Positions 1 through 64,000 of a stretch of DNA of 64,000 nucleotides are shown piece by piece (position 1 is the first letter of the stretch; every line of letters begins with the position of its first letter). The DNA is from Mesorhizobium sp. (GTDB taxonomy: Bacteria > Pseudomonadota > Alphaproteobacteria > Rhizobiales > Rhizobiaceae). Location of the stretch: the NCBI RefSeq assembly GCF_016793485.1, contig NZ_JAEULZ010000001.1:124001-188000 (forward strand). Direction: 5' to 3'. The notes under the pieces were generated by a model that saw nothing but the letters and a program-made list of their open reading frames with translations, was not told the origin of the DNA and made no database searches. The position numbers and the translations under genes are program-made.

Positions 1-356
1 TCACGCGCGCGATGCTCGAAGACCAGGGTCGCGTGACGGAGGATCGCTATCGCGCCGCGATGCAGGTCCTGCCGGGCATGCGTCATATCTTGGACGCGCT
101 GGTGTCGCGCTTCGACGCCGTGCTGACGCTTGCCGCACCGGGAGAGGCGCCGGAAGGCACTGCGACCGGCGACCCGATCTACAACAGGCTTTGGAGCGTG
201 CTGCAGGTTCCGCTGGTGGCGCTGCCTGTGGCGAAAGGCCCTCGCGGGCTGCCCGTCGGCGTGCAGCTTGTCGGCGCGCGCGGCGAGGACCACCGGCTCG
301 CTTCGGCTGCTCTCTTCCTCGAGAACTGCGTTGCGGCGCAGGGAGGCCCCAAATGA
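1..356 (+). CDS. Amidase signature family protein, C-terminal part (5' end outside window)
   Basis: The reading frame is open from base 3 and already running when the window begins, so only the last ~117 residues are seen. They match the C-terminal end of amidase-signature enzymes (GatA/AtzF-like): a short helical segment, a stretch resembling LTLAAPGEAPEG, and the typical ending LPVGVQLVG followed by the final helix. The Ser-Ser-Lys catalytic triad lies upstream and cannot be checked. The stop overlaps the flavin reductase start (ATGA), so the two are translationally coupled. Beside a dihydroxypyridine-type dioxygenase, an amide hydrolase acting on maleamate or a similar ring-cleavage product is plausible, but that is inference from context. 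Confidence 0.8.
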   Translation, partial: TRAMLEDQGRVTEDRYRAAMQVLPGMRHILDALVSRFDAVLTLAAPGEAPEGTATGDPIYNRLWSVLQVPLVALPVAKGPRGLPVGVQLVGARGEDHRLASAALFLENCVAAQGGPK

Positions 357-874
357 TTCACTCCAAGCCTCCTGCTGATCCGCTGGTGCATGATTTCCGC
401 GCCGCCATGCGCCAGCTTGCGGCTACGGTCTGCGTGGTCACAGCCGGCAAGGATGACGCAAGACGCGGACTGACCGCGACCGCAGTGTGCTCGCTCTCCA
501 TCACGCCGCCGTCGATGCTGGTCTGCGTCAACAGGCAGGGCGCGGCGCATCGCGCGATCACGGAAAACGGCTGCTTCTGCGTCAATATCCTCGCTGCCGA
601 CCAGATGGACGTTGCTCACCGGTTTGCGGGTCAGGCAGGCGATATCGGCGAAGGCAAGTTCGCCATCGGTCACTGGAGCCATCTTACCACAGGCGCACCG
701 GCGCTGGATGGCGCGCTCGTCAATCTCGACTGCACGCTTTCCTCCGATGTCGAGACCGAGAGCCACAGCATCTTCATCGGTCATGTTCAGCAGGTCAGGT
801 TCGGCGATACGAAATCGCCGCTGCTGCACTACGACCGCCACTTCTTCTCCCTCGAAAATCAGACAGCACTTTAG
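353..874 (+). CDS. Flavin reductase family protein (FMN-binding, HpaC/RutF-like)
   Basis: 173 residues. The sequence carries the flavin-reductase-like split-barrel signature: a segment GLTATAVCSLS followed by PPSMLVCVN near residues 43-65, and an ending HYDRHFFSL typical of the family. Such proteins use NAD(P)H to supply reduced FMN or FAD to a partner monooxygenase. The ATG at 353 was chosen because it overlaps the amidase stop (ATGA); a longer open frame upstream in this register is a shadow of the amidase. No oxygenase partner is visible in the window. It may lie upstream, consistent with the cluster entering from the left edge. Substrate unknown. Confidence 0.85.
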   Translation: MIHSKPPADPLVHDFRAAMRQLAATVCVVTAGKDDARRGLTATAVCSLSITPPSMLVCVNRQGAAHRAITENGCFCVNILAADQMDVAHRFAGQAGDIGEGKFAIGHWSHLTTGAPALDGALVNLDCTLSSDVETESHSIFIGHVQQVRFGDTKSPLLHYDRHFFSLENQTAL

Positions 875-921
875 CCGCAATTTAGGTCGCCTACGCGGCG
901 CACGACAGAAGGATCGCAGGC

Positions 922-1965
922 ATGGCAATCAGCGACATTCAATTCTTCCAGGGCTGGAAGCAGGTGCTCGGCATGTGCAACCTGAAGCCCGGCGAGCAGG
1001 TCACGATCCTCACCAGCGATGACAGCAACCAGCAGATCGCCAACATCGCGCGGCTCGCTGCGGCCGACATGGGAGCCATCGTCAGCGTGCTGAACCTCGC
1101 GCCGATGAACGGCGAGAAGGCGATCTCGCGCGACAAATCGGGCTACATCGGCAAGACGCCGCTGGAGGGCAACACGGCCGCGCTCGCCTGCCTGAAGGCG
1201 TCCGACATGGTGATCGACACGATCCAGCTTCTGTTCTCCAAGGAGCAGGAGGAAGTGCTGAAGACCGGCGCGCGCATGCTGCTGGCAGTCGAGCCGCCGG
1301 AGGTCATGATGCGCATGATCCCGACGCCGGAGGACAAGGCGCGTGTGCTTGCGGCTGCGAAGAAGATTGGCGCTGCGAAGAAGATGACGGTCAAGTCCGC
1401 CGCCGGCACGGATTTCAGCTGTGATATCGGGCAGTATCCCGTGCTGACGCAGTACGGCCTTGCCGACGAACCCGGCCGCTGGGACCATTGGCCGAGCTGC
1501 TTCGCTGCAACCTGGCCTGACGAGGGCAGCGCCGAGGGAACGATCGTCATCGATGAGGGCGACATCCTGCTGCCGTTCAAGATGTACGCGCGCGATCCGA
1601 TCACCGTGACCATCGAGAAGGGCATTATCCGCGACATCAAGGGCGGCTTCGACGCCGAGTTCATGCGGAAGTTCATGGAAAGCTTCAACGATCCGCGCGC
1701 CTATGCGATGGCGCATGTCGGCTGGGGTCTTCACACGCGCGCGCACTGGACGGTGCTCGGCCTCTACAATCCGGAGGCGCAACTCGGCATGGACGCGCGT
1801 TCCTTTGCCGGCAATTTCCTCTGGTCGTCGGGCCCGAACACCGAGGCCGGCGGCGACCGCGATGTGCCGTGCCATCTCGACATTCCGTTGCGCAACTGCT
1901 CGCTATCACTCGACGGCGAGGCGATGACGATCGACGGACGGGTCGTCAACGAAGACCAGCGCTAG
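922..1965 (+). CDS. 2,5-dihydroxypyridine 5,6-dioxygenase-like ring-cleavage enzyme (NicX family)
   Basis: 347 residues, the usual length of NicX-type iron-dependent dioxygenases, which share the fold of M29 leucyl aminopeptidases. NicX of Pseudomonas putida binds Fe(II) through His265, His318 and Asp320. This protein has His265 (in YAMAHVGWG), His318 and Asp320 (in DVPCHLDIP) at exactly the same numbers. The family opens 2,5-dihydroxypyridine to N-formylmaleamate in nicotinate and hydroxypyridine degradation. The gene sits 47 bases after the flavin reductase and 4 bases before the GMC oxidoreductase, in one probable operon. The family assignment is firm; the exact substrate is not, because paralogues are common in rhizobia and no N-formylmaleamate deformylase or maleate isomerase is visible here. 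Confidence 0.85.
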   Translation: MAISDIQFFQGWKQVLGMCNLKPGEQVTILTSDDSNQQIANIARLAAADMGAIVSVLNLAPMNGEKAISRDKSGYIGKTPLEGNTAALACLKASDMVIDTIQLLFSKEQEEVLKTGARMLLAVEPPEVMMRMIPTPEDKARVLAAAKKIGAAKKMTVKSAAGTDFSCDIGQYPVLTQYGLADEPGRWDHWPSCFAATWPDEGSAEGTIVIDEGDILLPFKMYARDPITVTIEKGIIRDIKGGFDAEFMRKFMESFNDPRAYAMAHVGWGLHTRAHWTVLGLYNPEAQLGMDARSFAGNFLWSSGPNTEAGGDRDVPCHLDIPLRNCSLSLDGEAMTIDGRVVNEDQR

Positions 1966-1969
1966 AACC

Positions 1970-3523
1970 ATGTCGCACTATGACTTGGCGATCGTCGGCG
2001 GAGGGTCTGCCGGCGCGCTGCTTGCCGCGAGGTTGAGCGAGGACGAAGCCCGCCGCGTCGTGCTGATCGAGGCTGGTGGCGAGCCTGACGATCCCGATAT
2101 TGCCAAACCGGCAGCATGGCCGGCCCTGCAGGGTCGCGACTACGATTGGGATTACCGCACCGAGCCACAGCCGGGCACGGCGGGACGCATCCATCATTGG
2201 GCCCGAGGACGGGCCATCGGTGGGTCGAGCCTGCTACACGCCATGGGCCACATGCGCGGCCATCCGGCCGATTTCGCGGACTGGGTAGAGGCAACCGGCG
2301 ACCAGCGCTGGAGTTGGGATGGATTGTTGCCGGCCTTCATGGCCATCGAGGATCACAGCCTCGGTGGTGACGGCATCCACGGCAAGGGCGGGCCACTGCC
2401 TGTCTGGCTGCCGGGCGAAGAGGTCAGCCCGGTAGCGCGTGCCTATATCGAGGCAGGCGCCGCGCTCGGCCTGCGGCGCATTCGCGGTCACAACACCGGC
2501 GAGATGGTCGGCGTCACGCCGAATTCGCTGACGATCCGAGGCGGCAGGCGGGTGACGGTTGCTGAGGCGTGGCTGACACCTACTGTGCGGGCACGAAAGA
2601 ACCTGACGATCCTGACCGGGTGCCTCGTGCGCCGGCTAAAGCTCGAAGGCGGGCGCGTGGCGGCTCTGGAGGCCGTTGGACCGGAAGGACCGGTGGAGAT
2701 CACCGCTGATGAAATCATCCTCAGCGCCGGGTCGATCGAAAGCCCCGCGCTTTTGATGCGTTCGGGGATCGGGCCGGAGGACGTCCTTGCCGCTGCCGGC
2801 GTCGCTTGCAAGATCGCCGCGCCTGATGTTGGCCGCAACCTCAGGGATCACCTGCTAGGAGCCGGCAACCTTTATGCCGCCCGGCAGACGGTGCCGGCGT
2901 CGCGGCTCCAGCATTCGGAATCCATGGCCTATATGCGCGCCGGCGATTTCTCGGCGACGGGTCGCCCCGAGATCGTCGTCGGCTGCGGCGTTGCGCCGAT
3001 CGTCTCGGAGCGTTTCACCGCTCCTGCCGCTGGTACGGCCTATTCCTTCCTCTTCGGCGTCACCAATCCGACGAGTCGCGGCAGCCTGAAGATCACCGGC
3101 CCGGAGCCTGGCGATCGGGTGAGCATAGATCCGTGCTATCTGCAGACGGAAAATGACCGGCGTCTTGTCCGTGCGGCGCTCGCAGCGGCGCGCGAGATCG
3201 GAAAGCGTCCCGAACTGGACAACTGGCGCGAGCGCGAACTTCTACCGGGATCGCTCGAAACAACTGCGGACATGGACCGCTTCATCGCCGAGGCCGCGAT
3301 CACTCATCACCATCCGTCGGGCACCTGCCGGATGGGCAAGGACGAGGCTTCGGTCGTCGATCCGGCCCTCAAGCTTCGCGGGGTCGACAATGTCCATGTC
3401 GTCGATGGATCCGTCATCCCGAGCCTCACCGCCGGCCCGATCCACGCCGCCGTGCTGGCCATAGCGGAGACCTTCGCGAGAGATATCTATCCCGGTGACT
3501 CCAGGAGCGAAAATTTCGGGTAA
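1970..3523 (+). CDS. GMC family FAD-dependent oxidoreductase (alcohol oxidase/dehydrogenase type)
   Basis: 517 residues. The N-terminus has the FAD-binding Rossmann motif VGGGSAGALLAARLSE, then the GMC signature around RGRAIGGSSLLHAMGHMRG (residues ~80-100) and a second one near ILSAGSIESPALLMRSGIG (~245-263). The C-terminal catalytic region contains HHHPSGTCRMG and the final VVDGSVIPSLTAGPIHA. Members oxidise primary or secondary alcohols, e.g. choline; Mesorhizobium pyridoxine 4-oxidase belongs to this family. The start lies 4 bases after the dioxygenase stop, so co-transcription is very likely. In this setting oxidation of a hydroxymethyl-pyridine is an attractive idea, but a choline-dehydrogenase-like activity on another alcohol cannot be excluded. 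Confidence 0.85.
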   Translation: MSHYDLAIVGGGSAGALLAARLSEDEARRVVLIEAGGEPDDPDIAKPAAWPALQGRDYDWDYRTEPQPGTAGRIHHWARGRAIGGSSLLHAMGHMRGHPADFADWVEATGDQRWSWDGLLPAFMAIEDHSLGGDGIHGKGGPLPVWLPGEEVSPVARAYIEAGAALGLRRIRGHNTGEMVGVTPNSLTIRGGRRVTVAEAWLTPTVRARKNLTILTGCLVRRLKLEGGRVAALEAVGPEGPVEITADEIILSAGSIESPALLMRSGIGPEDVLAAAGVACKIAAPDVGRNLRDHLLGAGNLYAARQTVPASRLQHSESMAYMRAGDFSATGRPEIVVGCGVAPIVSERFTAPAAGTAYSFLFGVTNPTSRGSLKITGPEPGDRVSIDPCYLQTENDRRLVRAALAAAREIGKRPELDNWRERELLPGSLETTADMDRFIAEAAITHHHPSGTCRMGKDEASVVDPALKLRGVDNVHVVDGSVIPSLTAGPIHAAVLAIAETFARDIYPGDSRSENFG

Positions 3524-3618
3524 CGCCCGGCGGCGGCGGCAGCGCCGCTGGATTTTCGGCGTCTGTCGTCATATGCCGAAACTCTACGAACCCGGCATCG
3601 CGACAGACTGGATATTCC

Positions 3619-4401
3619 ATGACCACGAACTCTGTTCTCTCCCGCTTCGCGCTCGACGGAAAGGTCGCCGTGGTCACCGGGGGTGCGAGCGGGATCGGCC
3701 GGGCTGCTGCGGATCATATTTCTTCTGCGGGGGCGGCGGTCTGCGTCATCGACCGCGATGCCGAGCGGGGAACTGAGTTCGTTGCGTCCATCAAGAAAGC
3801 CGGTCGCAAGGGCGCGTTCTTCGCCGTCGATGTCACTGACGAGCAGGCGATGTCCCGGACGTTTCAGTCGATCTGCGACGAGTTCGGCGGAATCGATGTG
3901 CTGGTCAACAATGCCGGCATGGCGATCCGGGCTTCGGCCTTGGACATGTCCGTAGAGGACTGGAACAAGGTCGTCGCCGTCAACATGACGTCGATGTTCG
4001 TCGCGGCCCGTCTTGCGGCGCGCCACATGGCTGCGGGATCGCGGGGAGGCGCGATCGTCAATACCGCGTCGATCATGGGACTGTCCGGCGGGCTCTATCC
4101 GAACGTCGCCTACCAGACGACAAAGGGCGGCGTGGTCAACATGACACGCGCTCTGGCGCTCGAGTGGGCGCATCTCAATATCCGCGTCAACGCGATTGCG
4201 CCGACATTCGTCCGCACGGGCTTCATCCAGCCGCTACTCGACGACGCCACTCGGAGAGAAGCGATTTTGGCGGCAACGCCGCTGGGCCGGATTGCAGAAC
4301 CTGAGGAAGTGGCGGATGCGATCCTGTTCCTGGCGTCGCCCGCCGCGGCGATGATCACCGGCACGATCCTGCCGGTGGATGGCGGTTTTCTCGCGCGGTA
4401 G
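3619..4401 (+). CDS. SDR family NAD(P)-dependent oxidoreductase
   Basis: 260 residues, a classical short-chain dehydrogenase. Visible features are the cofactor motif TGGASGIG (~21-28), NNAG (~97-100), the catalytic Ser in NTASIMG, the YxxxK pair in YQTTK, and a C-terminal DGGFL. It follows the GMC oxidase after 95 bases and is probably the last gene of the heteroaromatic cluster; it converges on the minus-strand D-erythronate operon with a 10-base gap. Pyridoxal 4-dehydrogenase of Mesorhizobium is also an SDR, so oxidising an aldehyde or lactol made by the GMC enzyme would fit; this is inference. Confidence 0.85.
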   Translation: MTTNSVLSRFALDGKVAVVTGGASGIGRAAADHISSAGAAVCVIDRDAERGTEFVASIKKAGRKGAFFAVDVTDEQAMSRTFQSICDEFGGIDVLVNNAGMAIRASALDMSVEDWNKVVAVNMTSMFVAARLAARHMAAGSRGGAIVNTASIMGLSGGLYPNVAYQTTKGGVVNMTRALALEWAHLNIRVNAIAPTFVRTGFIQPLLDDATRREAILAATPLGRIAEPEEVADAILFLASPAAAMITGTILPVDGGFLAR

Positions 4402-4411
4402 TCGATTAGTT

Positions 4412-5167
4412 TCAGCCGGCGGTGAAAAATTCCATCCAGGCAAAAGAATTGCTGGCCGGGCGGTACTCGGCCCCGAAAGGTGCGGAATAGCCGGTGTCCG
4501 CGATGGCCTTCAGCAGCCAGGCATAGTCGACCTCACCGTGGTCGGGCTCCGCACGGTCCGGAACGGCGGCAAACTGGATATGTCCGATGCGGTCGCGGTA
4601 TTGCTTCACGGCGTTGAGCAGGTCGCCGTTGACGATCTGCATGTGGTAGCAGTCGAACATGATCTTCACCGCGCCGTCAGTTGCGTCGACGACACGCAAT
4701 GCCGTCGGGAGGTCGAGCAGGAAGTAGCCCGGTGCGTCGCGCGGATTGAGCGGCTCGATCAGGATGCCGATGCCGTGCGGCGCGGCGGCGTGTGATGCGT
4801 ATCGCAGGTTGTCAACGAAGGTCGCGAACGCCTCTTTTGCCTGCGTCTTGCCAGCCATGACGTGGATGTTGCGGCAGCCGGTGGCGACCGCCCAAGCGAC
4901 CGCCTGGTCGATCGCCGCGCGCGCTTCGGCCTGACGGCCGGGTAGTGCCGACAGGCCAAAGTCGCCGGCTTCAAGGTTGCCGCGGACGGTGTTGACGCCG
5001 AGGACCGGCAGCCCTGTTTCGGCCAGCGCGGCGGTCACTGCCGAGACATCGGTGTCGTATGGCCAATGCATCTCGACGGCCGTAAAGCCTTGCTTCTTGG
5101 CAGCACGGATGGCCTCGGGGAGACTGAGGTCGCGAAAGAGAAAACCCAGATTGGCCGAGAACTGCAT
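4412..5167 (-). CDS. otnI: 2-oxo-tetronate isomerase (hydroxypyruvate-isomerase family)
   Basis: 251 residues with a xylose-isomerase-like TIM barrel. Recognisable pieces are the opening QFSANLGFLF, the metal/acid region IEPLNPRD, MFDCYHMQ, and the C-terminal GAEYRP. OtnI interconverts 2-oxo-tetronate and 3-oxo-tetronate in four-carbon acid-sugar catabolism. The identification rests mostly on the neighbours otnC, otnK and denD, which form the known D-erythronate set. The start at 5167 overlaps the otnC stop by one base (TGATG); an ATG 12 bases upstream would add Met-Gly-Arg-Leu and is less like family members. Plain hydroxypyruvate isomerase is the alternative name for such sequences. Confidence 0.85.
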   Translation of the reverse strand: MQFSANLGFLFRDLSLPEAIRAAKKQGFTAVEMHWPYDTDVSAVTAALAETGLPVLGVNTVRGNLEAGDFGLSALPGRQAEARAAIDQAVAWAVATGCRNIHVMAGKTQAKEAFATFVDNLRYASHAAAPHGIGILIEPLNPRDAPGYFLLDLPTALRVVDATDGAVKIMFDCYHMQIVNGDLLNAVKQYRDRIGHIQFAAVPDRAEPDHGEVDYAWLLKAIADTGYSAPFGAEYRPASNSFAWMEFFTAG

Positions 5168-5820
5168 CAGTCGTCCCATTCGATGTTGAAATGGTCCACG
5201 AGGTCGCGAATTTCCGCGTCTGCGAGGATCTTCGGCCTGAGCCCGAGCGTCAGCAGCGTCAGCTTCGCCGTCTCCTCCAGTTCCTCCATGGCGTAGGCCG
5301 CCGCCTCGAGGTCCTTGCCGGCGACGACCGGTCCGTGGTGGGCCAGCAGAACGGCGGAGCGTTTGCCCGCAAGTCCGCGCACCGCGTCGCCCATCGCTGG
5401 ATCGCCGGGGCGGATATAGGGCAGGAGCTTCACCTTGCCGAGCCGCATGATCGAATAGGCGGTCAACGGCTCGAAGACGCTGTCCGGGTCGATGTCGGGC
5501 AGAAGCGAGACCGCCACCGAATGCGTCGAATGAAGATGCACGACCGCGCCTGTTTGCGCGCCACGTGTCTCGTAGAACGCGGAATGAAGCGGCATCTCCT
5601 TGGTCGGTTTGTCACCGCTGACGAAACGCCCGTCCGCATCGAACAGGGACAGGCGGGCGGGATCGAGCGCGCCGAAGGACGATCCCGTCGGCGTGACGAG
5701 AAGCCTTCCGTCACTTAGCCGCGCGGAAATATTGCCGGAGCTGCCGGCCGTCAGCCCGCGCGCGAACAACGAACCGGCGATGCTGCTGATCTGGTCCCTC
5801 AGGCTTGCCTCTTCGCTCAT
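5167..5820 (-). CDS. otnC: 3-oxo-tetronate 4-phosphate decarboxylase (class II aldolase/adducin family)
   Basis: 217 residues, a class II aldolase-fold protein. The metal-binding set is visible: HLHSTHS (~95-101) and the later histidines of LAHHGPVVAG. KPTKEMPLH carries the conserved acid residue, and SSGNIS lies near the N-terminus. In the OtnK/OtnC route this enzyme decarboxylates 3-oxo-tetronate 4-phosphate to dihydroxyacetone phosphate and CO2. It overlaps otnK by four bases (ATGA) and otnI by one, so the three are translated together. Simple L-fuculose-phosphate-type aldolase activity is possible from sequence alone, but the operon points to OtnC. Confidence 0.88.
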   Translation of the reverse strand: MSEEASLRDQISSIAGSLFARGLTAGSSGNISARLSDGRLLVTPTGSSFGALDPARLSLFDADGRFVSGDKPTKEMPLHSAFYETRGAQTGAVVHLHSTHSVAVSLLPDIDPDSVFEPLTAYSIMRLGKVKLLPYIRPGDPAMGDAVRGLAGKRSAVLLAHHGPVVAGKDLEAAAYAMEELEETAKLTLLTLGLRPKILADAEIRDLVDHFNIEWDD

Positions 5821-7082
5821 TGCGAGACATCTCCAGCCAACACGCGAGCAGCCTTTCCGAAGAAATCCACCGAGCCGAAATTGCCTGACTTGAGCGCCAG
5901 AACCATGTCCATACCACCGGCCTTCAGGGCGGGGACTCCGGGGTCGATCTCGGGTCCGATTTCGAAGGATGGGATGCCCAGCGCCGACACGATGGCGCCT
6001 GATGTCTCGCCGCCGGCCGTCACCAGGCGACGCACGCCGCGCGCCGACAGTTCGCGGGCAAGCGCGCCGAAGAAGCTTTCGACCGCGGTTGCCACACGTT
6101 CCTTGCCGTGAAGCTGCTGGGCCGCCGCGACGACTTCGGGCTCGGCTGACGAAAAGATCAGCGGCAGGCCGTTTGGCTGCTGATTGATCGCCCAGTCAGC
6201 GTAGTCAGCAGGATGGGCGGTGCGATTTACGACGGCATCGACCTCCACCACCCGTGCCGGGTTGGCCTTCGCGTGCTCCGCGATCTGGCGGCGGCTCATG
6301 ATCGAGCACGAACCGCAGAGCGCCACTGCTGTACCCTGCAGCCCGGTCCAACTGCGCGAAGCGGTCCCGATCAGCCCGGCCTGACGAAAGTTCTCCGGCA
6401 GCCCAAGCGCGATGCCGGAACCGCCGCTGATCAGAGCATCATCCTTGGCCGCCTTGCCGATCGCGACGAGATCCGGGTCAAGTATGGCGTCGACGACGAT
6501 GTAGCGGGAACCTGCTGCGGTTACGTGGTCCAGCGCGTCCCTGATCGCCGTGCTGCCGGTTGCGACAGAACCATAGGCAACATGCCCGACGCCGCGCTTT
6601 GTCTGCAAGCCCAGCCAGCGCCGCAAGTCCGCGTCGGTCATCGGCGTCAGCGGGTGCTTCTCCATGCCTGACGCGTTCAACAGCTTGTCGTTGACGAAGA
6701 GATGACCCTGATAGATCGACCGACCGGTGGCGGGAAACGCCGGGCAGACGATTGCCCGCTCGGCTCCGAGAGCATCGGTGAGTGCATCGAGGACCGGGCC
6801 TATGTTGCCTTCAGGCGTGGAGTCGAATGTCGAGCAGTATTTGAAGAGATATTGGCGACATCCCTGACGCCGCAGCCAGTCCAGCGCGGCCAAGGATTGA
6901 GCGACGGCCTCGGCTGCAGGTATCGTCCTCGTCTTGAGCGCAACGACACCCGCGTCGACCGAAGCGTCGGCCGCCGCGCTAGGGACGCCATTATATTGCA
7001 CGGTGTACATACCGCCCTTGGCCAAGGTGTTGGCCAGGTCCGAGGAGCCGGTGAAGTCGTCGCCGATACAGCCGAGCAGCAT
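5817..7082 (-). CDS. otnK: 3-oxo-tetronate kinase (four-carbon acid sugar kinase, DUF1537 family)
   Basis: 421 residues. The N-terminus GCIGDDFTGSSDLANTL and the C-terminal VTAGGETSGAI are hallmarks of the DUF1537/four-carbon acid sugar kinase family; the middle has FKYCSTFDST. The enzyme phosphorylates 3-oxo-tetronate at O4 with ATP before decarboxylation by OtnC. It lies between denD (41 bases upstream on the minus strand) and otnC (four-base overlap). The related 3-oxoisoapionate kinase belongs to a similar family; this matters because an ApnL-like gene lies two genes upstream, but the presence of denD, otnC and otnI favours OtnK. Confidence 0.88.
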   Translation of the reverse strand: MLLGCIGDDFTGSSDLANTLAKGGMYTVQYNGVPSAAADASVDAGVVALKTRTIPAAEAVAQSLAALDWLRRQGCRQYLFKYCSTFDSTPEGNIGPVLDALTDALGAERAIVCPAFPATGRSIYQGHLFVNDKLLNASGMEKHPLTPMTDADLRRWLGLQTKRGVGHVAYGSVATGSTAIRDALDHVTAAGSRYIVVDAILDPDLVAIGKAAKDDALISGGSGIALGLPENFRQAGLIGTASRSWTGLQGTAVALCGSCSIMSRRQIAEHAKANPARVVEVDAVVNRTAHPADYADWAINQQPNGLPLIFSSAEPEVVAAAQQLHGKERVATAVESFFGALARELSARGVRRLVTAGGETSGAIVSALGIPSFEIGPEIDPGVPALKAGGMDMVLALKSGNFGSVDFFGKAARVLAGDVSQ

Positions 7083-7123
7083 CAGGGTTTTCCGCTCTTG
7101 ATCATAAGGGTCGTCAATTCCGT

Positions 7124-8107
7124 CTATCCGGCTTTCGGCGCATCGTCCGCAAGATATACGTCGATCAACTCGTCGACTGAACTTTCTGCAACAAAGCCGA
7201 GGCTGGCGGCCTGCTTCGGTAAAAACGATTTCGGCCAGCCCGACACGATTGCCTCGATTGTTGCGTCGGGCTTGCGATCGATCAGTGTCTCCGCTTCCGC
7301 ACCGGCCGCGCGTCCGAGAGCCGCGATCTGGTCGGCGACTGTCGCGGCCACGCCGGGCATGTTGAGGGTACGTCGGGCTCCTAGCACGGATGTATCGAGA
7401 GTGGCGGCGTGAATGAGGAAAGCGACTGCCGAACGCGGGCTCGCCAGCCAGTGCTTCACCGTATCCTTCACCGGGAGAACAGACCGTTGGCCGGCGAGCG
7501 GCTCGCGCAATATGCCCGAAAAGAAACCGGACGCGGCGGCATTGGGTGCGCCGGGCCGGATGACGATCGTCGGCAGCCGGATGCCGACGCCGTCCAAGAA
7601 CCCACGGCGCGAATAATCCGCAAGCAGCAACTCGGAGATCGCCTTCTGTGTGCCGTAGCTGGTCAGCGGGGCGAGCACGTAATCGTCGGGGATCGGATCG
7701 GGCAGCGGTGAGCCGTATACGGCGACCGAGGATGTAAAAACCAGACGCGGCATATAGCGTTCGCGGATGCCTTCGACACGAATGGCTTCGAGAAGGGCGC
7801 GGGTGCCGTCGAGATTGATGCGGTATCCCTTTTCGAAATCTCGTTCGGCCTCGCCGGAAACGATCGCGGCGAGATGGAAGATCACGTCGGCTCTCAGAGC
7901 GGCCAGTGTGTCGGCTACACCGGGAGCCGAAATGTCTGCAGCGATCGCGTCCACGGAGCTGACGCTGCCGGACGGGGAGGGAGGCTGCACGACGTCGGCC
8001 AGCGTCATCCGTTCGATCTTGCGGCCGCCGAGCGAGCCTGTCCGGCTGAGTTCCACGGCAAGCTTCCTGCCGATCATTCCGCCTGCGCCAATGATGAGTA
8101 TGTGCAT
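7124..8107 (-). CDS. denD: D-erythronate dehydrogenase (extended SDR, NAD-dependent)
   Basis: 327 residues with an NAD-dependent epimerase/dehydratase fold. The N-terminus MHILIIGAGGMIG has the GxxGxxG motif; HLAA lies near residue 82, and the catalytic TSS and YGTQK (YxxxK) follow. DenD oxidises D-erythronate to 2-oxo-tetronate, the first step before OtnI, OtnK and OtnC encoded just downstream on the same strand. The open frame runs on upstream through the ApnL-like gene; the ATG at 8107 was chosen because it starts exactly at the nucleotide-binding strand and gives the normal family length. It is 29 bases from the ApnL-like stop, probably the same transcript. Confidence 0.85.
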   Translation of the reverse strand: MHILIIGAGGMIGRKLAVELSRTGSLGGRKIERMTLADVVQPPSPSGSVSSVDAIAADISAPGVADTLAALRADVIFHLAAIVSGEAERDFEKGYRINLDGTRALLEAIRVEGIRERYMPRLVFTSSVAVYGSPLPDPIPDDYVLAPLTSYGTQKAISELLLADYSRRGFLDGVGIRLPTIVIRPGAPNAAASGFFSGILREPLAGQRSVLPVKDTVKHWLASPRSAVAFLIHAATLDTSVLGARRTLNMPGVAATVADQIAALGRAAGAEAETLIDRKPDATIEAIVSGWPKSFLPKQAASLGFVAESSVDELIDVYLADDAPKAG

Positions 8108-8136
8108 GGGTGTTCCGTTCTCTATTGGATGAGGCG

Positions 8137-10089
8137 TCAGGCGGGTTTCAGGGCGCGCACGACGGCGTAGGCGCCGAGCGGCAGGGTCTGATCGCTGACG
8201 GGCGACAAGTGGTCCAGCAGGTCGGGCTGGTTGGCTGCTTCGACGAAGGACGAGGCATCCAGCACGACCGCCGTCAAAAACCCGTCGGGGAGCCGCACCT
8301 TTTGTGTGTTGGGCGATGGATTGCAGAGCCACAACTCGGTTCCGCTGTCCGTAACGGCTGCGATACCGCGCACGTCGCCTGCGGCAGATGACCCGAGCGA
8401 CAGGATTGGGCGTCCCCGGAGTTTCGCCAGCCCGCGCACCACGTGCCATACGGGATAGAGCTCGCCCTTGCCCACGTACCAAGGCTGTGGAAATGGCGTC
8501 GGAACAGAGAGGACACCGAACGGCCCGACAGCGCCGCCTAGCGAAATCGCCTCTGCGCCGCCCTCGGCGAAGGCGGCGAAATAGCCGAGGTTCCACGCCG
8601 CGCCCATGATCCCGCGCTGGCGCGGATCGTTAAAGTTGACGGCCTGCCGTATGTTTCCCGGATTCGCTACCGGGGCCTCGCCGTATGGATTATCGCGGAG
8701 GCCGATGGCGGACGGTCCGACGGAATAGGGCAGCCCCTTTGCGATGACGGGGACCGTCCTGACGATATGCGGAAGGCATTCCAAGGTTTCCATCAGAGAG
8801 CGGTCGTCTCCCGCGTGGAAGATAGCCGCCGTCGTGAACGTGATCAGGTCTATCGCTTCCGTCGGCGGCCGCTTGCGGTTCAGCTCGGTGAAGAAGCTGA
8901 ACATGCCGCCGCCGATGCGCGCTTGCGGAAACGCCTTGCGGGTTGCCGCATAGAGCTTCGTCGCGTTGGGGGCCGGCGGCCAGACGCTGCCCGGCAAAGT
9001 ACATTTGAGGTCGGGCGCGGGCGACACGAGAACGGTTGCGAAGGGGTGGCCAAGGCCCGAGGCGATGTCGCTGAGCGCGCCGACTTCCGCCACGGCTCCA
9101 GCGTCGTCCACCTTTTCCACGACCGCCTCGAGCCATGCTTCAGCGCCGAGCGCGTGTGCGGCCTCGACCTGTCGCGCCAGCGTTCCTGCATCGTGTCCGC
9201 GGCGCGGGTCGTGATGACAGATCACATGCGCGACGCCGAGTTGGCGCAGCGCACCTGCATGTTCCAACACGGCCGCAGCATCTTCAGGCTGAAGCCCTAC
9301 GCCGAGGGCAGGGATTCTTCTTTCGCTCTCGCCAAGCGTCAGGACGACGTCGCCGCCCTGACGCGCGGTCGCCTTGGGAGCGCCTTTGATTGTCAGGGTG
9401 ATTTTCTGTTCAACCGTCTCTCCGGCTTCGATCCTGTAGGGCCAGGGCAGGGCGAGCGGGCGGACGTAGGTCTTATAGGAGGCGTCGGTCCAGTTGCGCT
9501 GGTCCTCCATTTCGAAGGCGTCGCCTTCCATCCGGCAGACGACATCCTGTCCACCTGGAGTACGGTGGGCTATCTCGCGCAGGTCCATCATGGGCTGCAC
9601 CGGGTCGATCTCTACCGGGAAGCGTGTCTCGACCTTGTCGCCGCCGGTATGCGTGATCGTGGCAGGCGCGCCGCTGACGCCCTCTATCGGATGCAGGACG
9701 ACGAAACCCGTCCGGTTGGTGAGAAGCCCAGTCGGGGTCTTGCCACGACCGGAATAGGTAAGCGAGCCACTGGAATTGCCTTCGATCGCCACTTCGTAGC
9801 CGAAGGTTTCGCCTTTGCTGTCGACCTCGGCGTGGTAGGCGATCCGGAAGCCGCCGGCTTCCTCTTCGATCGACAGGCCGGTTATCTGGGGAATCAGAGT
9901 TGCCCAGTCCTTGTCGCGCACCACAAAGGAAATGGCGCGAATGACTTCTTCGCCATTCATGCGGATGTCGCGCAGGTTGGCGCCATCGAAGAGGACGCTG
10001 AGCGGACCGGCCTTCAGCAGCCGCTCATGCGCGGGCGGTTCCTCGGTGCCATAGAGCATGATGGCGAGGGACGGATCGGGATGTGTCAT
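8137..10089 (-). CDS. ApnL-like aldonolactonase (D-apionate lactonase family)
   Basis: 650 residues, no signal peptide. The opening LYGTEEPP, the segment GPLSVLFDGANLRDIR and the block EEVIRAISFVVRDKDW resemble D-apionate lactonases (ApnL), large three-domain proteins with a beta-sandwich N-terminus, a TIM-barrel-like middle and a beta C-terminus. ApnL opens D-apionolactone to D-apionate. Here the gene lies between the sugar permease (16 bases) and denD (29 bases) in a D-erythronate operon. ApnO and Oia genes for apionate use are not visible, so the real substrate may be another branched or four-carbon aldonolactone. The family call is by sequence resemblance from memory and needs a profile search; the substrate is open. 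Confidence 0.6.
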   Translation of the reverse strand: MTHPDPSLAIMLYGTEEPPAHERLLKAGPLSVLFDGANLRDIRMNGEEVIRAISFVVRDKDWATLIPQITGLSIEEEAGGFRIAYHAEVDSKGETFGYEVAIEGNSSGSLTYSGRGKTPTGLLTNRTGFVVLHPIEGVSGAPATITHTGGDKVETRFPVEIDPVQPMMDLREIAHRTPGGQDVVCRMEGDAFEMEDQRNWTDASYKTYVRPLALPWPYRIEAGETVEQKITLTIKGAPKATARQGGDVVLTLGESERRIPALGVGLQPEDAAAVLEHAGALRQLGVAHVICHHDPRRGHDAGTLARQVEAAHALGAEAWLEAVVEKVDDAGAVAEVGALSDIASGLGHPFATVLVSPAPDLKCTLPGSVWPPAPNATKLYAATRKAFPQARIGGGMFSFFTELNRKRPPTEAIDLITFTTAAIFHAGDDRSLMETLECLPHIVRTVPVIAKGLPYSVGPSAIGLRDNPYGEAPVANPGNIRQAVNFNDPRQRGIMGAAWNLGYFAAFAEGGAEAISLGGAVGPFGVLSVPTPFPQPWYVGKGELYPVWHVVRGLAKLRGRPILSLGSSAAGDVRGIAAVTDSGTELWLCNPSPNTQKVRLPDGFLTAVVLDASSFVEAANQPDLLDHLSPVSDQTLPLGAYAVVRALKPA

Positions 10090-10105
10090 CGATGGTGCTC
10101 CCTCC

Positions 10106-11071
10106 CTACAGCCGTCGCGATTTCCAGGTGATCAGCCGCTCGGCAAGCAGGGCGAGGATGATGATCGCGCCGATGGCCGTGCCCTGCCAGAACGGCGACA
10201 CGCCGAGCAGGTTGAGGCCGTTGCGGATCATGACCATGATCAGCACGCCCATCAGAGTGCCAAATATCGAACCACGTCCGCCGTAGAGGCTCGCGCCGCC
10301 GATCACCACTGCCGCGATGGCGTCGAGTTCCAGCTGGTTGCCGCCGATCGGGTCGGCCGACATGATCTGCGCCAGCGAGAATGTCATGGCCGTAGCCGCG
10401 AGAGCCCCGGAAGCGACATAGGGAAATATCGAATAGAAGAGCGTATTGAGACCGGCGGCACGCGCGGCTTCGATGTTGGAGCCGACGGCATAAATCGTGC
10501 GTCCGCCCTTGGAATAGGTGAGCCAAGCCCAAGTGGCGACGTAGAGCGCGAGGAGGAAGATCACGTTCGTGGGGATGCCGAGGACAGTCGTGTAGACGAT
10601 GTCCTGCAGCCCCATGGGCAGCCCGGAGATCGAGCGCTGGCCGGAAACGATGTAGGACAGGCTTCGTCCCATAGCCATGACGCCGAGCGTCACCACGAAG
10701 GGCGCGAGCCCGAAAACGGCGATCAGGACGCCGGAGAACAGGCCGATCAACGCCCCGCAGCTCACTGCGATGAGGATCGCCACGGGAATGGGAAACTCCT
10801 TCAGCATGAGGGCAAGGACGATGCCCGTCAGTCCGGCGACCGAGCCGACGGAGAGGTCTATGCCGCCGGTCAGGATCACCAGCGTCATCCCGACCGCGAC
10901 GATGCCGAGCACCACCGACTGGTCGAGGATGTTGAACAGATTACGCTCTGTGAAGAAGTGCGGCGAGACGAAGGACAGGATCACAGCAAGCACGACCGCG
11001 AGACCGAGCATACGAAACTCGAGCGTGCTGACGAATTTGGGCGTCGCAAAGGATCGGTTGGGTGAACTCAT
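10106..11071 (-). CDS. Sugar ABC transporter permease (RbsC/CUT2 family)
   Basis: 321 residues, strongly hydrophobic with eight to ten predicted membrane segments. It carries the CUT2 permease signatures VILTGGIDLSVGSVAG (~70-85) and IGGASLYGGRGSIFGT near the C-terminus. It forms the inner-membrane channel for the ATPase and binding protein encoded directly upstream. The ATG at 11071 overlaps the ATPase stop (ATGA); a longer in-frame extension upstream only shadows the ATPase gene. Only one permease gene is present, so it probably works as a homodimer. The substrate is inferred to be a tetronate, tetronolactone or related sugar from the downstream enzymes. Confidence 0.92.
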   Translation of the reverse strand: MSSPNRSFATPKFVSTLEFRMLGLAVVLAVILSFVSPHFFTERNLFNILDQSVVLGIVAVGMTLVILTGGIDLSVGSVAGLTGIVLALMLKEFPIPVAILIAVSCGALIGLFSGVLIAVFGLAPFVVTLGVMAMGRSLSYIVSGQRSISGLPMGLQDIVYTTVLGIPTNVIFLLALYVATWAWLTYSKGGRTIYAVGSNIEAARAAGLNTLFYSIFPYVASGALAATAMTFSLAQIMSADPIGGNQLELDAIAAVVIGGASLYGGRGSIFGTLMGVLIMVMIRNGLNLLGVSPFWQGTAIGAIIILALLAERLITWKSRRL

Positions 11072-13050
11072 GCGTCGATCTCTTCGTCTCGTGTTGTTTC
11101 GAACAGGCTCGCCATGCGAGCCGTTAGCGCTTCGGGATCGGGCAGCTTCTTGCCTGACGGCATGCTGAGGCCGACCCATCCGAGTTCGTGACCCCGGCGA
11201 TTGGAAAGCCGCGCCAGAAGGGTGGATCGTCCATCCTCCTCATGGATGGCGCCGGCTTGGCGCTGTCCCAGCGCATTGGGGATCGGTGTCTCCTGCAACG
11301 GATAGACGTGTCCCGCCTCAAGGCCAAGCTTGGCCTCACCCTTGCCTTCGGCGACGGCGAGGCTGACGAACTGGTCACCGTCGATAAGGCCCCAGAACGC
11401 GCTTCCGCCGTGTGTCGCGACAAGATCGCGGAGGAACGCCAGGTTCCTTTCGGCCGAGCTGCGCGGCGCGGCGAGCAGCGTCAGGCTTTCCTCGCTGAGG
11501 CGCGAGGCCGGAAGGTCCGCGATCGTGTACCCGTCGCTGATGACCACGACGCGTTCGCACACGCCCAGAAGTTCCTCGAAGTCCGACGAGATGATGACGA
11601 CGGCTATGCCCCTGTCGGCGACCTCGCGCAGCAGTTCGTAGATCGCTTGACGGGTGCCGATGTCGACGCCTTTGGTCGGTTCGTCGAGGATGAGCACTTC
11701 CGGCTCGACCAGAAGCCAGCGCGCGATGATGACCTTTTGTTGCATGCCGCCGGAAAAATGCAGCAAGCTCGCATCCATGCGGTCGGCAGGCAGCCCAAGC
11801 CTTGCAACGAGCTCGTCGGCTTGCTTGCGGCGCGCCGACTGGCCGCGTCCGAAACCCTTGTGTTTACCGAGTTGCGCCAGGAACAGGTTCTCTCCCACGT
11901 TCATGTCCGGCACGATGTTCTGTGCGCGCCTGTCCTCCGCGACCATGCCGAGTCCAGCGCGTATGGCGGCGATCGGACTATTCGCCGGCAATTCCTTGCC
12001 GCCGATCGCAACGCGTCCGCCGCTACGGTGACGCAGTCCGAAGATCGCCTCGGCGCTCTCGGACCGGCCGGCGCCGACGAGGCCGCCGAGGCCGAGGATT
12101 TCGCCTCTACGCACCGAAAATGAGACGTCGCGCACGGCGGGAGGCGCACTGAGCCCGGTGACTTCGAGCGCGACCGGTCGTTCGTTGGCGGCCTCCGTTA
12201 CGGGTGCCTTGCGATAGACGTTGCCGATATCGCGCCCGACCATATGGCGGATGATGTCTGCCTGCGTCAGGTCCATTGTCGGCAGGCTTTCCGCCACCGT
12301 CTTTCCTTCGCGCAGGATCGTGACGCGGTCGGTGATGGCGAACACTTCTTCGAGACGATGGGAGACGAAGGCCAGCGCCTTTCCGCTGTCCTTCAGGCGC
12401 GTCATGATGTCGAACAGCCGGTCCACCTCGGTCGGAGACAGGGATGCGGTGGGTTCGTCGAAGATCACCAACTCCGCGTTGAGGGCGAGCGCCTTTGCGA
12501 TTTCGACGAGCTGGCGTTGCGCCGCCGAAAGCCGCCGTACCTCCATGTCGAGTGGCAGGACATGGTCATGGCCGAGCTCCGACAGGATTTCCTGAGCCTT
12601 TTGTCGCAACTGGCCGAAGGAGAGCCTCCCGGGCATCGCATAGCTGGGCAGGAAGATGTTTTCCAAAACGCTCATGTCGGGAGCTAGGCTGGTTTCCTGC
12701 GCGACGAGCGCGATGCCTGAACGCAGCGCGTCACGGGCCGACCCTATGGCGAGTGGAGCTCCCTTGAACAGGATTTCGCCCGAAGACGGGGGCAGGTGTC
12801 CGCAGATGATGCGTGACAGCGTCGACTTGCCGGCTCCGTTGGCGCCGAGCAAGCCGCAGATCTCGTGCCTGCGGAGCGTGATCGTCGCGTCCTTGAGAGC
12901 GTAGGCGCTGCCAAAGATACGGGTCACGTCCTTTGCAACGAGCAAAGGCTCTGGAGTTGTGCTGTCAGGCATAGGCTGGGCAGTTCCGGGCATCGGGAAT
13001 GTGTCCGGAGGTTTCCCTCCGGACACTGCGTTGTCTTCCGTCCTCGTCAC
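11068..13050 (-). CDS. Sugar ABC transporter double ATPase with extra C-terminal sensor-like domain
   Basis: 660 residues; CUT2 ATPases (RbsA type) are normally about 500. The first nucleotide-binding domain (~35-260) has Walker A GANGAGKST, signature LSAAQRQ and Walker B LVIFDEPTASL. The second (~285-515) has a degenerate Walker A (GLVGAGRSE), signature FSGGMQQ and Walker B LILDEPTKGVD. After ~residue 530 comes an additional ~130-residue region (FWGLIDGDQFVSLAVAEG, then VYPLQETPIPNALGQ) that resembles IclR/GAF-type ligand-binding folds. The start is GTG at 13050, overlapping the binding-protein stop (GTGA). The transport role is secure; the function of the tail is unknown and may be a ligand or metabolite sensor. 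Confidence 0.9.
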   Translation of the reverse strand: MTRTEDNAVSGGKPPDTFPMPGTAQPMPDSTTPEPLLVAKDVTRIFGSAYALKDATITLRRHEICGLLGANGAGKSTLSRIICGHLPPSSGEILFKGAPLAIGSARDALRSGIALVAQETSLAPDMSVLENIFLPSYAMPGRLSFGQLRQKAQEILSELGHDHVLPLDMEVRRLSAAQRQLVEIAKALALNAELVIFDEPTASLSPTEVDRLFDIMTRLKDSGKALAFVSHRLEEVFAITDRVTILREGKTVAESLPTMDLTQADIIRHMVGRDIGNVYRKAPVTEAANERPVALEVTGLSAPPAVRDVSFSVRRGEILGLGGLVGAGRSESAEAIFGLRHRSGGRVAIGGKELPANSPIAAIRAGLGMVAEDRRAQNIVPDMNVGENLFLAQLGKHKGFGRGQSARRKQADELVARLGLPADRMDASLLHFSGGMQQKVIIARWLLVEPEVLILDEPTKGVDIGTRQAIYELLREVADRGIAVVIISSDFEELLGVCERVVVISDGYTIADLPASRLSEESLTLLAAPRSSAERNLAFLRDLVATHGGSAFWGLIDGDQFVSLAVAEGKGEAKLGLEAGHVYPLQETPIPNALGQRQAGAIHEEDGRSTLLARLSNRRGHELGWVGLSMPSGKKLPDPEALTARMASLFETTRDEEIDA

Positions 13051-14030
13051 ATCTCGTTTGCGAAGACGGTTTCCTTGATCACCGGCAGTTCCTGCTCGAT
13101 GTTCGTGCTGGTGACGATCTTGATCGGAACCATCACTTCCTTTTCAGGGGTCTTGCCGCCGAGATGCGCAAGCATGGCACGAGCCGATTCCTGGCCCATC
13201 AGGTAGGGCTGCTGCATGCCCGACACGACCAGGTCGCCGGACTGAAGCAGAGGCACGAATTCCGGCACGCCGTCAAAGCCGGCTACCAGCACTTCGCCAC
13301 TCAGACGCGCGGCCTTGATCGCCTGGAGAGCGCCAAGCGTAGGTCCGTCGGTCTGGACGAACAGGCCCTTCATGTCCGGGTTCGCCGTGGTCATGTCCTG
13401 CGTGAACTTGAAGGTCTCGTCGGCGGTGTAGGTCTGCATCTGCTGGAGGCCCGCCTCCTTGGTGATGCCGGCTTCCGTCATGGCGTCCTTGAAGCCCTTG
13501 GTACGGGCCTGGCCATTGAGGCGCGCCTGGCTGATGCCGACGATACCGACGCTGCCGCCTTCCTTGCCGGCCGCCTTCATGGCCTCGGCCAGCGCCTTTC
13601 CGACGCCGTTCGCGCCCTGGTAGTTGTCCGAGATGATGAAGGAGACATAGTCGCCGCTGTCGGTGCCGATATCGGCGATGACGACGGGGATGTTCGCCTG
13701 CTTGGCGAGGTCCAGCACGGCCGGCGCGGTCGAGCTGTCGGTCGGCGAGATGATGATGCCGGCGACGCCGCGGGCGATGGCGTCCTTGGCATTCTGGAGT
13801 TGCGTCTGGGCGTTGTTGCCCGAATCCAGCGCCTGGTAGGTATAGCCGCCTTCGACGGCGACGTTCTCAACGCCCTTGGAAAGATAGCGCCAGAAGGCGA
13901 GATCGAGGCCGGGCGTCAGGTATACCAGTTCCTTCGACTGGGCGAGGGCGCCGGTTGTGGCTCCGGCGATGCCCGAGATCGCTGCAAATCCAGCGATCGC
14001 TACTGTTGTGAAAAGGCGTCTTGTCAGCAT
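13047..14030 (-). CDS. Periplasmic sugar-binding protein of CUT2 ABC transporter (RbsB-like)
   Basis: 327 residues. The N-terminus MLTRRLFTTVAIAG followed by an alanine-rich stretch and ALAQS is a cleavable signal peptide. The mature part is a type I periplasmic-binding fold with GIIISPTDSS, IGTDSGDY and VAGFDGVPEF. It captures the sugar for the ATPase and permease downstream. The ATG at 14030 was chosen over a longer open frame because a strong ribosome-binding site (AGGAGG) precedes it and the signal peptide starts there. Binding proteins of D-erythronate loci belong to this family, consistent with denD-otn downstream; the ligand is inferred from context. Confidence 0.92.
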   Translation of the reverse strand: MLTRRLFTTVAIAGFAAISGIAGATTGALAQSKELVYLTPGLDLAFWRYLSKGVENVAVEGGYTYQALDSGNNAQTQLQNAKDAIARGVAGIIISPTDSSTAPAVLDLAKQANIPVVIADIGTDSGDYVSFIISDNYQGANGVGKALAEAMKAAGKEGGSVGIVGISQARLNGQARTKGFKDAMTEAGITKEAGLQQMQTYTADETFKFTQDMTTANPDMKGLFVQTDGPTLGALQAIKAARLSGEVLVAGFDGVPEFVPLLQSGDLVVSGMQQPYLMGQESARAMLAHLGGKTPEKEVMVPIKIVTSTNIEQELPVIKETVFANEM

Positions 14031-14076
14031 TTGGAACTCCTCCTGTTGTGCTGCATGGTTTTCCGGCAGTCCGCGT

Positions 14077-14823
14077 TCATCTCTTCCCGGCAGGCTGCGT
14101 GAAAAGCTGTTTGGTGGTGGTGTAGATGCGGGTCTCGTGGATCGCGAAGGCTTTGGCTGCCGCTTCCGGGTCGCGTGCTTCCAGGCCGGCAAGGATCGTG
14201 CGGTGATCGGAGATGCTGACAGCGATGCTTGATGGCAGGGCGACGGCGCGCCGCCTGTGGTCGAGAAGGTAGGAATAGAGATCGGCGGCCATGTCGGCCA
14301 ACGCGGCGTTGCCGCCGGCGCGATATATCGTCGTGTGGAATTCGCGATCGCAGATCAGGAAACGGACGGGGTCGTCGACTGCAGCCTCCTGCGCCGCGAT
14401 CGAAGTGCGCAGCGTATCGAGGGTGGCGGATTCGATCCGGACGGCCGCCGCGCGCGCGACCCTGTCCTCGATCAGCAGCCGCGCGTCGTGGACATCGTCC
14501 AGGCTGTAGCCGGATATGTCGCGATAACGAGCTGACTGCACAGCCAGATCGCCGACTTCTGTCGATGCAACGACCGTTCTGGTGCCTTGTGCGACGGACA
14601 GTATGCCGCGCGTCGAAAGAACGAGGATGGCGCCGCGGACTGTTTCGCGGCTGACGGACAAGGCCGCAGCCAGCTCGCGTTCTCCTGGCAGAGGGTCGCC
14701 GACATCGAGAATGCCGGTCGCGATGAATGTGGCGATCTTCTGGACGACGAAATCCCGCATGGATTGCTTCGGGACGCCGCCAAGGGCGCCGCCGTCGTCA
14801 GTCAACATTGCACGAAGGTCCAT
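14077..14823 (-). CDS. FadR/GntR family transcriptional regulator (FCD domain)
   Basis: 248 residues. An N-terminal winged helix (GDPLPGERELAAALSVSRETVRGA, ~41-64) is followed by an all-helical FCD effector domain. The FCD metal-site pattern is present: DREFH, SISDH and AIHETR. Such regulators bind an acid or sugar-acid effector and control the neighbouring catabolic operon. It is the first gene of the minus-strand D-erythronate/lactone locus, 46 bases ahead of the binding-protein gene. A 33-bp inverted repeat 32 bases upstream of its start (14855-14887) is the obvious operator, suggesting autoregulation together with the operon. The likely effector is a tetronate or lactone; that is inference. 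Confidence 0.9.
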   Translation of the reverse strand: MDLRAMLTDDGGALGGVPKQSMRDFVVQKIATFIATGILDVGDPLPGERELAAALSVSRETVRGAILVLSTRGILSVAQGTRTVVASTEVGDLAVQSARYRDISGYSLDDVHDARLLIEDRVARAAAVRIESATLDTLRTSIAAQEAAVDDPVRFLICDREFHTTIYRAGGNAALADMAADLYSYLLDHRRRAVALPSSIAVSISDHRTILAGLEARDPEAAAKAFAIHETRIYTTTKQLFTQPAGKR

Positions 14824-14854
14824 TCCTCCCCCACATCTCCTGCTTGTGACCGCA

Positions 14855-14887
14855 GGTCTAGTGGTCCAGTGAATGTACCAGTAGACC
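14855..14887. promoter_or_regulatory. Inverted-repeat operator candidate for the FadR-type regulator
   Basis: Two 11-base arms, GGTCTAGTGGT (14855-14865) and ACCAGTAGACC (14877-14887), match at 10 of 11 positions around an 11-base spacer. The half-sites are 22 bp centre to centre, two helical turns, suiting two dimers or one extended dimer site. The inner GTGGT/ACCAG parts resemble the TGGT...ACCA half-sites common for FadR-subfamily proteins. It lies between the FadR-type gene (minus) and mucR (plus). Confidence 0.6.
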
Positions 14888-15093
14888 GATTGGCATCGCC
14901 GGTCAACTCTGACGTGGGGAACCCGGCGTGCAGGTGATCCAATTCAGTGCGACTGTCGTAAGCGTCCTAGGCGACGACTTGCGAAACTCTGCGTGTGGCC
15001 AGTCGCCCGAGAGTCCAGATTGGGCGCGATGATTGGGACTTGCCGCAGCGAATCAACCTCGTTATTCGCTGTCCTGCAAATTGGGATTATGAG

Positions 15094-15534
15094 ATGACCG
15101 AGACTGAGATGGCTGATGCAACACCGAATTTCACGGAACTGACCGCCGAAATCGTTGCGGCATATGTCGCAAACAATTCCGTTCCTGCCGGCAACCTGTC
15201 TGACCTGATCGCGACTGTTCATGAGGCCGTTACGGGTCTTGGTAAGCCGACGGCGGCGGTGGCCGCGACTCCGACGCCGGCGGTCAATCCGAAGAAGTCG
15301 GTGCATGCTGACTACATCGTCTGCCTAGAAGACGGAAAACGCTTCAAGTCGCTGAAGCGTCACCTTATGACCCACTATAATCTGACGCCCGAAGAATACA
15401 GGGCCAAGTGGGGACTGCCGCACGACTATCCGATGGTCGCGCCCAGCTATGCCGCGCAACGCTCGGATCTGGCGAAGAAGATGGGCCTAGGCCGAAAGGC
15501 CAAGAAGCCTGTCCGCAAGCGGAAAGCTTCCTAA
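15094..15534 (+). CDS. Ros/MucR family transcriptional regulator
   Basis: 146 residues. The C-terminal half has the Ros/MucR zinc-finger block: CLEDGKRFKSLKRHLMTHY followed by PEEYRAKWGLP and a basic tail (RKAKKPVRKRKAS). The second zinc Cys of Ros (C-x2-C) is Asp here (C-x2-D), as in MucR and the Mesorhizobium Ml proteins. MucR proteins are H-NS-like global regulators of exopolysaccharide, motility and other genes in rhizobia. ATG 15094 gives the N-terminus MTETEMADATPNF; a second ATG at 15109 is possible. It has its own promoter region and is divergent from the FadR operon; no functional link to that operon is evident. Confidence 0.9.
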   Translation: MTETEMADATPNFTELTAEIVAAYVANNSVPAGNLSDLIATVHEAVTGLGKPTAAVAATPTPAVNPKKSVHADYIVCLEDGKRFKSLKRHLMTHYNLTPEEYRAKWGLPHDYPMVAPSYAAQRSDLAKKMGLGRKAKKPVRKRKAS

Positions 15535-15546
15535 CAGCCAAGCAAT

Positions 15547-15609
15547 GCGGCTTTGGATCGAATATCCGAAGCCGCCAACATGGTCTCCGCGACCTTGGCG
15601 GCGCGGAGA
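15547..15609. terminator. Two tandem hairpins between converging mucR and MFS genes
   Basis: Hairpin one: GCGGCTTTGGAT (15547-15558) pairs with ATCCGAAGCCGC (15564-15575), a 12-bp stem with one G-U pair and a 5-base loop, starting 12 bases after the mucR stop. Hairpin two: TCTCCGCG (15584-15591) pairs with CGCGGAGA (15602-15609). No T-run follows, which is common in high-GC alphaproteobacteria. They probably end transcription from both sides or stabilise the 3' ends. Confidence 0.55.
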
Positions 15610-15700
15610 GGCGTTGTGAACGTCAAATTCGGTTCGTCTTTGACTGCGGAAGATAACGCGACCGTACAAGACCATCCGCCTCAATCAGAAGTGGATTTCG

Positions 15701-17014
15701 TTAGCGTTCCGCGCGGTCGAGTCGGCTGCTGGTCAGCAGGGCGATCAGCGTGCAGGCCGCGCCCGACAAAAGGTATGCGCCGGTCGACAGCAGTCCGAAA
15801 TTGCTCGACAGGAAGAGCGCAACGAAAGGCGCGAACCCCGCTCCGAAAAGCCAGGACAGGTCCGAAGTAATCGCCGAGGCGGTGTAACGGTTCTGCGGCG
15901 CGAAGTTGGACGCGACCGAACCCGACGACTGCCCGAACGAAATCCCGAGCAGGATGAAGCCGAGGATCATGAAAACGGCCTCGCCGACGTTGCCGGCATC
16001 CAGAAGTTGTGGCGCGAAGCCGCTGAAGGCGGCGATCGCGACAGCTCCCGCGCCGAGCAGCGTGCGGCGGCCAAATCGGTCTGCAAGGGCACCCGACGCG
16101 ATGATCGCAGCCACGCCGAAGGCGGCTGCGACGACCGTGATCAACAGGAACCGGCTGGTGTCTTGCGTCGTGAAGATAAAAACCCAGGAAAGCGGAAACA
16201 CGGTCACCATGTGGAACAGGGCAAGGCTTGCCAGTGGCGCGAATGTGCCGACAACGACGTTCCTGCCTTCCTCGCGCAATGTTCTCAGGACTGGTTCGGG
16301 TTCTAGGTAACGCCTCTCGAAGGATGCAATGAATTCCTTCGCCACGACGATCCGCAACCTTGCGAACAGAGCGACCACGTTGACCGCGAACGCCACGAAG
16401 AACGGATAGCGCCAGCCCCATTGGAGGAAGTCCGCAGGCGAAAGGATAGAGATGAAGTAGGCGAAAAGCGCGCTTGCAATCATCAGGCCGAGGGGAGCGC
16501 CGAGTTGCGGGACCATCGCATACCAGCCACGACGCTTTTCCGGGACATTCAGAGCCAACAGGGGCGCCAATCCGTCCCAAGTTCCGCCGAGAGCAAGTCC
16601 CTGGCCGATACGCAACACGCAAAGCGCGACGATCGTGGCAGAACCGACTGTTTCATATGACGGCAGGAAGCCGATCGAGACAGTCGCCGTGCCGAGCATG
16701 AACAGCGCGATCGTCATTTTCACGCCCTTGCCGAAATTTCTCTCGGCCCACATGAAGATCATCGTGCCGAACGGGCGGGCGATGAAGGCAAGGGCGAAGA
16801 TCGCGAAGGAATAGAGCGTACCCGTCACAGGGTCGAGATGCGGAAAAACAAGCTTCGGAAAAACAACTACAGACGCTATCGCGTACACGAAGAAATCGAA
16901 GTATTCGGACGTGCGTCCGATGATCACTCCGATCGCGATGTCGCCGGGGTTGAGGGAATGGCTTCGCGGATTGGTCCGGCCGGAAGCTGCTTGTGCTGCC
17001 ATCTGAGGGTTCAT
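15701..17014 (-). CDS. MFS transporter, metabolite:H+ symporter (MHS) type
   Basis: 437 residues with about twelve membrane segments. The opening helix SEYFDFFVYAIAS and the loop-2 region FIARPFGTMIFMW are typical of the metabolite:H+ symporter branch (citrate, shikimate, proline/betaine, alpha-ketoglutarate carriers). A central cytoplasmic loop (FERRYLEPEPVLRTLREEGR, shortened here) separates the two halves, and ALADRFGRR is the second-half MFS loop motif. It is transcribed alone, converging on mucR and divergent from the cyo operon. No neighbouring enzyme indicates its substrate; an organic acid is the family default. Confidence 0.85.
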   Translation of the reverse strand: MNPQMAAQAASGRTNPRSHSLNPGDIAIGVIIGRTSEYFDFFVYAIASVVVFPKLVFPHLDPVTGTLYSFAIFALAFIARPFGTMIFMWAERNFGKGVKMTIALFMLGTATVSIGFLPSYETVGSATIVALCVLRIGQGLALGGTWDGLAPLLALNVPEKRRGWYAMVPQLGAPLGLMIASALFAYFISILSPADFLQWGWRYPFFVAFAVNVVALFARLRIVVAKEFIASFERRYLEPEPVLRTLREEGRNVVVGTFAPLASLALFHMVTVFPLSWVFIFTTQDTSRFLLITVVAAAFGVAAIIASGALADRFGRRTLLGAGAVAIAAFSGFAPQLLDAGNVGEAVFMILGFILLGISFGQSSGSVASNFAPQNRYTASAITSDLSWLFGAGFAPFVALFLSSNFGLLSTGAYLLSGAACTLIALLTSSRLDRAER

Positions 17015-17080
17015 CTTGCCATCGCCTATCGAGGCGAAATGCTATATGAACCTGCTTGCCGATAAAAGGCTCTCTTGCCG

Positions 17081-17110
17081 CGACATGCCGTCCCTCGACA
17101 TGCCGTCCCC
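17081..17110. repeat. Tandem 15-bp direct repeat upstream of cyoA
   Basis: The unit CGACATGCCGTCCC plus one variable base occurs twice without a gap (17081-17095 and 17096-17110). It lies in the intergenic region between the MFS gene and the chosen cyoA start. It could be a regulator site or simple slippage; the sequence does not decide this. Confidence 0.5.
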
Positions 17111-17201
17111 AGTAACGGGTTGGGACAATCGAGCGTGGTCCGTGGAGAGGGAGGAATACGCCGCAGCAGTTGCGGGCCTATGCCAACGCGAGGTCGGGAC
17201 A

Positions 17202-18353
17202 TTGGGTCGTTTTCGCATTGCTTTTCTTCTGTCGCCGCTTGCGTTGCTTGGTGGCTGCAGCGCCGTTGTCCTCGCACCCGCTGGCGACATCGCCGTGCAA
17301 CAGCGCGACATCCTGGTCCAGTCCGTCATCCTGATGCTGCTCATCATCATTCCGGTAATGGTCGCTACAGCGCTTTTCGCCTGGCGCTACCGGAGCGCCA
17401 GGCAGGCTCGCTACGAGCCCGACTGGGATCATTCCATGCATTTGGAGCTGATGATATGGTCGGTTCCGCTGCTCATCATCATCTGCCTTGGCGCCATCAC
17501 CTGGGCGAGCACCCATCTTCTCGATCCGTTTCGTCCGCTCGACCGGATTTCCTCTCAGACGCCGATCACGGAAGAGGACGAGCTGTTGACGGTCAACGTG
17601 GTGGCGCTCGACTGGAAGTGGCTGTTTATCTATCCGCAGTATGGAATCGCCTCGGTCAACGAACTCGTTGCACCGGTCGATCGCCCCATTAACTTCCAGA
17701 TTACATCCTCGTCGGTCATGAATGCCTTTTATGTCCCGGCGCTGGCTGGGATGATCTACGCGATGCCTGGCATGAAAACGCAGCTTAATGCCGTCATCAA
17801 CCGACCCGGCGTCTACAAGGGCATTTCGGCCAACTACAGCGGCGCCGGCTTTTCCGGCATGCAGTTCGCCTTCCGCGGAACGAGCGACGCGGATTTCGAC
17901 GCATGGATCCAGACCGCGCGGCAGGCGCAGGTCACGCTCGACCGCGCAACATATCTTGACCTGGAGCGACCGAGCCAGAACGTGCCGGTCCGCCATTTCG
18001 CTGATGTCGACCCCGAACTGTTCGACGCAATCGTGAACATGTGCGTCGATTCCAGCAAGATGTGCATGAAGGACATGATGGCCATAGATGCCGGGGGTGG
18101 GCTTGGGCTTGCCGGCGCGCGCAATTTGCTGCCGGTTGCCGCGGAAGACCGGCGGGGACCGGGCGCGGTGTTCGGGCCGCGGCCGTCCTATGTGGCCAGC
18201 ATCATCTGCACGACGGACAACCCGAGCGGCCTGGTTGCCAGAGACTTGCATCGATCGGTCGTGCCGCCGATCGACACCGATCTTGAGTTGCCCTTGTTGC
18301 GAACGTCCACGATGCAACCTCCGGCTGCCTCCGCCGACCCATTCGATTCCTGA
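17202..18353 (+). CDS. cyoA: Cytochrome bo3 ubiquinol oxidase subunit II
   Basis: 383 residues from a TTG start. The N-terminus [18 protein letters not shown] is a lipoprotein signal with a lipobox ending at Cys, as in CyoA; two membrane helices follow, then a periplasmic cupredoxin domain. The Cu-A ligands of cytochrome c oxidases are missing, as expected for a quinol oxidase. The C-terminal part has [19 protein letters not shown], a CyoA hallmark. The open frame continues upstream to 17016, but an N-terminus there would bury the lipobox ~80 residues inside, so TTG 17202 (GAGG about 8 bases before) is preferred. It begins the cyoABCD operon, 14 bases ahead of cyoB. Confidence 0.88.
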
Positions 18354-18367
18354 GACCTGTCCGGATC

Positions 18368-20377
18368 ATGCCTGATTCATCCTTCTCCCAGATTGTTTTT
18401 GGCCGGCTCACGCTGGAATCATTTCCGTTCTCCGATCCGATCCTCGTCGGAACCTTCACCGTCGTCGCGATACTCGGCATCGCGATCCTGGCGGCCATCA
18501 CCCGCTATGGCTGGTGGGGCTACCTTTGGAAGGAGTGGTTCACCAGCGTCGACCACAAGCGCATCGGGGCGATGTACATGGTGCTTGGCATCGTGATGCT
18601 TCTGCGCGGCTTTTCCGACGCCATCATGATGCGCCTTCAGCAGGCCCTCGCGTTCGGTGGTTCGGAAGGATATTTGCCGCCTTACCATTACGACCAGATC
18701 TTCACGGCGCACGGCGTGATCATGATCTTCTTCGTGGCGATGCCGCTCATCACGGGGTTGATGAATTTCGTCGTGCCGCTGCAGATCGGCGCGCGCGACG
18801 TGGCTTTTCCCTTCCTCAACAATTTCAGCTTCTGGATGACCACGGCAGGCGCCGTCCTCGTCATGGCCTCGCTGTTCATCGGAGAATTCGCGAAGACGGG
18901 CTGGCTCGCCTATCCGCCGCTGTCGGGAATTCTCTACAGTCCGGGGGTGGGCGTCGACTACTTCATCTGGTCGTTGCAGATCGCTGGCATCGGCACGACG
19001 CTGTCGGGCATCAACCTGATAGCGACGATCGTGAAAATGCGCGCGCCCGGCATGACGCTGATGCGCATGCCCGTCTTCACCTGGACGGCGCTCTGCTCCA
19101 ACGTGTTGATCGTCGCTGCCTTCCCGGTCCTGACCGCCGTTCTCGTGCTGATGACGCTCGACCGCTACCTGGGCACCAACTTCTTCGCCGGCGGGCTCGG
19201 TGGAAATCCCATGATGTATGTCAACCTGATCTGGATGTGGGGCCATCCGGAGGTCTACATCCTGATCCTGCCTGCTTTCGGCGTCTATTCCGAAGTCGCA
19301 GCGACCTTCTCGGGCAAGCGGCTGTTCGGCTATACCTCGATGGTCTACGCCACCATCGTCATCACCATCCTGGCTTATCTGGTCTGGCTGCACCACTTCT
19401 TCACGATGGGCTCGGGCGCCAGCGTGAACGCGTTTTTCGGCATCGCCACGATGATCATCTCGATCCCGACCGGCGCCAAGATCTTCAACTGGCTGTTCAC
19501 GATGTATCGCGGTCGCATCCGCTTCGACGAGCCGATGCTTTGGACCCTCGCCTTCATGCTGACCTTCGTGATCGGCGGCATGACCGGCGTCATGCTCGCC
19601 ATCCCCCCGGCTGATTTCGTGCTGCACAACAGCCTTTTCCTCGTCGCGCATTTCCACAACGTCATTATCGGCGGCGTGGTGTTCGGCATGTTCGCCGGTA
19701 TCAGCTACTGGTTCCCGAAGGCGTTCGGCTTCAAGCTCGATCCGTTCTGGGGAAAGGTGTCTTTCTGGTTCTGGGTCGCGGGCTTCTACGTCGCATTCAT
19801 GCCGCTCTACCTGTTGGGCCTGATGGGCGTGACGCGGCGTATGCGCGTCTTCCAGGACGATTCGCTGCAAATCTGGTTCATTATCGCGGGCTTCGGCGTG
19901 TTCCTGATCGCTCTCGGCATCGCTGCCTTCCTCATCCAGATCTACGTCAGCATCAGGGATCGCGAGAGGCTCGCCGACCTCACCGGCGACCCGTGGAACG
20001 GACGTACCCTGGAGTGGTCGACTTCCTCGCCGCCGCCCTCCTACAACTTCGCCTTCACTCCCGTCGTGCACGACAACGATGCCTGGTGGGACATGAAGCA
20101 GCGCGGCTATGTGCGGCCACTCGATGGCTTCAGGCCCATTGCCATGCCGAAGAATACGGGTGCGGGCATCGTCCTGGCCGGTCTGAGCCTCGCCTTGGGC
20201 TTCGCGATGGTCTGGTACATCTGGTGGCTGGCGGCCGCGAGTTTCGTCGCGCTGCTGGCGGTGGCGATCGGGCACACATTCAACTACGCGCGCATGTTTG
20301 ACATTCCGGCCGACGACGTCAGGCGGTCGGAGGACGAAAGAAGCAGACAACTCGCCGACTCCGGAGCAACGCCATGA
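18368..20377 (+). CDS. cyoB: Cytochrome bo3 ubiquinol oxidase subunit I
   Basis: 669 residues, the catalytic haem-copper subunit. Visible ligands are the low-spin haem His in [10 protein letters not shown], the CuB His with the cross-linked Tyr in WGHPEVYIL, the His pair in LHHFFTMG, and the haem histidines in [11 protein letters not shown]. The length fits CyoB, which has extra helices compared with CoxA. It oxidises ubiquinol and reduces O2 to water while pumping protons in the inner membrane. The stop overlaps the cyoC start by four bases (ATGA). Confidence 0.96.
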
Positions 20378-21006
20378 GCGCGAACACGGCGACGGCGGCT
20401 CCCGCAGAAAAGCCGGTCTTCTATGTCAGGGACGAGCATCCGCACGGCGAAGGCGGCGGCACGATGCTCGGCTTCTGGATCTACCTGATGAGCGATTGCC
20501 TCATCTTCGCGGTGCTGTTCGCCTGCTACGGTGTGCTTGGCGCCAACTACGCCGCAGGTCCATCGCCAAGGGACCTTTTCGATCTGCCGATGCTGGCGGT
20601 CAGTACGTCGATGTTGCTGATTTCTTCGCTTACAAGCGGCTTCGCCATGCTGGCGATGGCCAAGGGCAGGGTCGCCGCCACGCAACTGTGGCTCGGCGTA
20701 ACCATTCTGTTCGGCGTCGCTTTCCTGTCGCTTGAGATCTACGAGTTCCGGCACATGATCAGTATCGGGGCGACGCCGCAGCGCAGCGCGTTTCTGTCGT
20801 CGTTCTTCGTGCTGGTCGGCACGCATGGCCTGCATGTCACCTTCGGCATCGTGTGGATGATAGTCCTGATCGCGCAGATCGGACGGCGCGGCCTCACCCA
20901 GGCCAACCGGCGCCGCATGTCCTGCCTCGCCATGTTCTGGCATTTCCTCGATATCATCTGGATCGGCGTTTTCACCTTCGTCTACCTCATGGGGATGCTG
21001 CGATGA
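20374..21006 (+). CDS. cyoC: Cytochrome bo3 ubiquinol oxidase subunit III
   Basis: 210 residues, five membrane helices. The motif [18 protein letters not shown] opens the first helix, and the C-terminal part has [11 protein letters not shown] and [14 protein letters not shown], the typical subunit III ending. It supports assembly and stability of the oxidase. It overlaps both cyoB (ATGA) and cyoD (ATGA), so the three subunits are translationally coupled. Confidence 0.95.
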
Positions 21007-21380
21007 GCCACGCAGGCAATAGTGACCACGCCGATGCCCACCACGACGAGCTTCCGCAAGGCACGATGCGGGGTTACGTTACCGGCTTCGTTCTGGCGGC
21101 CGTGCTCACCATCATCCCGTTCTGGCTGGTGATGGGCGGCGTCTTCGACAACAGGACGATAACCATCCTCGCCATAATGGTTTGCGCGGTGATCCAGATC
21201 GTGGTGCACATGGTCTTCTTCCTGCATATGGACCCGCGCTCCGAGGGAGGGTGGACGCTGCTCGCGCTGGGCTTCACGATCATCATCGTCGTGATCATGA
21301 TCGCGGGCTCGTTGTGGGTCATGTACCACCTGAATGCCAATGTGATGCCGCTCGGGCGCGAGATGAACCAGTCGTTCTAG
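21003..21380 (+). CDS. cyoD: Cytochrome bo3 ubiquinol oxidase subunit IV
   Basis: 125 residues with three membrane helices and a His/Asp-rich N-terminus (HAGNSDHADAHHDE). GTMRGYVTGFVLAAVLTIIP and VVHMVFFLHMD are characteristic of CyoD, the small subunit that helps CuB insertion. The ATG at 21003 overlaps the cyoC stop; a longer frame upstream shadows cyoC. It is followed after 50 bases by the SURF1 gene. Confidence 0.93.
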   Translation: MSHAGNSDHADAHHDELPQGTMRGYVTGFVLAAVLTIIPFWLVMGGVFDNRTITILAIMVCAVIQIVVHMVFFLHMDPRSEGGWTLLALGFTIIIVVIMIAGSLWVMYHLNANVMPLGREMNQSF

Positions 21381-21430
21381 CGGGCGCAGGCGTGGTCGGG
21401 GACGGACGCGGCTCGGCGGAAACTGGTGGG

Positions 21431-22132
21431 GTGAAGCGCGTCTTCCTCGGTGTCTTCGTCGTTGCCGGGATTGCGTTGTTCGTGTCGCTGGGCGTGTGGC
21501 AACTACAACGACTGGCATGGAAGCTGGATCTCATCGAAACGGTCGAAACGCGGCTCGCCGCTGAACCCGTCGACGCACCCGGCCCATCGTTGTGGCCTGA
21601 ACTCAGTGCAGCGAACGGCGCCTATCGCCGCGTTCGCATCAGCGGACATTTTACCGGCGCGCGTCCCGCATTGGTCCAGGCCGTGACGCAGCTTGGGCCG
21701 GGTTTCTGGGTCGTGGAACCGTTCCAGACGGACCGAGGTTTCGTGGTTCTGGTCAATCGAGGATTTGCGACGAAGCTTGAGGCAGACCGCCTACCCGGTA
21801 TGCTGGCGAATAGGGTGACGCTTACCGGATTGCTGCGTATCAGCGAACCGGGTGGTGCATTCCTGAGAAGCAACGATCCCGCCGTTGACCGCTGGTATTC
21901 GCGGGATGTGACAGCGATTGCAAAAGCGCGCGGGCTCGACGACGTCGCGCCATATTTTATCGACGCGGACGCGTCTGCGATTTCCAAAGCCCCGCCGATC
22001 GGGGGATTAACTGTCGTCAGGTTCCGCAACCACCATCTGATCTACGCCCTGACCTGGTTCGGTCTGGCTGCGACGCTCGCCGGGTGGACGGTCTATTTGA
22101 TAAGATTTCGACGCGGAACCGACCGAGAATAG
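21431..22132 (+). CDS. SURF1 family oxidase assembly protein
   Basis: 233 residues from a GTG start. It has one membrane helix at each end (FLGVFVVAGIALFVSLGVWQ and LIYALTWFGLAATLAGW) and a periplasmic middle, the SURF1/Shy1 layout. The N-terminal GVWQLQRLAWK and the central WVVEPF and VLVNRGF motifs fit the family. SURF1 proteins deliver or insert haem during assembly of haem-copper oxidases, and a SURF1 gene directly after cyoD is common in rhizobia. A GTG at 21392 would give a longer form. Confidence 0.9.
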   Translation: MKRVFLGVFVVAGIALFVSLGVWQLQRLAWKLDLIETVETRLAAEPVDAPGPSLWPELSAANGAYRRVRISGHFTGARPALVQAVTQLGPGFWVVEPFQTDRGFVVLVNRGFATKLEADRLPGMLANRVTLTGLLRISEPGGAFLRSNDPAVDRWYSRDVTAIAKARGLDDVAPYFIDADASAISKAPPIGGLTVVRFRNHHLIYALTWFGLAATLAGWTVYLIRFRRGTDRE

Positions 22133-22198
22133 GCTTGCCCGCGAAATCCGGGCGTGCTTGTCGTCATGGATGCAGCATTCAGAGTTTCTGGAGGATCA

Positions 22199-23479
22199 AT
22201 GACTGGTTTGCAGAACGAGCTTGGCTGGGTTGGCGGCGACCGCCCCCGTTTCGTCGAGCGCCCCGCGCACCGCCGCTGGCTGCTTGGACAGGCAATGGGA
22301 CTGCTCGATTTCTTCCAGTTCACTGCCTTTAACCCGACGGGCGGCTTTTTCACCCTCGATAACGCGGGGCGGCCCTTCCCGCCTGAAGGCGGATCTGGAG
22401 TCGTGCGGCAAATCCACGATACCACGCGCATGGTGCATTGTTTTGCGATCGCGCATCTGCTTGGCCTGCCGGGGGCCGACAGCGTGATCGATCACGGCAT
22501 GGAGTTCATCTGGAAACGTCATCGAGATCCGAAACACGGCGGCTATTTCTGGGGCGTCGACGATAAGAATGCCACCGATTCGACCAAGCAGGCTTATGGG
22601 CACGCCTTCGTCCTGCTTGCCGCTTCGTCAGCGAAAGTCATTGGCCATCCCGACGCGGATCGCCTGCTGGCGGACATAGCGGACGTTTTGCGCAGCCGCT
22701 TCTGGGATGCCTCGGCCGGCGCGACGACGGAAGAATACGCAGCCGACTGGGCGCCGTTCGGCACCTATCGGGGCCAGAACTCGAACATGCATCTTACGGA
22801 GGCGGTGATGGCTGCTTTCGAGGCAACAGGCGACCGGACGTGGCTTGCGATGGGCGAAAGCATAGCCTCGCTGATCATAGGCCGGCATGCGCGCGCGCAG
22901 GGCTGGCGGGTTGCCGAGCATTTCACCCCTGACTGGCAGGTCGATCGGGACTATGAGGGCGACCCGACTTTCCGCCCCGCCGGCACGACGCCGGGTCACG
23001 CCCTCGAATGGAGCCGTCTGCTTGTCCAGCTCTGGGAACTTGGTGACCGGAAGCACGACTGGCTTATCGACGCTGCCCGCCAACTTTTCCTGAAGACCAC
23101 CGAAATCGGCTGGGACGGAAAGACAGGTGGGTTTTACTACACGCTGGACTGGCAGGACAGGCCGGCGCGCCCGGATCGCTTCTGGTGGCCGTGCGCGGAG
23201 GGCATAGGCGCTGCTGCGGTTCTAGGTGCGGTCGATCCAGACCCGCGCTTCGAACTATGGTATCGCCGGATTTGGGACTTCGTCGCAAACCACGTCATCG
23301 ACCGCGGGAACGGGGGCTGGTATCCGGAACTTGACTCCGAACTCAAGCCGGTCAGCCATGTCTTCCGGGGCAAGCCCGATCTCTATCACGCGCTTCAGGC
23401 ATGCCTGATCCCGCTACTGCCGCCCGATGGCAGCATCACACGAGGCCTCTTGAAGGGACTGCCCTCGACGGATGCATAG
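22199..23479 (+). CDS. AGE family sugar epimerase/isomerase (mannose isomerase/YihS-like)
   Basis: 426 residues with the (alpha/alpha)6 barrel of N-acylglucosamine 2-epimerases. Recognisable blocks are NSNMHLTEAVMAAFEATGD (with the catalytic-region His), PGHALEWSRLLVQL and WWPCAEGIGAA. Family members interconvert aldoses and ketoses, such as D-mannose/D-fructose or sulfoquinovose/sulfofructose. The ATG at 22199 follows GGAGG by four bases and was preferred over ATG 22154. No sulfoquinovose genes are nearby, so mannose isomerase is the simpler guess. It is 66 bases after the SURF1 gene on the same strand and converges on the monooxygenase gene; no functional link to either is apparent. Confidence 0.85.
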   Translation: MTGLQNELGWVGGDRPRFVERPAHRRWLLGQAMGLLDFFQFTAFNPTGGFFTLDNAGRPFPPEGGSGVVRQIHDTTRMVHCFAIAHLLGLPGADSVIDHGMEFIWKRHRDPKHGGYFWGVDDKNATDSTKQAYGHAFVLLAASSAKVIGHPDADRLLADIADVLRSRFWDASAGATTEEYAADWAPFGTYRGQNSNMHLTEAVMAAFEATGDRTWLAMGESIASLIIGRHARAQGWRVAEHFTPDWQVDRDYEGDPTFRPAGTTPGHALEWSRLLVQLWELGDRKHDWLIDAARQLFLKTTEIGWDGKTGGFYYTLDWQDRPARPDRFWWPCAEGIGAAAVLGAVDPDPRFELWYRRIWDFVANHVIDRGNGGWYPELDSELKPVSHVFRGKPDLYHALQACLIPLLPPDGSITRGLLKGLPSTDA

Positions 23480-23496
23480 CAGCGTCCGGTGGTACG

Positions 23497-25278
23497 TCAG
23501 GCCAGTGGCGTCGCATAGACGGGCGTCGGAATTCCTTCCATGCGCGCCTTGATCTGCATGGCCACGAACTTCGAGAAGAAGCGCTGTAGGGCGAGGTTGC
23601 CGCCCTGGAACCAGAGGTTCTCTTGCGCAACCGGCTTGTACATGTTGCGCAACTCGCCATGCCAGGGACCGGGATCGTGTCGGGTGCCCGAACCAAGCCC
23701 CCAGCAGGTGCCGATCGCATCGGCGACCTCGCGCGACACAATTCCGGCCACGACCTCGTGCATGGACTGGAAACCGGTGGACTGGATAATCGCGTCGGCT
23801 TGGATCTCGGAACCGTCGGCGAAGCGTATGCCGCTGGCTGTGAGCGTCTCGATCTCGACGCCTGACTTCACCTTGATCTCGCCGTCGATGATGAGCTGCG
23901 ACGCGCCGACATCGACGTAGTAGCCCGAACCGGTTCGATAGGCCTTCATCATCAAGCCGGTCTCGTCGGGACCAAAATCGAGCAGGAAGCCGGTCGCGGC
24001 CAGCTTGCGGTAGAACTCAGCATCGCGTGCGCGGATGCGATCGTAGAGCGCCTTCTGTTTTGTCGGCTGAAGTGCGAAGGGCGTTGCCGCTGCGATCATG
24101 TCTGCCTTGTCGACGTCTATTCCGTCTGCGACCGCCTGTTCGGAATAGATGTCGAAGGCCATCTCCATCAGTGTTTCCGATCGCACCACGGTGGTGGCCG
24201 AGCGCTGCACCATGGTGACGTCGGCGCCCGCTTCCCAGAGATCGACGCAGACATCGTGCGCCGAACTCGCGCCGCCGATGACGGCCACCTTCTTGCCCTT
24301 GTATTTCGCGCCATCGGAGTACTGGCTGGAATGAAGGATTTCGCCCTTGAAGTCCGCCGATCCCGGCAGGCCGATCATCTTGGGCGGGCCGTACGCGCCT
24401 GTTGCGAACACGAGCTGCGCGGGCTGCAGGACGATCTCCTTGCCGTCGCGCCGAAGCGTAACCGTCCAGCGCTTCGCGGCCTCGTCGAATTTCGCGGCAA
24501 CGCATTCCGTCCCGCCCCAGTAGGTCAGTTCCATGACCTTGACGTACATTTCCAGCCAGTCGCCCATCTTGTCCTTGGGCGTGAAGACCGGCCAGTTTGC
24601 AGGGAAGGGAAGGTAGGGCAAGTGATCGTACCAGACGGGGTCGTGCAGCACGAGCGAGCGGTAACGGTTGCGCCAGGAGTCGCCGGCCTTTGCGTTCTTT
24701 TCGACGATCACGGTCGGAACGCCAAGCTGCCTGAGGCGGGCACCGAGCATGATGCCGCCCTGTCCGCCGCCAATGATCAGGCAATAGGGATCGGTGCCGT
24801 TGGCAAGGCCGGCTTCTTCTTCCGCCCGGCGTTCGGTCCAGGTCTTGCGGGTCCGGTCGGCGCCATGGCGCACGCCCATCGGGCGTGTGAAGCCGATCTG
24901 TTCCTCATGTCCGTCAAGCGATTGCAACGTGGTGAGAATGGTTCGGCATCTGCCGTCTTCCAACCTCACGATGCCGGTCCCGATCCCTGCCGTCGTCGTG
25001 AAGGTGAACCATGCCTCGACAGGCTCCGTGCCGGTGCCGGATGCCGACGTCACGGTCCATTCGGCAGGCGTCGTCGCATCAAGTTTGGCTTCAAGCATCG
25101 CACGGATAGCGGCCTTGCCTTCCATGGTCTTGATGTTCCAGGTGAAGGCCAGGAAGTCGCGCCAGTAGCAGTCGTCTGCGAACAGCTCCAACGTTCCGTC
25201 CAGGTCGCCTTTCGCCAGCCTCTCACTGAATGCTGCCAGCCAGATCGAGGCCTTGGCGGAAGGTGAAGTCTCGTGCAT
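23497..25278 (-). CDS. Flavin-containing monooxygenase with N-terminal NTF2/SnoaL-like domain
   Basis: 593 residues. Residues ~8-125 form an NTF2/SnoaL-like domain (LFADDCYWRDFLAFTWNIKT). The rest is a two-dinucleotide-fold monooxygenase: FAD motif GGGQGG at 170-175, FMO fingerprint FKGEILHSSQY at 310-320 (FxGxxxHxxxY), NAD(P) motif GGASSA at 335-340, and ATG motifs at 292-294 and near STGFQSM. Class B monooxygenases insert one oxygen into N, S or carbonyl substrates using NADPH. The fusion recurs in bacteria but its substrate is unknown. The gene stands between a converging AGE isomerase and an RpiR regulator on the same strand, 44 bases away, which may be co-transcribed. Confidence 0.85.
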   Translation of the reverse strand: MHETSPSAKASIWLAAFSERLAKGDLDGTLELFADDCYWRDFLAFTWNIKTMEGKAAIRAMLEAKLDATTPAEWTVTSASGTGTEPVEAWFTFTTTAGIGTGIVRLEDGRCRTILTTLQSLDGHEEQIGFTRPMGVRHGADRTRKTWTERRAEEEAGLANGTDPYCLIIGGGQGGIMLGARLRQLGVPTVIVEKNAKAGDSWRNRYRSLVLHDPVWYDHLPYLPFPANWPVFTPKDKMGDWLEMYVKVMELTYWGGTECVAAKFDEAAKRWTVTLRRDGKEIVLQPAQLVFATGAYGPPKMIGLPGSADFKGEILHSSQYSDGAKYKGKKVAVIGGASSAHDVCVDLWEAGADVTMVQRSATTVVRSETLMEMAFDIYSEQAVADGIDVDKADMIAAATPFALQPTKQKALYDRIRARDAEFYRKLAATGFLLDFGPDETGLMMKAYRTGSGYYVDVGASQLIIDGEIKVKSGVEIETLTASGIRFADGSEIQADAIIQSTGFQSMHEVVAGIVSREVADAIGTCWGLGSGTRHDPGPWHGELRNMYKPVAQENLWFQGGNLALQRFFSKFVAMQIKARMEGIPTPVYATPLA

Positions 25279-25322
25279 GCAAGTTTACTCCGGTAAGCGG
25301 GGACAATTGTCCCGAACAGAAA

Positions 25323-26282
25323 TCAATCGCCCAGCGGCTCCAGAACCTTGCCCTTGCGGTGGTTCAGGACCGTGTATTTGATGCGCCGAAGCGTCTCGCG
25401 AGAAGCTGGGTCGAGCCTGTAGCCGACCGCAGTGGATACGAGATCGATGATCGCGAGGAAGGCGTAACGCGATGCGGTCGGTTTCAAGGGATCGGGAAAT
25501 TCGGGGACATCGACGGTCAGCGCGATATCCGCCTCGGCGGCAAGGTCGGAGTCTGGCGCGGTGATCGCTATCGTCTTGGCGCGATAGTGCTTGGCGAGCG
25601 TCACGGATTCGACGACTTCGCGCGTCCGGCCCGTACTCGAAATCGCGATGACGACGTCATTGGGCTTCAGCGTCGAAGCGTTCATTTTCATCACGTAGGG
25701 GTCGGAGTGGGCTGAAACGACGACGCCATATCGGAAGAGGCGGTTCTGCGTTTCCTGGGCCAGCGCGGTGGAACTTCCTCCGAGCCCGAAAACCACCACT
25801 TGATGCGCGCCGGCAATCAGTTCGCCGCAGCGTACGATGTCGGCCGGTTCCACGCTCCGCTCGACCAGGCTGAGCGCCTTGCGCGCTTCGCCGAACACGA
25901 CGTTCCACAGAGGCGAGCCATCTTCGCTCGGCTCTGGCGGGGGGAGGGGCGACAGATATAGCCTGCCGACAACGACGCTCTGTGCCAGCTTCAGCTTGAA
26001 ATCACGAACGCCGTCGCAGCCGATCGCGCGGCAGAACCGCGTGACCGTGGGCTCGCTGACATCGGCGCGCCTGGCGATCTCCGCGTTCGAGGCGTCCACC
26101 GAAAACGTGACGTCGGCAAGAACAACGTCCGCAACCCGGCGCTCCGCCGGGCGCAACTCACTGTAGGAATCCCTGATCTGCGAAAGAATGTCAGGGATGT
26201 GCTGCGAATAGGGTTCGTTCTTGTCCTCGCCGCGTTGGGGATCGGCTTTCCCAGCGATTTGATCGAGCGCACTGTCAGTCAT
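25323..26282 (-). CDS. RpiR/MurR family transcriptional regulator (HTH + SIS domain)
   Basis: 319 residues. The N-terminal HTH_6 domain (LRPAERRVADVVLADV, then NAEIARRADVSEPTVTRFCRAIG) is followed by a SIS sugar-phosphate-binding domain (VVVFGLGGSSTALAQ; VIAISSTGRTREVVE). Such proteins sense phosphosugars and regulate adjacent catabolic genes. It is divergent from the ABC importer operon starting at 26520, which is presumably its target. ATG 26282 was chosen; the open frame extends further upstream but would place ~50 low-complexity residues before the domain. The intergenic region contains several TGTAA-type inverted elements. Confidence 0.9.
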   Translation of the reverse strand: MTDSALDQIAGKADPQRGEDKNEPYSQHIPDILSQIRDSYSELRPAERRVADVVLADVTFSVDASNAEIARRADVSEPTVTRFCRAIGCDGVRDFKLKLAQSVVVGRLYLSPLPPPEPSEDGSPLWNVVFGEARKALSLVERSVEPADIVRCGELIAGAHQVVVFGLGGSSTALAQETQNRLFRYGVVVSAHSDPYVMKMNASTLKPNDVVIAISSTGRTREVVESVTLAKHYRAKTIAITAPDSDLAAEADIALTVDVPEFPDPLKPTASRYAFLAIIDLVSTAVGYRLDPASRETLRRIKYTVLNHRKGKVLEPLGD

Positions 26283-26337
26283 GGCTTGTCCCACCTCGTC
26301 CCGCAAGGATGCAGACTCCGAACTTTCATAGCCAGAA

Positions 26338-26492
26338 TGTAGGAAACTTACATGCAAAACAAGCGAAGAAACGCCAGAAAATTGGGATTTTTTTGAATTT
26401 CGTGGTTTGCCAATCTGTAAGCTTGACTCCATAAGTCGGATAGTTACAGACTAAAGAAAATCGCTGCAGTACGCTTCAACGAGACTGTAAGC
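26338..26492. promoter_or_regulatory. Divergent regulatory region with repeated TGTAA/TTACA elements
   Basis: Between the RpiR gene and the importer operon lie TGTAGGAAACTTACA (26338-26352, nearly palindromic) and an inverted pair TCTGTAA (26414-26420) / TTACAGA (26444-26450). CTGTAAGC occurs twice (26415-26422 and 26485-26492). Several RpiR-family regulators bind TGTA-type palindromes, so these are probable operators. A possible sigma-70 promoter, TTGACT (26423) to TACAGA (26445) with a 16-base spacer, sits inside the inverted pair, ideal for repression. Confidence 0.55.
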
Positions 26493-26519
26493 GACGTCGA
26501 TCAGGGGACGGCGAGTGGA

Positions 26520-27344
26520 ATGACAGGCGGCAATTCAGGCCATCCAAAGCTGCGGGTGAAAGGCGCGACCAAGGTTTATCAAACCCGGTCTGGCGATCTG
26601 CTTGCGATCGACCGCTGCTCGCTGGATATCCAGGAGCGCGAAATCGTCTCGATCGTTGGCCCTTCGGGCAGCGGCAAGACCACGCTCCTGTGGTGCATGT
26701 CGGGCCTGCATCACCTGACGGCGGGCGAGGTCTTGCTCGATGGCAAACCGGTGAACGGGCCTACGCGGCAGATCGGCATGGTCTTCCAGGAAGCGAACCT
26801 GCTGCCATGGCGCGATCTCGACGCGAACATCAATTTTCCGTTCGAGATCATGGGCACGAAGCCCGATCGCGTCTGGGTCGATGAGTTGTTGAATCGCGTC
26901 GGGCTGGAAGGCTTTGGCGGGAAGTTTCCGCGCGAGCTTTCGGGTGGCATGCAGCAGCGCGCGGCGCTCGTGCGTGCGCTCTCATACAAGCCTTCCGTCC
27001 TTCTGATGGACGAACCGTTTGGTGCGCTGGATGCATTCACGCGCGAAGAAATGAACAGGCTGGTCGAGGAAATCTGGCTCGACAGGCCGACGACCATCGT
27101 TTTGATCACCCACTCGATCGAGGAGGCGATCTTTCTGTCCGACCGTATTGTCGTGATGAGCCCGAGGCCTGGCAGGGTCGCGAGCATCCACAAAGTAGAT
27201 TTCCAGCGTCCTCGCTCGATCGAAATCATGGCGACCAAGGAAGTTTTCGACCTCACCAACACGATCAAGATGGAAATTATCAAGATGCAGCAGCGCCAGC
27301 CGGCCAAGCCGGCTACCGACGCGATACAGCCCGCGGCGGAGTGA
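26520..27344 (+). CDS. ABC transporter ATP-binding protein (SsuB/TauB-type)
   Basis: 274 residues, one nucleotide-binding domain. Walker A GPSGSGKTT (~48-56), Q-loop MVFQEANLLPW, signature LSGGMQQR and Walker B LLMDEPFGALD are all intact. The QEANLLPWR block is typical of nitrate/sulfonate/taurine-type importers. The predicted partner permease starts 7 bases downstream and the binding protein follows. As the first gene of the ten-gene operon divergent from the RpiR regulator, it should energise uptake of the compound degraded by the downstream enzymes. Confidence 0.92.
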   Translation: MTGGNSGHPKLRVKGATKVYQTRSGDLLAIDRCSLDIQEREIVSIVGPSGSGKTTLLWCMSGLHHLTAGEVLLDGKPVNGPTRQIGMVFQEANLLPWRDLDANINFPFEIMGTKPDRVWVDELLNRVGLEGFGGKFPRELSGGMQQRAALVRALSYKPSVLLMDEPFGALDAFTREEMNRLVEEIWLDRPTTIVLITHSIEEAIFLSDRIVVMSPRPGRVASIHKVDFQRPRSIEIMATKEVFDLTNTIKMEIIKMQQRQPAKPATDAIQPAAE

Positions 27345-27351
27345 GAGCAAA

Positions 27352-28197
27352 GTGAGCGAGACCGACGCAATTCCTGAGTTCAAGGCCGGTCACGCCGCCG
27401 GTGGCGATGTAGGCCTGAACAACATGTCGGCCCTGACCTCGGGGCCGGGCATCAAGTCGTTCGGCGAGGTTCTCGCGATCCTGGTCGTCGCCGTGATCAT
27501 CATCGGCGGTACCGAGCTATTGCTGAACATCTTCGAGGTTCCGCAATATGTGCTGCCCAAGCCCAGCGAGATCGCGCTTGCGCTCGTAACAGAGTTTCCA
27601 CTGATCGCTCCGCATCTTGGGTACACCCTGGTCGAGTTGCTTGCAGGATTTGCCATCGGTGCGACGGTCGGGCTTGTTCTGGCCGCGGTCATCACGCAAT
27701 TTCCCTTCGTCGAGAAGATCGTCACCCCCTACATCCTGCTGCTCGTCACGACGCCTATGCTGGCGCTCGTTCCGTTGCTGATCCTGCGCTTCGGCTTCGG
27801 CTACGAGCCACGCATTATTGCCGTCGCTCTCGCATCCGGCCCGATGGTCATGATCAATGCCGCGACCGGCTTTCGCCGAGTCGATGCGGGCAAGATCGCC
27901 CTTGCGCGTTCCTATGGAGCTTCGACCTTCCAGATATTCTGGAAGGTCCGCGCGCCGATGGCGCTGCCGATGATCTTTGTCGGCCTGATGGTCGGCTCGA
28001 TCTTCGGCCTGCTGACCGCGGTCGGCGCTGAAATGGTTGGCGGCGGCTTCGGCCTTGGCAACCGCCTGACGTCCTATTCGTCGATGATCCAGATGCCGCA
28101 ATTCTTCGCGGTGGTCCTGATCCTTTCGATATTGGGCATTCTCATCTACGTGCTCTTCTTCCTGCTGGGGAAGAAGTTCGCGAGCTGGGAGGCCTGA
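27352..28197 (+). CDS. ABC transporter permease (SsuC/TauC-type)
   Basis: 281 residues with a ~35-residue cytoplasmic N-terminus and six membrane helices. The EAA-type coupling loop is RSYGASTFQIFWKVRAPMALP (shortened here). PQYVLPKPSEI and VGAEMVGGGFGLG are typical of the nitrate/sulfonate permease group. The start is GTG at 27352, seven bases after the ATPase stop, with GAG-rich sequence before it. It forms the channel with the preceding ATPase. Confidence 0.92.
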   Translation: MSETDAIPEFKAGHAAGGDVGLNNMSALTSGPGIKSFGEVLAILVVAVIIIGGTELLLNIFEVPQYVLPKPSEIALALVTEFPLIAPHLGYTLVELLAGFAIGATVGLVLAAVITQFPFVEKIVTPYILLLVTTPMLALVPLLILRFGFGYEPRIIAVALASGPMVMINAATGFRRVDAGKIALARSYGASTFQIFWKVRAPMALPMIFVGLMVGSIFGLLTAVGAEMVGGGFGLGNRLTSYSSMIQMPQFFAVVLILSILGILIYVLFFLLGKKFASWEA

Positions 28198-28269
28198 ACC
28201 AGACCTGCTGCCGGGAGGAATGGCATCAGGAATAAACCAGAGAAACGAACATCATAAGGGGTAGCTGAA

Positions 28270-29415
28270 ATGATGAATCGCCGTATCTTCCTGCAGGTTT
28301 CCGCCGCTGGCGTCGTGACTGCCACCACGCTCGGTCGCACCCGTCCGGCAAGCGCCGAGGCCTATTCGAAATTCACCTGGATCTCGCCGCGTGGCACGTT
28401 GGAAGTGCTCGACGACTATCCCTTCTGGATCGGCAAGAAGATGGGGTACTTCTCGAAAGACGAACTGGGCATCGACGTCGACATGCAGCCCGGTCCGTCT
28501 GACGGCACCGCGACGGTCAAGTTCGTCGATGTCGGCCAGGCCGACATGGGCTTCCCGTCACCAGGCGTGTTCTCCTTTGCGCTGGAAAACGGCATGAAGC
28601 TTAAGTCCGCCTTCCACATGGGCGCCAAGGACACGTTCAGCCTGGCCTTCCGCAAGGGAGAAGGCACGAACGATTTGAAGACGCTGGAAGGCAAGACCAT
28701 CCTTCTGGGCTCCGCCGCATGGCAGTCGATCGTCGATCCGATGCTCGGCGTCCAGGGCGTCGACATCACCAAGGTGAAATATGTCGAGGCCGGTTGGCCG
28801 ACCTGGGCAACCGCGCTGAAGGCGGGTCAGGGCGATGCAGCGCTGTCGTGGGAAGGTCTGCGCGCCGAATGGATCGGCAGCGGATTGGAGTTCGAGTACT
28901 GGCTCGGCGTTCAACGCTCGCCGCTCTTCGCCAACACCTTCGTCGTGCGCGCTGCCGATCTCGACGATCCGGACAAGAAGGCCTTCCTCGAGAAGTATCT
29001 GCGCGGTTGGGCCATGGGCCTCGAGTTCGGCTACCAGAACCCGCGAGCAGCTGTCGAAGCAGTGTTCGAACAGTTCCCGACGCTTGCATCGAACATTGGT
29101 CCGGAGCTCGGCGTCACCTCGATCCTGCAGCAGATCGCCGTGTTCCGCGGCGACATGGACAAGCGCGCTGGCTGGGGTGACCACAACATGGCGCAGTGGC
29201 AGACCTTCTTCGATGAGATTTACAGGCTCAAGCAGGTCTCCAACCCGATCAAGGCCGAGGACGTCTGCTCCAACGCCTGCATCGCCGCCGCCAACGACTT
29301 CGACCATGCCAAGGTCAAGGCTGATGCCGACGGCTACAAGCTCAGCGACGCCTTTGCCGCGATCGATGTGGAGAAGGTCAAGGCGAATCTCTACAACCAG
29401 GCCGTTCCTGGCTGA
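28270..29415 (+). CDS. ABC transporter substrate-binding protein (NMT1/SsuA-like, Tat-type signal)
   Basis: 381 residues. The N-terminus NRRIFLQVSAAGVVTATTL fits a twin-arginine (Tat) signal with cleavage near SAEA. The mature part is a type II periplasmic-binding fold of the NMT1/THI5 group: GKKMGYFSKDELGIDV, DVGQADMGFPSP, GDAALSWEGLRAEWI. These proteins bind small organic anions or heterocycles such as sulfonates, thiamine precursors or phthalate-type acids. It is 72 bases from the permease and is followed by a stable hairpin. The ligand should be the substrate of the downstream enzymes. Confidence 0.9.
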   Translation: MMNRRIFLQVSAAGVVTATTLGRTRPASAEAYSKFTWISPRGTLEVLDDYPFWIGKKMGYFSKDELGIDVDMQPGPSDGTATVKFVDVGQADMGFPSPGVFSFALENGMKLKSAFHMGAKDTFSLAFRKGEGTNDLKTLEGKTILLGSAAWQSIVDPMLGVQGVDITKVKYVEAGWPTWATALKAGQGDAALSWEGLRAEWIGSGLEFEYWLGVQRSPLFANTFVVRAADLDDPDKKAFLEKYLRGWAMGLEFGYQNPRAAVEAVFEQFPTLASNIGPELGVTSILQQIAVFRGDMDKRAGWGDHNMAQWQTFFDEIYRLKQVSNPIKAEDVCSNACIAAANDFDHAKVKADADGYKLSDAFAAIDVEKVKANLYNQAVPG

Positions 29416-29434
29416 TCGATTTCCAAAAAGTAAA

Positions 29435-29459
29435 TGCGGGCGGCGACCGGCCGCCCGCA
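29435..29459. other. Strong intergenic hairpin after the binding-protein gene
   Basis: Arms TGCGGGCGGC (29435-29444) and GCCGCCCGCA (29450-29459) pair over 10 bp with a 5-base loop. No T-run follows. Hairpins after binding-protein genes often protect the upstream mRNA and lower expression downstream, letting the binding protein be made in excess. Confidence 0.6.
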
Positions 29460-29485
29460 ACCGGTAAACATCAGGGGAGGGCCGG

Positions 29486-30571
29486 ATGGCCGACAAAGTC
29501 AGAGTTCTTGTCGTTGGGCTGGGCAACATGGGTGCCTCGCACGCCAGCGCCTATCACCGCAATCCCGGCTTCGAGATCGTCGGGCTGGTGAGCCGGACGA
29601 TCAAGTCGAAGAAGATTCCGGACGAGCTGAAAGGCTATCCGTTGTTTGAGAATTATGACGAGGCGCTGGCCGCTACGAAGCCCGATGCCGTCTCCATAAA
29701 CACATGGCCTAACACACACGCGGAATACGCCATGAAGGCGATAAACGCCGGCGCGCATGTCTTCATGGAAAAGCCGCTGGCGACCAACATCGAGGACGCC
29801 GAGGCAGTCGTTGAGCTGGCTCGCGAGAAGAACAAGAAGCTCGTGCTGGGGTATATCCTGCGGGTCCATCCGAGCTGGGTGAAATTCATCGAACTCGGCA
29901 AGACGCTGGGCAAGCCCCTGGTCATGCGTCTCAACCTCAACCAGCAGAGCAACGGGCCTGCCTGGTCATGGCACAAGAACCTGATCGACAGCCTGATCCC
30001 GATCGTGGATTGCGGCGTGCATTATGTCGATGTGATGTGCCAGCTGACAGACGCCAAGCCGGTGCGTGTGCATGGCATCGGCGCGAAGCTCTGGGCAGAC
30101 GCTGCCAAGCAAAATTACGGCCATCTCCACGTCACCTTCGATGACGGATCGGTCGGCTGGTACGAAGCCGGCTGGGGCCCGATGATGAGCGAGGAAGCCT
30201 TCTTCGTGAAGGACGTGGTCGGTCCAAACGGTGCGGTGTCGATCGTCCCGGGCCACTCGGAGGGCAAGGATCAGCTCGCCGACGTGTCCGACTCGGCAGA
30301 CATCGACCGCCATACCAAGACCGACGCGATCCGTTACCACCATGCAGAAGTCGGGCCGGACAAGAACTTCGTCAAGAAGGACGAGATGTTCAACATGACG
30401 GACGAGCCTGGTCATCAGGAACTCTGCGATCGCGAACAGGCCTTCTTCCTGAAGGCTATTCAGGAAGACCTCGACCTCAGCGAATCCATGGATGCGGCAG
30501 TCAACAGCCTGCGCATCGTGCTCGCCGCAGAACAGTCGATCAACGAGAAACGCGTCGTCGAACTGGCCTGA
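29486..30571 (+). CDS. Gfo/Idh/MocA family oxidoreductase
   Basis: 361 residues. The Rossmann motif VVGLGNMGASHA is at ~10-21, the family EKP motif in FMEKPLATN at ~94, and the catalytic-domain segment IVDCGVHYVDVMCQL contains the conserved Asp/His. Family members oxidise hydroxyl groups of sugars, inositols and glycosides with NAD(P), often at C3. A strong ribosome-binding site (GGGGAGG) lies six bases before the ATG. It is the first enzyme gene of the operon after the importer and likely acts early, perhaps making a 3-keto intermediate. Confidence 0.9.
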   Translation: MADKVRVLVVGLGNMGASHASAYHRNPGFEIVGLVSRTIKSKKIPDELKGYPLFENYDEALAATKPDAVSINTWPNTHAEYAMKAINAGAHVFMEKPLATNIEDAEAVVELAREKNKKLVLGYILRVHPSWVKFIELGKTLGKPLVMRLNLNQQSNGPAWSWHKNLIDSLIPIVDCGVHYVDVMCQLTDAKPVRVHGIGAKLWADAAKQNYGHLHVTFDDGSVGWYEAGWGPMMSEEAFFVKDVVGPNGAVSIVPGHSEGKDQLADVSDSADIDRHTKTDAIRYHHAEVGPDKNFVKKDEMFNMTDEPGHQELCDREQAFFLKAIQEDLDLSESMDAAVNSLRIVLAAEQSINEKRVVELA

Positions 30572-30600
30572 GCCAACTCAACGTTCCATCGACCAGCGGA

Positions 30601-30617
30601 GCGGGCTTTGAGCCCGC
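30601..30617. other. Intergenic hairpin between Gfo/Idh and amidohydrolase genes
   Basis: GCGGGCT (30601-30607) pairs perfectly with AGCCCGC (30611-30617) around a TTG loop. It lies 30 bases after the dehydrogenase stop and 33 bases before the next start, without a T-run, and may be an mRNA processing or stability element inside the operon. Confidence 0.5.
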
Positions 30618-30650
30618 CCGATGCCGGCCGAAACAACCGGAGAAGAATCG

Positions 30651-31865
30651 ATGAGTGAATCGGCAGCCGAGCAGGACTACGATCTTGTGCTCGCGGGTGG
30701 CCGTGTCCTCGACGAGCGCAACGGCGTCGACGGCTTCTTTGACGTTGCGGTGAAGAACGGCAGGATCGCCGCCGTAGGTCAAAATCTCGCGGTGAGGGCC
30801 AGACGCATCGAGGACGTCAGCGGCGCCATCGTCACTCCCGGCCTGATCGACATCCACACGCATGTCTATCACAAGGCGACGTCGCTCAGCGTCGATCCGG
30901 GCTTCATCGCGCGGCGTTCGGCGACCACGACGATGGTTGACGCAGGAAGCGCCGGGGCTGGGAACTACGATGGATTCCGCGACTATGTCATGGCGCATTC
31001 GCCCTATCGCATCTTCGCGTTCCTCAACATCTCGTTCCCGGGCATCTTCGGGTTCGACAAGGGCGTTTCCATCGGCGAGGCGACGCTGCGCCACATGCTG
31101 CCGGTCGACCGTTGCGTGGCCAAGATCGAGGCGAACCGGGATCGCATTATCGGAGTGAAGGTGCGTATCGGTGGGCCGGTGACCGGCGAACTGGGGCTGG
31201 GTGCGCTTGAGCTTGCGCTGGAGGCGGCAAACACCGTTGGCCTGCCGCTGATGACGCATATCGGCACCGCGCCGCCGAGTTATGCCGACGTGGTGTCGAT
31301 GCTGCGGCCCGGCGATATCCTCACCCACTGCTTCCGTCCCGCGCCGAACTGCGCTCTCGGGCCGGATGGCCGCGTTCTTCCAGAGGTGCGGGCAGCGCGC
31401 GAGCGTGGCGTTCTTTTCGATATTGCCCATGGCATGGGCGCGTTCGGCTACGAGACGGCTGAGGGCGCGTTGAATGATGGCTTCAAGCCGGACCTGATCT
31501 CGTCCGACGTGCATGTCATTGCCGTCGAAGGTCCCGGCTACGACCTGCTGCACACGATGAGCAAACTTTTGAATTGCGGGTTGTCGCTGCCCGAGGTGAT
31601 CGGCATGTCGTCGAGCCGCCCCGCGCTGGCGATCCGCAAACCGGAGCTTGGGCATCTCGGCGTCGGCGCGCCGGCAGATATCACAGTCCTGCGGCAGGTG
31701 GACAGCGACTACGTCTTCGAGGACGTGGTCGGTACGAAGAGGCAGGGGCACACGCTCCTGCAGCCGGTCTCCGTCTATCTTGGCGGCAGGTCGATGGAGA
31801 TCGCGCGCAGGCCGTTCGAGGAACCGTTCATTCTCGGCGGATCCTGCTGTGGTCGCCATTCTTGA
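30651..31865 (+). CDS. Amidohydrolase/deacetylase family metallohydrolase (COG3964)
   Basis: 404 residues, amidohydrolase superfamily, often misnamed dihydroorotase. The metal site is complete: H69 and H71 (DIHTH), K170 (GVKVRIGG, likely carboxylated), H203 (MTHIG), H226 (LTHCF) and D286 (SSDVH). A characterised COG3964 protein of Agrobacterium was reported to hydrolyse acetyl-(R)-mandelate, so esters or amides of D-configured 2-hydroxy or amino acids are credible substrates. ATG 30651 gives MSESAAEQDY and is preferred over an upstream frame extension. It is followed after 11 bases by the TIM-barrel-like gene, in the same operon. Confidence 0.85.
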   Translation: MSESAAEQDYDLVLAGGRVLDERNGVDGFFDVAVKNGRIAAVGQNLAVRARRIEDVSGAIVTPGLIDIHTHVYHKATSLSVDPGFIARRSATTTMVDAGSAGAGNYDGFRDYVMAHSPYRIFAFLNISFPGIFGFDKGVSIGEATLRHMLPVDRCVAKIEANRDRIIGVKVRIGGPVTGELGLGALELALEAANTVGLPLMTHIGTAPPSYADVVSMLRPGDILTHCFRPAPNCALGPDGRVLPEVRAARERGVLFDIAHGMGAFGYETAEGALNDGFKPDLISSDVHVIAVEGPGYDLLHTMSKLLNCGLSLPEVIGMSSSRPALAIRKPELGHLGVGAPADITVLRQVDSDYVFEDVVGTKRQGHTLLQPVSVYLGGRSMEIARRPFEEPFILGGSCCGRHS

Positions 31866-31876
31866 GGGGAGAGACG

Positions 31877-33055
31877 GTGAGTTACAAAGCCATCTACACC
31901 TATGCCTGGGACCTCGCCGAGACCGGCGTTCCTGCCGCGACGAAGGAATTCCGCGACCTCGGCCTCGACACGGTCACGATCGCAGGCAGCTATCATGCCG
32001 GCAAGTTCATGCGGCCCCATGGCAAGGCGGGCAAGGTGTTTTTCCCTGACGACGGCACGGTCTATTTCAGGGCCGATCCTTCGCGCTACGGCGCGATCAA
32101 GCCCGTTCAAAACGGCCCCCTCGGCGAACGCGATATACTGCGCGAACTGACCGACGATGGAAGCATGGCCGTGAACGTCTGGCTGGTGCTGCTGCACAAC
32201 ACGCGGCTGGGCATGGCGCATCCGGACTCGGTCGTGCGTAATGCCTTTGGCGACCCCTATTTCTACAATCTCTGTCCCTCTGCGCCGGAGGCTCGCGCCT
32301 ACGCGGTCGGCCTCGCGAGGGATGTAACCCAGAGCTACCCGGTGCGCGGCATTTCCGTGGAAGCTCCCGGCTTCACTCCCTATTCGCATGGCTACCACCA
32401 TGAATTCGCGCTGATGAAGTCGAACAAGTGGCTGGAGAACATGCTCGGCCTTTGTTTCTGCGAGCATTGTCTTGGCGGAGCCGAGAAGGCCGGCATCGAT
32501 GCGCGCCGCTTCAAGGCGGAAGTGGCTGATGACATCCACGCCTATCTCGACAGCGATATCGACTATCCCGACGATATGGCTGCCGCGTTTTGGCAGGCGG
32601 ATGTGGCAACAAGCGGCGACCTGCGCGCCTATCTCGATTTCCGCGCTGGCGTGGTGACATCGCTGATCGCCGAAATCCGCGCCGCCGTCCGCCCTGACGC
32701 CGAGGTCGCCGTCATCCCATCGGTCGCGCGGCCGACCGGCGGCTGCTGGTACGAGGGCAGCGATCTGGCGGCATTCGCCGAGACTGCCGGCATCATCGAG
32801 GCATGTTTCTACGAGCCTTCGGCAGCGCGCGTGAAGACGGATCTCTTCGACATCCGGCGAAGGCTCAAGGGCAAGGGCAAGCTGCGCGGCATCCTGCGTC
32901 CCTCGCATCCGGACATTTCCAGTAAGGGCGAGTTCCTCGAGGCCGTCGCCTCGCTGCGCGCCGGCGGCGTTGACGAGCTTGCCTTCTACAACTGGGGCCA
33001 TCTGCGTCGGGCGAACTTGGGCTGGATCGGTGACGCCCTGGGAGGTGCGGCATGA
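31877..33055 (+). CDS. Unrecognised protein, probable TIM-barrel hydrolase-like fold
   Basis: 392 residues from GTG 31877, no signal peptide, so cytoplasmic. I do not recognise the family. Alternating strand/helix segments (DTVTIAGSYHAG, MAVNVWLVLLHNTR, VRGISVEAPGF, GILRPSHPDIS, VDELAFYNWG) suggest a TIM barrel like those of glycoside hydrolases. The Glu after GISV sits where the acid/base of clan GH-A enzymes would be, and SVEAPGFTPYSHGYHHE is rich in polar residues. A CFCEHC motif (CxxC, ~residue 194) could bind a metal. It overlaps the next gene by ATGA, so it belongs to the operon. A glycosidase or isomerase role is possible, but no function is assigned. Confidence 0.8.
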   Translation: MSYKAIYTYAWDLAETGVPAATKEFRDLGLDTVTIAGSYHAGKFMRPHGKAGKVFFPDDGTVYFRADPSRYGAIKPVQNGPLGERDILRELTDDGSMAVNVWLVLLHNTRLGMAHPDSVVRNAFGDPYFYNLCPSAPEARAYAVGLARDVTQSYPVRGISVEAPGFTPYSHGYHHEFALMKSNKWLENMLGLCFCEHCLGGAEKAGIDARRFKAEVADDIHAYLDSDIDYPDDMAAAFWQADVATSGDLRAYLDFRAGVVTSLIAEIRAAVRPDAEVAVIPSVARPTGGCWYEGSDLAAFAETAGIIEACFYEPSAARVKTDLFDIRRRLKGKGKLRGILRPSHPDISSKGEFLEAVASLRAGGVDELAFYNWGHLRRANLGWIGDALGGAA

Positions 33056-33831
33056 GCGGGCAATTTGCAGGCAAGACCGTTGCGATCACCGGTGCGGCCG
33101 GCGGCATCGGCCAATGGCTTTGCCGCTTCTTCGGACGCGAGGGCGCAACGATTGCCGCGCTCGACCGTAGCGACAAGGTGAACGATCTTGTCGCTACCCT
33201 GGGAGCCGAAGGCATCTCGGCCAAGGCGGCGGTCGCCGACATCGCCTCCGCAGAAGCGGTGAAGGCGGCTTTCGACGGTTTCGGCGATGTCCATCTCCTG
33301 ATCAATAATGCCGGCGTCTCGCGGCATCCGACGCTCGCAGTCACCGACCCCATGGGATGGGAGGCCGACATGGCCTCCAACCTCAATGGCGCTTGGGCCT
33401 GCGCTCATGCGGTCCTGCCCCAGATGGTGCAGCGCCGGTCAGGCAACATCGTCAATGTAGGTTCGGTCAACGGGCTGTCGGCGCTTGGCGATCCCGCCTA
33501 CAGCGCGGCGAAAGCCGGCATGATCGCCATGACCAAGGCGATTGCCATGGAATACGGCCGCTACGGCATACGCTCGAACTGCGTGCTGCCAGGCACGGTG
33601 CGCACGCCGATCTGGGATGAGCGCAAGGCCAAGGACCCAAACGTGCTGAAACAGCTGGAGCGGTGGTATCCGCTCGGCCGCATCGTCGAGCCCGACGAGG
33701 TCGCGCGGGTCATCGCCTTTCTGGCATCGGATGCAGCCAGCGCTGTCACTGGCGTCGCGCTGCCCGTCGATTGTGGGTTGACCGCCGGCAACATCGTCAT
33801 GGCGCGCGAACTGACGCTGGAAGATTTCTGA
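33052..33831 (+). CDS. SDR family NAD(P)-dependent oxidoreductase
   Basis: 259 residues. Cofactor motif TGAAGGIG (~14-21), NNAG, catalytic Ser in VGSVNG, YSAAK (YxxxK), and C-terminal VTGVALPVDCGLTAG. It overlaps the preceding unknown gene by four bases (ATGA) and precedes a Gfo/Idh dehydrogenase by 24 bases with a strong ribosome-binding site. It probably oxidises or reduces a carbonyl intermediate of the same pathway; the substrate is unknown. Confidence 0.9.
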   Translation: MSGQFAGKTVAITGAAGGIGQWLCRFFGREGATIAALDRSDKVNDLVATLGAEGISAKAAVADIASAEAVKAAFDGFGDVHLLINNAGVSRHPTLAVTDPMGWEADMASNLNGAWACAHAVLPQMVQRRSGNIVNVGSVNGLSALGDPAYSAAKAGMIAMTKAIAMEYGRYGIRSNCVLPGTVRTPIWDERKAKDPNVLKQLERWYPLGRIVEPDEVARVIAFLASDAASAVTGVALPVDCGLTAGNIVMARELTLEDF

Positions 33832-33855
33832 GCCGGGATTCTGAGGAGGGAGCAC

Positions 33856-34854
33856 ATGAACAGTCTGCGCATAGGTGTGATCGGGCTCGGCTGGTTCGGC
33901 GAAATCCATGCCGAAACGATATCCGGCATTCCGAATCTCGAACTGGCCGCGCTCTGCACGCGCACGCCCGACAGGCTTGCCGCCATGGGCGAGAAGTTTG
34001 GTGTGAAGAAGCTCTACCGCGACTACAACGACCTGCTCGCCGATCCCGATATCGACGCGGTATCCATCTGCACAATGTGGGACCAGCACAGGGAGCCGGC
34101 GATTGCGGCGCTGAAGGCCGGCAAGCACGTCTTCCTGGAAAAGCCGATCGCCTCGACTGTCGAGGATGCCAAAGCCATCACCGCCGCCTCCAAGGGCGCG
34201 AAGGGCATCCTCTTCATCGGCCATGTCGTGCGTTTCAATCCGCGCTACCGCATGGCCAAGCAGGCCATCGACGAAGGGCGCATCGGCAAAATCGTGGCCT
34301 TATCCTCGCGGCGCAACATTCCGGCCGCATGGACGCCGACCATCCTCAACAAGATTGGCCCGATCGTCGGCGACGCCATCCATGACACCGACATCATGCT
34401 CTGGTTCACCGGCGACCGCGTCGTCTCGACCTATGCCCAGACGACCGATGTTCGCGGCCTGAAATTTCCCGATATCGGCCAGACCATGTACCGCTTCGCA
34501 GGCGGCGCTACGGCGACGCTGGAAACCGTCTGGTGCATGCCGGAAAAGACCCCGTTCGACATCGACGAGCGTATGTCGATCATCGGCACCGAGGGCATCA
34601 TCCATGTGCAGGACACGTTCCCGAATCTCGGCATCGTCGATGGCAATCGCCTGCATTCGCCCGACACGACCTATTGGCCCATGTTCAACGGCGTGCGCGG
34701 CGGCGCATTGCGCGATGAGTTCAGCTATTTCACGGATTGTGCGCTGAATGGAAAGTCGGTGGCGATCGGCACGCCCGAAGACGCCACGGCCGCATTGCAG
34801 GCGACGCTCGCCGCCGAGGAATCCGCGCGAACCGGTGAAGTGGTGAGGATCTGA
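33856..34854 (+). CDS. Gfo/Idh/MocA family oxidoreductase
   Basis: 332 residues. Rossmann motif IGLGWFGEIHAE, EKP motif in FLEKPIAST (~95), and the catalytic helix region VGDAIHDTDIMLWF with the conserved Asp and His. It resembles myo-inositol 2-dehydrogenase-type members. It is the second such dehydrogenase in the operon; a pair can act on different intermediates or run as oxidation followed by later re-reduction. Its stop shares a base with the next start (TGATG). Confidence 0.9.
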   Translation: MNSLRIGVIGLGWFGEIHAETISGIPNLELAALCTRTPDRLAAMGEKFGVKKLYRDYNDLLADPDIDAVSICTMWDQHREPAIAALKAGKHVFLEKPIASTVEDAKAITAASKGAKGILFIGHVVRFNPRYRMAKQAIDEGRIGKIVALSSRRNIPAAWTPTILNKIGPIVGDAIHDTDIMLWFTGDRVVSTYAQTTDVRGLKFPDIGQTMYRFAGGATATLETVWCMPEKTPFDIDERMSIIGTEGIIHVQDTFPNLGIVDGNRLHSPDTTYWPMFNGVRGGALRDEFSYFTDCALNGKSVAIGTPEDATAALQATLAAEESARTGEVVRI

Positions 34855-35204
34855 TGGCGCTCGACTATGAATTCGATCACGTCGGCATCACCACGACCGA
34901 GCCGCAGCCGCAGGAGGATTGGGTCGAGGCCAGCAAGATCTGGGTCACCAATCCGCGCAATCACCCGGAGCACATCGAGTTTTTGCGCTACCGCGATGAC
35001 AGCACCGTGCCGGACGCGGTGCGCTACAATCCGCACGTCGCCTACCGTGTAAAAGACCTCAAGCCCCATATCGAGGCTGAAGGCGTCGAGATCCTGATCC
35101 CGCCATTTGTTGTTGGGGATTTCCTCGAAGTGGTTTTCGTGCGCAAACACGGCATGGTTTTCGAGTATATGCGCTACCTGAAGGACGGCTGGTTCGGAAA
35201 CTAG
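34854..35204 (+). CDS. Small VOC (glyoxalase/dioxygenase fold)-like protein
   Basis: 116 residues. The opening YEFDHVGITTTEPQP and the later NPHVAYRVKDLKPHIEAEGV and KHGMVFEYMRYL match the paired beta-alpha-beta-beta-beta modules of the vicinal oxygen chelate fold, with candidate metal ligands His and Glu (HVG, HVAY, EY). VOC proteins catalyse isomerisations, epimerisations or ring cleavage through an enediolate. It is translationally coupled to the dehydrogenase gene before it (TGATG), so it may isomerise or cleave that keto product. Reaction unknown. Confidence 0.75.
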   Translation: MALDYEFDHVGITTTEPQPQEDWVEASKIWVTNPRNHPEHIEFLRYRDDSTVPDAVRYNPHVAYRVKDLKPHIEAEGVEILIPPFVVGDFLEVVFVRKHGMVFEYMRYLKDGWFGN

Positions 35205-35237
35205 AGCCCGACGGCTGCTCGCGCAGGAAGGAACGCC

Positions 35238-36344
35238 ATGACGGATTTGCCCGATGCCGTAAGTTCACGGCTTGAGCCTCTCGAGCGAACGCTGGAGACT
35301 CTTGAAACTCCATCGGTGCTGATCGACGCCGACATTGCCGACGCCAATCTGCGTCGCTGGCAGGAGCGTTGCGACAAGGCTGGCATGGCCAACCGCCCGC
35401 ACATCAAGACGCACCGGTCTGTCGCATGGGCGTTGCGCCAGGTCGAACTCGGCGCGAACGGCATCACCGTGCAGACGGTCGGCGAGGCCGAAATCATGGC
35501 CGATGCCGGTATCAAGGATCTGTTCCTGACCACGATGACGTTTGGCCCGGCGAAGCTGGCGAGGTTGGGCGAAGTGGCGAAGCGCGCGGACGTGGCGGTC
35601 GTTGCCGACAGCCGCGAGGCGGTGGATGCTGTCGCCGGCGCGGCGAGGTCCGCTGGCGCAAAGATCAAGGTACTCGTCGAGTGCGAAACCGGGGCAGGGC
35701 GGTGTGGACTTGCTCATCCGGACGAGATCGCGGGATTGGCGACTTACATCGCGAGCCAGGACGGGTTGACCTTCGGTGGCCTGATGACCTACCCGGCAGC
35801 CGGGAAGCGCCTGCAGGGCGAACAGTTGCTGCAAGGCGCCATCGCAGCCTGCAAGGCGGCCGGGCTGGACGTGCCCACGGTTTCCTCCGGCGGCAGTCCC
35901 GACATGTGGCTGGACGATGGGCTCGCGCCGGTCACGGAATATCGCGCCGGCACCTACATCTACAATGATCGCTCACTGATGATACGCGGCACCGCCACTG
36001 CTGAACAATGCGCGATGACTGTGCTGGCTACCGTCGTCAGCCGGCCAACACCGGAACGCGCCATCATCGATGCTGGATCGAAGGCGCTGACCTCCGACCT
36101 GCTCGGCCTCAATGGCTACGGTATGCTGCAGGAGCACCCGGAAGCGGTCATCTATCAGTTGAACGAGGAACACGGCCTCGTCGATGTGTCCAAATGCGCG
36201 ACGCCACCACAAGTTGGCGACAGGGTTCACATTCTGCCCAACCACACATGCGTGGTCTCGAACCTCTTCGACCGCATGTTCATCGTGAGCAATGGCAAGC
36301 TTGTCGGAGCGCTTCCCGTGGATGCGCGCGGCAAGTCGAACTGA
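35238..36344 (+). CDS. PLP-dependent D-serine dehydratase/D-threonine aldolase-like enzyme (DSD1 family)
   Basis: 368 residues. It has an alanine-racemase-type PLP barrel with the Schiff-base Lys57 in RPHIKTHRS, followed by a C-terminal beta domain. The C-terminal metal site reads H336-T-C338 (in PNHTCVVSN). HxC is the zinc site of eukaryotic-type D-serine dehydratases, whereas D-threonine aldolases use HxD, so a dehydratase on a beta-hydroxy D-amino acid is favoured. The next gene is RidA, whose job is to hydrolyse the enamine/imine such dehydratases release. This makes a D-3-hydroxy amino acid a likely pathway intermediate. Confidence 0.82.
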   Translation: MTDLPDAVSSRLEPLERTLETLETPSVLIDADIADANLRRWQERCDKAGMANRPHIKTHRSVAWALRQVELGANGITVQTVGEAEIMADAGIKDLFLTTMTFGPAKLARLGEVAKRADVAVVADSREAVDAVAGAARSAGAKIKVLVECETGAGRCGLAHPDEIAGLATYIASQDGLTFGGLMTYPAAGKRLQGEQLLQGAIAACKAAGLDVPTVSSGGSPDMWLDDGLAPVTEYRAGTYIYNDRSLMIRGTATAEQCAMTVLATVVSRPTPERAIIDAGSKALTSDLLGLNGYGMLQEHPEAVIYQLNEEHGLVDVSKCATPPQVGDRVHILPNHTCVVSNLFDRMFIVSNGKLVGALPVDARGKSN

Positions 36345-36355
36345 AAGGAAAGACA

Positions 36356-36718
36356 GTGACCAGACAGCATTTCGGAACATCACACGTCCCGCTTTCGCCC
36401 GCCGTGCGCGCCGGCGATTTCGTCTATGTCTCGGGACAGGTGCCCGTCGTGGACGGCAAGATCATCTCGGGTGGCATCGGCGAGCAGACGAAGCAGGTTC
36501 TGGAGAACATCTCTACCGCGCTGAAGCTCGCCGGCTGCGAGCTGTCCGACGTGGTCAAGACTACGGCATGGCTGAAGCATGCCGAAGATTTTGCGGGCTT
36601 CAACGCAGCCTATGCGCCGTTTTTCCCGACCAATCCGCCGGCCCGCTCCACGGCGGAATCGCGCCTCATGATCGATATCCTCGTGGAGATCGAGGCGATC
36701 GCCTACAAGCCGCTCTGA
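36356..36718 (+). CDS. RidA family enamine/imine deaminase
   Basis: 120 residues from GTG 36356. Typical RidA features are PAVRAGDFVYVSGQVPV near the N-terminus and the C-terminal ARSTAESRLMIDILVEIEAIAY, which contains the substrate-binding Arg. RidA hydrolyses reactive 2-aminoacrylate-type intermediates of PLP dehydratases. It follows the DSD-like gene by 11 bases and closes the operon before a perfect hairpin at 36720-36741, supporting a shared step with that enzyme. Confidence 0.9.
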   Translation: MTRQHFGTSHVPLSPAVRAGDFVYVSGQVPVVDGKIISGGIGEQTKQVLENISTALKLAGCELSDVVKTTAWLKHAEDFAGFNAAYAPFFPTNPPARSTAESRLMIDILVEIEAIAYKPL

Positions 36719-36719
36719 G

Positions 36720-36741
36720 GATCCGGGGATTGCCCCGGATC
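36720..36741. terminator. Perfect hairpin between converging RidA and SDR genes
   Basis: GATCCGGGG (36720-36728) and CCCCGGATC (36733-36741) form a perfect 9-bp stem with an ATTG loop, two bases after the RidA stop. It has no clear T-run, and probably marks the 3' end of the large operon and of the opposing SDR gene. Confidence 0.6.
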
Positions 36742-36774
36742 ACAATTCAGTTGGGAGTTGCGCTTTGGACGCAC

Positions 36775-37506
36775 TCAGATCGTCCAGCCACCGTCGATAT
36801 TGTAGGCCTGTCCGGTCGTGTAGGTCGCCCCGGCCAGATAGACGGCGAGATCGGCGATCTCCTCCGGGGTGCCGATGCGGCCGATCGGCTGGCGGGCGAT
36901 GAAGGCCTTTTTCGCGGCATCATAGTCGCCCTGCGCGCGCAGGCGGTCGTCGAGCGAGGGGCTTTCCACCGTGCCGGGGCAGATGCAGTTGCAGCGGATG
37001 TTCTTGCCGACATAGTCGGCTGCGACGGCCTTGGTGAGGCCGATGACCGCCGCCTTGGATACACCATAGGCGAAGCGGTTCGGCACACCCTTGATGCTGC
37101 CCGCCACCGAGGCGATGTTGACGATCGCGCCGTCGTTTCGTTCGATCATCGCCGGCAGGACCGCACGGATGGTGCGGATCATGGACCGGACGTTGAGGTT
37201 GATTGCGAAATCGAAGTCGTCGTCCTTCATTTCCAGGATGGTGCCGGCATGGACGAAGCCGGCGCAGTTTGCGAGCACATCCACTTCGCCGATGCCGTCG
37301 ACGAACGACTTCACGGCATCATCGGAAAGAACGTCCAGCTTGGCGGTGGTGATGTTCTTTTCACCACCGATCTCGTTCAGCTTCACGAGATTCACGTCGG
37401 TCGCGTGGACGATGGCGCCGGCTTTCGCAAAGGCGAGAGCGGTCGCCCTGCCGATACCCTGTGCAGCGGCGGTGACGAGAACGGTTTTTCCGGTGAGAGT
37501 GCTCAT
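36775..37506 (-). CDS. SDR family oxidoreductase (BDH2/2-keto-3-deoxy-L-fuconate dehydrogenase-like)
   Basis: 243 residues. TAAAQGIG replaces the usual TGxxxGIG at the N-terminus, followed by NCAG, Ser in NIASVAG and YGVSK. The segment HATDVNLVKLNEI with its short spacing is typical of the cytosolic 3-hydroxybutyrate dehydrogenase / 2-keto-3-deoxy-L-fuconate dehydrogenase branch. The gene is on the minus strand downstream of a sugar mutarotase and a mandelate-racemase-type dehydratase gene, so oxidation of a 2-keto-3-deoxy sugar acid is the best guess. It is 122 bases from the mutarotase gene. Confidence 0.82.
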   Translation of the reverse strand: MSTLTGKTVLVTAAAQGIGRATALAFAKAGAIVHATDVNLVKLNEIGGEKNITTAKLDVLSDDAVKSFVDGIGEVDVLANCAGFVHAGTILEMKDDDFDFAINLNVRSMIRTIRAVLPAMIERNDGAIVNIASVAGSIKGVPNRFAYGVSKAAVIGLTKAVAADYVGKNIRCNCICPGTVESPSLDDRLRAQGDYDAAKKAFIARQPIGRIGTPEEIADLAVYLAGATYTTGQAYNIDGGWTI

Positions 37507-37628
37507 GACGCTTCCTGTTTCCTGTTGCCGCGAGGCAGGCCGCTTCCCGGCACCTTCCGCAAGCGGCAGCGATCTCTATGTCTTCTCGCGGCGCTCGACA
37601 ATGGAGACCGCTCAGCAGCGGGCCTCGT

Positions 37629-37958
37629 TCAATCAACGTGGAAGACGTTTTCCATCTGCGCCCACCACTCGCCTTCCTTGCGCGTCGCGAGCGGCGCCTG
37701 CATAGGCTCGCAGATCGTCCACCATTCCTGCGTCTTGGGGTCGGCAGCCATCTTTGCCGTGTCGGCCGCCCAGTCCGTTCCGTGATACTCGAAATAGGCG
37801 AATAGCAGGTTCTCGGGCTCTTTCAGGAAGATCGTGTAGTTCCTGATGTTGCACGCGGCGATCGTCGCCAGCACCTCCGGCCAGACATCCGCGTGTATCC
37901 GCTTGTATTCGGCTATTGCCTCCGGCTTGATGCCGAGCACGCTTCCCATACGCTGCAT
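37629..37958 (-). CDS. L-rhamnose/L-fucose mutarotase (RhaM family)
   Basis: 109 residues, close to the usual ~104. The signature is clear: IKPEAIAEYKRIHADVWPEV with the catalytic His, then IRNYTIFL, and an aromatic-rich end (EWWTICEPMQ, EGEWWAQM). These dimeric ferredoxin-like proteins interconvert anomers of 6-deoxy sugars. The start ATG 37958 follows GGAGG by five bases; the frame is open further upstream but that region shadows the racemase gene. It lies 10 bases after the mandelate-racemase-type gene and supports an L-rhamnose, L-fucose or similar substrate for this module. Confidence 0.9.
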   Translation of the reverse strand: MQRMGSVLGIKPEAIAEYKRIHADVWPEVLATIAACNIRNYTIFLKEPENLLFAYFEYHGTDWAADTAKMAADPKTQEWWTICEPMQAPLATRKEGEWWAQMENVFHVD

Positions 37959-37968
37959 AACGTCCTCC

Positions 37969-39081
37969 CTATGCGACGATCGTTTTTTCGAACTCGGCGA
38001 TGCTGAGCTTTTTGAGCTTGTCCCAGTCCCAGTCGATGCCGATGCCGGGCTCCGTCGGCGCGTAGCCGTAGCCATCGACTATCTTCATGCGCTTGCCGGT
38101 CAGCTCGTCCAGCTGCGGAATGTATTCGACGTATTTTCCGTTCTGCACCGCGCAGGCCAGGCTGACGTGCAACTCCATCAGGAAATGCGCGCTGACTGGC
38201 ATGTCGAACGCTTCCGCCGCATGCGCGACCTTCAGCCATGGCGTGATGCCGCCGATGCGGCCGACATCCACCTGCACGATGCTGCACCCGCCCTTCTGCA
38301 TGTATTCGCGGAAGTGGCGTATCGAGTAGAGCGACTCGCCAATCGCGATCGGTGTCGATGTCGACCTGGACAGCCGCACATGCCCGTCTATGTCGTCGGC
38401 GGGCAGCGGTTCCTCGATCCAGGCAAGGTCGATCTCGCGCAGGCGTTCGGCACGGCGGATCGCCTCGTCCACAGTAAAGCCCTGGTTGCAGTCCGTCATG
38501 ATCTCGTATTCGTCGCCAAGCGCCTTGCGCATCGCTGCCAGCCGCGCGAAATCCTCCGCGCCGGTCGGTTTGCCGATCTTGACCTTGGAGCCGCGAAATC
38601 CCTTTTCCTTAGCCTGCAGCGCGTCGTCCACCAGCGCCTGCGGCTCGATGTGCAGCCAGCCGCCTTCGGTGGTGTAGAGCGGCGCTTTTTCCTTGGCGCC
38701 GCCGGCCAGCTTCCAAAGTGGGAGGCCCTGCTTTTTTGCCCGTAGGTCCCACAGCGCAGTGTCGATCGCCGCAAGCGCAATGGAGGTGATCGCGCCAATC
38801 GTCGTTGCGTGCGTGGCAAATTCCAGCTTGTGCCAGATCGCCTCGATCATGTCGGCATCGTCGCCGATGATGCGCGGAGCGAGGTGGTCGGCGAGAAGCC
38901 GCATGACGGACGATCCGCCGGTGCCGATCGTGTAGGAATAGCCGGTGCCGCTCGCTCCGTCGGAGTCTGTGATGGTGACGATCGGGGTTTCCTGGCTGAC
39001 GAAGCTCTGGATAGCGTCGGTGCGCTTCACCTTCGGTACGAGGTCGACCATCCGCAGTTCGACTTTTTCAATCTTCGCCAT
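37969..39081 (-). CDS. Mandelate racemase-subgroup enolase superfamily enzyme (probable acid-sugar dehydratase)
   Basis: 370 residues. Every active-site residue of mandelate racemase is present, shifted by two: K166 and K168 (SKVKIG), metal ligands D197, E223 and E249, and the D272/H299 dyad (VQVDVGRIGG; SAHFLM). The MR subgroup includes dehydratases of galactarate, talarate, rhamnonate, fuconate and many other sugar acids. With RhaM and a keto-deoxy acid-type SDR downstream, dehydration of a deoxy-sugar aldonate is likely; the precise acid cannot be read from sequence. It appears to be the first gene of the three-gene minus-strand module. Confidence 0.88.
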   Translation of the reverse strand: MAKIEKVELRMVDLVPKVKRTDAIQSFVSQETPIVTITDSDGASGTGYSYTIGTGGSSVMRLLADHLAPRIIGDDADMIEAIWHKLEFATHATTIGAITSIALAAIDTALWDLRAKKQGLPLWKLAGGAKEKAPLYTTEGGWLHIEPQALVDDALQAKEKGFRGSKVKIGKPTGAEDFARLAAMRKALGDEYEIMTDCNQGFTVDEAIRRAERLREIDLAWIEEPLPADDIDGHVRLSRSTSTPIAIGESLYSIRHFREYMQKGGCSIVQVDVGRIGGITPWLKVAHAAEAFDMPVSAHFLMELHVSLACAVQNGKYVEYIPQLDELTGKRMKIVDGYGYAPTEPGIGIDWDWDKLKKLSIAEFEKTIVA

Positions 39082-39252
39082 GGCTCCCCCTCAGCGATCG
39101 GTTCTATGAATGAGGCGGCAGGCCAACCGGCTCACCTTGCCGCAACGGTCCAGGCTAGGCTCGTACCCAATCGTCATCAGTGAATTCAAGGAAAACCAGC
39201 ATCGCACGCCCTGCTCGGTGCAAAATTCGCCGCTGTTTTCCGAACCGAGTGA

Positions 39253-41052
39253 TTATGCATCCTCGAACAGGGGCGCGATCTCCATCTGCGGGACGAGAAC
39301 GAGCCCCTTATCGGTTATCCGGATTTCCGGGATGACCGAAAGCGGGATGAGGTTGAAGCCCATGTAGGGAATGGAGCAGCCGGCTGCTTCCCATTCCTTC
39401 TTCAACACCTTCATCTCGTCCGCCACGACGGTCACGCGCTTGTCCGACAGCAGTCCGGCGATCGGCAGTTCGACCATCGCCGTCACCTTGCCGTCGGCGA
39501 CGACGCAGACGCCGCCCTGCGTCTTCTCGATCGCCTCGATCGCGACATGCATGTCCGCCTCGTTGACGCCGGCGACAATGATGTTGTGGCTGTCGTGACC
39601 CACCGACGAGGCGACCGCGCCGCGCTTCAACGCGAAGTTCGAGAGCAGGCCGTGCGCGACATTGCCTGAAGACTTGCCGTGGCGTTCGACCACGCTGACA
39701 AAGCAAAGCCCATGTCTGTCGAAATGGCTCTGCCAGTCGTTGGCCAGCTCAAGCCGGATCTTCTCGTGGCCGAGCGTGATGCCGGGCAGTTCCGTCCTGA
39801 TTGCGTTCACGGTCACAGGAGCGGTCGGCAGGTCGGGCGTCAGCTTCAGCGCCTTGGGCAGCTTCACTGTGTGATAGGCCGCTTCCGGGTAGCGGTAGCG
39901 GGTCGACAGTTCCCGGTCGAGCAACGGGGTGATCTTTCGACCTTCCACCACCAGTTCTCCGCCATACCATGTGTTCACCGGCTTCATGGCATCGTCGAGC
40001 AGCACGAGGTCGGCCCGTCGTCCGCCGCCCATGCCGCCGATCTCGCCTTCCGCGCCGAAGCGGGTAGCGCCGTGCAGCGAACCCATGCTCCACGCCTTTT
40101 CCGGGCTCATGCCGGCCTTGATCGCCTCGCGCACAACCCAGTCCAGGCCGAACGCCAGCAGGTCGTCCGCGTCGCGATCGTCGGTGCAGACGGCGACGCG
40201 CTTGTGCGATGCGCCGAGCTCAGTGATCGTCTTGATCGCCTGCGGCAGGCTGTGCCACGGCGTCGTCGGCGGCCCGCCGCGCAGGAAGATCCAGATCCCG
40301 GCCTCCAGCAGGTCGTCTGCAATCTCGCGGTCGATCGCCTCATGCGTGTCGGTGACGCCCGACGCTGCGTAGGCTGACACGAACTCGCGGCCGTAGACGT
40401 GGCCCGACACCGGCCGTCCGCGCTCCAGTGCAGCGGCAAGGATCGCGTGGCTGCGCTCGTCGCCCATCGCAACCGGCACGAAGTCCATCTTCTCGCCGAG
40501 AGCGACCGCCTCCGGCCATTTGTCGAACAGGGCCGCGATCTTCGCGGGCGTCAGGTCTCCGCCTGCCGTTTCGAGCTGAGGCGACGTTGCCGGCACCGTG
40601 CTCGGCACGGTCAGGAAGATCGACAGCGGCGCTTCCCGCGCGTCCTCCAGCATGGCCTCGACGCCGGCCACGTCCATGACGTTGCCGATCTCGTGGCTGT
40701 CGCAGAATATGGTCGTCGTGCCGTTCAGCAGTGCCGCCTCCGCATAGGCGCAGGCGGTCACCATGCTCGACTCGATGTGGATATGCGGATCGACCAGCCC
40801 GGGCGCGATTATGCCACCCTTGGCGTCGTAGGTCTTCGCGCCGCCGCGATGGGTTCCCGCCGGCTTCACTGCCGCGATGCGACCGCCTGAAATCCACACC
40901 TCACGCTCGGGAAGGATACGCTCGGAATAGGTCGACAGCACGCGCGCGCCGCTTATCACCAGATCAGGCTCCGCGGAACCCATGGCGACTGCCGCCAGCT
41001 TTCTGGTCATCGTCGACAGCGGCTGGACGGAAAAGCGCGTCAGTTTACCCAT
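39253..41052 (-). CDS. ade: Adenine deaminase
   Basis: 599 residues, matching the family. The metal site motifs are [11 protein letters not shown] and [13 protein letters not shown], with later SGHVYG and [11 protein letters not shown]. The C-terminal domain has [16 protein letters not shown]. It converts adenine to hypoxanthine and ammonia in purine salvage or catabolism. ATG 41052 was chosen because GGGAG precedes it by a few bases; a frame extension to 41097 adds sequence unlike the family. It is transcribed alone between the racemase module and the ybaK gene, with no purine genes nearby. Confidence 0.93.
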
Positions 41053-41177
41053 CTCGAACTCCCTGGTTTGCTCGCACGCCTTGCGGCTGCGAATCACCCA
41101 TCATAGTCCGGTATTCGGGGCATCGTCAGGCGCTGTGAAAAGTGCGGTTAACCGGGCCGGAGGCAACGGGATCGGGG

Positions 41178-41651
41178 TCACGCGACCAAGGATACCGCAA
41201 TGGCATCGAGCGTGGAAACTACGTCCTGCGGCTTCAGGCGGACCTGAAGTCCTCGTTGGCCGCCGTTCACGTAGACGAGATCGTGCGCCAGCGCCTCGGC
41301 CTCGATGACCGTCGGAACCCTGCGCATCTGCCCGAAAGGGCTGATGCCGCCGACCTTGAAGCCGGATAGGCGCTCGGCGTCGGTGGGTTTCATCATCTCC
41401 GCCGACTTGCCTCCGACTGCGGCGGCGAGCTTCTTCATCGAGATTTCGCGGTTGGACGGGACGATTACGCAGACCGGCTTGCCGTCCACCTTGGTCATCA
41501 GCGTCTTCAGGACATGCGCGGGCTCTTCGCCGAGCGCAGCGGCTGCCTGCAAGCCGATATGGTCTGCATCGGGGTCGTAGTCATAGGTATGGACGGTGAA
41601 GGCAACGCCGGCGTCAGTCAGCGCCTTGGTCGCGCGAGTCGCCTTCGACAC
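41178..41651 (-). CDS. ybaK: Cys-tRNA(Pro)/Cys-tRNA(Cys) deacylase (YbaK/EbsC)
   Basis: 157 residues from a GTG start. The family pattern is evident: EPAHVLKTLMTKVDGKPVCVIVPSN (shortened), the Lys-containing REISMKKLAAAVGGK, and GYxxGG-like KVGGISPFGQ. It removes mischarged Cys from tRNA(Pro). It follows the cystathionine lyase gene by two bases, an unusual but sensible neighbour since both concern cysteine. Confidence 0.9.
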   Translation of the reverse strand: MSKATRATKALTDAGVAFTVHTYDYDPDADHIGLQAAAALGEEPAHVLKTLMTKVDGKPVCVIVPSNREISMKKLAAAVGGKSAEMMKPTDAERLSGFKVGGISPFGQMRRVPTVIEAEALAHDLVYVNGGQRGLQVRLKPQDVVSTLDAIAVSLVA

Positions 41652-41653
41652 GG

Positions 41654-42823
41654 TTAGCTTGCCAGAGCCTGCGCGAGGTCGGCAATCAGGTCGTCGCCGT
41701 CCTCGATGCCGGCCGACAGCCGGACCAGCGAATCCGAGATGCCGATCGCCGCGCGTTGTTCCGCTGGGATCGATCCATGCGTCATGATCGCGGGATGCTC
41801 GATCAGGCTTTCGACGCCGCCGAGGCTTTCGGCGAGCGTGAAAAGCTGCGTCTTTTCGAGGAAACGTTTCGTGCCGGCCAGATCGCGGTCGAGTTCGAAC
41901 GATATCATGCCGCCGAAGGCCGACATCTGCCGCTTTGCGATTTCATGCTGCGGATGGCTGGCAAGGCCGGGATAGATGACGCGCCGCACATCCTTGCGGC
42001 TCTCCAGCCACTCGGCGATCTTCTGTCCATTCTGCGAATGCCGCTCCATGCGCAAGGCGAGCGTCTTGATGCCTCGCAACGCGAGAAAGCTATCGAAGGG
42101 CCCCGAGATCGCACCGATCGCGTTCTGCAGGAACTTCAACTGGTTCAGGAATTCGCCTTCCTCGCGCACCACGGCCACGCCACCCACCATGTCGGAGTGA
42201 CCGTTCAGATATTTCGTTGTCGAGTGGACGACGATGTCTACGCCAAGTTCCAGTGGTCGCTGCAGGTATGGGCTGCAGAACGTGTTGTCGGCGACCGTGA
42301 CAAGACCCTTGCGCTTTGCCAGCGCAACGATGCCTTCGAGATCGACGACCTTGAGCAGGGGATTGGTCGGTGTCTCGACCCACAGCATGCGCGTCTCGGG
42401 CGTGATTGCAGCTTCGACTGCCGCGAGGTCGGTGAAATCCGCAAGCGAGATCTTGAGACCCGCGCTGCGCTGGCGCACGCGATGCATCAGGCGATAGCTG
42501 CCGCCATAGATGTCGTCGGTCGCCACGACATGCGCACCGGCGTCCAGCAGTTCCAGCACCGTCCCTATGGCCGCCAGGCCGGACGCGAAGGCAAACGCCG
42601 CCGCGCCGCTTTCGAGATCGGCCACGGCTCGCTCGAACGCAAAACGTGTCGGGTTCTGGCTGCGGGCGTACTCAAAACCCTTGTGCACGCCGGGGCTTTC
42701 CTGGCTGAAGGTCGATGTCGCGTAGATAGGCACCATGACCGCGCCGGTGGTCGGGTCGTGGCTCTGGCCGCCGTGGATCGTGCGCGTTGAGAAAGCCAAG
42801 CGGTTCTTGCCGGATGCGGTCAT
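41654..42823 (-). CDS. Cystathionine gamma-lyase/synthase family PLP enzyme
   Basis: 389 residues, Cys/Met-metabolism PLP family. The Schiff-base Lys204 is in STTKYLNGHSD; YARSQNPTRFAFE and ETPTNPLLKVVD are other signatures. Because the gene overlaps a cystathionine beta-synthase gene (ATGA, 42820-42823), cystathionine gamma-lyase in reverse transsulfuration (cystathionine to cysteine, 2-oxobutyrate and ammonia) is more likely than the synthase MetB. The sequence alone does not separate the two. Confidence 0.88.
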   Translation of the reverse strand: MTASGKNRLAFSTRTIHGGQSHDPTTGAVMVPIYATSTFSQESPGVHKGFEYARSQNPTRFAFERAVADLESGAAAFAFASGLAAIGTVLELLDAGAHVVATDDIYGGSYRLMHRVRQRSAGLKISLADFTDLAAVEAAITPETRMLWVETPTNPLLKVVDLEGIVALAKRKGLVTVADNTFCSPYLQRPLELGVDIVVHSTTKYLNGHSDMVGGVAVVREEGEFLNQLKFLQNAIGAISGPFDSFLALRGIKTLALRMERHSQNGQKIAEWLESRKDVRRVIYPGLASHPQHEIAKRQMSAFGGMISFELDRDLAGTKRFLEKTQLFTLAESLGGVESLIEHPAIMTHGSIPAEQRAAIGISDSLVRLSAGIEDGDDLIADLAQALAS

Positions 42824-44241
42824 GACTTGGATCGCCTCAGATGGTTGAGCAGGTCGATACGGGTGATGAGGCCGAAGAAGTCGTCGCCGTCGAAGACGAT
42901 CGCGACCTCGTTGCGGTCGAAGACCGGCAGGAGGGCGTCGAGCGTCTGGTCAGCCTGCAGCGTGTGAAGCTCACTGGTCATGGCGGTGCTGACGGGGGCG
43001 TTGAAGCGCTCCCAGCGGCCGTCATACGAGCCTTCGACGCGCGCGAGGATGTCGCTTTCGTCGATGATCCCGACCAGCTTGCCGTCCTCGATGACCGGAA
43101 GCTGTGAGACGTCGGCCCGGCGCATGCGGCCATAGGCGTTGATCAGGCTGTCGCCTGGGCCCACCGTGACCGTGCCGCCTTCGCGGTGCGATCGGGCGAC
43201 GAGATCACGCAGGTCGCCGTGCTGTACCCGCTCGGAAAGGCCCTGCTCGGCAAGCCAGTAATCGTCGAACACCTTGGACAGGTACTTGTTGCCAGAGTCG
43301 CACACGAAGGTAACGACGCGCTTTGGCGTCTTCTGCTCGCGGCAGTATTTTAGGGCCGCGGCAAGCAGCGTTCCCGACGACGAGCCGGCGAGAATGCCTT
43401 CCTTCGACAGCAGGTCGCGCGCTGCAGCCATGCTCTGCCTGTCGGAGATCGAGTAAGCTTTTTTCACCAGCGAGAGGTCCGCGTTCGGCGGGACAAAATC
43501 CTCGCCTATCCCCTCGACCGTCCAGCTTCCGGCTTCGATCAATTCCCCAGTCTTGACAAGAGGCGCCAGCACGGAGCCGATCGGGTCGGCCAGCACCATC
43601 TCCGTCTTTGGCGAGACTTTCGCGAAGAATCGACCCAGCCCCGAGAGTGTGCCGCCGGAGCCGACGCCAACGACGACCGCATCCACATCTCCGTCCAGCT
43701 GTTCCCAGATTTCCGGGCCAGTCGTCGTCTCGTGCGCCACCGGGTTGGCCGGGTTGGCGAACTGGTTGACATAGAAGCTGCCTGGGATCTCCGCCGCGAT
43801 CTTTTCCGCCATGTCCTGATAATATTCGGGGCGGCCCTTGCCGACATCGGAGCGCGTCAGCCGAACCTCGGCGCCGAGAGCGCGAAGGTGCTGAACCTTC
43901 TCGCGCGACATCTTGTCGGGCACGACGAGGATGATGCGGTAGCCCTTGGGAATGCCGACCTGCGCAAGACCGAGCCCGGTATTGCCGGCGGTGGCCTCGA
44001 CGATTGTGCCGCCCTTGGTAAGCTTGCCGGTTTTCTCGGCCTCCGCGATCATCGAAAGCGCGATGCGGTCCTTGATCGAGCCGCCGGGGTTCTGGCTCTC
44101 AAGCTTGATGAACAGCCGGCACAGACCGGTGTCGAATTTCGACAGTTCCACGACCGGCGTCTGGCCGATGAGGTCCAGCACCGATGAATAGGGTGGCTGA
44201 AGGCGGCTGCGCGCCGCGCCCTTGGTCGTCGTCTCGTTCAT
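42820..44241 (-). CDS. Cystathionine beta-synthase with C-terminal CBS-domain pair
   Basis: 473 residues. The catalytic domain has Lys57 in NPGGSIKDR, the substrate loop TAGNTG and the PLP phosphate loop GSGGTLSG. Residues ~340-470 form a tandem CBS pair (DVSQLPVIEDGKLVGIIDE shortened; VAIVFDGDDFFGLITRIDLL), as in regulated CBS enzymes. It condenses serine and homocysteine to cystathionine. It is the first gene of the three-gene cysteine operon; the CBS pair may sense adenosyl ligands. It is divergent from the Gfo/Idh genes beginning at 44494. Confidence 0.92.
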   Translation of the reverse strand: MNETTTKGAARSRLQPPYSSVLDLIGQTPVVELSKFDTGLCRLFIKLESQNPGGSIKDRIALSMIAEAEKTGKLTKGGTIVEATAGNTGLGLAQVGIPKGYRIILVVPDKMSREKVQHLRALGAEVRLTRSDVGKGRPEYYQDMAEKIAAEIPGSFYVNQFANPANPVAHETTTGPEIWEQLDGDVDAVVVGVGSGGTLSGLGRFFAKVSPKTEMVLADPIGSVLAPLVKTGELIEAGSWTVEGIGEDFVPPNADLSLVKKAYSISDRQSMAAARDLLSKEGILAGSSSGTLLAAALKYCREQKTPKRVVTFVCDSGNKYLSKVFDDYWLAEQGLSERVQHGDLRDLVARSHREGGTVTVGPGDSLINAYGRMRRADVSQLPVIEDGKLVGIIDESDILARVEGSYDGRWERFNAPVSTAMTSELHTLQADQTLDALLPVFDRNEVAIVFDGDDFFGLITRIDLLNHLRRSKS

Positions 44242-44321
44242 GTCAGGCTCCAGACGCGGTCCTCGCCCCCGCGCGAACGGAGATATGGCAAATCGCCATC
44301 ATGTTCACGAGAAAAATGAAT

Positions 44322-44343
44322 CCTGATTTCGAGAAAATTCAGG
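44322..44343. promoter_or_regulatory. Imperfect palindrome in the divergent cystathionine synthase / Gfo-Idh intergenic region
   Basis: CCTGATTT at 44322 opposes AATTCAGG ending at 44343 (7 of 8 matching, A/T-rich centre). It sits about 80 bases before the cystathionine beta-synthase start and 150 bases before the Gfo/Idh start. GAGAAAAAT at 44310 also occurs within the palindrome upstream of the SDR at 57085. It could be an operator for either side; nothing more is clear in this 252-base gap. Confidence 0.35.
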
Positions 44344-44493
44344 TCACACTTTCTAGTGAAAACCATGAAGTGCCCTCCGCGTTTCTCACGCGCCACGATC
44401 CAAAGCCAATGCCACGCATAGTCTGCCTCATTGCCGTTTTCCGCCAGTCGTGGTTTGAACACCCATCCAAAAAGCCTTTGGGAGGAAAGACGA

Positions 44494-45570
44494 ATGGCAA
44501 AATGGAAGGTGGCGGGGGTCAATTTCGATCACATCCACATGGGTGACCTCCTGCGCGAAGTCCACAACCATCCGGACGCGGAGATCGTCGGTATCTGCGA
44601 TGTCGACCCCGGGCGCATGCAGGACGCGATCGACAATTTCGGCATACCTGCCGACCGGGTCTATACCGACCTGGAGAAATGCCTAGCGGAGACGAAGCCA
44701 GACCTCGTCATTCTGTGCCCTGCGACCGCCGAACACGCTGACTGGGTCGAACGTGTCGCGCCTGCGGGCGTTCACGTCCTCATGGAAAAGCCATTCGCGG
44801 CATCGATCGCCGACGCCGACCGCATGATCGCGGCTGTCGAGAAGACCGGCAAGCTGCTGGCCATTAATTGGCCACTTGCCTGGTACCCGGCACACCGCAC
44901 CGCAAAGCGGTTGGTCGACGAGGGCACCATCGGGGATGTCATTGAGGTGCATTTTTACGACGGCAACCGTGGCCCGCTGTACCATCTCGCCGACAAGGTC
45001 GAGGTCAGCGACGAGGATGTCATCAAGGGCAAGCCGCATTCCTGGTTCTACAAGGAGTCGGCCGGCGGCGGCAGCATGCTGGATTACGTCGGCTATGGCG
45101 TCACGCTCGGAACCTGGTTCCTGAACGGGGAAGCGCCAATCGAGGTGACCTGCGTGATGGACGAACCTGAAGGCCTTGAGGTTGACGAGCACTCCGTCAC
45201 CGTCTGTCGGTACAAGAGCGGCCTGTCCAAGTTCGAAACCCGCTGGGGCACTTTCACAGACCCGTGGACGCTACAGCCTCAGCCGAAATGCGGCTTCGTG
45301 CTGGTCGGTACCAAGGGCACCATTTCCAGCTACGATTTCGAACCTCATGTGACGGTGCAGACACGCGAGCGACGGGAACAGCACACCGTCCCAGTCGACA
45401 CGTTGCAGGCACCGCGCCGCTCGCCCGTCGAATATGTTTTACACCTGCTCGAAAGCGGCGAGGCGATTTCCGGTCCGCTCGACCCGAAACTGGCGCGCGT
45501 CGGCCAGCAAATCACCGACAGCGCGGTCCTGTCCGCGCGCGAGAAGCGCACAGTGAGGTTGCTGCCATGA
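44494..45570 (+). CDS. Gfo/Idh/MocA family oxidoreductase
   Basis: 358 residues. The N-terminus WKVAGVNFDHIHMGDLLRE departs from the usual GxGxxG (GVNFDH), like members that act on their substrate with a tightly held or unusual cofactor site. The EKP motif is present in LMEKPFAAS. The substrate domain includes NWPLAWYPAHRT and GGGSMLDYVGYGVTL. ATG 44494 follows GGGAGG by eight bases. The stop overlaps the next gene (ATGA), so two Gfo/Idh/MocA proteins are made together, which suggests a paired or complexed function on one sugar. Confidence 0.88.
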   Translation: MAKWKVAGVNFDHIHMGDLLREVHNHPDAEIVGICDVDPGRMQDAIDNFGIPADRVYTDLEKCLAETKPDLVILCPATAEHADWVERVAPAGVHVLMEKPFAASIADADRMIAAVEKTGKLLAINWPLAWYPAHRTAKRLVDEGTIGDVIEVHFYDGNRGPLYHLADKVEVSDEDVIKGKPHSWFYKESAGGGSMLDYVGYGVTLGTWFLNGEAPIEVTCVMDEPEGLEVDEHSVTVCRYKSGLSKFETRWGTFTDPWTLQPQPKCGFVLVGTKGTISSYDFEPHVTVQTRERREQHTVPVDTLQAPRRSPVEYVLHLLESGEAISGPLDPKLARVGQQITDSAVLSAREKRTVRLLP

Positions 45571-46688
45571 GCAAGGACGATCTTCCAGCGGAAAGCGACT
45601 ACGCGCTTGTGGGCAAGGCGCTCCCTGAGATTGCCGCGGCAGACCTGCCCTACAAGCCGCCGATGCCGAAGACCTATCGGCCCAAGATTGCGCTCGTCGG
45701 GGCAGGCGGCATTTCGTTTGCGCATCTCGACGCGTATCGCCGCGCCGGGCTGGACGTTGCCGCTGTCATGTCGCGGACGCAATCGCGGGCCGAGACGCGG
45801 CGCGACGAGTTCTATCCTGACGCCGTCGCGACCGACGACTTCGACAGCCTGCTGAAGCGCGACGACATCGAGGTATTCGACATCACACCGCATCCGCACC
45901 AGCGCGTGCCCCTGATCGAGGCTGCGCTAAAGGCAGGCAAGCATGTGTTGTCGCAAAAGCCTTTCGTCACCGACCTCGATACGGGCGAACGACTGGTCGA
46001 ATTGGCTGACCGGCATGGTGTGAAGCTGGCGGTCAACCAGAACGGACGCTGGGCGCCACATTTCGCCTACATACGCGAGGCGGTACGGGCCGGCTTGATC
46101 GGCGATGTCGTCTCGTCCCATACGGCAGTCCATTGGGATCACAGCTGGATCGGCGGAACCAGCTTCGAGGATCTGGAGGACCTGATCTTTTTCGATTTCG
46201 CCGTTCACTGGTTCGACTTCTTGTCGAGCTTGATCGGGTCGCGGGCGACCAGCGTTTATGCAACCCGCAACCGGGCTTCCAGCCAGTCCGTGAGGCCGCC
46301 GCTGCTTGCGCAGGCGATGGTGGCCTTCGACGGCGGCCAGGCGTCGCTGGTGTTCGACGCCGCGATCAAGCACGGTCCCCTCGACACCACCTTCGTCGGC
46401 GGCACCAAAGGCAGCCTTGCCAGCGCAGGCCCGAATCTCGGCGAACAAGCGGTTACGCTGACGACCGACGACGGGGTGGCGCGGCCGAAGCTGGAGGGAG
46501 CGTGGTTCAACGACGGCTTTGCCGGCACCATGGGCGAATTGCTGGTCGCGGTGGAGGAAAAGCGCGAGCCGCTCAACGGCGCGCGCGGCAATCTCGATAG
46601 CCTGGCGCTCTGCTTCGCTGCCATAAAATCGGCACACACCGGACAGGCCGTGAAGCCGGGAACGGTGAGGAAAGTGCCGGGGCTTTAG
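45567..46688 (+). CDS. Gfo/Idh/MocA family oxidoreductase with QKP motif
   Basis: 373 residues with a ~40-residue N-terminal extension before the Rossmann motif VGAGGISFAHL. The usual EKP is QKP (LSQKPFVTD), keeping the catalytic Lys but losing the Glu. The substrate-domain segment FFDFAVHWFDFLSSLIG has the conserved Asp and His. Start overlaps the previous stop (ATGA). It probably works on the same pathway as its neighbour. It converges on the mutarotase-fold gene, separated by a small hairpin. Confidence 0.88.
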   Translation: MSKDDLPAESDYALVGKALPEIAAADLPYKPPMPKTYRPKIALVGAGGISFAHLDAYRRAGLDVAAVMSRTQSRAETRRDEFYPDAVATDDFDSLLKRDDIEVFDITPHPHQRVPLIEAALKAGKHVLSQKPFVTDLDTGERLVELADRHGVKLAVNQNGRWAPHFAYIREAVRAGLIGDVVSSHTAVHWDHSWIGGTSFEDLEDLIFFDFAVHWFDFLSSLIGSRATSVYATRNRASSQSVRPPLLAQAMVAFDGGQASLVFDAAIKHGPLDTTFVGGTKGSLASAGPNLGEQAVTLTTDDGVARPKLEGAWFNDGFAGTMGELLVAVEEKREPLNGARGNLDSLALCFAAIKSAHTGQAVKPGTVRKVPGL

Positions 46689-46699
46689 GGCTCCGTTTG

Positions 46700-46717
46700 C
46701 CTGCTCGTTGAAGCAGG
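46700..46717. terminator. Hairpin between converging Gfo/Idh and mutarotase-fold genes
   Basis: CCTGCT (46700-46705) and AGCAGG (46712-46717) pair with a 6-base loop in the 31-base gap between the two converging stops. It may end transcription in both directions. Confidence 0.4.
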
Positions 46718-46719
46718 AG

Positions 46720-47808
46720 CTATCCCTCCAGGAAGGCCAGGTCGCAGGGTACAACCTGCGACTTGCCTTTTGCGTCCGTCACCTCGATCCCGCCATCGAC
46801 TGCCATGACGCTCGCAATCGCCGCATCACCGTTCCACGGCACCGAGCCTATGATGTGGCGCACCTCGGCGACGCCATTGGGCCGCAGCGAAAGCCCGGTT
46901 GGCACGCCGGCGACGTCGAGCGGGTTGGGAGTCTGGCTCATCGAGACGCCGAGCATTTTGCGGTTCAGACCTTCCTCGACTCCGAGGCAGCCGGTATGGC
47001 GACCGTTCCAAGGCGCGTAGTCGCGGCCGCCATTGGAGAACCAGAGCTTTGTCATCGACAATCGCGCCGGATTGCGCAGGCTGATGAACAGGTCGCCTTC
47101 CTTTTCGCGAGCCACCGTAGTCCAGCCGAGCGGACTGCCATCGGCTTCGACGCCGATGACGAAATCCTCGTGGCGAGAGGCGAAGGGATAGCGCGTCAGG
47201 TCGGCCTCGCCTCCGCCTGCAAGTGGGAAATGCGTCGGGTCCGTTGATTTCGCCGGCGAGCCGAGCAGCGAGCGCCCGCGCGCAGGATCGGTTTCGAGCG
47301 GCGTGACCGGTGTTTCCCACCAGCGTTTCGGCGAAAAACTCAGGCGGCCGCCGTTCGGCAGCGACACCATGGCATGGTTTGCGACTGCCATGCGGTCGGC
47401 CTCGCCTCCGGTGAAGACGTGGCGCTGGTAGAGGAAGGGATGGCCGTCGATGAGACGCAGTTCCTTGACGAGGTCCGCACCCATCGCCTTGCGGTCGAGC
47501 CGGAAGCGCGCGACCGTCTCGTTTCCTTTCCGCTCGGTACCGAGATGAGTCCAGGTCGTGTTGGCCGGCCAGCCGTGGCCCGGCGCCTTGTCGGCCGATG
47601 CATCGCCGAAGGGAGCGCAGAAGAAATCGCCGGCCAGCCCGCCCAGGTGTGGTGCGGCGTCCTCCGGCATATCCTGACCATACCACGGCGCCTTGTGCAG
47701 CATTGAGATGGTGCGGCCTTCGCGTGCCACGAGGAGTTCGGGGATCATCCCGTAGAGCAGGTCAAGCTTGACCCTTATGCCATCTGCCTCAAGCTCGATC
47801 TGGGCCAT
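46720..47808 (-). CDS. Aldose-1-epimerase-like protein (galactose mutarotase-like fold)
   Basis: 362 residues, beta-rich and without a signal peptide. PGHGWPANTTWTHLG resembles the HG-containing active-site strand of DUF4432/aldose-1-epimerase proteins, and ERKGNETVARFRLDRK, FLYQRHVFTGG and WNGRHTGCLGVEEG fit the repeated beta-sandwich pattern. Such proteins bind sugars or 3-keto sugars and may epimerise or cleave them; catalytic residues cannot be fixed from sequence here. It is transcribed divergently from the Gfo/Idh gene at 48029. GGAGG precedes the ATG at 47808. The fold assignment is moderate. Confidence 0.6.
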   Translation of the reverse strand: MAQIELEADGIRVKLDLLYGMIPELLVAREGRTISMLHKAPWYGQDMPEDAAPHLGGLAGDFFCAPFGDASADKAPGHGWPANTTWTHLGTERKGNETVARFRLDRKAMGADLVKELRLIDGHPFLYQRHVFTGGEADRMAVANHAMVSLPNGGRLSFSPKRWWETPVTPLETDPARGRSLLGSPAKSTDPTHFPLAGGGEADLTRYPFASRHEDFVIGVEADGSPLGWTTVAREKEGDLFISLRNPARLSMTKLWFSNGGRDYAPWNGRHTGCLGVEEGLNRKMLGVSMSQTPNPLDVAGVPTGLSLRPNGVAEVRHIIGSVPWNGDAAIASVMAVDGGIEVTDAKGKSQVVPCDLAFLEG

Positions 47809-48028
47809 TTTCCGACTGTCCTCCGCTTGCGATTCGATAACCGCGTATGCGACGGATTTCTACCCGGTCGGGCCGTCGACGACAAACGGTTCAAAACGAA
47901 TTTGGAATTAAAGTTTCATTTCTTGACTATTGGAAATTTTCGTGCGGTATTTCGATTGTTTGAGGTTGGGAGGACTTTCGCGCAAAGCCCCTTGTGGTCA
48001 CGCGATTCCCAAAGAATGAAGGGTTGGC

Positions 48029-49216
48029 ATGGTCTACGCTACCGGTGACGGGATCGGTCCGCGGCGCTTGCGCGTCGGCATGGTCGGCGGCGGCCGCAAC
48101 GCCTTCATCGGTGCGGTCCACCGCATGGCGCTCAGGCTCGACGATCGAGCCGAGCTTGTGGCCGGCGCGCTGTCCTCCGACCCTGAAAATGCAAAGCTTT
48201 CCGGACTTGATATTGGCATCGCCGAGGACCGCGCCTATTCCGACTACCACGCGATGGCCAAGGCGGAGGCGAAGCGCCCCGACGGCATCGAAGCGGTCGT
48301 TATCGTCACACCGAACCATCTCCATGCGCCCGTGGCCCGCGCGTTCCTCGAGGCAGGAATCGACGTCATCTGCGACAAGCCGCTTTCAGCGAGCCTGAAG
48401 GAAGCCGAGGAGCTAGCGGCGTTAGCGAAAAGGTCGGGCCTCGTCTTTGCCGTTACGCTGAACAACACTGGCTATGCCATGGTGCGCCATGCGCGCGAAC
48501 TGGTTGCATCGGGGGCGCTGGGCGCCATCCGAATCGTGCGGGCGGAGTATATCCAGGACTGGCTGACGCTGCCGATCGACGCCGACGGCCAGAAGCAGGC
48601 CGAGTGGCGCACCGATCCCGCTCGGGCCGGGCGCTCAGCCTGTCTCGCCGACATCGGTGTTCACGCCTTCAGCCTCGCGCAGTTCGTGTCAGGCATGGTC
48701 CCGTCCGAGGTCGCCGCGGATCTCACCACTTTCGTGCCCGGTCGCAGGTTGGATGATAATGCCCATGTGCTGATGCGCTATGCGTCCGGTGCCCGTGGCG
48801 TACTCGTCGCCAGCCAGGTGTCGCCCGGCAACTACAACCGCCTGTCGGTCAAGGTCTACGGCGACAAGGCCGGACTGGAATGGCACGGACACGAGCCCGA
48901 ATACCTGCGTTTCTGCGAATTCGGTAAACCTCACGTGATTTTGACCAGGGGTGGAGCCGAGGTCGGCGGCGAGGCAGCGCGCGTCTCGCGTATGCCCGCC
49001 GAACACCCGGAAGGCTACGTCGAGGGCTTTGGCAATCTGTATCGTGACGCTATCGCGCTGATCTCGACACGGCGGAACGGCGCGGCAGCCGACGCCTCAC
49101 TCACCGGGTTGGTGCCTTCCATTGAGGAGGGACTGATCGGGATGCGCTTCATAGAGGCATCGGTCGATAGCCATGAGGCGGGAGGTGTCTGGACACCGAT
49201 CGTCGCGCAACGCTAG
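48029..49216 (+). CDS. Gfo/Idh/MocA family oxidoreductase with DKP motif
   Basis: 395 residues. Rossmann motif MVGGGRNAFIGAVHR (the spacing of the larger glycoside/inositol-dehydrogenase-like members), DKP instead of EKP (ICDKPLSAS), and a catalytic segment ADIGVHAFSLAQFV with Asp and His. It precedes a complete sugar ABC importer (83 bases to the binding-protein start), so it probably oxidises the imported sugar. Similar dehydrogenases convert glycosides to 3-keto derivatives. Confidence 0.88.
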   Translation: MVYATGDGIGPRRLRVGMVGGGRNAFIGAVHRMALRLDDRAELVAGALSSDPENAKLSGLDIGIAEDRAYSDYHAMAKAEAKRPDGIEAVVIVTPNHLHAPVARAFLEAGIDVICDKPLSASLKEAEELAALAKRSGLVFAVTLNNTGYAMVRHARELVASGALGAIRIVRAEYIQDWLTLPIDADGQKQAEWRTDPARAGRSACLADIGVHAFSLAQFVSGMVPSEVAADLTTFVPGRRLDDNAHVLMRYASGARGVLVASQVSPGNYNRLSVKVYGDKAGLEWHGHEPEYLRFCEFGKPHVILTRGGAEVGGEAARVSRMPAEHPEGYVEGFGNLYRDAIALISTRRNGAAADASLTGLVPSIEEGLIGMRFIEASVDSHEAGGVWTPIVAQR

Positions 49217-49298
49217 AACAGCTTCACAACGACCGGGAGGGCGTCTGACGGCTCGTATTGAGGACCAGTACGCAAACTATCGTTACAGGGAGAAGGCA

Positions 49299-50324
49299 AT
49301 GAAGGTATTGAAGACATTGGGGCTGGCGGCGCTCGGTGCCACCATGCTCGGCGGCGTGGCAGCCGCGCAGGAATATACGATCGGTGTTTCCAACACCGTG
49401 CAGGGCAATGGCTGGCGTGAGGAAATGATCTGCGCGATCAAGGCGCAGGCGCTCGCATCCGGCAAGGTCAAGTCGCTGAATATCGCCCACCGCAACACCG
49501 ACGCTGCCGGTCAGCTCGAGGACCTGCGCAACCTGATCAGCGCCAAGGTCGACGCCATTGTCGTCAACCCGGCCGATCCTGCAGGCATCCAGGCCGCACT
49601 CGCCGAGGCAACCGCGGCTGGCATCACTGTCGTTGCGGTTGACCAGACTGTCACCGAGCCAACGGCCTATATCGTCTCCAATGACCAGGAGACGTACGGC
49701 TATGTCGGCGCCAAGTGGCTGTTTGAAACGCTTGGCGGCAAGGGCAGCGTCGTCTACATGCGCGGCGCAGCCGGCGCTTCTGGCGACACTGATCGCGACA
49801 AGGGCTTCAAGCGCGCGCTGGCCGAGTTCCCGGACATCAAGGTTGTTCAGGAGACCTTCACTGGCTGGCAGCAGGACCAGGGCAAGCAGCAGATCCTCGA
49901 CTTCATCGCAACAGGCGTGCCGTTCGACGGCATCTGGACGTCCGGTATCGACAACGTGATCGTCGATGCCTTGGTCGAGTCGCAGGCACCGCTGGTTCCG
50001 GTCGTCGGCTCTGACAACGCTGGCTTCGTTGCCCAGTTGAACTCGGTCGAGGGGCTGAAGGGTGTTGCGGTTACCAATCCGGGTTCGATCGGCGCTGCTG
50101 GCGTGACGCTCGCGATCCAGATTCTGGACGGAAAGAAGCCTGACGGTCAGACCGTTCTGGTGACGCCGGAAGCCTGGGAAAACGTCACCGACGCGGGCAA
50201 GGAAAAGCTGAAGGCGGCCGCTGACCCGGCGCTTTCACCGGAATGGCCGGTGTCGATCTCGATTCCGGGCTGGACCACCTACACCAAGGACCAGATCGTC
50301 GCCTGTAAAGGCCCCGGCGAATAA
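49299..50324 (+). CDS. Periplasmic sugar-binding protein of CUT2 ABC transporter
   Basis: 341 residues. Signal peptide KVLKTLGLAALGATMLGGV with cleavage near AAAQE. The mature type I binding fold has YTIGVSNTVQGNGWREEM, VDAIVVNPADPAGI and VVGSDNAGFVAQL. ATG 49299 was preferred over a longer frame because the signal peptide begins there and GGGAG is just upstream. It is the first component of the second sugar importer; a 14-bp hairpin (50347-50378) separates it from the ATPase gene. Confidence 0.92.
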   Translation: MKVLKTLGLAALGATMLGGVAAAQEYTIGVSNTVQGNGWREEMICAIKAQALASGKVKSLNIAHRNTDAAGQLEDLRNLISAKVDAIVVNPADPAGIQAALAEATAAGITVVAVDQTVTEPTAYIVSNDQETYGYVGAKWLFETLGGKGSVVYMRGAAGASGDTDRDKGFKRALAEFPDIKVVQETFTGWQQDQGKQQILDFIATGVPFDGIWTSGIDNVIVDALVESQAPLVPVVGSDNAGFVAQLNSVEGLKGVAVTNPGSIGAAGVTLAIQILDGKKPDGQTVLVTPEAWENVTDAGKEKLKAAADPALSPEWPVSISIPGWTTYTKDQIVACKGPGE

Positions 50325-50346
50325 TCGCCTGACCTGAACTGAAGAG

Positions 50347-50378
50347 CGGGGACGACGGGCATTTGCCTGCCGTCCCCG
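50347..50378. other. Hairpin between binding-protein and ATPase genes
   Basis: The arms 50347-50360 and 50365-50378 pair over 14 positions with one mismatch and one G-U pair, leaving the loop ATTT. No T-run follows. As with the hairpin at 29435, it probably stabilises the binding-protein mRNA and reduces expression of the membrane parts. Confidence 0.6.
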
Positions 50379-50404
50379 TCACGTAACTGGGGATAGGGTC
50401 GGAC

Positions 50405-51943
50405 TTGGCCGAACAACCGCTTCTTGAAGCCACGGGGGTGGCAAAGCGTTATGGCGCGGTTTCGGCGCTTAAGAACGCATCGCTGACAGTGCTGCCCGGC
50501 GAGGTGCATGCGCTTATGGGCGCGAACGGCGCGGGCAAGTCGACGCTGGTCAAGATTCTCACCGGCGCCATCTCATCGAACGCGGGACGTATTCTCGTGC
50601 GCGGCCAGGAGCGCGACATCCGCTCCCCCGCCAAGGCGAGGCTGGCCGGGCTGGTGCCGGTCTATCAGGAACCATCGCTAATCCCCGATCTCGACGTACT
50701 GTCCAACCTGCGGCTGACACGGACGCCTGTCGAGCCATTCCGCGAATGGATCAAAGAGCTCGGCGTGCCTGACCTCGACTTGCGCGAGCTGGCACGCGAC
50801 GTGCCGCTGGCGATCCAGCGCGTGCTTGACCTGGCACGCGCGCTCGCGGTCGAACCTGACGTGATGCTGTTGGATGAAATGACGGCCGCACTGCCGGCCA
50901 ACCTCGCCGAGCGCGTGCTGGATGTCGTCAAGCGACAGAGCCAGACGGGCCGCTCGGTGATCTTTATCTCGCATCGTTTCGTGGAGATCGCGGCACTCTG
51001 TGATCGCGCGACCGTGCTGCGTGATGGCGAGACCGTCGGCGTCGTCGACATCGCGCCGGGCATCGAGGAACGCATCGTCGAGTTGATGCTCGGTGCAAAG
51101 GTCGAAAAGAAACGGGTCGCGCTGAAAGAGGCCAACGAGGAACTGGCCGGCCACGCCGGCAGCACTCGTATCGCTGTCCGCAACCTGAAGGTCGGCACGA
51201 AACTGCATGACGTCTCGTTCGACCTGAAAGACGGCGAGGTGGCAGGCGTCGTTGCGTTGGAGGGCCAAGGCCAGGACGAGCTTTTCGCCGCGCTTGCCGG
51301 GTCGATCCGGCCGGATGGCGGCACGATCGAGGTCGACGGCAAGCCGGCTCAATTCCATCATCCCGTCGACGCCGTGGAACAGGGCATCGCCTATGTGCCT
51401 GGCGATCGTACGGAAGCGCTGGCTATGCAGCAGTCGGTACGCGAGAACATCGCGCTGCCGTTTTCCGCCGCTTTCCGCAACTGGGGGCCGATCCGCATGG
51501 CGCGTGAGGGGGCGACCGTGCAGAACGCCATCGAGCGGCTGCAGATCGACACGCGTGCGCAGCGCGAGGTGCAGCGACTTTCCGGAGGCAACCAGCAGAA
51601 GGTGACCATCGCGCGCTGGATCGCCGCGGATGCGCGTACGCTGCTGTGCTTCGATCCGACTCGCGGCATTGATGTCGGCACCAAGCAGGAAATCTACAAG
51701 CTGCTGAGGCAACTCGCCGAGCAGGGCAAGTCCGTCCTTTTCTACACCTCAGAGCTCGAGGAAGTGCAACTTGTCTGCGATCGAGCGATCGTCATCTTCG
51801 GCGGCAAGGTGGTGGACATATTACCGGTCCAGATTGCAGATGAAGCGGCGCTGACACGCGCAGCGTATGGGTTGTCGCGCGACAGCAAGGCGGAAGTTGG
51901 TGTTCTGGCCGAACCTCATTCCGCGCCGGAGGCTCATCCATGA
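50405..51943 (+). CDS. Sugar ABC transporter double ATPase (CUT2) with degenerate motifs
   Basis: 512 residues from TTG 50405. Domain 1: Walker A GANGAGKST intact, Walker B VMLLDEMTAAL, but the LSGGQ signature is replaced by VPLAIQR. Domain 2: Walker A is lost (ALEGQGQDE), the signature LSGGNQQK is intact, and Walker B reads LLCFDPTRGID, shifting the Asp-Glu pair to Phe-Asp. The two half-sites therefore complement: one intact composite ATP site may form from Walker A of domain 1 and the signature of domain 2. Overlaps the permease gene by ATGA. Substrate presumed to be the sugar handled by the neighbouring dehydrogenases. Confidence 0.9.
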   Translation: MAEQPLLEATGVAKRYGAVSALKNASLTVLPGEVHALMGANGAGKSTLVKILTGAISSNAGRILVRGQERDIRSPAKARLAGLVPVYQEPSLIPDLDVLSNLRLTRTPVEPFREWIKELGVPDLDLRELARDVPLAIQRVLDLARALAVEPDVMLLDEMTAALPANLAERVLDVVKRQSQTGRSVIFISHRFVEIAALCDRATVLRDGETVGVVDIAPGIEERIVELMLGAKVEKKRVALKEANEELAGHAGSTRIAVRNLKVGTKLHDVSFDLKDGEVAGVVALEGQGQDELFAALAGSIRPDGGTIEVDGKPAQFHHPVDAVEQGIAYVPGDRTEALAMQQSVRENIALPFSAAFRNWGPIRMAREGATVQNAIERLQIDTRAQREVQRLSGGNQQKVTIARWIAADARTLLCFDPTRGIDVGTKQEIYKLLRQLAEQGKSVLFYTSELEEVQLVCDRAIVIFGGKVVDILPVQIADEAALTRAAYGLSRDSKAEVGVLAEPHSAPEAHP

Positions 51944-52914
51944 TGCGCCTCCTTCGCCAGCAGGGATGGGTGGTCGGACTGCTCGCCCTTTTCGTCGTCC
52001 TGCTGATAACCGCGAAACTGATCCAGCCGAGCTATGGGGCAGGCGATTTCGGGTCGCTCGTGCGCGCCGTTTTGCCCTATGCGTTCGCCGTGGCGGCTCA
52101 GACGGTGGTCGTGATCGCCGGTGGCATCGATCTTTCCGTCGCTGCCATGATGGCGCTGACGAGCGTCACCGCTGCCGCGTTGATGGCCGGCGCGAGTGAG
52201 GAGTTCGCACTGCTGGTCGTGCCCTTCGTGCTCCTCATGGGCTTTGCGCTCGGCGCGCTTAATGGTGCGCTGATCGTGTTCAGTCGTGTGCCGGATATCG
52301 TTGTGACGCTGGCCACGCTGTTCATGCTGCAGGGCGCGGCGCTTCTGGTGCTCAACGCGCCGGGCGGTGGCTCAGCCGAATGGCTGCGCAACCTGATTGT
52401 CGGCACTGTACCAATCCCCGTTCTGCCGGATGCGGTTACCCCGTGGTTTCCCAAGGCGCTGCTGCTGCTGGTCGTGCTGCTCTGCGCCGTCTGGATACCG
52501 CTGAAGCGTTCGCGCCTCGGCCTTTCCATTTATGCGATCGGCTCCAACCAACTCGCCGCTTTCCGCTCCGGCGTGCCGGTGGCGCGCACGAAAATCCTCG
52601 CCTACGCGTTTGGTGGTTTGTTCGGCGCGATGGGGGGGCTTTCACTTACCATGAGCACCGGCATCGGTGCGCCCATTCCCGGACCGTATTTGATGGCCAG
52701 CGTCGCGGCGGTGGTGCTGGGCGGCGTCGTACTCGGAGGTGGCAAGGGCGGTCTGCTCGGGCCGATCATCGCCGTGTTCGTGCTGCGGCTGGCCCGCACC
52801 ATCCTGACGCTGCTCGCCATCGATCCGAACGTGACCGCAATCGTCGAAGGCACCATCCTCGTCGCGGTGGTCATGTTCGGCGCCTTTATCGCCATGCGGA
52901 GTCGCGCCAGATGA
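51940..52914 (+). CDS. Sugar ABC transporter permease (CUT2)
   Basis: 324 residues, about nine membrane helices. CUT2 signatures VVIAGGIDLSVAAMMA (~62-77) and LGGVVLGGGKGGLLGP near the C-terminus are clear. It overlaps the ATPase gene upstream and the second permease gene downstream, each by ATGA. The two permeases of this importer are distinct and probably form a heterodimer. Confidence 0.92.
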   Translation: MMRLLRQQGWVVGLLALFVVLLITAKLIQPSYGAGDFGSLVRAVLPYAFAVAAQTVVVIAGGIDLSVAAMMALTSVTAAALMAGASEEFALLVVPFVLLMGFALGALNGALIVFSRVPDIVVTLATLFMLQGAALLVLNAPGGGSAEWLRNLIVGTVPIPVLPDAVTPWFPKALLLLVVLLCAVWIPLKRSRLGLSIYAIGSNQLAAFRSGVPVARTKILAYAFGGLFGAMGGLSLTMSTGIGAPIPGPYLMASVAAVVLGGVVLGGGKGGLLGPIIAVFVLRLARTILTLLAIDPNVTAIVEGTILVAVVMFGAFIAMRSRAR

Positions 52915-53897
52915 GCATAAGCACAGCACTGCCCGAACAGGCTCCGCTCGGCCGGCGCATCAAGCGGTTCATGAGCGACTATCCGCTGGTGCCGCTGCTG
53001 ATCCTGCTGGTCCTCCTGGTGCTGGTCCTGCAGATGCTCAGCCCTGGCATCGTCAACCAGCGCTGGATCGCCAACACGATCAAGTTCGCCATTCCGCTGG
53101 CTCTGCTGGCCGGCTGCCAGACCATGACGATGCTGACAGGCGGTATCGACCTGTCCGTCGGCACCGCTGCGACCATGGCCGCTTTCATCGTCGCAACACA
53201 GGGCGTCATGTATGATGCCCCTACCGCGATGATGATTGCGCTTATACCGGCTGTTATCATCGGCTTTGCCAATGGCATCGGCGTCGGCGTGTTTCGTGTT
53301 CATCCGCTCATCATGACGCTCGGCACCAGCCTGATCGGCATCGGCTGCCTGCAGGTGTATCAACGCACGGTGATCGCATCGGGCGCGAAGGTGCCGGAAT
53401 TCCTGATCTGGCTTGGTACCGGCGTCACGGGCGGTTTCCCGAATGCGTTGTTGCTCTTCGTTCCCGTCGCGGCGCTGCTGCTGTTCATCCAGAAGCGTAC
53501 CGGGTTTGGGCGCCTGCTCTATGCCATTGGCGACAACGAGCGCGCCACGCGCCTCGCCGGCGTGAAGTACTGGCAGGTCATCCTGGCTCTTTACATGTTG
53601 TCCAGCATCCTCGCCGGGATCATGGGCCTCCTCTACATTGGTCTGATCAAGGCACCGTCGCTGTCACTGGCAGAGCCCTTGGTATTGCCTTCAGTCGCCG
53701 CTGCCGTAATAGGCGGAACGTCGATCTTCGGGGGAAGGGGCAGCTATACCGGTACGATCGTCGGCGCACTGATCCTCACCGTGCTGACCACGCTACTGAC
53801 CATCCTTCAGATGCCGGAAGGCGCGCGCCGGATGCTCTTCGGCGCGATCGTGCTGCTGGTGACGGCTGCGTATCTCAGGATCATCGAGGATCGGTAG
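52911..53897 (+). CDS. Sugar ABC transporter permease (CUT2), second subunit
   Basis: 328 residues with a ~25-residue cytoplasmic N-terminus and eight to ten helices. TMLTGGIDLSVGTAAT and IGGTSIFGGRGSYTGT are the CUT2 motifs. The ATG at 52911 overlaps the previous stop. The stop is two bases from the end of the opposing RpiR gene, so the operon ends here with essentially no room for a terminator. Confidence 0.92.
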   Translation: MSISTALPEQAPLGRRIKRFMSDYPLVPLLILLVLLVLVLQMLSPGIVNQRWIANTIKFAIPLALLAGCQTMTMLTGGIDLSVGTAATMAAFIVATQGVMYDAPTAMMIALIPAVIIGFANGIGVGVFRVHPLIMTLGTSLIGIGCLQVYQRTVIASGAKVPEFLIWLGTGVTGGFPNALLLFVPVAALLLFIQKRTGFGRLLYAIGDNERATRLAGVKYWQVILALYMLSSILAGIMGLLYIGLIKAPSLSLAEPLVLPSVAAAVIGGTSIFGGRGSYTGTIVGALILTVLTTLLTILQMPEGARRMLFGAIVLLVTAAYLRIIEDR

Positions 53898-53899
53898 CC

Positions 53900-54784
53900 C
53901 TATGCGGGCTTCTTTGCAGCCGGCGCCGGTAAGTCCGCCTCCGGGTTGGCGTAGCCAAGGCACATGACCAGCGTCTGGCAGAGCACCATTGCGGGTACTT
54001 GGCTGCGGAAGTGTCCGAGCCGACCCTCTTTCACATAGAGTGCGTGCTTGGCCAGTGGTGCGACGGGGCTGAGTTCGTTGTCGGTGATGGCAAGGACGTT
54101 GCGCCCGGCAGCATGGGCCTTGCGGGCGAGTTCCACGGTTTCCGGGGTGTAGTCGTCGAAGGTGATGACGAGCAGCACGTCATCCTCGTCCATTGCCGCG
54201 AGCTGCTCGGCGCGCATGGCGCCGAGATTATCGACCAGAAAGGCGCGCTTGCCGATCCGTGACAGGCCGTAATAGGTGTAGCCGCCGACGCCGAATGCGC
54301 CGCGCGCAGCCGCGATATGAACGGCTTTGGCCTTCTGCAAGGCATCGACAAAGGGCGAAAGCTCGGCTTTCGCGACATCCTCGCGTAGCCGCAGCAGCGC
54401 ATCGAACGCCGCCTGGATGAAAGTGTCGGCGACCTGATGCGGGTCGCGGGGATTAGCGGCACGGGCTGCCGGAGCGAGTTCGCGGTTCACTGCCTTCAGC
54501 CTTTCCGCATAGGACATGCGCGGCCCAAGCAGGCGCTGCTTGAACATGGATTGCAGCGACGCAAATCCGTCGAAGCCGAGCTCCTTGGCGAAGCGGGTGA
54601 TCGCCGAGGGCGGCACGCCGGCGCGTCTGGCGATCTCAATGATCGTGAAGATCGCGGCATCTTCGGGGTTGTTCAACAGATATTGCGCGACCTGCTGGAG
54701 GCGCTTGCTGAGCGCCGGCTGCCGCGACATCAGCGTGGCGACGAACTCACCGTAGTCGCGTGCGTTGTCGGCCTCTTCGCTCAA
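53900..54784 (-). CDS. RpiR/MurR family transcriptional regulator
   Basis: 294 residues from a probable TTG start (54784) with a purine-rich ribosome site (GGGGGAA) before it; no ATG is in frame nearby, and the open frame upstream lacks family similarity. N-terminal HTH_6 domain (LSKRLQQVAQYLLNNPEDAA, shortened; IARRAGVPPSAITRFAKELGFDG) and a SIS domain (HIAAARGAFGVGGYT; VLLVITFDDYTPETVEL). It is the last gene of the minus-strand SDR/dehydrogenase group and probably regulates both this group and the convergent importer in response to a sugar phosphate. Confidence 0.88.
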   Translation of the reverse strand: MSEEADNARDYGEFVATLMSRQPALSKRLQQVAQYLLNNPEDAAIFTIIEIARRAGVPPSAITRFAKELGFDGFASLQSMFKQRLLGPRMSYAERLKAVNRELAPAARAANPRDPHQVADTFIQAAFDALLRLREDVAKAELSPFVDALQKAKAVHIAAARGAFGVGGYTYYGLSRIGKRAFLVDNLGAMRAEQLAAMDEDDVLLVITFDDYTPETVELARKAHAAGRNVLAITDNELSPVAPLAKHALYVKEGRLGHFRSQVPAMVLCQTLVMCLGYANPEADLPAPAAKKPA

Positions 54785-54815
54785 ACATTCCCCCGCAGTT
54801 GGGTACACAGTAGCG

Positions 54816-56303
54816 CTAGGCGCCGGTCCCTGCCATCGTGGCACCGAGCGTCTTCCTCACACCGTCGCGGACGAGGCCGCTTGCGACCGCCGCGATGCGA
54901 TCGGCGAATGCGTGATCGTTTGCCAGAGCTTCGCCGAAGATGTCACGCTTGGCGACGAAGAGCCTGGCGAATGTGCCGATGTCTCCTGACGACGCGCGCG
55001 CCGTATCGGCCACGAACGGCATGATCTGGTCGTTTGCCTGCCATGTGGCGCCAAAAGCAGGCTGCGATTTTGCCAGATAGGCTACCCATCCGCCGACTGC
55101 GGTCTCCAGCAGAGGCGACGGCATCCCTCTCGCCATGCGGTCGCGCAAAGGCTGCAACAGGCGTTGGTTTATCTTCTGCGAGCCATCTGTCGCGATCTGG
55201 TGGTTGGTGTGACGGATCGCCGGATTGGAGAGACGCGAGAGCGAGAGTTTCAGGTAGGGCGCGACCTGCATGCCTGGCACATCGGGCAGAACCGCGCTGG
55301 ATTCGTCCGATATCATCCTCTCAGCGAACGACCTCAGCAGCGGGTCGCAAACATCGTCATAGCTGGTCGCCAGCCCGGACAGCGCGCCGAGATAGGAGAG
55401 CGCGGTCTGGCACGCATTCAGCACGCGCATCTTGATGAATTCGTAGGGTTCCACGTCGCGGACAAACTCCGCGCCAGCGACATCCCACCGCGGGCGAGGG
55501 CGGTTGAAGTCGTCCTCGATCACCCACTGGCGAAATGTTTCGCCCACAACCACACCCTTGTCGACAACTCCGGTGAGTTGCTCGACCAGTTTCAGGTCTT
55601 CTGCCTGCGTCGCCGGAACGATCCGGTCCACCATGGTCGAGGGAAAGCGGACATTGTCTGATATCCAGCCAGCCAGCGGCCTGTCGACCGCTTCGGCGAG
55701 GTCGGAGACGACGACCTTCAGAATGGCGCCATTGCCTGGAATGTTGTCGCAGGAGACAAGCGTCACAGGGGCGTTCGCGGTCATCCTGCGTGTCAGCACT
55801 TCGGCTAGGAAGCCGGGCAGGGATTGCCGGCCGGTGGCTTGCTGCAAATCAGCTTCGATCTCCGGCCTTTGCCAGTCCAGCGCGCCCGTCGCCGGGACGT
55901 GGCAATAGCCCTTTTCGGTTACGGTCATGGTGATGACGTCGATGCCGGGATGGCTGAGCGCGGATAGTGCCGCCCGATGGCTACGCTCCGCATCCAGCAC
56001 CTTGCGGATCGAGCCGATGACACGCGCTTCTGTCTTGTCGCCCTCGACCAGAAGGCGCGTGTAGAGCCCGTCCTGCTGGGCAAGCTGGTCCTCGATGGAC
56101 GGTAGCCGGAGGTTAATGCCGATCTCCGCACGGTCATCGGCTCCGGCTTCCAGCGCGTCCTCAATGTATTCGGCTTGATGACAGCGGTGGAATGCGCCGA
56201 CGCCGATATGCGCGAAGCCGATGCGCGTCCTCGAACGGTCGTAGCCCGGGCGGCCGACGCCTTTCGCAAGCGAGGGCAAGGTGCCGTCCGCCAGGCGATT
56301 CAT
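54816..56303 (-). CDS. Mannitol dehydrogenase/fructuronate reductase family protein with altered catalytic His
   Basis: 495 residues, polyol-specific long-chain dehydrogenase family (UxuB, mannitol 2-dehydrogenase). The NAD region IGFAHIGVGAFHRCHQAEY and the middle SCDNIPGNG match well. The catalytic block of mannitol dehydrogenase has Lys295, Asn300 and His303 (K-x4-N-x2-H). Here the same spacing gives Lys291, Asn296 and Gln299 (KMRVLNACQ), so the third residue is Gln instead of His. The enzyme may still reduce or oxidise a uronate or polyol with altered kinetics, or act on another substrate. It overlaps the SDR gene by ATGA; both belong with the adjacent RpiR regulator. Confidence 0.85.
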   Translation of the reverse strand: MNRLADGTLPSLAKGVGRPGYDRSRTRIGFAHIGVGAFHRCHQAEYIEDALEAGADDRAEIGINLRLPSIEDQLAQQDGLYTRLLVEGDKTEARVIGSIRKVLDAERSHRAALSALSHPGIDVITMTVTEKGYCHVPATGALDWQRPEIEADLQQATGRQSLPGFLAEVLTRRMTANAPVTLVSCDNIPGNGAILKVVVSDLAEAVDRPLAGWISDNVRFPSTMVDRIVPATQAEDLKLVEQLTGVVDKGVVVGETFRQWVIEDDFNRPRPRWDVAGAEFVRDVEPYEFIKMRVLNACQTALSYLGALSGLATSYDDVCDPLLRSFAERMISDESSAVLPDVPGMQVAPYLKLSLSRLSNPAIRHTNHQIATDGSQKINQRLLQPLRDRMARGMPSPLLETAVGGWVAYLAKSQPAFGATWQANDQIMPFVADTARASSGDIGTFARLFVAKRDIFGEALANDHAFADRIAAVASGLVRDGVRKTLGATMAGTGA

Positions 56304-57085
56304 GCGTCACGCGGCCCGACGGGTGCCTGCTCCTGATCGACCAGCGTGCCGGTCATCGGTTCGGAAGCGGGCGACAGCAGGAAGTGCGTCAGCCGCGCCA
56401 CATCCTCGGCGACCAGAAGTCTGCCGAAGGGCTGTTGGGCAGCCTGCTCAGCGAGCCATGCCGGCCCCTTGCCGAGGGTGTCGGCGTGCATGACGCGCTC
56501 GGCCGGCGTGTCCGCCCAGCCCATGTTGATGCCGTTGATGCGGATGCGGTCGAAGCGATGCGCGTGCGCGGCGTTCTTGGTTGTCAGCGCGAGCGCGGCC
56601 TTGCTGGCGGAATAGACCGTGAGGTCCGTCGCACCGCCGTGCACGTTGATCGACAGGATGTTGACGATCGCGCCAGGCTGCTTTCTCGATCGCATATCAG
56701 CGATGGCGCGTTGCATCAGGAAGAACGGTGTCTTCGCGTTGACCGCGTGCAGGCGGTCCCAAAGCTCCGGCGTGGCGGTCATCATCGATCCACGATCCGT
56801 CATGCCTGCGGCGTTCACCAGTGCGTCGATCCGCCCGAATTTTTTCAGTGCGGCGTCGGCGATTATGTCTGCCGCCTCGCTGGTCGCGAGATCAACGGCG
56901 ACGAAATGCGCCTTTGAGCCGAGCGACGCGATCTCGGCCACCACCGCTGCACCGCGCTTGGCATCGCGTCCTGTAACCAGCACGGAACCCGCGCCGTTGC
57001 GGGCCGCTTCGAGGGCGACCGCACGGCCCACCCCCTGGGTCGAACCGGTTACGATCAACGCGGCGCCGGAAAGGGACAGGTTCAT
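56300..57085 (-). CDS. SDR family NAD(P)-dependent oxidoreductase
   Basis: 261 residues. TGSTQGVG (~14-21), NAAG, Ser in ILSINVHG and YSASK form the SDR core; the C-terminus VDQEQAPVGP is shorter in the usual final loop. ATG 57085 was chosen; GTG 57091 is a close alternative and the ribosome site is weak either way. First gene of the minus-strand group, with an A/T-rich palindrome at 57101-57124 just upstream. It probably acts with the mannitol-dehydrogenase-family enzyme in a redox pair on a sugar acid or polyol. Confidence 0.85.
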   Translation of the reverse strand: MNLSLSGAALIVTGSTQGVGRAVALEAARNGAGSVLVTGRDAKRGAAVVAEIASLGSKAHFVAVDLATSEAADIIADAALKKFGRIDALVNAAGMTDRGSMMTATPELWDRLHAVNAKTPFFLMQRAIADMRSRKQPGAIVNILSINVHGGATDLTVYSASKAALALTTKNAAHAHRFDRIRINGINMGWADTPAERVMHADTLGKGPAWLAEQAAQQPFGRLLVAEDVARLTHFLLSPASEPMTGTLVDQEQAPVGPRDA

Positions 57086-57100
57086 CGTCACGCAAATCAA

Positions 57101-57124
57101 TTTCTATTTGGAGAAAAATAGAAA
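57101..57124. promoter_or_regulatory. A/T-rich palindrome, likely RpiR operator
   Basis: TTTCTATTT (57101-57109) and AAATAGAAA (57116-57124) are a perfect 9-base inverted repeat around GGAGAA, 16 bases upstream of the SDR start. Its low GC stands out from the surroundings. It is the best operator candidate for the RpiR protein encoded by the third gene of this group. Confidence 0.55.
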
Positions 57125-57185
57125 ATCTGTTCCGTTCGGTCAACAGTGGAATGCACATTGACAGGGCTCCTTTCACTCCCGATCA

Positions 57186-59450
57186 ATGTCGCCCGGGATG
57201 GGGATCACCGGCATGCGTCTCTTCCGGTCTGCGGATTCGATGGGCATCGCGCTTTCGCGGCTGGCGGGGCTTGCCCTGCTATTGGTGCTGCTCGGTTTGC
57301 GCGTGGCAGACCCGCTGTTCCTCTCGTCGATCCGCAACCAGGGTTTCGACATCCTGCAACGCATTCATCCGCGGCCGGCGTCCCAGCAGCCCATAAAGAT
57401 CGTTGATATCGACGAAAAAAGCCTGGAACTCGTTGGACAATGGCCGTGGCCACGTTCGGAAGTCGCGCGGCTGATCGACCGCCTGACCGCGATGGGGGCG
57501 GTCGTCGTCGGCTTCGACGTGGTCTTCGCTGAGCCAGACCGTCTTTCTCCCGACCGTATCGCAGAGGACAATCCGGGGTTGCCAGAGCAGGCGCGGGCGG
57601 ACCTGCTTGCCCTGCCTTCGAACGAGGAGGTGCTGGCGGAGTCCCTGCGTCGTTCCCGGGTCATCGTCGGCGAAACCAGCGCACGTGTCGAAGACCAGAC
57701 GCTGGCGGGAAGGGAAACGCCGATCCCCGAAGTCCCCTTTGCGACACTTGGCGCCGACCCGACTCCGTTCCTGCTGAAGTTTCCGCATCTGGTCCAGAAT
57801 CTCCCGGTTATCTCCGAGGCAGCGACCGGCAGGGGCCTGTTCACCGTGGAGCCCGACCCGGACGGAATCTTCCGGCGCATACCGCTGGTGATGATGGTGG
57901 AGGAGCGCGTACGCCTCGGGCTCTCTGCAGAGATGCTGCGGATCGCCACCGGGGGCCAGGCCTTCGCGATAAAGACGGGCAGCGCCGGCATCGAAAGCAT
58001 CGTCGTCGGCGGCGTTAACGTTCCGACCGACGGCTCCGGCCGCGTGTGGCCGTGGTTCAATGCCTCCTCGCGCGACCGCTACGTTTCGGCGGGCAGCGTC
58101 ATGTCCGGTGAAGCTGCGCCGGAAAGCATCGCGGGGCAGCTCGTTGTCATCGGCACTTCAGCGGTCGGGCTGGAGGATTTTCGCGCGACGCCGGTAGCGA
58201 ACTTCATGCCCGGGGTGGAGATCCATGCGCAGATCATCGAGAATATGCTGACCAAGGAGTTTCTGTATCGCCCAGCCTACGCGATCGGCATGGAACTCGT
58301 GATCACGCTCGTGCTTGGCCTCATCATCATCTGGCTGGTGCCGAAGATCGGCGCCTCCTATTCCTTTTTCGCCGCGGCGACGGTTCTCGGCGTGGTGGCG
58401 GCCGGGGTGCTATGGGCGTTCTTCTCGCAACGGACGCTGCTGGACGCGACATTCCCGGGAGGAACGCTCGCGGCGGTGTTCATGCTGATGGCCACTGCCA
58501 ACTACATGCGCGAGGAACAGCAGAGGCGGCAAATCAGAAGCGCTTTCGGGCAATACCTGTCGCCTGCGCTGGTCGATCGTCTGGCCGACCACCCTGAACA
58601 ACTCGTCCTCGGCGGCGAGACGCGCGAACTGACGCTGCTCTTCACCGACGTGCGCGGCTTCACCACGATCTCGGAAAGCTTCAAGTCAAATCCGCAGGGC
58701 CTGACGCGGTTGATGAACCATTTCCTCACCGCGCTGTCCAAGGCGATCCTCGACCGCGACGGCACCATCGACAAATACATGGGCGACGCGATCATGGCCT
58801 TCTGGAACGCGCCGGTGGACCTTCCCGATCATGCCATGCGGGCCTGCAGGGCAGCGCTCGACATGGTCAGGCAGGCCGAGGCTGTCAACGCCCGGCGGCG
58901 CGAGGAAGTCGCGCAAAGCCCGGGAGAGGTGATGCACGAGATCAAGATCGGCGTCGGCATCAATTCCGGCGAATGCGTGGTCGGCAACATGGGCAGCGAC
59001 ATGCGCTTCGACTATACCGCGCTCGGCGACACCGTGAATCTGGCCTCGCGCCTTGAGGGGCAATCCAAGCCGTATGGCGTGACGATCATTCTCGGCGACA
59101 ACACTGCGGTTGCGGTCGCCGACGCGCTGGCCGTGCTGGAGATCGACCTGATCAGGGTCAAGGGCAAGAACGAGCCAGAACGAATCCACACGCTGCTCGG
59201 CGTCGAGGATATGGCTGCCGACCAGCGTTTCAAAGCCTTGAAAGACGCCAACCGCAGGCTTCTGGATGGCTACAGGGCCCAGCAGTGGGATGCGGCTGAG
59301 GCCGCTATCGGCGAAATGCGGGACCTGTCGTCGGGACTGGAAGTCAATATCGGCGGATATCTGGCACTTTACGAGAGCAGGGTCGCATTCTTCCGGGCCG
59401 ATCCGCCGGGAGACGGCTGGGACGGCGTCTACACGGCAGCCAGCAAGTAG
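57186..59450 (+). CDS. Class III adenylate cyclase with CHASE2 sensor domain
   Basis: 754 residues. An N-terminal membrane helix precedes a large extracytoplasmic CHASE2 domain (~45-330: IVDIDEKSLELVGQWPWPR, VVGFDVVFAEPD), then three membrane helices (~350-430) and a cyclase domain (~470-690). Metal Asp residues are D488 (FTDVRGF) and D534 (YMGDAIM); the transition-state residues lie in TVNLASRLEG. The substrate-selecting pair is Lys530 and Thr611, the Lys/Thr type known from adenylate cyclases such as CyaB1, so cAMP is the likely product. ATG 57186 was used; ATG 57213 is also possible. It lies directly upstream of the secretion genes. Confidence 0.92.
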   Translation: MSPGMGITGMRLFRSADSMGIALSRLAGLALLLVLLGLRVADPLFLSSIRNQGFDILQRIHPRPASQQPIKIVDIDEKSLELVGQWPWPRSEVARLIDRLTAMGAVVVGFDVVFAEPDRLSPDRIAEDNPGLPEQARADLLALPSNEEVLAESLRRSRVIVGETSARVEDQTLAGRETPIPEVPFATLGADPTPFLLKFPHLVQNLPVISEAATGRGLFTVEPDPDGIFRRIPLVMMVEERVRLGLSAEMLRIATGGQAFAIKTGSAGIESIVVGGVNVPTDGSGRVWPWFNASSRDRYVSAGSVMSGEAAPESIAGQLVVIGTSAVGLEDFRATPVANFMPGVEIHAQIIENMLTKEFLYRPAYAIGMELVITLVLGLIIIWLVPKIGASYSFFAAATVLGVVAAGVLWAFFSQRTLLDATFPGGTLAAVFMLMATANYMREEQQRRQIRSAFGQYLSPALVDRLADHPEQLVLGGETRELTLLFTDVRGFTTISESFKSNPQGLTRLMNHFLTALSKAILDRDGTIDKYMGDAIMAFWNAPVDLPDHAMRACRAALDMVRQAEAVNARRREEVAQSPGEVMHEIKIGVGINSGECVVGNMGSDMRFDYTALGDTVNLASRLEGQSKPYGVTIILGDNTAVAVADALAVLEIDLIRVKGKNEPERIHTLLGVEDMAADQRFKALKDANRRLLDGYRAQQWDAAEAAIGEMRDLSSGLEVNIGGYLALYESRVAFFRADPPGDGWDGVYTAASK

Positions 59451-59582
59451 TCGGCGGGCGCGAAGCTCGCCAAACCATTCAGTTCCCTTGGAAAGACAAG
59501 GCTTTTTGGCAATGCAGCATGAACCCTGTCCTTACCCTGCGGAATAGTGTATAGGTCAAAGGGTTTCGGGGATTGTGTGCGT

Positions 59583-60971
59583 ATGGTGGGGTTGCGCATC
59601 AGAGTAATGGCGGCTGCCGTCGCGGCGGGAGCCATGTCGATTCCGGCGCAGGCCACGAGCCTGCGAGATGCGGTCCAGCAGGCGGTCCTGACAAATCCGA
59701 AGATCGACGCGGCGCAAGCCAATCGGCGCGCAAGCGAATATACGTTCAAGCAGGCCAGAGGGCGTTTCCTCCCCGAAGTGGAGGTCGGCGCAGATATTGG
59801 GCAGCAACGGATCAACCGTCCAGAGGGCATTGCCCCGGACATCAACGACCAGTGGATGGACCGGCGCCAGGCAACCGTCAGCATCCGACAGGTGCTGTTC
59901 GACGGCTGGGACCGCGCGTACGACATCTATCGCACACAGGCCGGCATCTCCGCGGCATCGTTTCGCGTCATGGTTCGTTCGGAGGCTGTCGGGCTGAACA
60001 GCGTCGAGGCCTACATCGATGTCGTCCGCCACACCGAGCTTCTTGGTTTGGCGCAGGACAACCTGCGTCGCCATGAAACCCTGCTGCGCGTCGTCCGCGA
60101 GCGTTACGACGGCGGCAGATCGCCGATAGGTGACCTCGAACAGACCGTCGAACGGGTCGAAGCCGCAAAGGCGCTGGTTGCGCAGATCAAGGTCGCGCGC
60201 GAGACGGCGAATGCGAAATACAAGAATGCGGTTGGCATACCGCCCCTCAAATTGCAGCCCGTCAAGTATGCGCCGGGCATCCCCAAGACAGTCGATGACG
60301 TGACCCTGCGGGCTGTCCAGAACAATCCACGCGTCAAGGAGGCTGTCGCCGAGACCCAGGTTTCCTTCTACGACAAGAAGCAGTTCGGCTCGACTCTCTA
60401 TCCGCAGGTCTACCTCGAAGGTAACGCCACGAGCGGCGAGAATCTCGATGGCACGCCCGGCCAGAACGACGAACTGCAGGCGAAGGTGGTTCTGCGCTGG
60501 AAAATTTTCGATGGCGGTGTCCGGCGCAATCGCCAGGCCGAGCTGGGCGAGCGTTATTCCGAAAAGGTCGCCGAGCAGATGATCCTGGTGCGTCAACTCA
60601 CCGAAGAGGTCGAGATCGCCTGGGCGCGCCTCGTCGACGGACGCGCGCAGGTCGACGCGGTTCGCACTGAAGTCGGCCAGAACAAGAAGGTCGTCGCGGC
60701 CTATAAGGATGAATACGACGCAAACAAGCGCAGCCTGCTCGACCTGCTGGATGCCGAAAATTCCCTATTCGCCAGCCAGTTCGAACTCTCCAACGTCAGC
60801 GCGCTGCACAAGTTTTCGAGCTACGAGCTGCTGGCGCAGATGGGCGTCCTGCTGTCGACGCTTGACGTCTCCGCGCAGGACATTCCGGACGTACCCAGCA
60901 ATCCGTTGCCCGTGTTCTTGCGCGGCCCTGCGCAAGAGCCCTTCGAGATTCCCCCGCTCACCCAGGAATGA
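59583..60971 (+). CDS. TolC family outer-membrane protein of a type I secretion system
   Basis: 462 residues from ATG 59583, where a signal peptide begins (IRVMAAAVAAGAMSIPAQA). A GTG at 59547 would add 12 residues. The mature protein has the duplicated TolC pattern: LRDAVQQAVLTNPKIDAA, VSIRQVLFDGW, and in the second half KVVLRWKIFDGGVRR, with long helical stretches between. LLDLLDAENSLF is a typical late motif. It forms the outer-membrane channel for the ABC exporter and HlyD protein encoded next. Confidence 0.92.
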   Translation: MVGLRIRVMAAAVAAGAMSIPAQATSLRDAVQQAVLTNPKIDAAQANRRASEYTFKQARGRFLPEVEVGADIGQQRINRPEGIAPDINDQWMDRRQATVSIRQVLFDGWDRAYDIYRTQAGISAASFRVMVRSEAVGLNSVEAYIDVVRHTELLGLAQDNLRRHETLLRVVRERYDGGRSPIGDLEQTVERVEAAKALVAQIKVARETANAKYKNAVGIPPLKLQPVKYAPGIPKTVDDVTLRAVQNNPRVKEAVAETQVSFYDKKQFGSTLYPQVYLEGNATSGENLDGTPGQNDELQAKVVLRWKIFDGGVRRNRQAELGERYSEKVAEQMILVRQLTEEVEIAWARLVDGRAQVDAVRTEVGQNKKVVAAYKDEYDANKRSLLDLLDAENSLFASQFELSNVSALHKFSSYELLAQMGVLLSTLDVSAQDIPDVPSNPLPVFLRGPAQEPFEIPPLTQE

Positions 60972-61024
60972 GCAGCTTTCATAACGATATCCCGATATGT
61001 TCGAGTTACGGGATAGGATGACGA

Positions 61025-63229
61025 GTGGAACAGAGGCACGGATCCTTCGTTGAAAGCACCGGTTCCGAGACCGGGGCCTACGCCGTGCACGATCCGCTGT
61101 TGGACGTGCTCGAATATCTAGCCTCCAGCCATGCCAGGCCCTTCTCAAAGGCGGCCGTGCTCCATGGGCTGCCGCTTGTTGATGGACGGTTGACGCTCGG
61201 CCTCTTTGCGCGTGCTGCCGAGCGGCTTGGTTTCGAGACCAGCCTCGTCAACAAACGGCCCTCGGAAGTCTCGGGCCTCGTCTGCCCCTTCGTCGTCCTT
61301 CTGAAGAACGGCGACGCGGCCATAGTCCTCGAGAAGCGCCACCGTGCGCGCAAGGCTGTGGTGGTGGTTCCCGGCGCTGATCCCAAGAAGATGCGCCTTG
61401 CCGACATCGATCGCGAGGCGCTGGAAGCCGTGATCTATGTCGCCGACCGGCGCCAGCAGGACGCCGTGCAGTCGGAGGCCGCCGTGACGCGGCGTATGAG
61501 GGGTCACTGGCTTTGGACGGTGGTGCTGAGGCTGTGGCCGACCTGGATTTACGTCATCCTGGCCGCGCTTGTGATTAACTTGCTCGGGCTGGCCGTGCCG
61601 CTCTTCGTGATGAACGTCTACGACCGGGTCATCCCGAACAACTCGGTCCCAACTCTTTGGGCGCTTGCCATCGGCGTCATCATCGCACTCGGGGCAGACT
61701 TCATCCTTCGCATGTTGCGGGCCGGCGTCATCGAGAGCTCGGGACGCCGCGTCGACATGCGTGTCTCGTCGATCCTTTTCGAGCAGGCTCTCGACGCGAA
61801 GATGGCGAGCCGCTCCTCGCGGGCGGGCGAGTTCGCCAACCATATCCGCGAGTTCGAAGGCGTGCGCGATTTCTTCACCTCGTCCAGCATCGTTTCGGCG
61901 ATCGACCTCCTGTTCATCGGCGTCTTCCTGGGACTGCTCTACTTGCTTGTCGGGCCACTTGCGCTTGTCCCGCTCTTTGCTGTGCCGGTCGTGCTGGTTG
62001 CCACGCTTCTTATCCAGATTCCGCTTTCGCGCTCCGTGAACGCGGCGCAGGTCACCAAGACCAACCGGCACACCATCCTTGTCGAGTCGATGGTCAGCAT
62101 CGAGACCGTGAAGGCGGTGGCTGGCGAAGGCGTGATGCAGAAGAAGTGGGAGGATGCGGTCGCCGGCTCGGTGCGCGCCAGTTCGTCGCTGCGCTTCTGG
62201 TCCTCGCTCGCCATGTATTTCAGTTTGCTGGTTCAGCAGGGCGTCAGCGTCGTCCTGATCGTATGGGGCGTCTATCTGGTAGCCGCCGGCGAGATCACCA
62301 TCGGCGCACTGATTGCCTCCAACATCCTTGCCGGTCGCGTTCTTGCGCCGCTTGGCGGCATCGCCACGACGCTGGCGCGGTTCCAGACATCGTTCTCCGC
62401 GCTCAAGCAACTGAACCGGATGATGAAGCTCGACCGCGATCACCAGATCCCGCCGGCGGGCGGCGGACCGATCGATCGCGGCAGGATCGAATTACGTGAT
62501 GTCGAGTTTGCCTATCCTACCCAACCGGTTAAGGCGCTTGACGGCCTTTCGCTCAAGATCGCACCCGGCGAACGGGTGGGCGTCATCGGTCGCGTGGCTT
62601 CCGGCAAGTCGACGCTTGGAAAACTGCTCTGCGGCCTATACGAACCCGCAAGCGGCGCGGTCGTCATAGACGGGACGGATGTGCGCCACTCCTGGATGGC
62701 CGACGTGCGACGGGCCGTTGCCTATGTCGGGCAGGAACCCGAATTGTTCGCCGGGACGCTTCGCGAAAACATTCTTTTCGGCAGGCGCGAGGACGAGCAG
62801 GCCTTCGAGGCAGCGACGCGCGCATCAGGCATCGCCGCGCTGGCCCAGGGACAGCCGCTCGGTTATGCGCTGCCGGTCGGCGAACGCGGCCGCGCCATCT
62901 CGGGCGGCCAGCGCCAGGCCGTGGCGATCGCACGCGCGATCCTCGGAGATCCGCGCGTGTTCTTCCTCGACGAGCCGACGAGCGCGATGGACAATCTCAC
63001 CGAAGCCGCGTTCATCAAGAGCTTCCGCGCTTGGCTCACGCCCGATACCACTCTGATCCTCGCCACGCACCGCGTCTCCATGCTCGAACTGGTCGACCGT
63101 CTCATCGTGCTGGAAAACGGTCGCGTGGCAGCCGACGGGCCGAAGGACAAGGTGCTGGCGTCCCTGTTAAAGCGCAAGCTCGTGGAGGCTCCGGGCAGGG
63201 AGGGCGGCAAGGGTGGTGTCGATGGCTGA
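61025..63229 (+). CDS. Type I secretion ABC exporter (LapB/HlyB-type) with degenerate C39-like domain
   Basis: 734 residues from GTG 61025. Residues ~20-145 look like a C39-peptidase-like domain, but the segment where Cys should be (HDPLLDVLEYLASSH) has none, as in LapB/HlyB-type exporters that bind RTX cargo without cleaving it. Six membrane helices follow (~165-440), then the ATPase domain: Walker A GRVASGKST, signature ISGGQRQA, Walker B VFFLDEPTSAMD and the H-loop ATHR. It exports large RTX adhesins, lipases or proteases. It overlaps the HlyD gene by eight bases. No cargo gene is inside the window. Confidence 0.92.
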   Translation: MEQRHGSFVESTGSETGAYAVHDPLLDVLEYLASSHARPFSKAAVLHGLPLVDGRLTLGLFARAAERLGFETSLVNKRPSEVSGLVCPFVVLLKNGDAAIVLEKRHRARKAVVVVPGADPKKMRLADIDREALEAVIYVADRRQQDAVQSEAAVTRRMRGHWLWTVVLRLWPTWIYVILAALVINLLGLAVPLFVMNVYDRVIPNNSVPTLWALAIGVIIALGADFILRMLRAGVIESSGRRVDMRVSSILFEQALDAKMASRSSRAGEFANHIREFEGVRDFFTSSSIVSAIDLLFIGVFLGLLYLLVGPLALVPLFAVPVVLVATLLIQIPLSRSVNAAQVTKTNRHTILVESMVSIETVKAVAGEGVMQKKWEDAVAGSVRASSSLRFWSSLAMYFSLLVQQGVSVVLIVWGVYLVAAGEITIGALIASNILAGRVLAPLGGIATTLARFQTSFSALKQLNRMMKLDRDHQIPPAGGGPIDRGRIELRDVEFAYPTQPVKALDGLSLKIAPGERVGVIGRVASGKSTLGKLLCGLYEPASGAVVIDGTDVRHSWMADVRRAVAYVGQEPELFAGTLRENILFGRREDEQAFEAATRASGIAALAQGQPLGYALPVGERGRAISGGQRQAVAIARAILGDPRVFFLDEPTSAMDNLTEAAFIKSFRAWLTPDTTLILATHRVSMLELVDRLIVLENGRVAADGPKDKVLASLLKRKLVEAPGREGGKGGVDG

Positions 63230-64000
63230 CGTCGATCTCAACTTCGCCAACGATCCCCGCGCGGTGATCGAATCGTCTGTCACGCCTGGCGCATGGCGGC
63301 TGCTGATCGTCATCGCGACTGTGTTCGTGCTGTTCGTGCTGTGGGCCTCCGTCGCCCGTATCGACCAGATGGCGTCCGGGGTAGGTCGCGTCATCCCCTC
63401 CAGTCAGGTGCAGGTCGTTCAAAGCCTGGAGCCCGGCATCGTTGCCGAAATCCTTGTGTCCGAAGGCGATCGCGTCGAATCAGGGCAGAACCTCGTACGT
63501 ATCGACGACACCGGCGTGGCTTCCAAGCTTGGCGAATTGCGCCAGCAGCAGCTTGCGCTCGCCGCCGAACTGGATCGGCTTAATGCCCAGGCAAGTGGGG
63601 CGAAGGAGTACGGGCCGCCACCGACGAGGCAGCCGGACGCCGAGCCCTACTACCGTGACCAGCAGGCAATATTCCTTGCCGACCGACGGAAGCTTGCGGA
63701 GACGATCCTGATCCGCCAGCAGCAGCTTGTCCAGCGGCGGCAGAACCTCCTCGAAGCCGAGGCCACCGCTGCGAAGCAGGCCGACGCGCTAAAGCTCGCC
63801 GAGCGCGAACTGGAGCTGACGCGGGCGCTTTTCGAGCGAAAGGCCGTCCCGGAGCTCGAATTCCTGCGTATCCAGCGTGACGTGGCCGAACTGCGTGGCG
63901 GTCTTGAGATATGGAAGGCACAGAAGCTTCGCCTCGAGGCAGAGGTCGCCGAGGCGGAGGCGCAGATCGAGGCTGAGACATCGGCATTTCTTGCCGAGGT
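63222..64000 (+). CDS. HlyD family type I secretion periplasmic adaptor (3' end outside window)
   Basis: About 259 residues are visible. A short cytoplasmic N-terminus is followed by one membrane helix (WRLLIVIATVFVLFVLWAS), the biotinyl-lipoyl-like start GRVIPSSQVQVVQSLEPGIV and EGDRVESGQNLVRIDD, then a long coiled coil (LRQQQLALAAELDRL to the window edge). It links the exporter to TolC. ATG 63222 overlaps the exporter stop at 63229. The frame is open at 64000. Confidence 0.93.
   Translation, partial: MADVDLNFANDPRAVIESSVTPGAWRLLIVIATVFVLFVLWASVARIDQMASGVGRVIPSSQVQVVQSLEPGIVAEILVSEGDRVESGQNLVRIDDTGVASKLGELRQQQLALAAELDRLNAQASGAKEYGPPPTRQPDAEPYYRDQQAIFLADRRKLAETILIRQQQLVQRRQNLLEAEATAAKQADALKLAERELELTRALFERKAVPELEFLRIQRDVAELRGGLEIWKAQKLRLEAEVAEAEAQIEAETSAFLAE

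Follow-up and report, generated by a model that had tools for sequence, protein, structure and literature searches.

The window analysed is a stretch of 64,000 nt from the genome of Mesorhizobium sp. (contig NZ_JAEULZ010000001.1). Gene calls and profile searches place at 26520-36718 a run of 11 genes on the plus strand, with an RpiR gene in divergent orientation, and the operon is confirmed as real. Gene types, place and strand had been named correctly in the first-pass annotation, as profile searches showed; the single-strand run stands as well, with 11 genes in place of the ten counted there. The RpiR/HexR-type regulator (25323..26432, minus strand; PF01418 66.1 bits, PF01380 65.4 bits) probably starts at an internal site near 26282, since two near relatives (L015 and L016) measure about 322 aa. 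All other genes lie on the plus strand. The run opens with an ABC importer, made by an ATPase (26520..27344), nearest to taurine, sulfonate and nitrate types, all below cut-off, a permease with a GTG start (27352..28197; PF00528 87.6 bits), and an NMT1/THI5-type substrate-binding protein (28270..29415; PF09084 68 bits, cut-off 20.5; TIGR01728 far below cut-off). Next come a Gfo/Idh/MocA dehydrogenase, Gfo1 (29486..30571; PF01408), which keeps the EKP and D-x3-H motifs, a COG3964 amidohydrolase/deacetylase (30651..31865; NF006689 385.3 bits, cut-off 371), and a protein with a predicted TIM-barrel, glycosidase-like fold, distantly related to GHL10 and PgaB (31877..33055, GTG start). The COG3964 gene has an alternative ATG at 30621, from which its residues are numbered; residues of the TIM-barrel protein are counted from 31865. 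The remaining genes encode a short-chain dehydrogenase (SDR; 33052..33831; Pfam), a second Gfo/Idh/MocA dehydrogenase, Gfo2 (33856..34854; inositol dehydrogenase-like, below cut-off), a VOC-type protein of 116 aa (34854..35204), assigned by fold-family residues in the absence of a Pfam match, a fold-III PLP enzyme of the D-serine-dehydratase type (35238..36344; PF14031 and PF01168; K57, H336-x-C338), and a RidA family protein with a GTG start, 11 nt past the PLP gene (36356..36718; PF01042 104.3 bits).

Overlaps occur at two junctions, ATGA between TIM and SDR and TGATG between Gfo2 and VOC; the couplings of these kinds reported earlier for the run hold at these places, and the other 8 junctions are gaps of 7-79 nt, depending on the starts chosen. 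A strong hairpin in the interval between the binding-protein gene and Gfo1 (29435..29459) was found by the terminator scan, which as a whole ran barely above shuffled sequences (12 vs 10.0). The hairpin said to close the operon exists, with a 9-bp stem on the plus strand at about 36719-36740, and the 66-nt segment around it has a folding energy of -29.1 kcal/mol (z -2.88); no T run follows it, and the scan does not list it. The promoter scan stayed at shuffle level (2 vs a mean of 2.7). TGTAA/TTACA half-sites mark the region 5' of the ATPase gene in the operon and in 8 of the 9 relatives inspected, and are too irregular to be claimed as an operator.

The COG3964 protein has the metal-site motifs (HTH at 79, K180, H213, H235 and the D296 region); in the amidohydrolase superfamily the metal site is built by the HxH, Lys, His, His and Asp residues. 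The same motifs are kept in PDB 2ogj, a fellow member of the family (204 bits across 351 residues), which we take to be the COG3964 hydrolase Atu3266. Atu3266 is reportedly active on acetyl-(R)-mandelate. The PLP enzyme is like fold-III D-3-hydroxy-amino-acid dehydratases in the PLP lysine, Lys57, and in the H-x-C motif, which is present in the operon's copy, in 14/14 proteins of its clade and in 14/15 of a second clade, the exception being truncated. PDB alignments show that H-x-C is shared with D-threo-3-hydroxyaspartate dehydratase; the H-x-D of D-threonine aldolases is absent, the enzyme reading NHTC where two aligned aldolases read SHVD. In overall sequence the D-threo-3-hydroxyaspartate and D-serine dehydratases are distant (143 and 97 bits, respectively). 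The VOC protein features conserved candidate metal ligands (H9, H61, E104). It has four plasmid matches and no phage match.

A GH109-type function was considered for Gfo1; no recognised GH109 entry occurs among its PDB matches. Gfo2 resembles inositol 2-dehydrogenase, and the Gfo/Idh proteins could in principle be inositol dehydrogenases of a cyclitol or rhizopine-type (amino-inositol) pathway. The score of Gfo2 (174.4 bits) is however well under the cut-off of 355, no other iol function is named among the Pfam and NCBIfam matches of the run, and a cyclitol would not give rise to an alpha-amino acid on which a deacylase and a PLP dehydratase could act, which makes such a pathway highly improbable.

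The TIM-barrel protein has no Pfam or NCBIfam match at E 0.001, no PDB sequence match below E 1, and no relative in the viral-contig scan. Its structure is predicted with a pLDDT of 92.5, and the first Foldseek hit is the C-terminal domain of PgaB (E 1.7e-11, TM 0.59/0.67), a moderate fold match. The nearest-fold PgaB structures include a complex with GlcNAc. The likeness to PgaB and GHL10 proteins consists in the glycosidase-like barrel; the protein differs from them in having 11% identity to PgaB, a GHL10 (PF02638) score of 14.2 bits, below the cut-off of 27.9, and no signal peptide detectable by eye. GHL10 matches were found in 26 of 41 homologues at E up to 5, the best at 2.8e-7. Residues D16, H111, E166, H178 and H179 are invariant in 49/49 sequences. 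DigH is presumably a GHL10 member. According to PMC12288456 and PMC6016235, respectively, DigH is a denuded-glycan hydrolase, and the GHL10 domain of Cwp19 has lytic transglycosylase activity.

Relatives of the TIM gene range from Rhizobium plasmids to haloarchaea. A scan kept 80 of 130; 49 of the 80 loci reach 20 kb, and all co-occurrence counts refer to these, the 31 shorter loci being left out. Genes were called by ORF and BLAST, with matches covering at least half of the query, and absence means absence within the fetched stretch. The 80 loci are made by exchangeable modules rather than by one fixed pathway. The core includes the NMT1-type importer, both Gfo/Idh proteins, the SDR, the VOC protein and the TIM barrel; deacylase, fold-III PLP enzyme and RidA are additions. 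The SDR gene lies directly downstream of the TIM gene in 67/80 loci. The association of the genes, claimed from the single locus, is borne out, as permease, binding protein, Gfo1, TIM, SDR and Gfo2 are found together in 24/49 loci. A deacylase resides in 35/49 loci, the PLP enzyme and RidA in 23/49 each, and all three in 18/49. The background for PF14031, measured in 25 of the genomes to which the 80 loci belong, lets one expect about 0.0097 such genes in 21 kb (54 matches over ~116.8 Mb).

Deacylases are of two types, COG3964 (19/49 loci) and OngB/D-aminoacylase (16/49), and never share a locus (P 4e-5, assuming independence); the two clades of PLP enzymes (12 and 11 of the 49 loci) never do so either (P 0.03). 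Both P values are guides only, because the loci are related and hence non-independent. The mutual exclusion of the deacylases leads to a testable claim, namely that the COG3964 and D-aminoacylase-type enzymes perform the same reaction here. In the OngB-type proteins located near TIM genes Thr replaces Ser292 in the 22 readable of 24, and where Gln298 aligns these 22 have Tyr, Trp, Met or Leu but in no case Gln, the ungapped alignment of this loop being uncertain. Ser292 and Gln298 are marks of OngB, and a GlcNAc1A-specific reading is therefore unsupported.

Contrary to the first-pass annotation, there is no single fixed operon, because among the 24 core loci the PLP enzyme is missing in 15, RidA in 17 and the deacylase in 3. 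The figures for the PLP enzyme and RidA would also suit two independent functions lying side by side, a glycoside or cyclitol module (importer, TIM, SDR, Gfo1, Gfo2, VOC) and one for the general salvage of D-amino acids, brought together by chance or under a common regulator, as would the 9/49 loci lacking deacylase, PLP enzyme and RidA altogether, and the PLP enzyme and RidA of Mesorhizobium sp. YM1C-6-2, which form a separate operon with its own RpiR. Such an arrangement appears improbable in view of the 21/24 core loci that do have a deacylase, and of loci in Undibacterium, Leeia, Martelella and Rhizobium, where TIM lies beside deacylase and PLP genes without the other core genes.

The reading we prefer, tentatively and at somewhat less than an even chance, is that the operon takes up an N-acylated amino-sugar compound, which is probably glycosidic, and breaks it down by oxidation, with no phosphorylation at an early stage. 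Substrate, reactions and their order are inferred. The NMT1-type importer would take up the compound, and the TIM-barrel protein would cleave the glycoside inside the cell. Gfo1, VOC and Gfo2 may then convert a less common isomer into the usable one by oxidising a ring position, epimerising it and reducing it again. The SDR would oxidise C1 to give a 2-acylamino-aldonic acid, from which the COG3964 metallohydrolase would take off the acyl group; the resulting 2-amino-2-deoxy-aldonate is a D-3-hydroxy amino acid, and the PLP enzyme, aided by RidA, could eliminate water and ammonia from it to leave a 2-keto-3-deoxy-aldonate. RpiR may sense a pathway intermediate. The first-pass annotation had guessed at a compound built around an amino sugar or a D-hydroxy amino acid and bearing acyl or glycosyl groups, and the company of deacylase, PLP enzyme, RidA and a glycosidase fold fits this. 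So does the 2-keto-3-deoxygalactonate kinase (DGOK) which accompanies the TIM, SDR, RidA, PLP and deacylase set in 7/49 loci, all betaproteobacterial (six Undibacterium, one Leeia). It counts against this reading that other betaproteobacterial loci, namely those of Silvimonas (L087, L093) and Duganella (L092, L099) together with L102 and L103, carry neither the kinase nor most of the set. In the Leeia oryzae locus a phosphogalactonate aldolase is encoded as well (289.7 bits; cut-off 207), next to genes resembling nagA and nagK that score below cut-off; PfkB was found in 1/49 relatives. Against an amino sugar count also the OngB marks missing from the relatives' deacylases, the core loci short of PLP enzyme, RidA or deacylase, the 9 loci without deacylase, PLP enzyme and RidA, the merely moderate fold match of the TIM barrel, and the run itself, in which profile searches found no kinase or aldolase gene; in its favour, kinase and aldolase genes are adjacent on another contig of the same genome (C52). 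NMT1-type binding proteins are, to our knowledge, unusual for sugars, which also speaks against it.

Instead of an amino sugar, the substrate may be a D-3-hydroxy amino acid (D-serine, D-threonine, D-hydroxyaspartate) conjugated to an N-acyl or glycosyl group, the sugar genes treating the glycosyl part, and COG3964, PLP enzyme and RidA the amino acid. The closest PDB matches of the PLP enzyme, D-threonine aldolase and D-threo-3-hydroxyaspartate dehydratase, point this way, as do its nearest NCBIfam entry, BhcC, although far below cut-off, the aminoacylase-like residues of linked OngB-type proteins at the two tested places, an amino-acid permease in a Rugamonas locus and an AstE/AspA-type gene in a Rhizobium locus. 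OngC accepts D-serine and D-threonine too, according to PMC9537276, and matches of the PLP family therefore cannot separate conjugate from amino sugar. The galactonate kinase of the seven loci, joined by the aldolase in one of them, and the carbohydrate-type importers of other lineages argue against a conjugate, which we regard as unlikely, though less so than two unrelated modules.

Within the amino-sugar reading, a narrower version would be a De Ley-Doudoroff-like route, widespread and undescribed, for galacto-configured N-acetylhexosamines, such as N-acetylgalactosamine glycosides. An intracellular glycosidase from a new family related to PgaB would act first, followed by the oxidise-epimerise-reduce trio Gfo1/VOC/Gfo2; the SDR would then oxidise C1, COG3964 would remove the acetyl group, and an elimination step would yield 2-keto-3-deoxygalactonate. 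This version is doubtful. If the amino-sugar reading is true, a function could be given to three unassigned groups, the PgaB-like glycosidase family, the COG3964 deacylases and the small VOC family, and oxidative amino-sugar breakdown, described in marine chitin degraders, would reach further lineages among the alpha- and betaproteobacteria.

The literature searches made, several of them directed at the operon or its pathway, turned up no description of this operon; they brought up reports on the ong cluster, PMC11653859, and PMC13260240, which deals with the use of glycosaminoglycans by haloarchaea. The ong cluster of Pseudoalteromonas serves oxidative chitin degradation, and according to PMC9537276 it combines, for N-acetylglucosaminate, RidA and an RpiR regulator with an N-deacetylase and a PLP enzyme that is a distant relative of D-serine deaminase; the earlier statement that no standard pathway covers the gene set is for this reason too strong. 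Operon and cluster share the RpiR-type regulator, RidA, a fold-III PLP enzyme and an amidohydrolase-superfamily N-deacetylase that depends on metal, and deacetylation and deamination, which precede phosphorylation in ong, would do so here. At the level of families the neighbourhood of RpiR, deacetylase, PLP deaminase and RidA agrees, with a deacetylase of a different type (COG3964 where ong has OngB). The sodium solute symporter has its counterpart in the NMT1-type ABC importer, and a GHL10/PgaB-like TIM barrel is found in place of the hexosaminidase OngA; the KDG kinase is absent from the run, and two Gfo/Idh proteins, an SDR and a VOC protein are extra. The proposed pathway would, in the best reading, work like that of ong, with other import, hydrolase and deacetylase parts.

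Eleven genes run along the plus strand of the window from 26520 to 36718, and the gene of an RpiR regulator is divergent from them. They encode an ABC ATPase, a permease, an NMT1-type binding protein, a Gfo/Idh dehydrogenase (Gfo1), a COG3964 hydrolase, a TIM-barrel protein, an SDR, a second Gfo/Idh dehydrogenase (Gfo2), a small VOC-type protein, a fold-III PLP enzyme, and RidA. The first-pass annotation had described a ten-gene operon; the run and its gene types are as listed there, but its own list counts 11 genes. The reported ATGA and TGATG couplings are both found, at two junctions, but the other eight junctions have gaps of 7–79 nt. The closing hairpin is present at the operon end, but no T run follows it. 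A strong GC hairpin also lies at 29435–29459, between the binding-protein gene and Gfo1; hairpins downstream of a binding-protein gene are common where the binding protein is made in excess.

Relatives of the TIM-barrel protein (31877..33055, plus strand) were collected in one scan of species genomes, and the best 80 of 130 were taken as loci. The SDR gene is directly 3' of the TIM gene in 67 of these 80 loci; among the 13 without it, some contigs stop early. Co-occurrence counts are restricted to loci 20 kb or longer, which number 49. The full core (permease, binding protein, Gfo1, TIM, SDR and Gfo2) is found together in 24 of them, all with a VOC or glyoxalase-family protein, 23 with RpiR, 21 with a deacylase, 9 with a PLP enzyme and 7 with RidA. 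In the other 25 the rest of the core is mostly missing (binding protein and Gfo1 occur in one), and deacylase, PLP enzyme and RidA are found in 14, 14 and 16, respectively. All three are missing in 9 of the 49 loci. In our reading the deepest association links TIM-SDR to the deacylase, the PLP enzyme and RidA; it is not universal. The operon is real and conserved, and a description of it was not found in the literature searched on operon and pathway.

Other genes flank the operon and its relatives. A single SnoaL + flavin monooxygenase-like gene comes after the RpiR gene (23500–25278, minus strand), and 10 of the 49 full-length loci have a relative of it. SDR, L-rhamnose mutarotase and enolase-superfamily genes (36775–39081, minus strand) are convergent to the operon, a combination known from non-phosphorylating deoxysugar routes; an adenine deaminase-type gene comes next (39256–41049). 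In Haloarcula plasmid pNG700 (locus L013, 3848–12630) the TIM relative is flanked on one side by a sugar ABC importer and a creatininase-family gene, on the other by enolase-superfamily, SDR and Rid genes. A CutC-family gene, assigned by Pfam in L074 and by BLAST in L085 and L091, adjoins COG3964 and RidA in these Martelella and Maritimibacter loci.

The TIM protein has no Pfam or NCBIfam match at E 0.001, and no match below E 1 in a PDB sequence search. A structure model built from 41 homologues (mean pLDDT 92.5) has as top fold match the C-terminal domain of E. coli PgaB (E 1.7e-11, TM 0.59/0.67, 11% identity), including the N-acetylglucosamine complex, followed by fucosidase, GH42, GH156, GH35 and other glycoside hydrolases. 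The substrate of PgaB is poly-N-acetylglucosamine. GHL10 is matched by 26 of the 41 members (E up to 5, best 2.8e-7), the window copy being below the cut-off; Cwp19, a GHL10 protein, is a lytic transglycosylase acting on peptidoglycan (PMC6016235). Residues W15, D16, H44, W106, H111, E166, H178, H179, Y316 and Y375 are conserved in all 49 aligned sequences, and no signal peptide was seen by eye. We read the protein as a putative intracellular glycosidase-like enzyme.

Deacylases and PLP enzymes are exchanged among the 49 loci. COG3964 is found in 19, a D-aminoacylase of the type of OngB (the deacetylase of the ong oxidative chitin degradation cluster of Pseudoalteromonas) in 16, both in none; similarly, one PLP clade occurs in 12, a second in 11, and both in none. 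On a Rhizobium plasmid (L002), genes for Amidohydro_2, AstE/AspA-type and PF14031 enzymes and RidA adjoin the TIM gene and are encoded on the other strand. L024 has a similar set, judged by annotation; in L003 genes of these types lie on the TIM strand, with no RidA annotated. That distant enzymes replace one another while their partners stay the same suggests a common reaction, amine deacylation of a D-amino-acid-like compound followed by ammonia elimination. The PLP enzyme of the window and 28 of its 29 relatives keep an H-x-C motif, the remaining relative being truncated. D-threo-3-hydroxyaspartate dehydratase likewise has H-x-C, whereas D-threonine aldolases have H-x-D.

A 2-keto-3-deoxygalactonate kinase is within the set in 7 of the 49 loci, all betaproteobacterial (six Undibacterium, one Leeia), and is missing from those of Silvimonas, Duganella and relatives. 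The Leeia oryzae locus also encodes a 2-dehydro-3-deoxy-6-phosphogalactonate aldolase that scores over the cut-off; its nagA- and nagK-like genes score below theirs. An Andreprevotia locus has a PfkB kinase, and a SAR324 locus has nagB, which exceeds its cut-off, and a nagA-like gene, which does not. In the window's genome, kinase and aldolase genes are side by side on a different contig from the operon. These genes make a 2-keto-3-deoxy sugar acid the likely product, and a 2-amino-2-deoxy sugar acid the likely precursor, in loci carrying the kinase; by analogy, the window operon would catalyze the same conversion.

Most likely, the operon is an oxidative amino-sugar pathway, working as ong does but outside it; we give the amino-sugar route itself slightly less than an even chance. 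Gaps in the 24 core loci count against it: the PLP enzyme is missing from 15 of them, RidA from 17 and a deacylase from 3. Genomes of core loci devoid of the PLP enzyme often encode a PF14031 enzyme elsewhere, and 24 of 25 genomes chosen from TIM loci have at least one, so this module may work in trans or on its own. Among the PF14031 loci listed, 18 of 30 (two local copies) are 42–57% identical to the PLP enzyme of the window, which is the single PF14031 match in its own genome. Any role given here to Gfo1, Gfo2 or VOC is a guess. On two Bacteroidota plasmids (Parabacteroides, Aureibacter; L138/L139), VOC relatives adjoin genes for DhaK/DhaL kinase and an LsrF-type aldolase, neighbours which hint at keto-sugar chemistry; in another locus (L063) a Dak1 gene is close to a glyoxalase-type gene.

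In PMC12017989, the substrate fit of OngB is attributed to Gln298 and Ser292. Both are missing in all 22 readable sequences (of 24) of OngB-type deacylases near TIM, in an uncertain, ungapped loop alignment which does not reproduce the AfDam counterpart position of that paper, so that the residue comparison is not final. Their absence suggests that the substrate is probably other than N-acetylglucosaminate itself. It also speaks for the rival reading, an N-acyl D-amino acid as substrate, which we consider rather unlikely. The amino-sugar pathway remains our preferred reading, and ong its closest model: as described in PMC9537276, that cluster has an RpiR repressor, OngB as N-acetylglucosaminate deacetylase, the fold-III PLP enzyme OngC, which yields KDG and ammonia, and the RidA-type OngD, of unknown role but required for growth on N-acetylglucosaminate. 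The logic of the two systems is alike, but the parts for import, hydrolysis and deacetylation differ.
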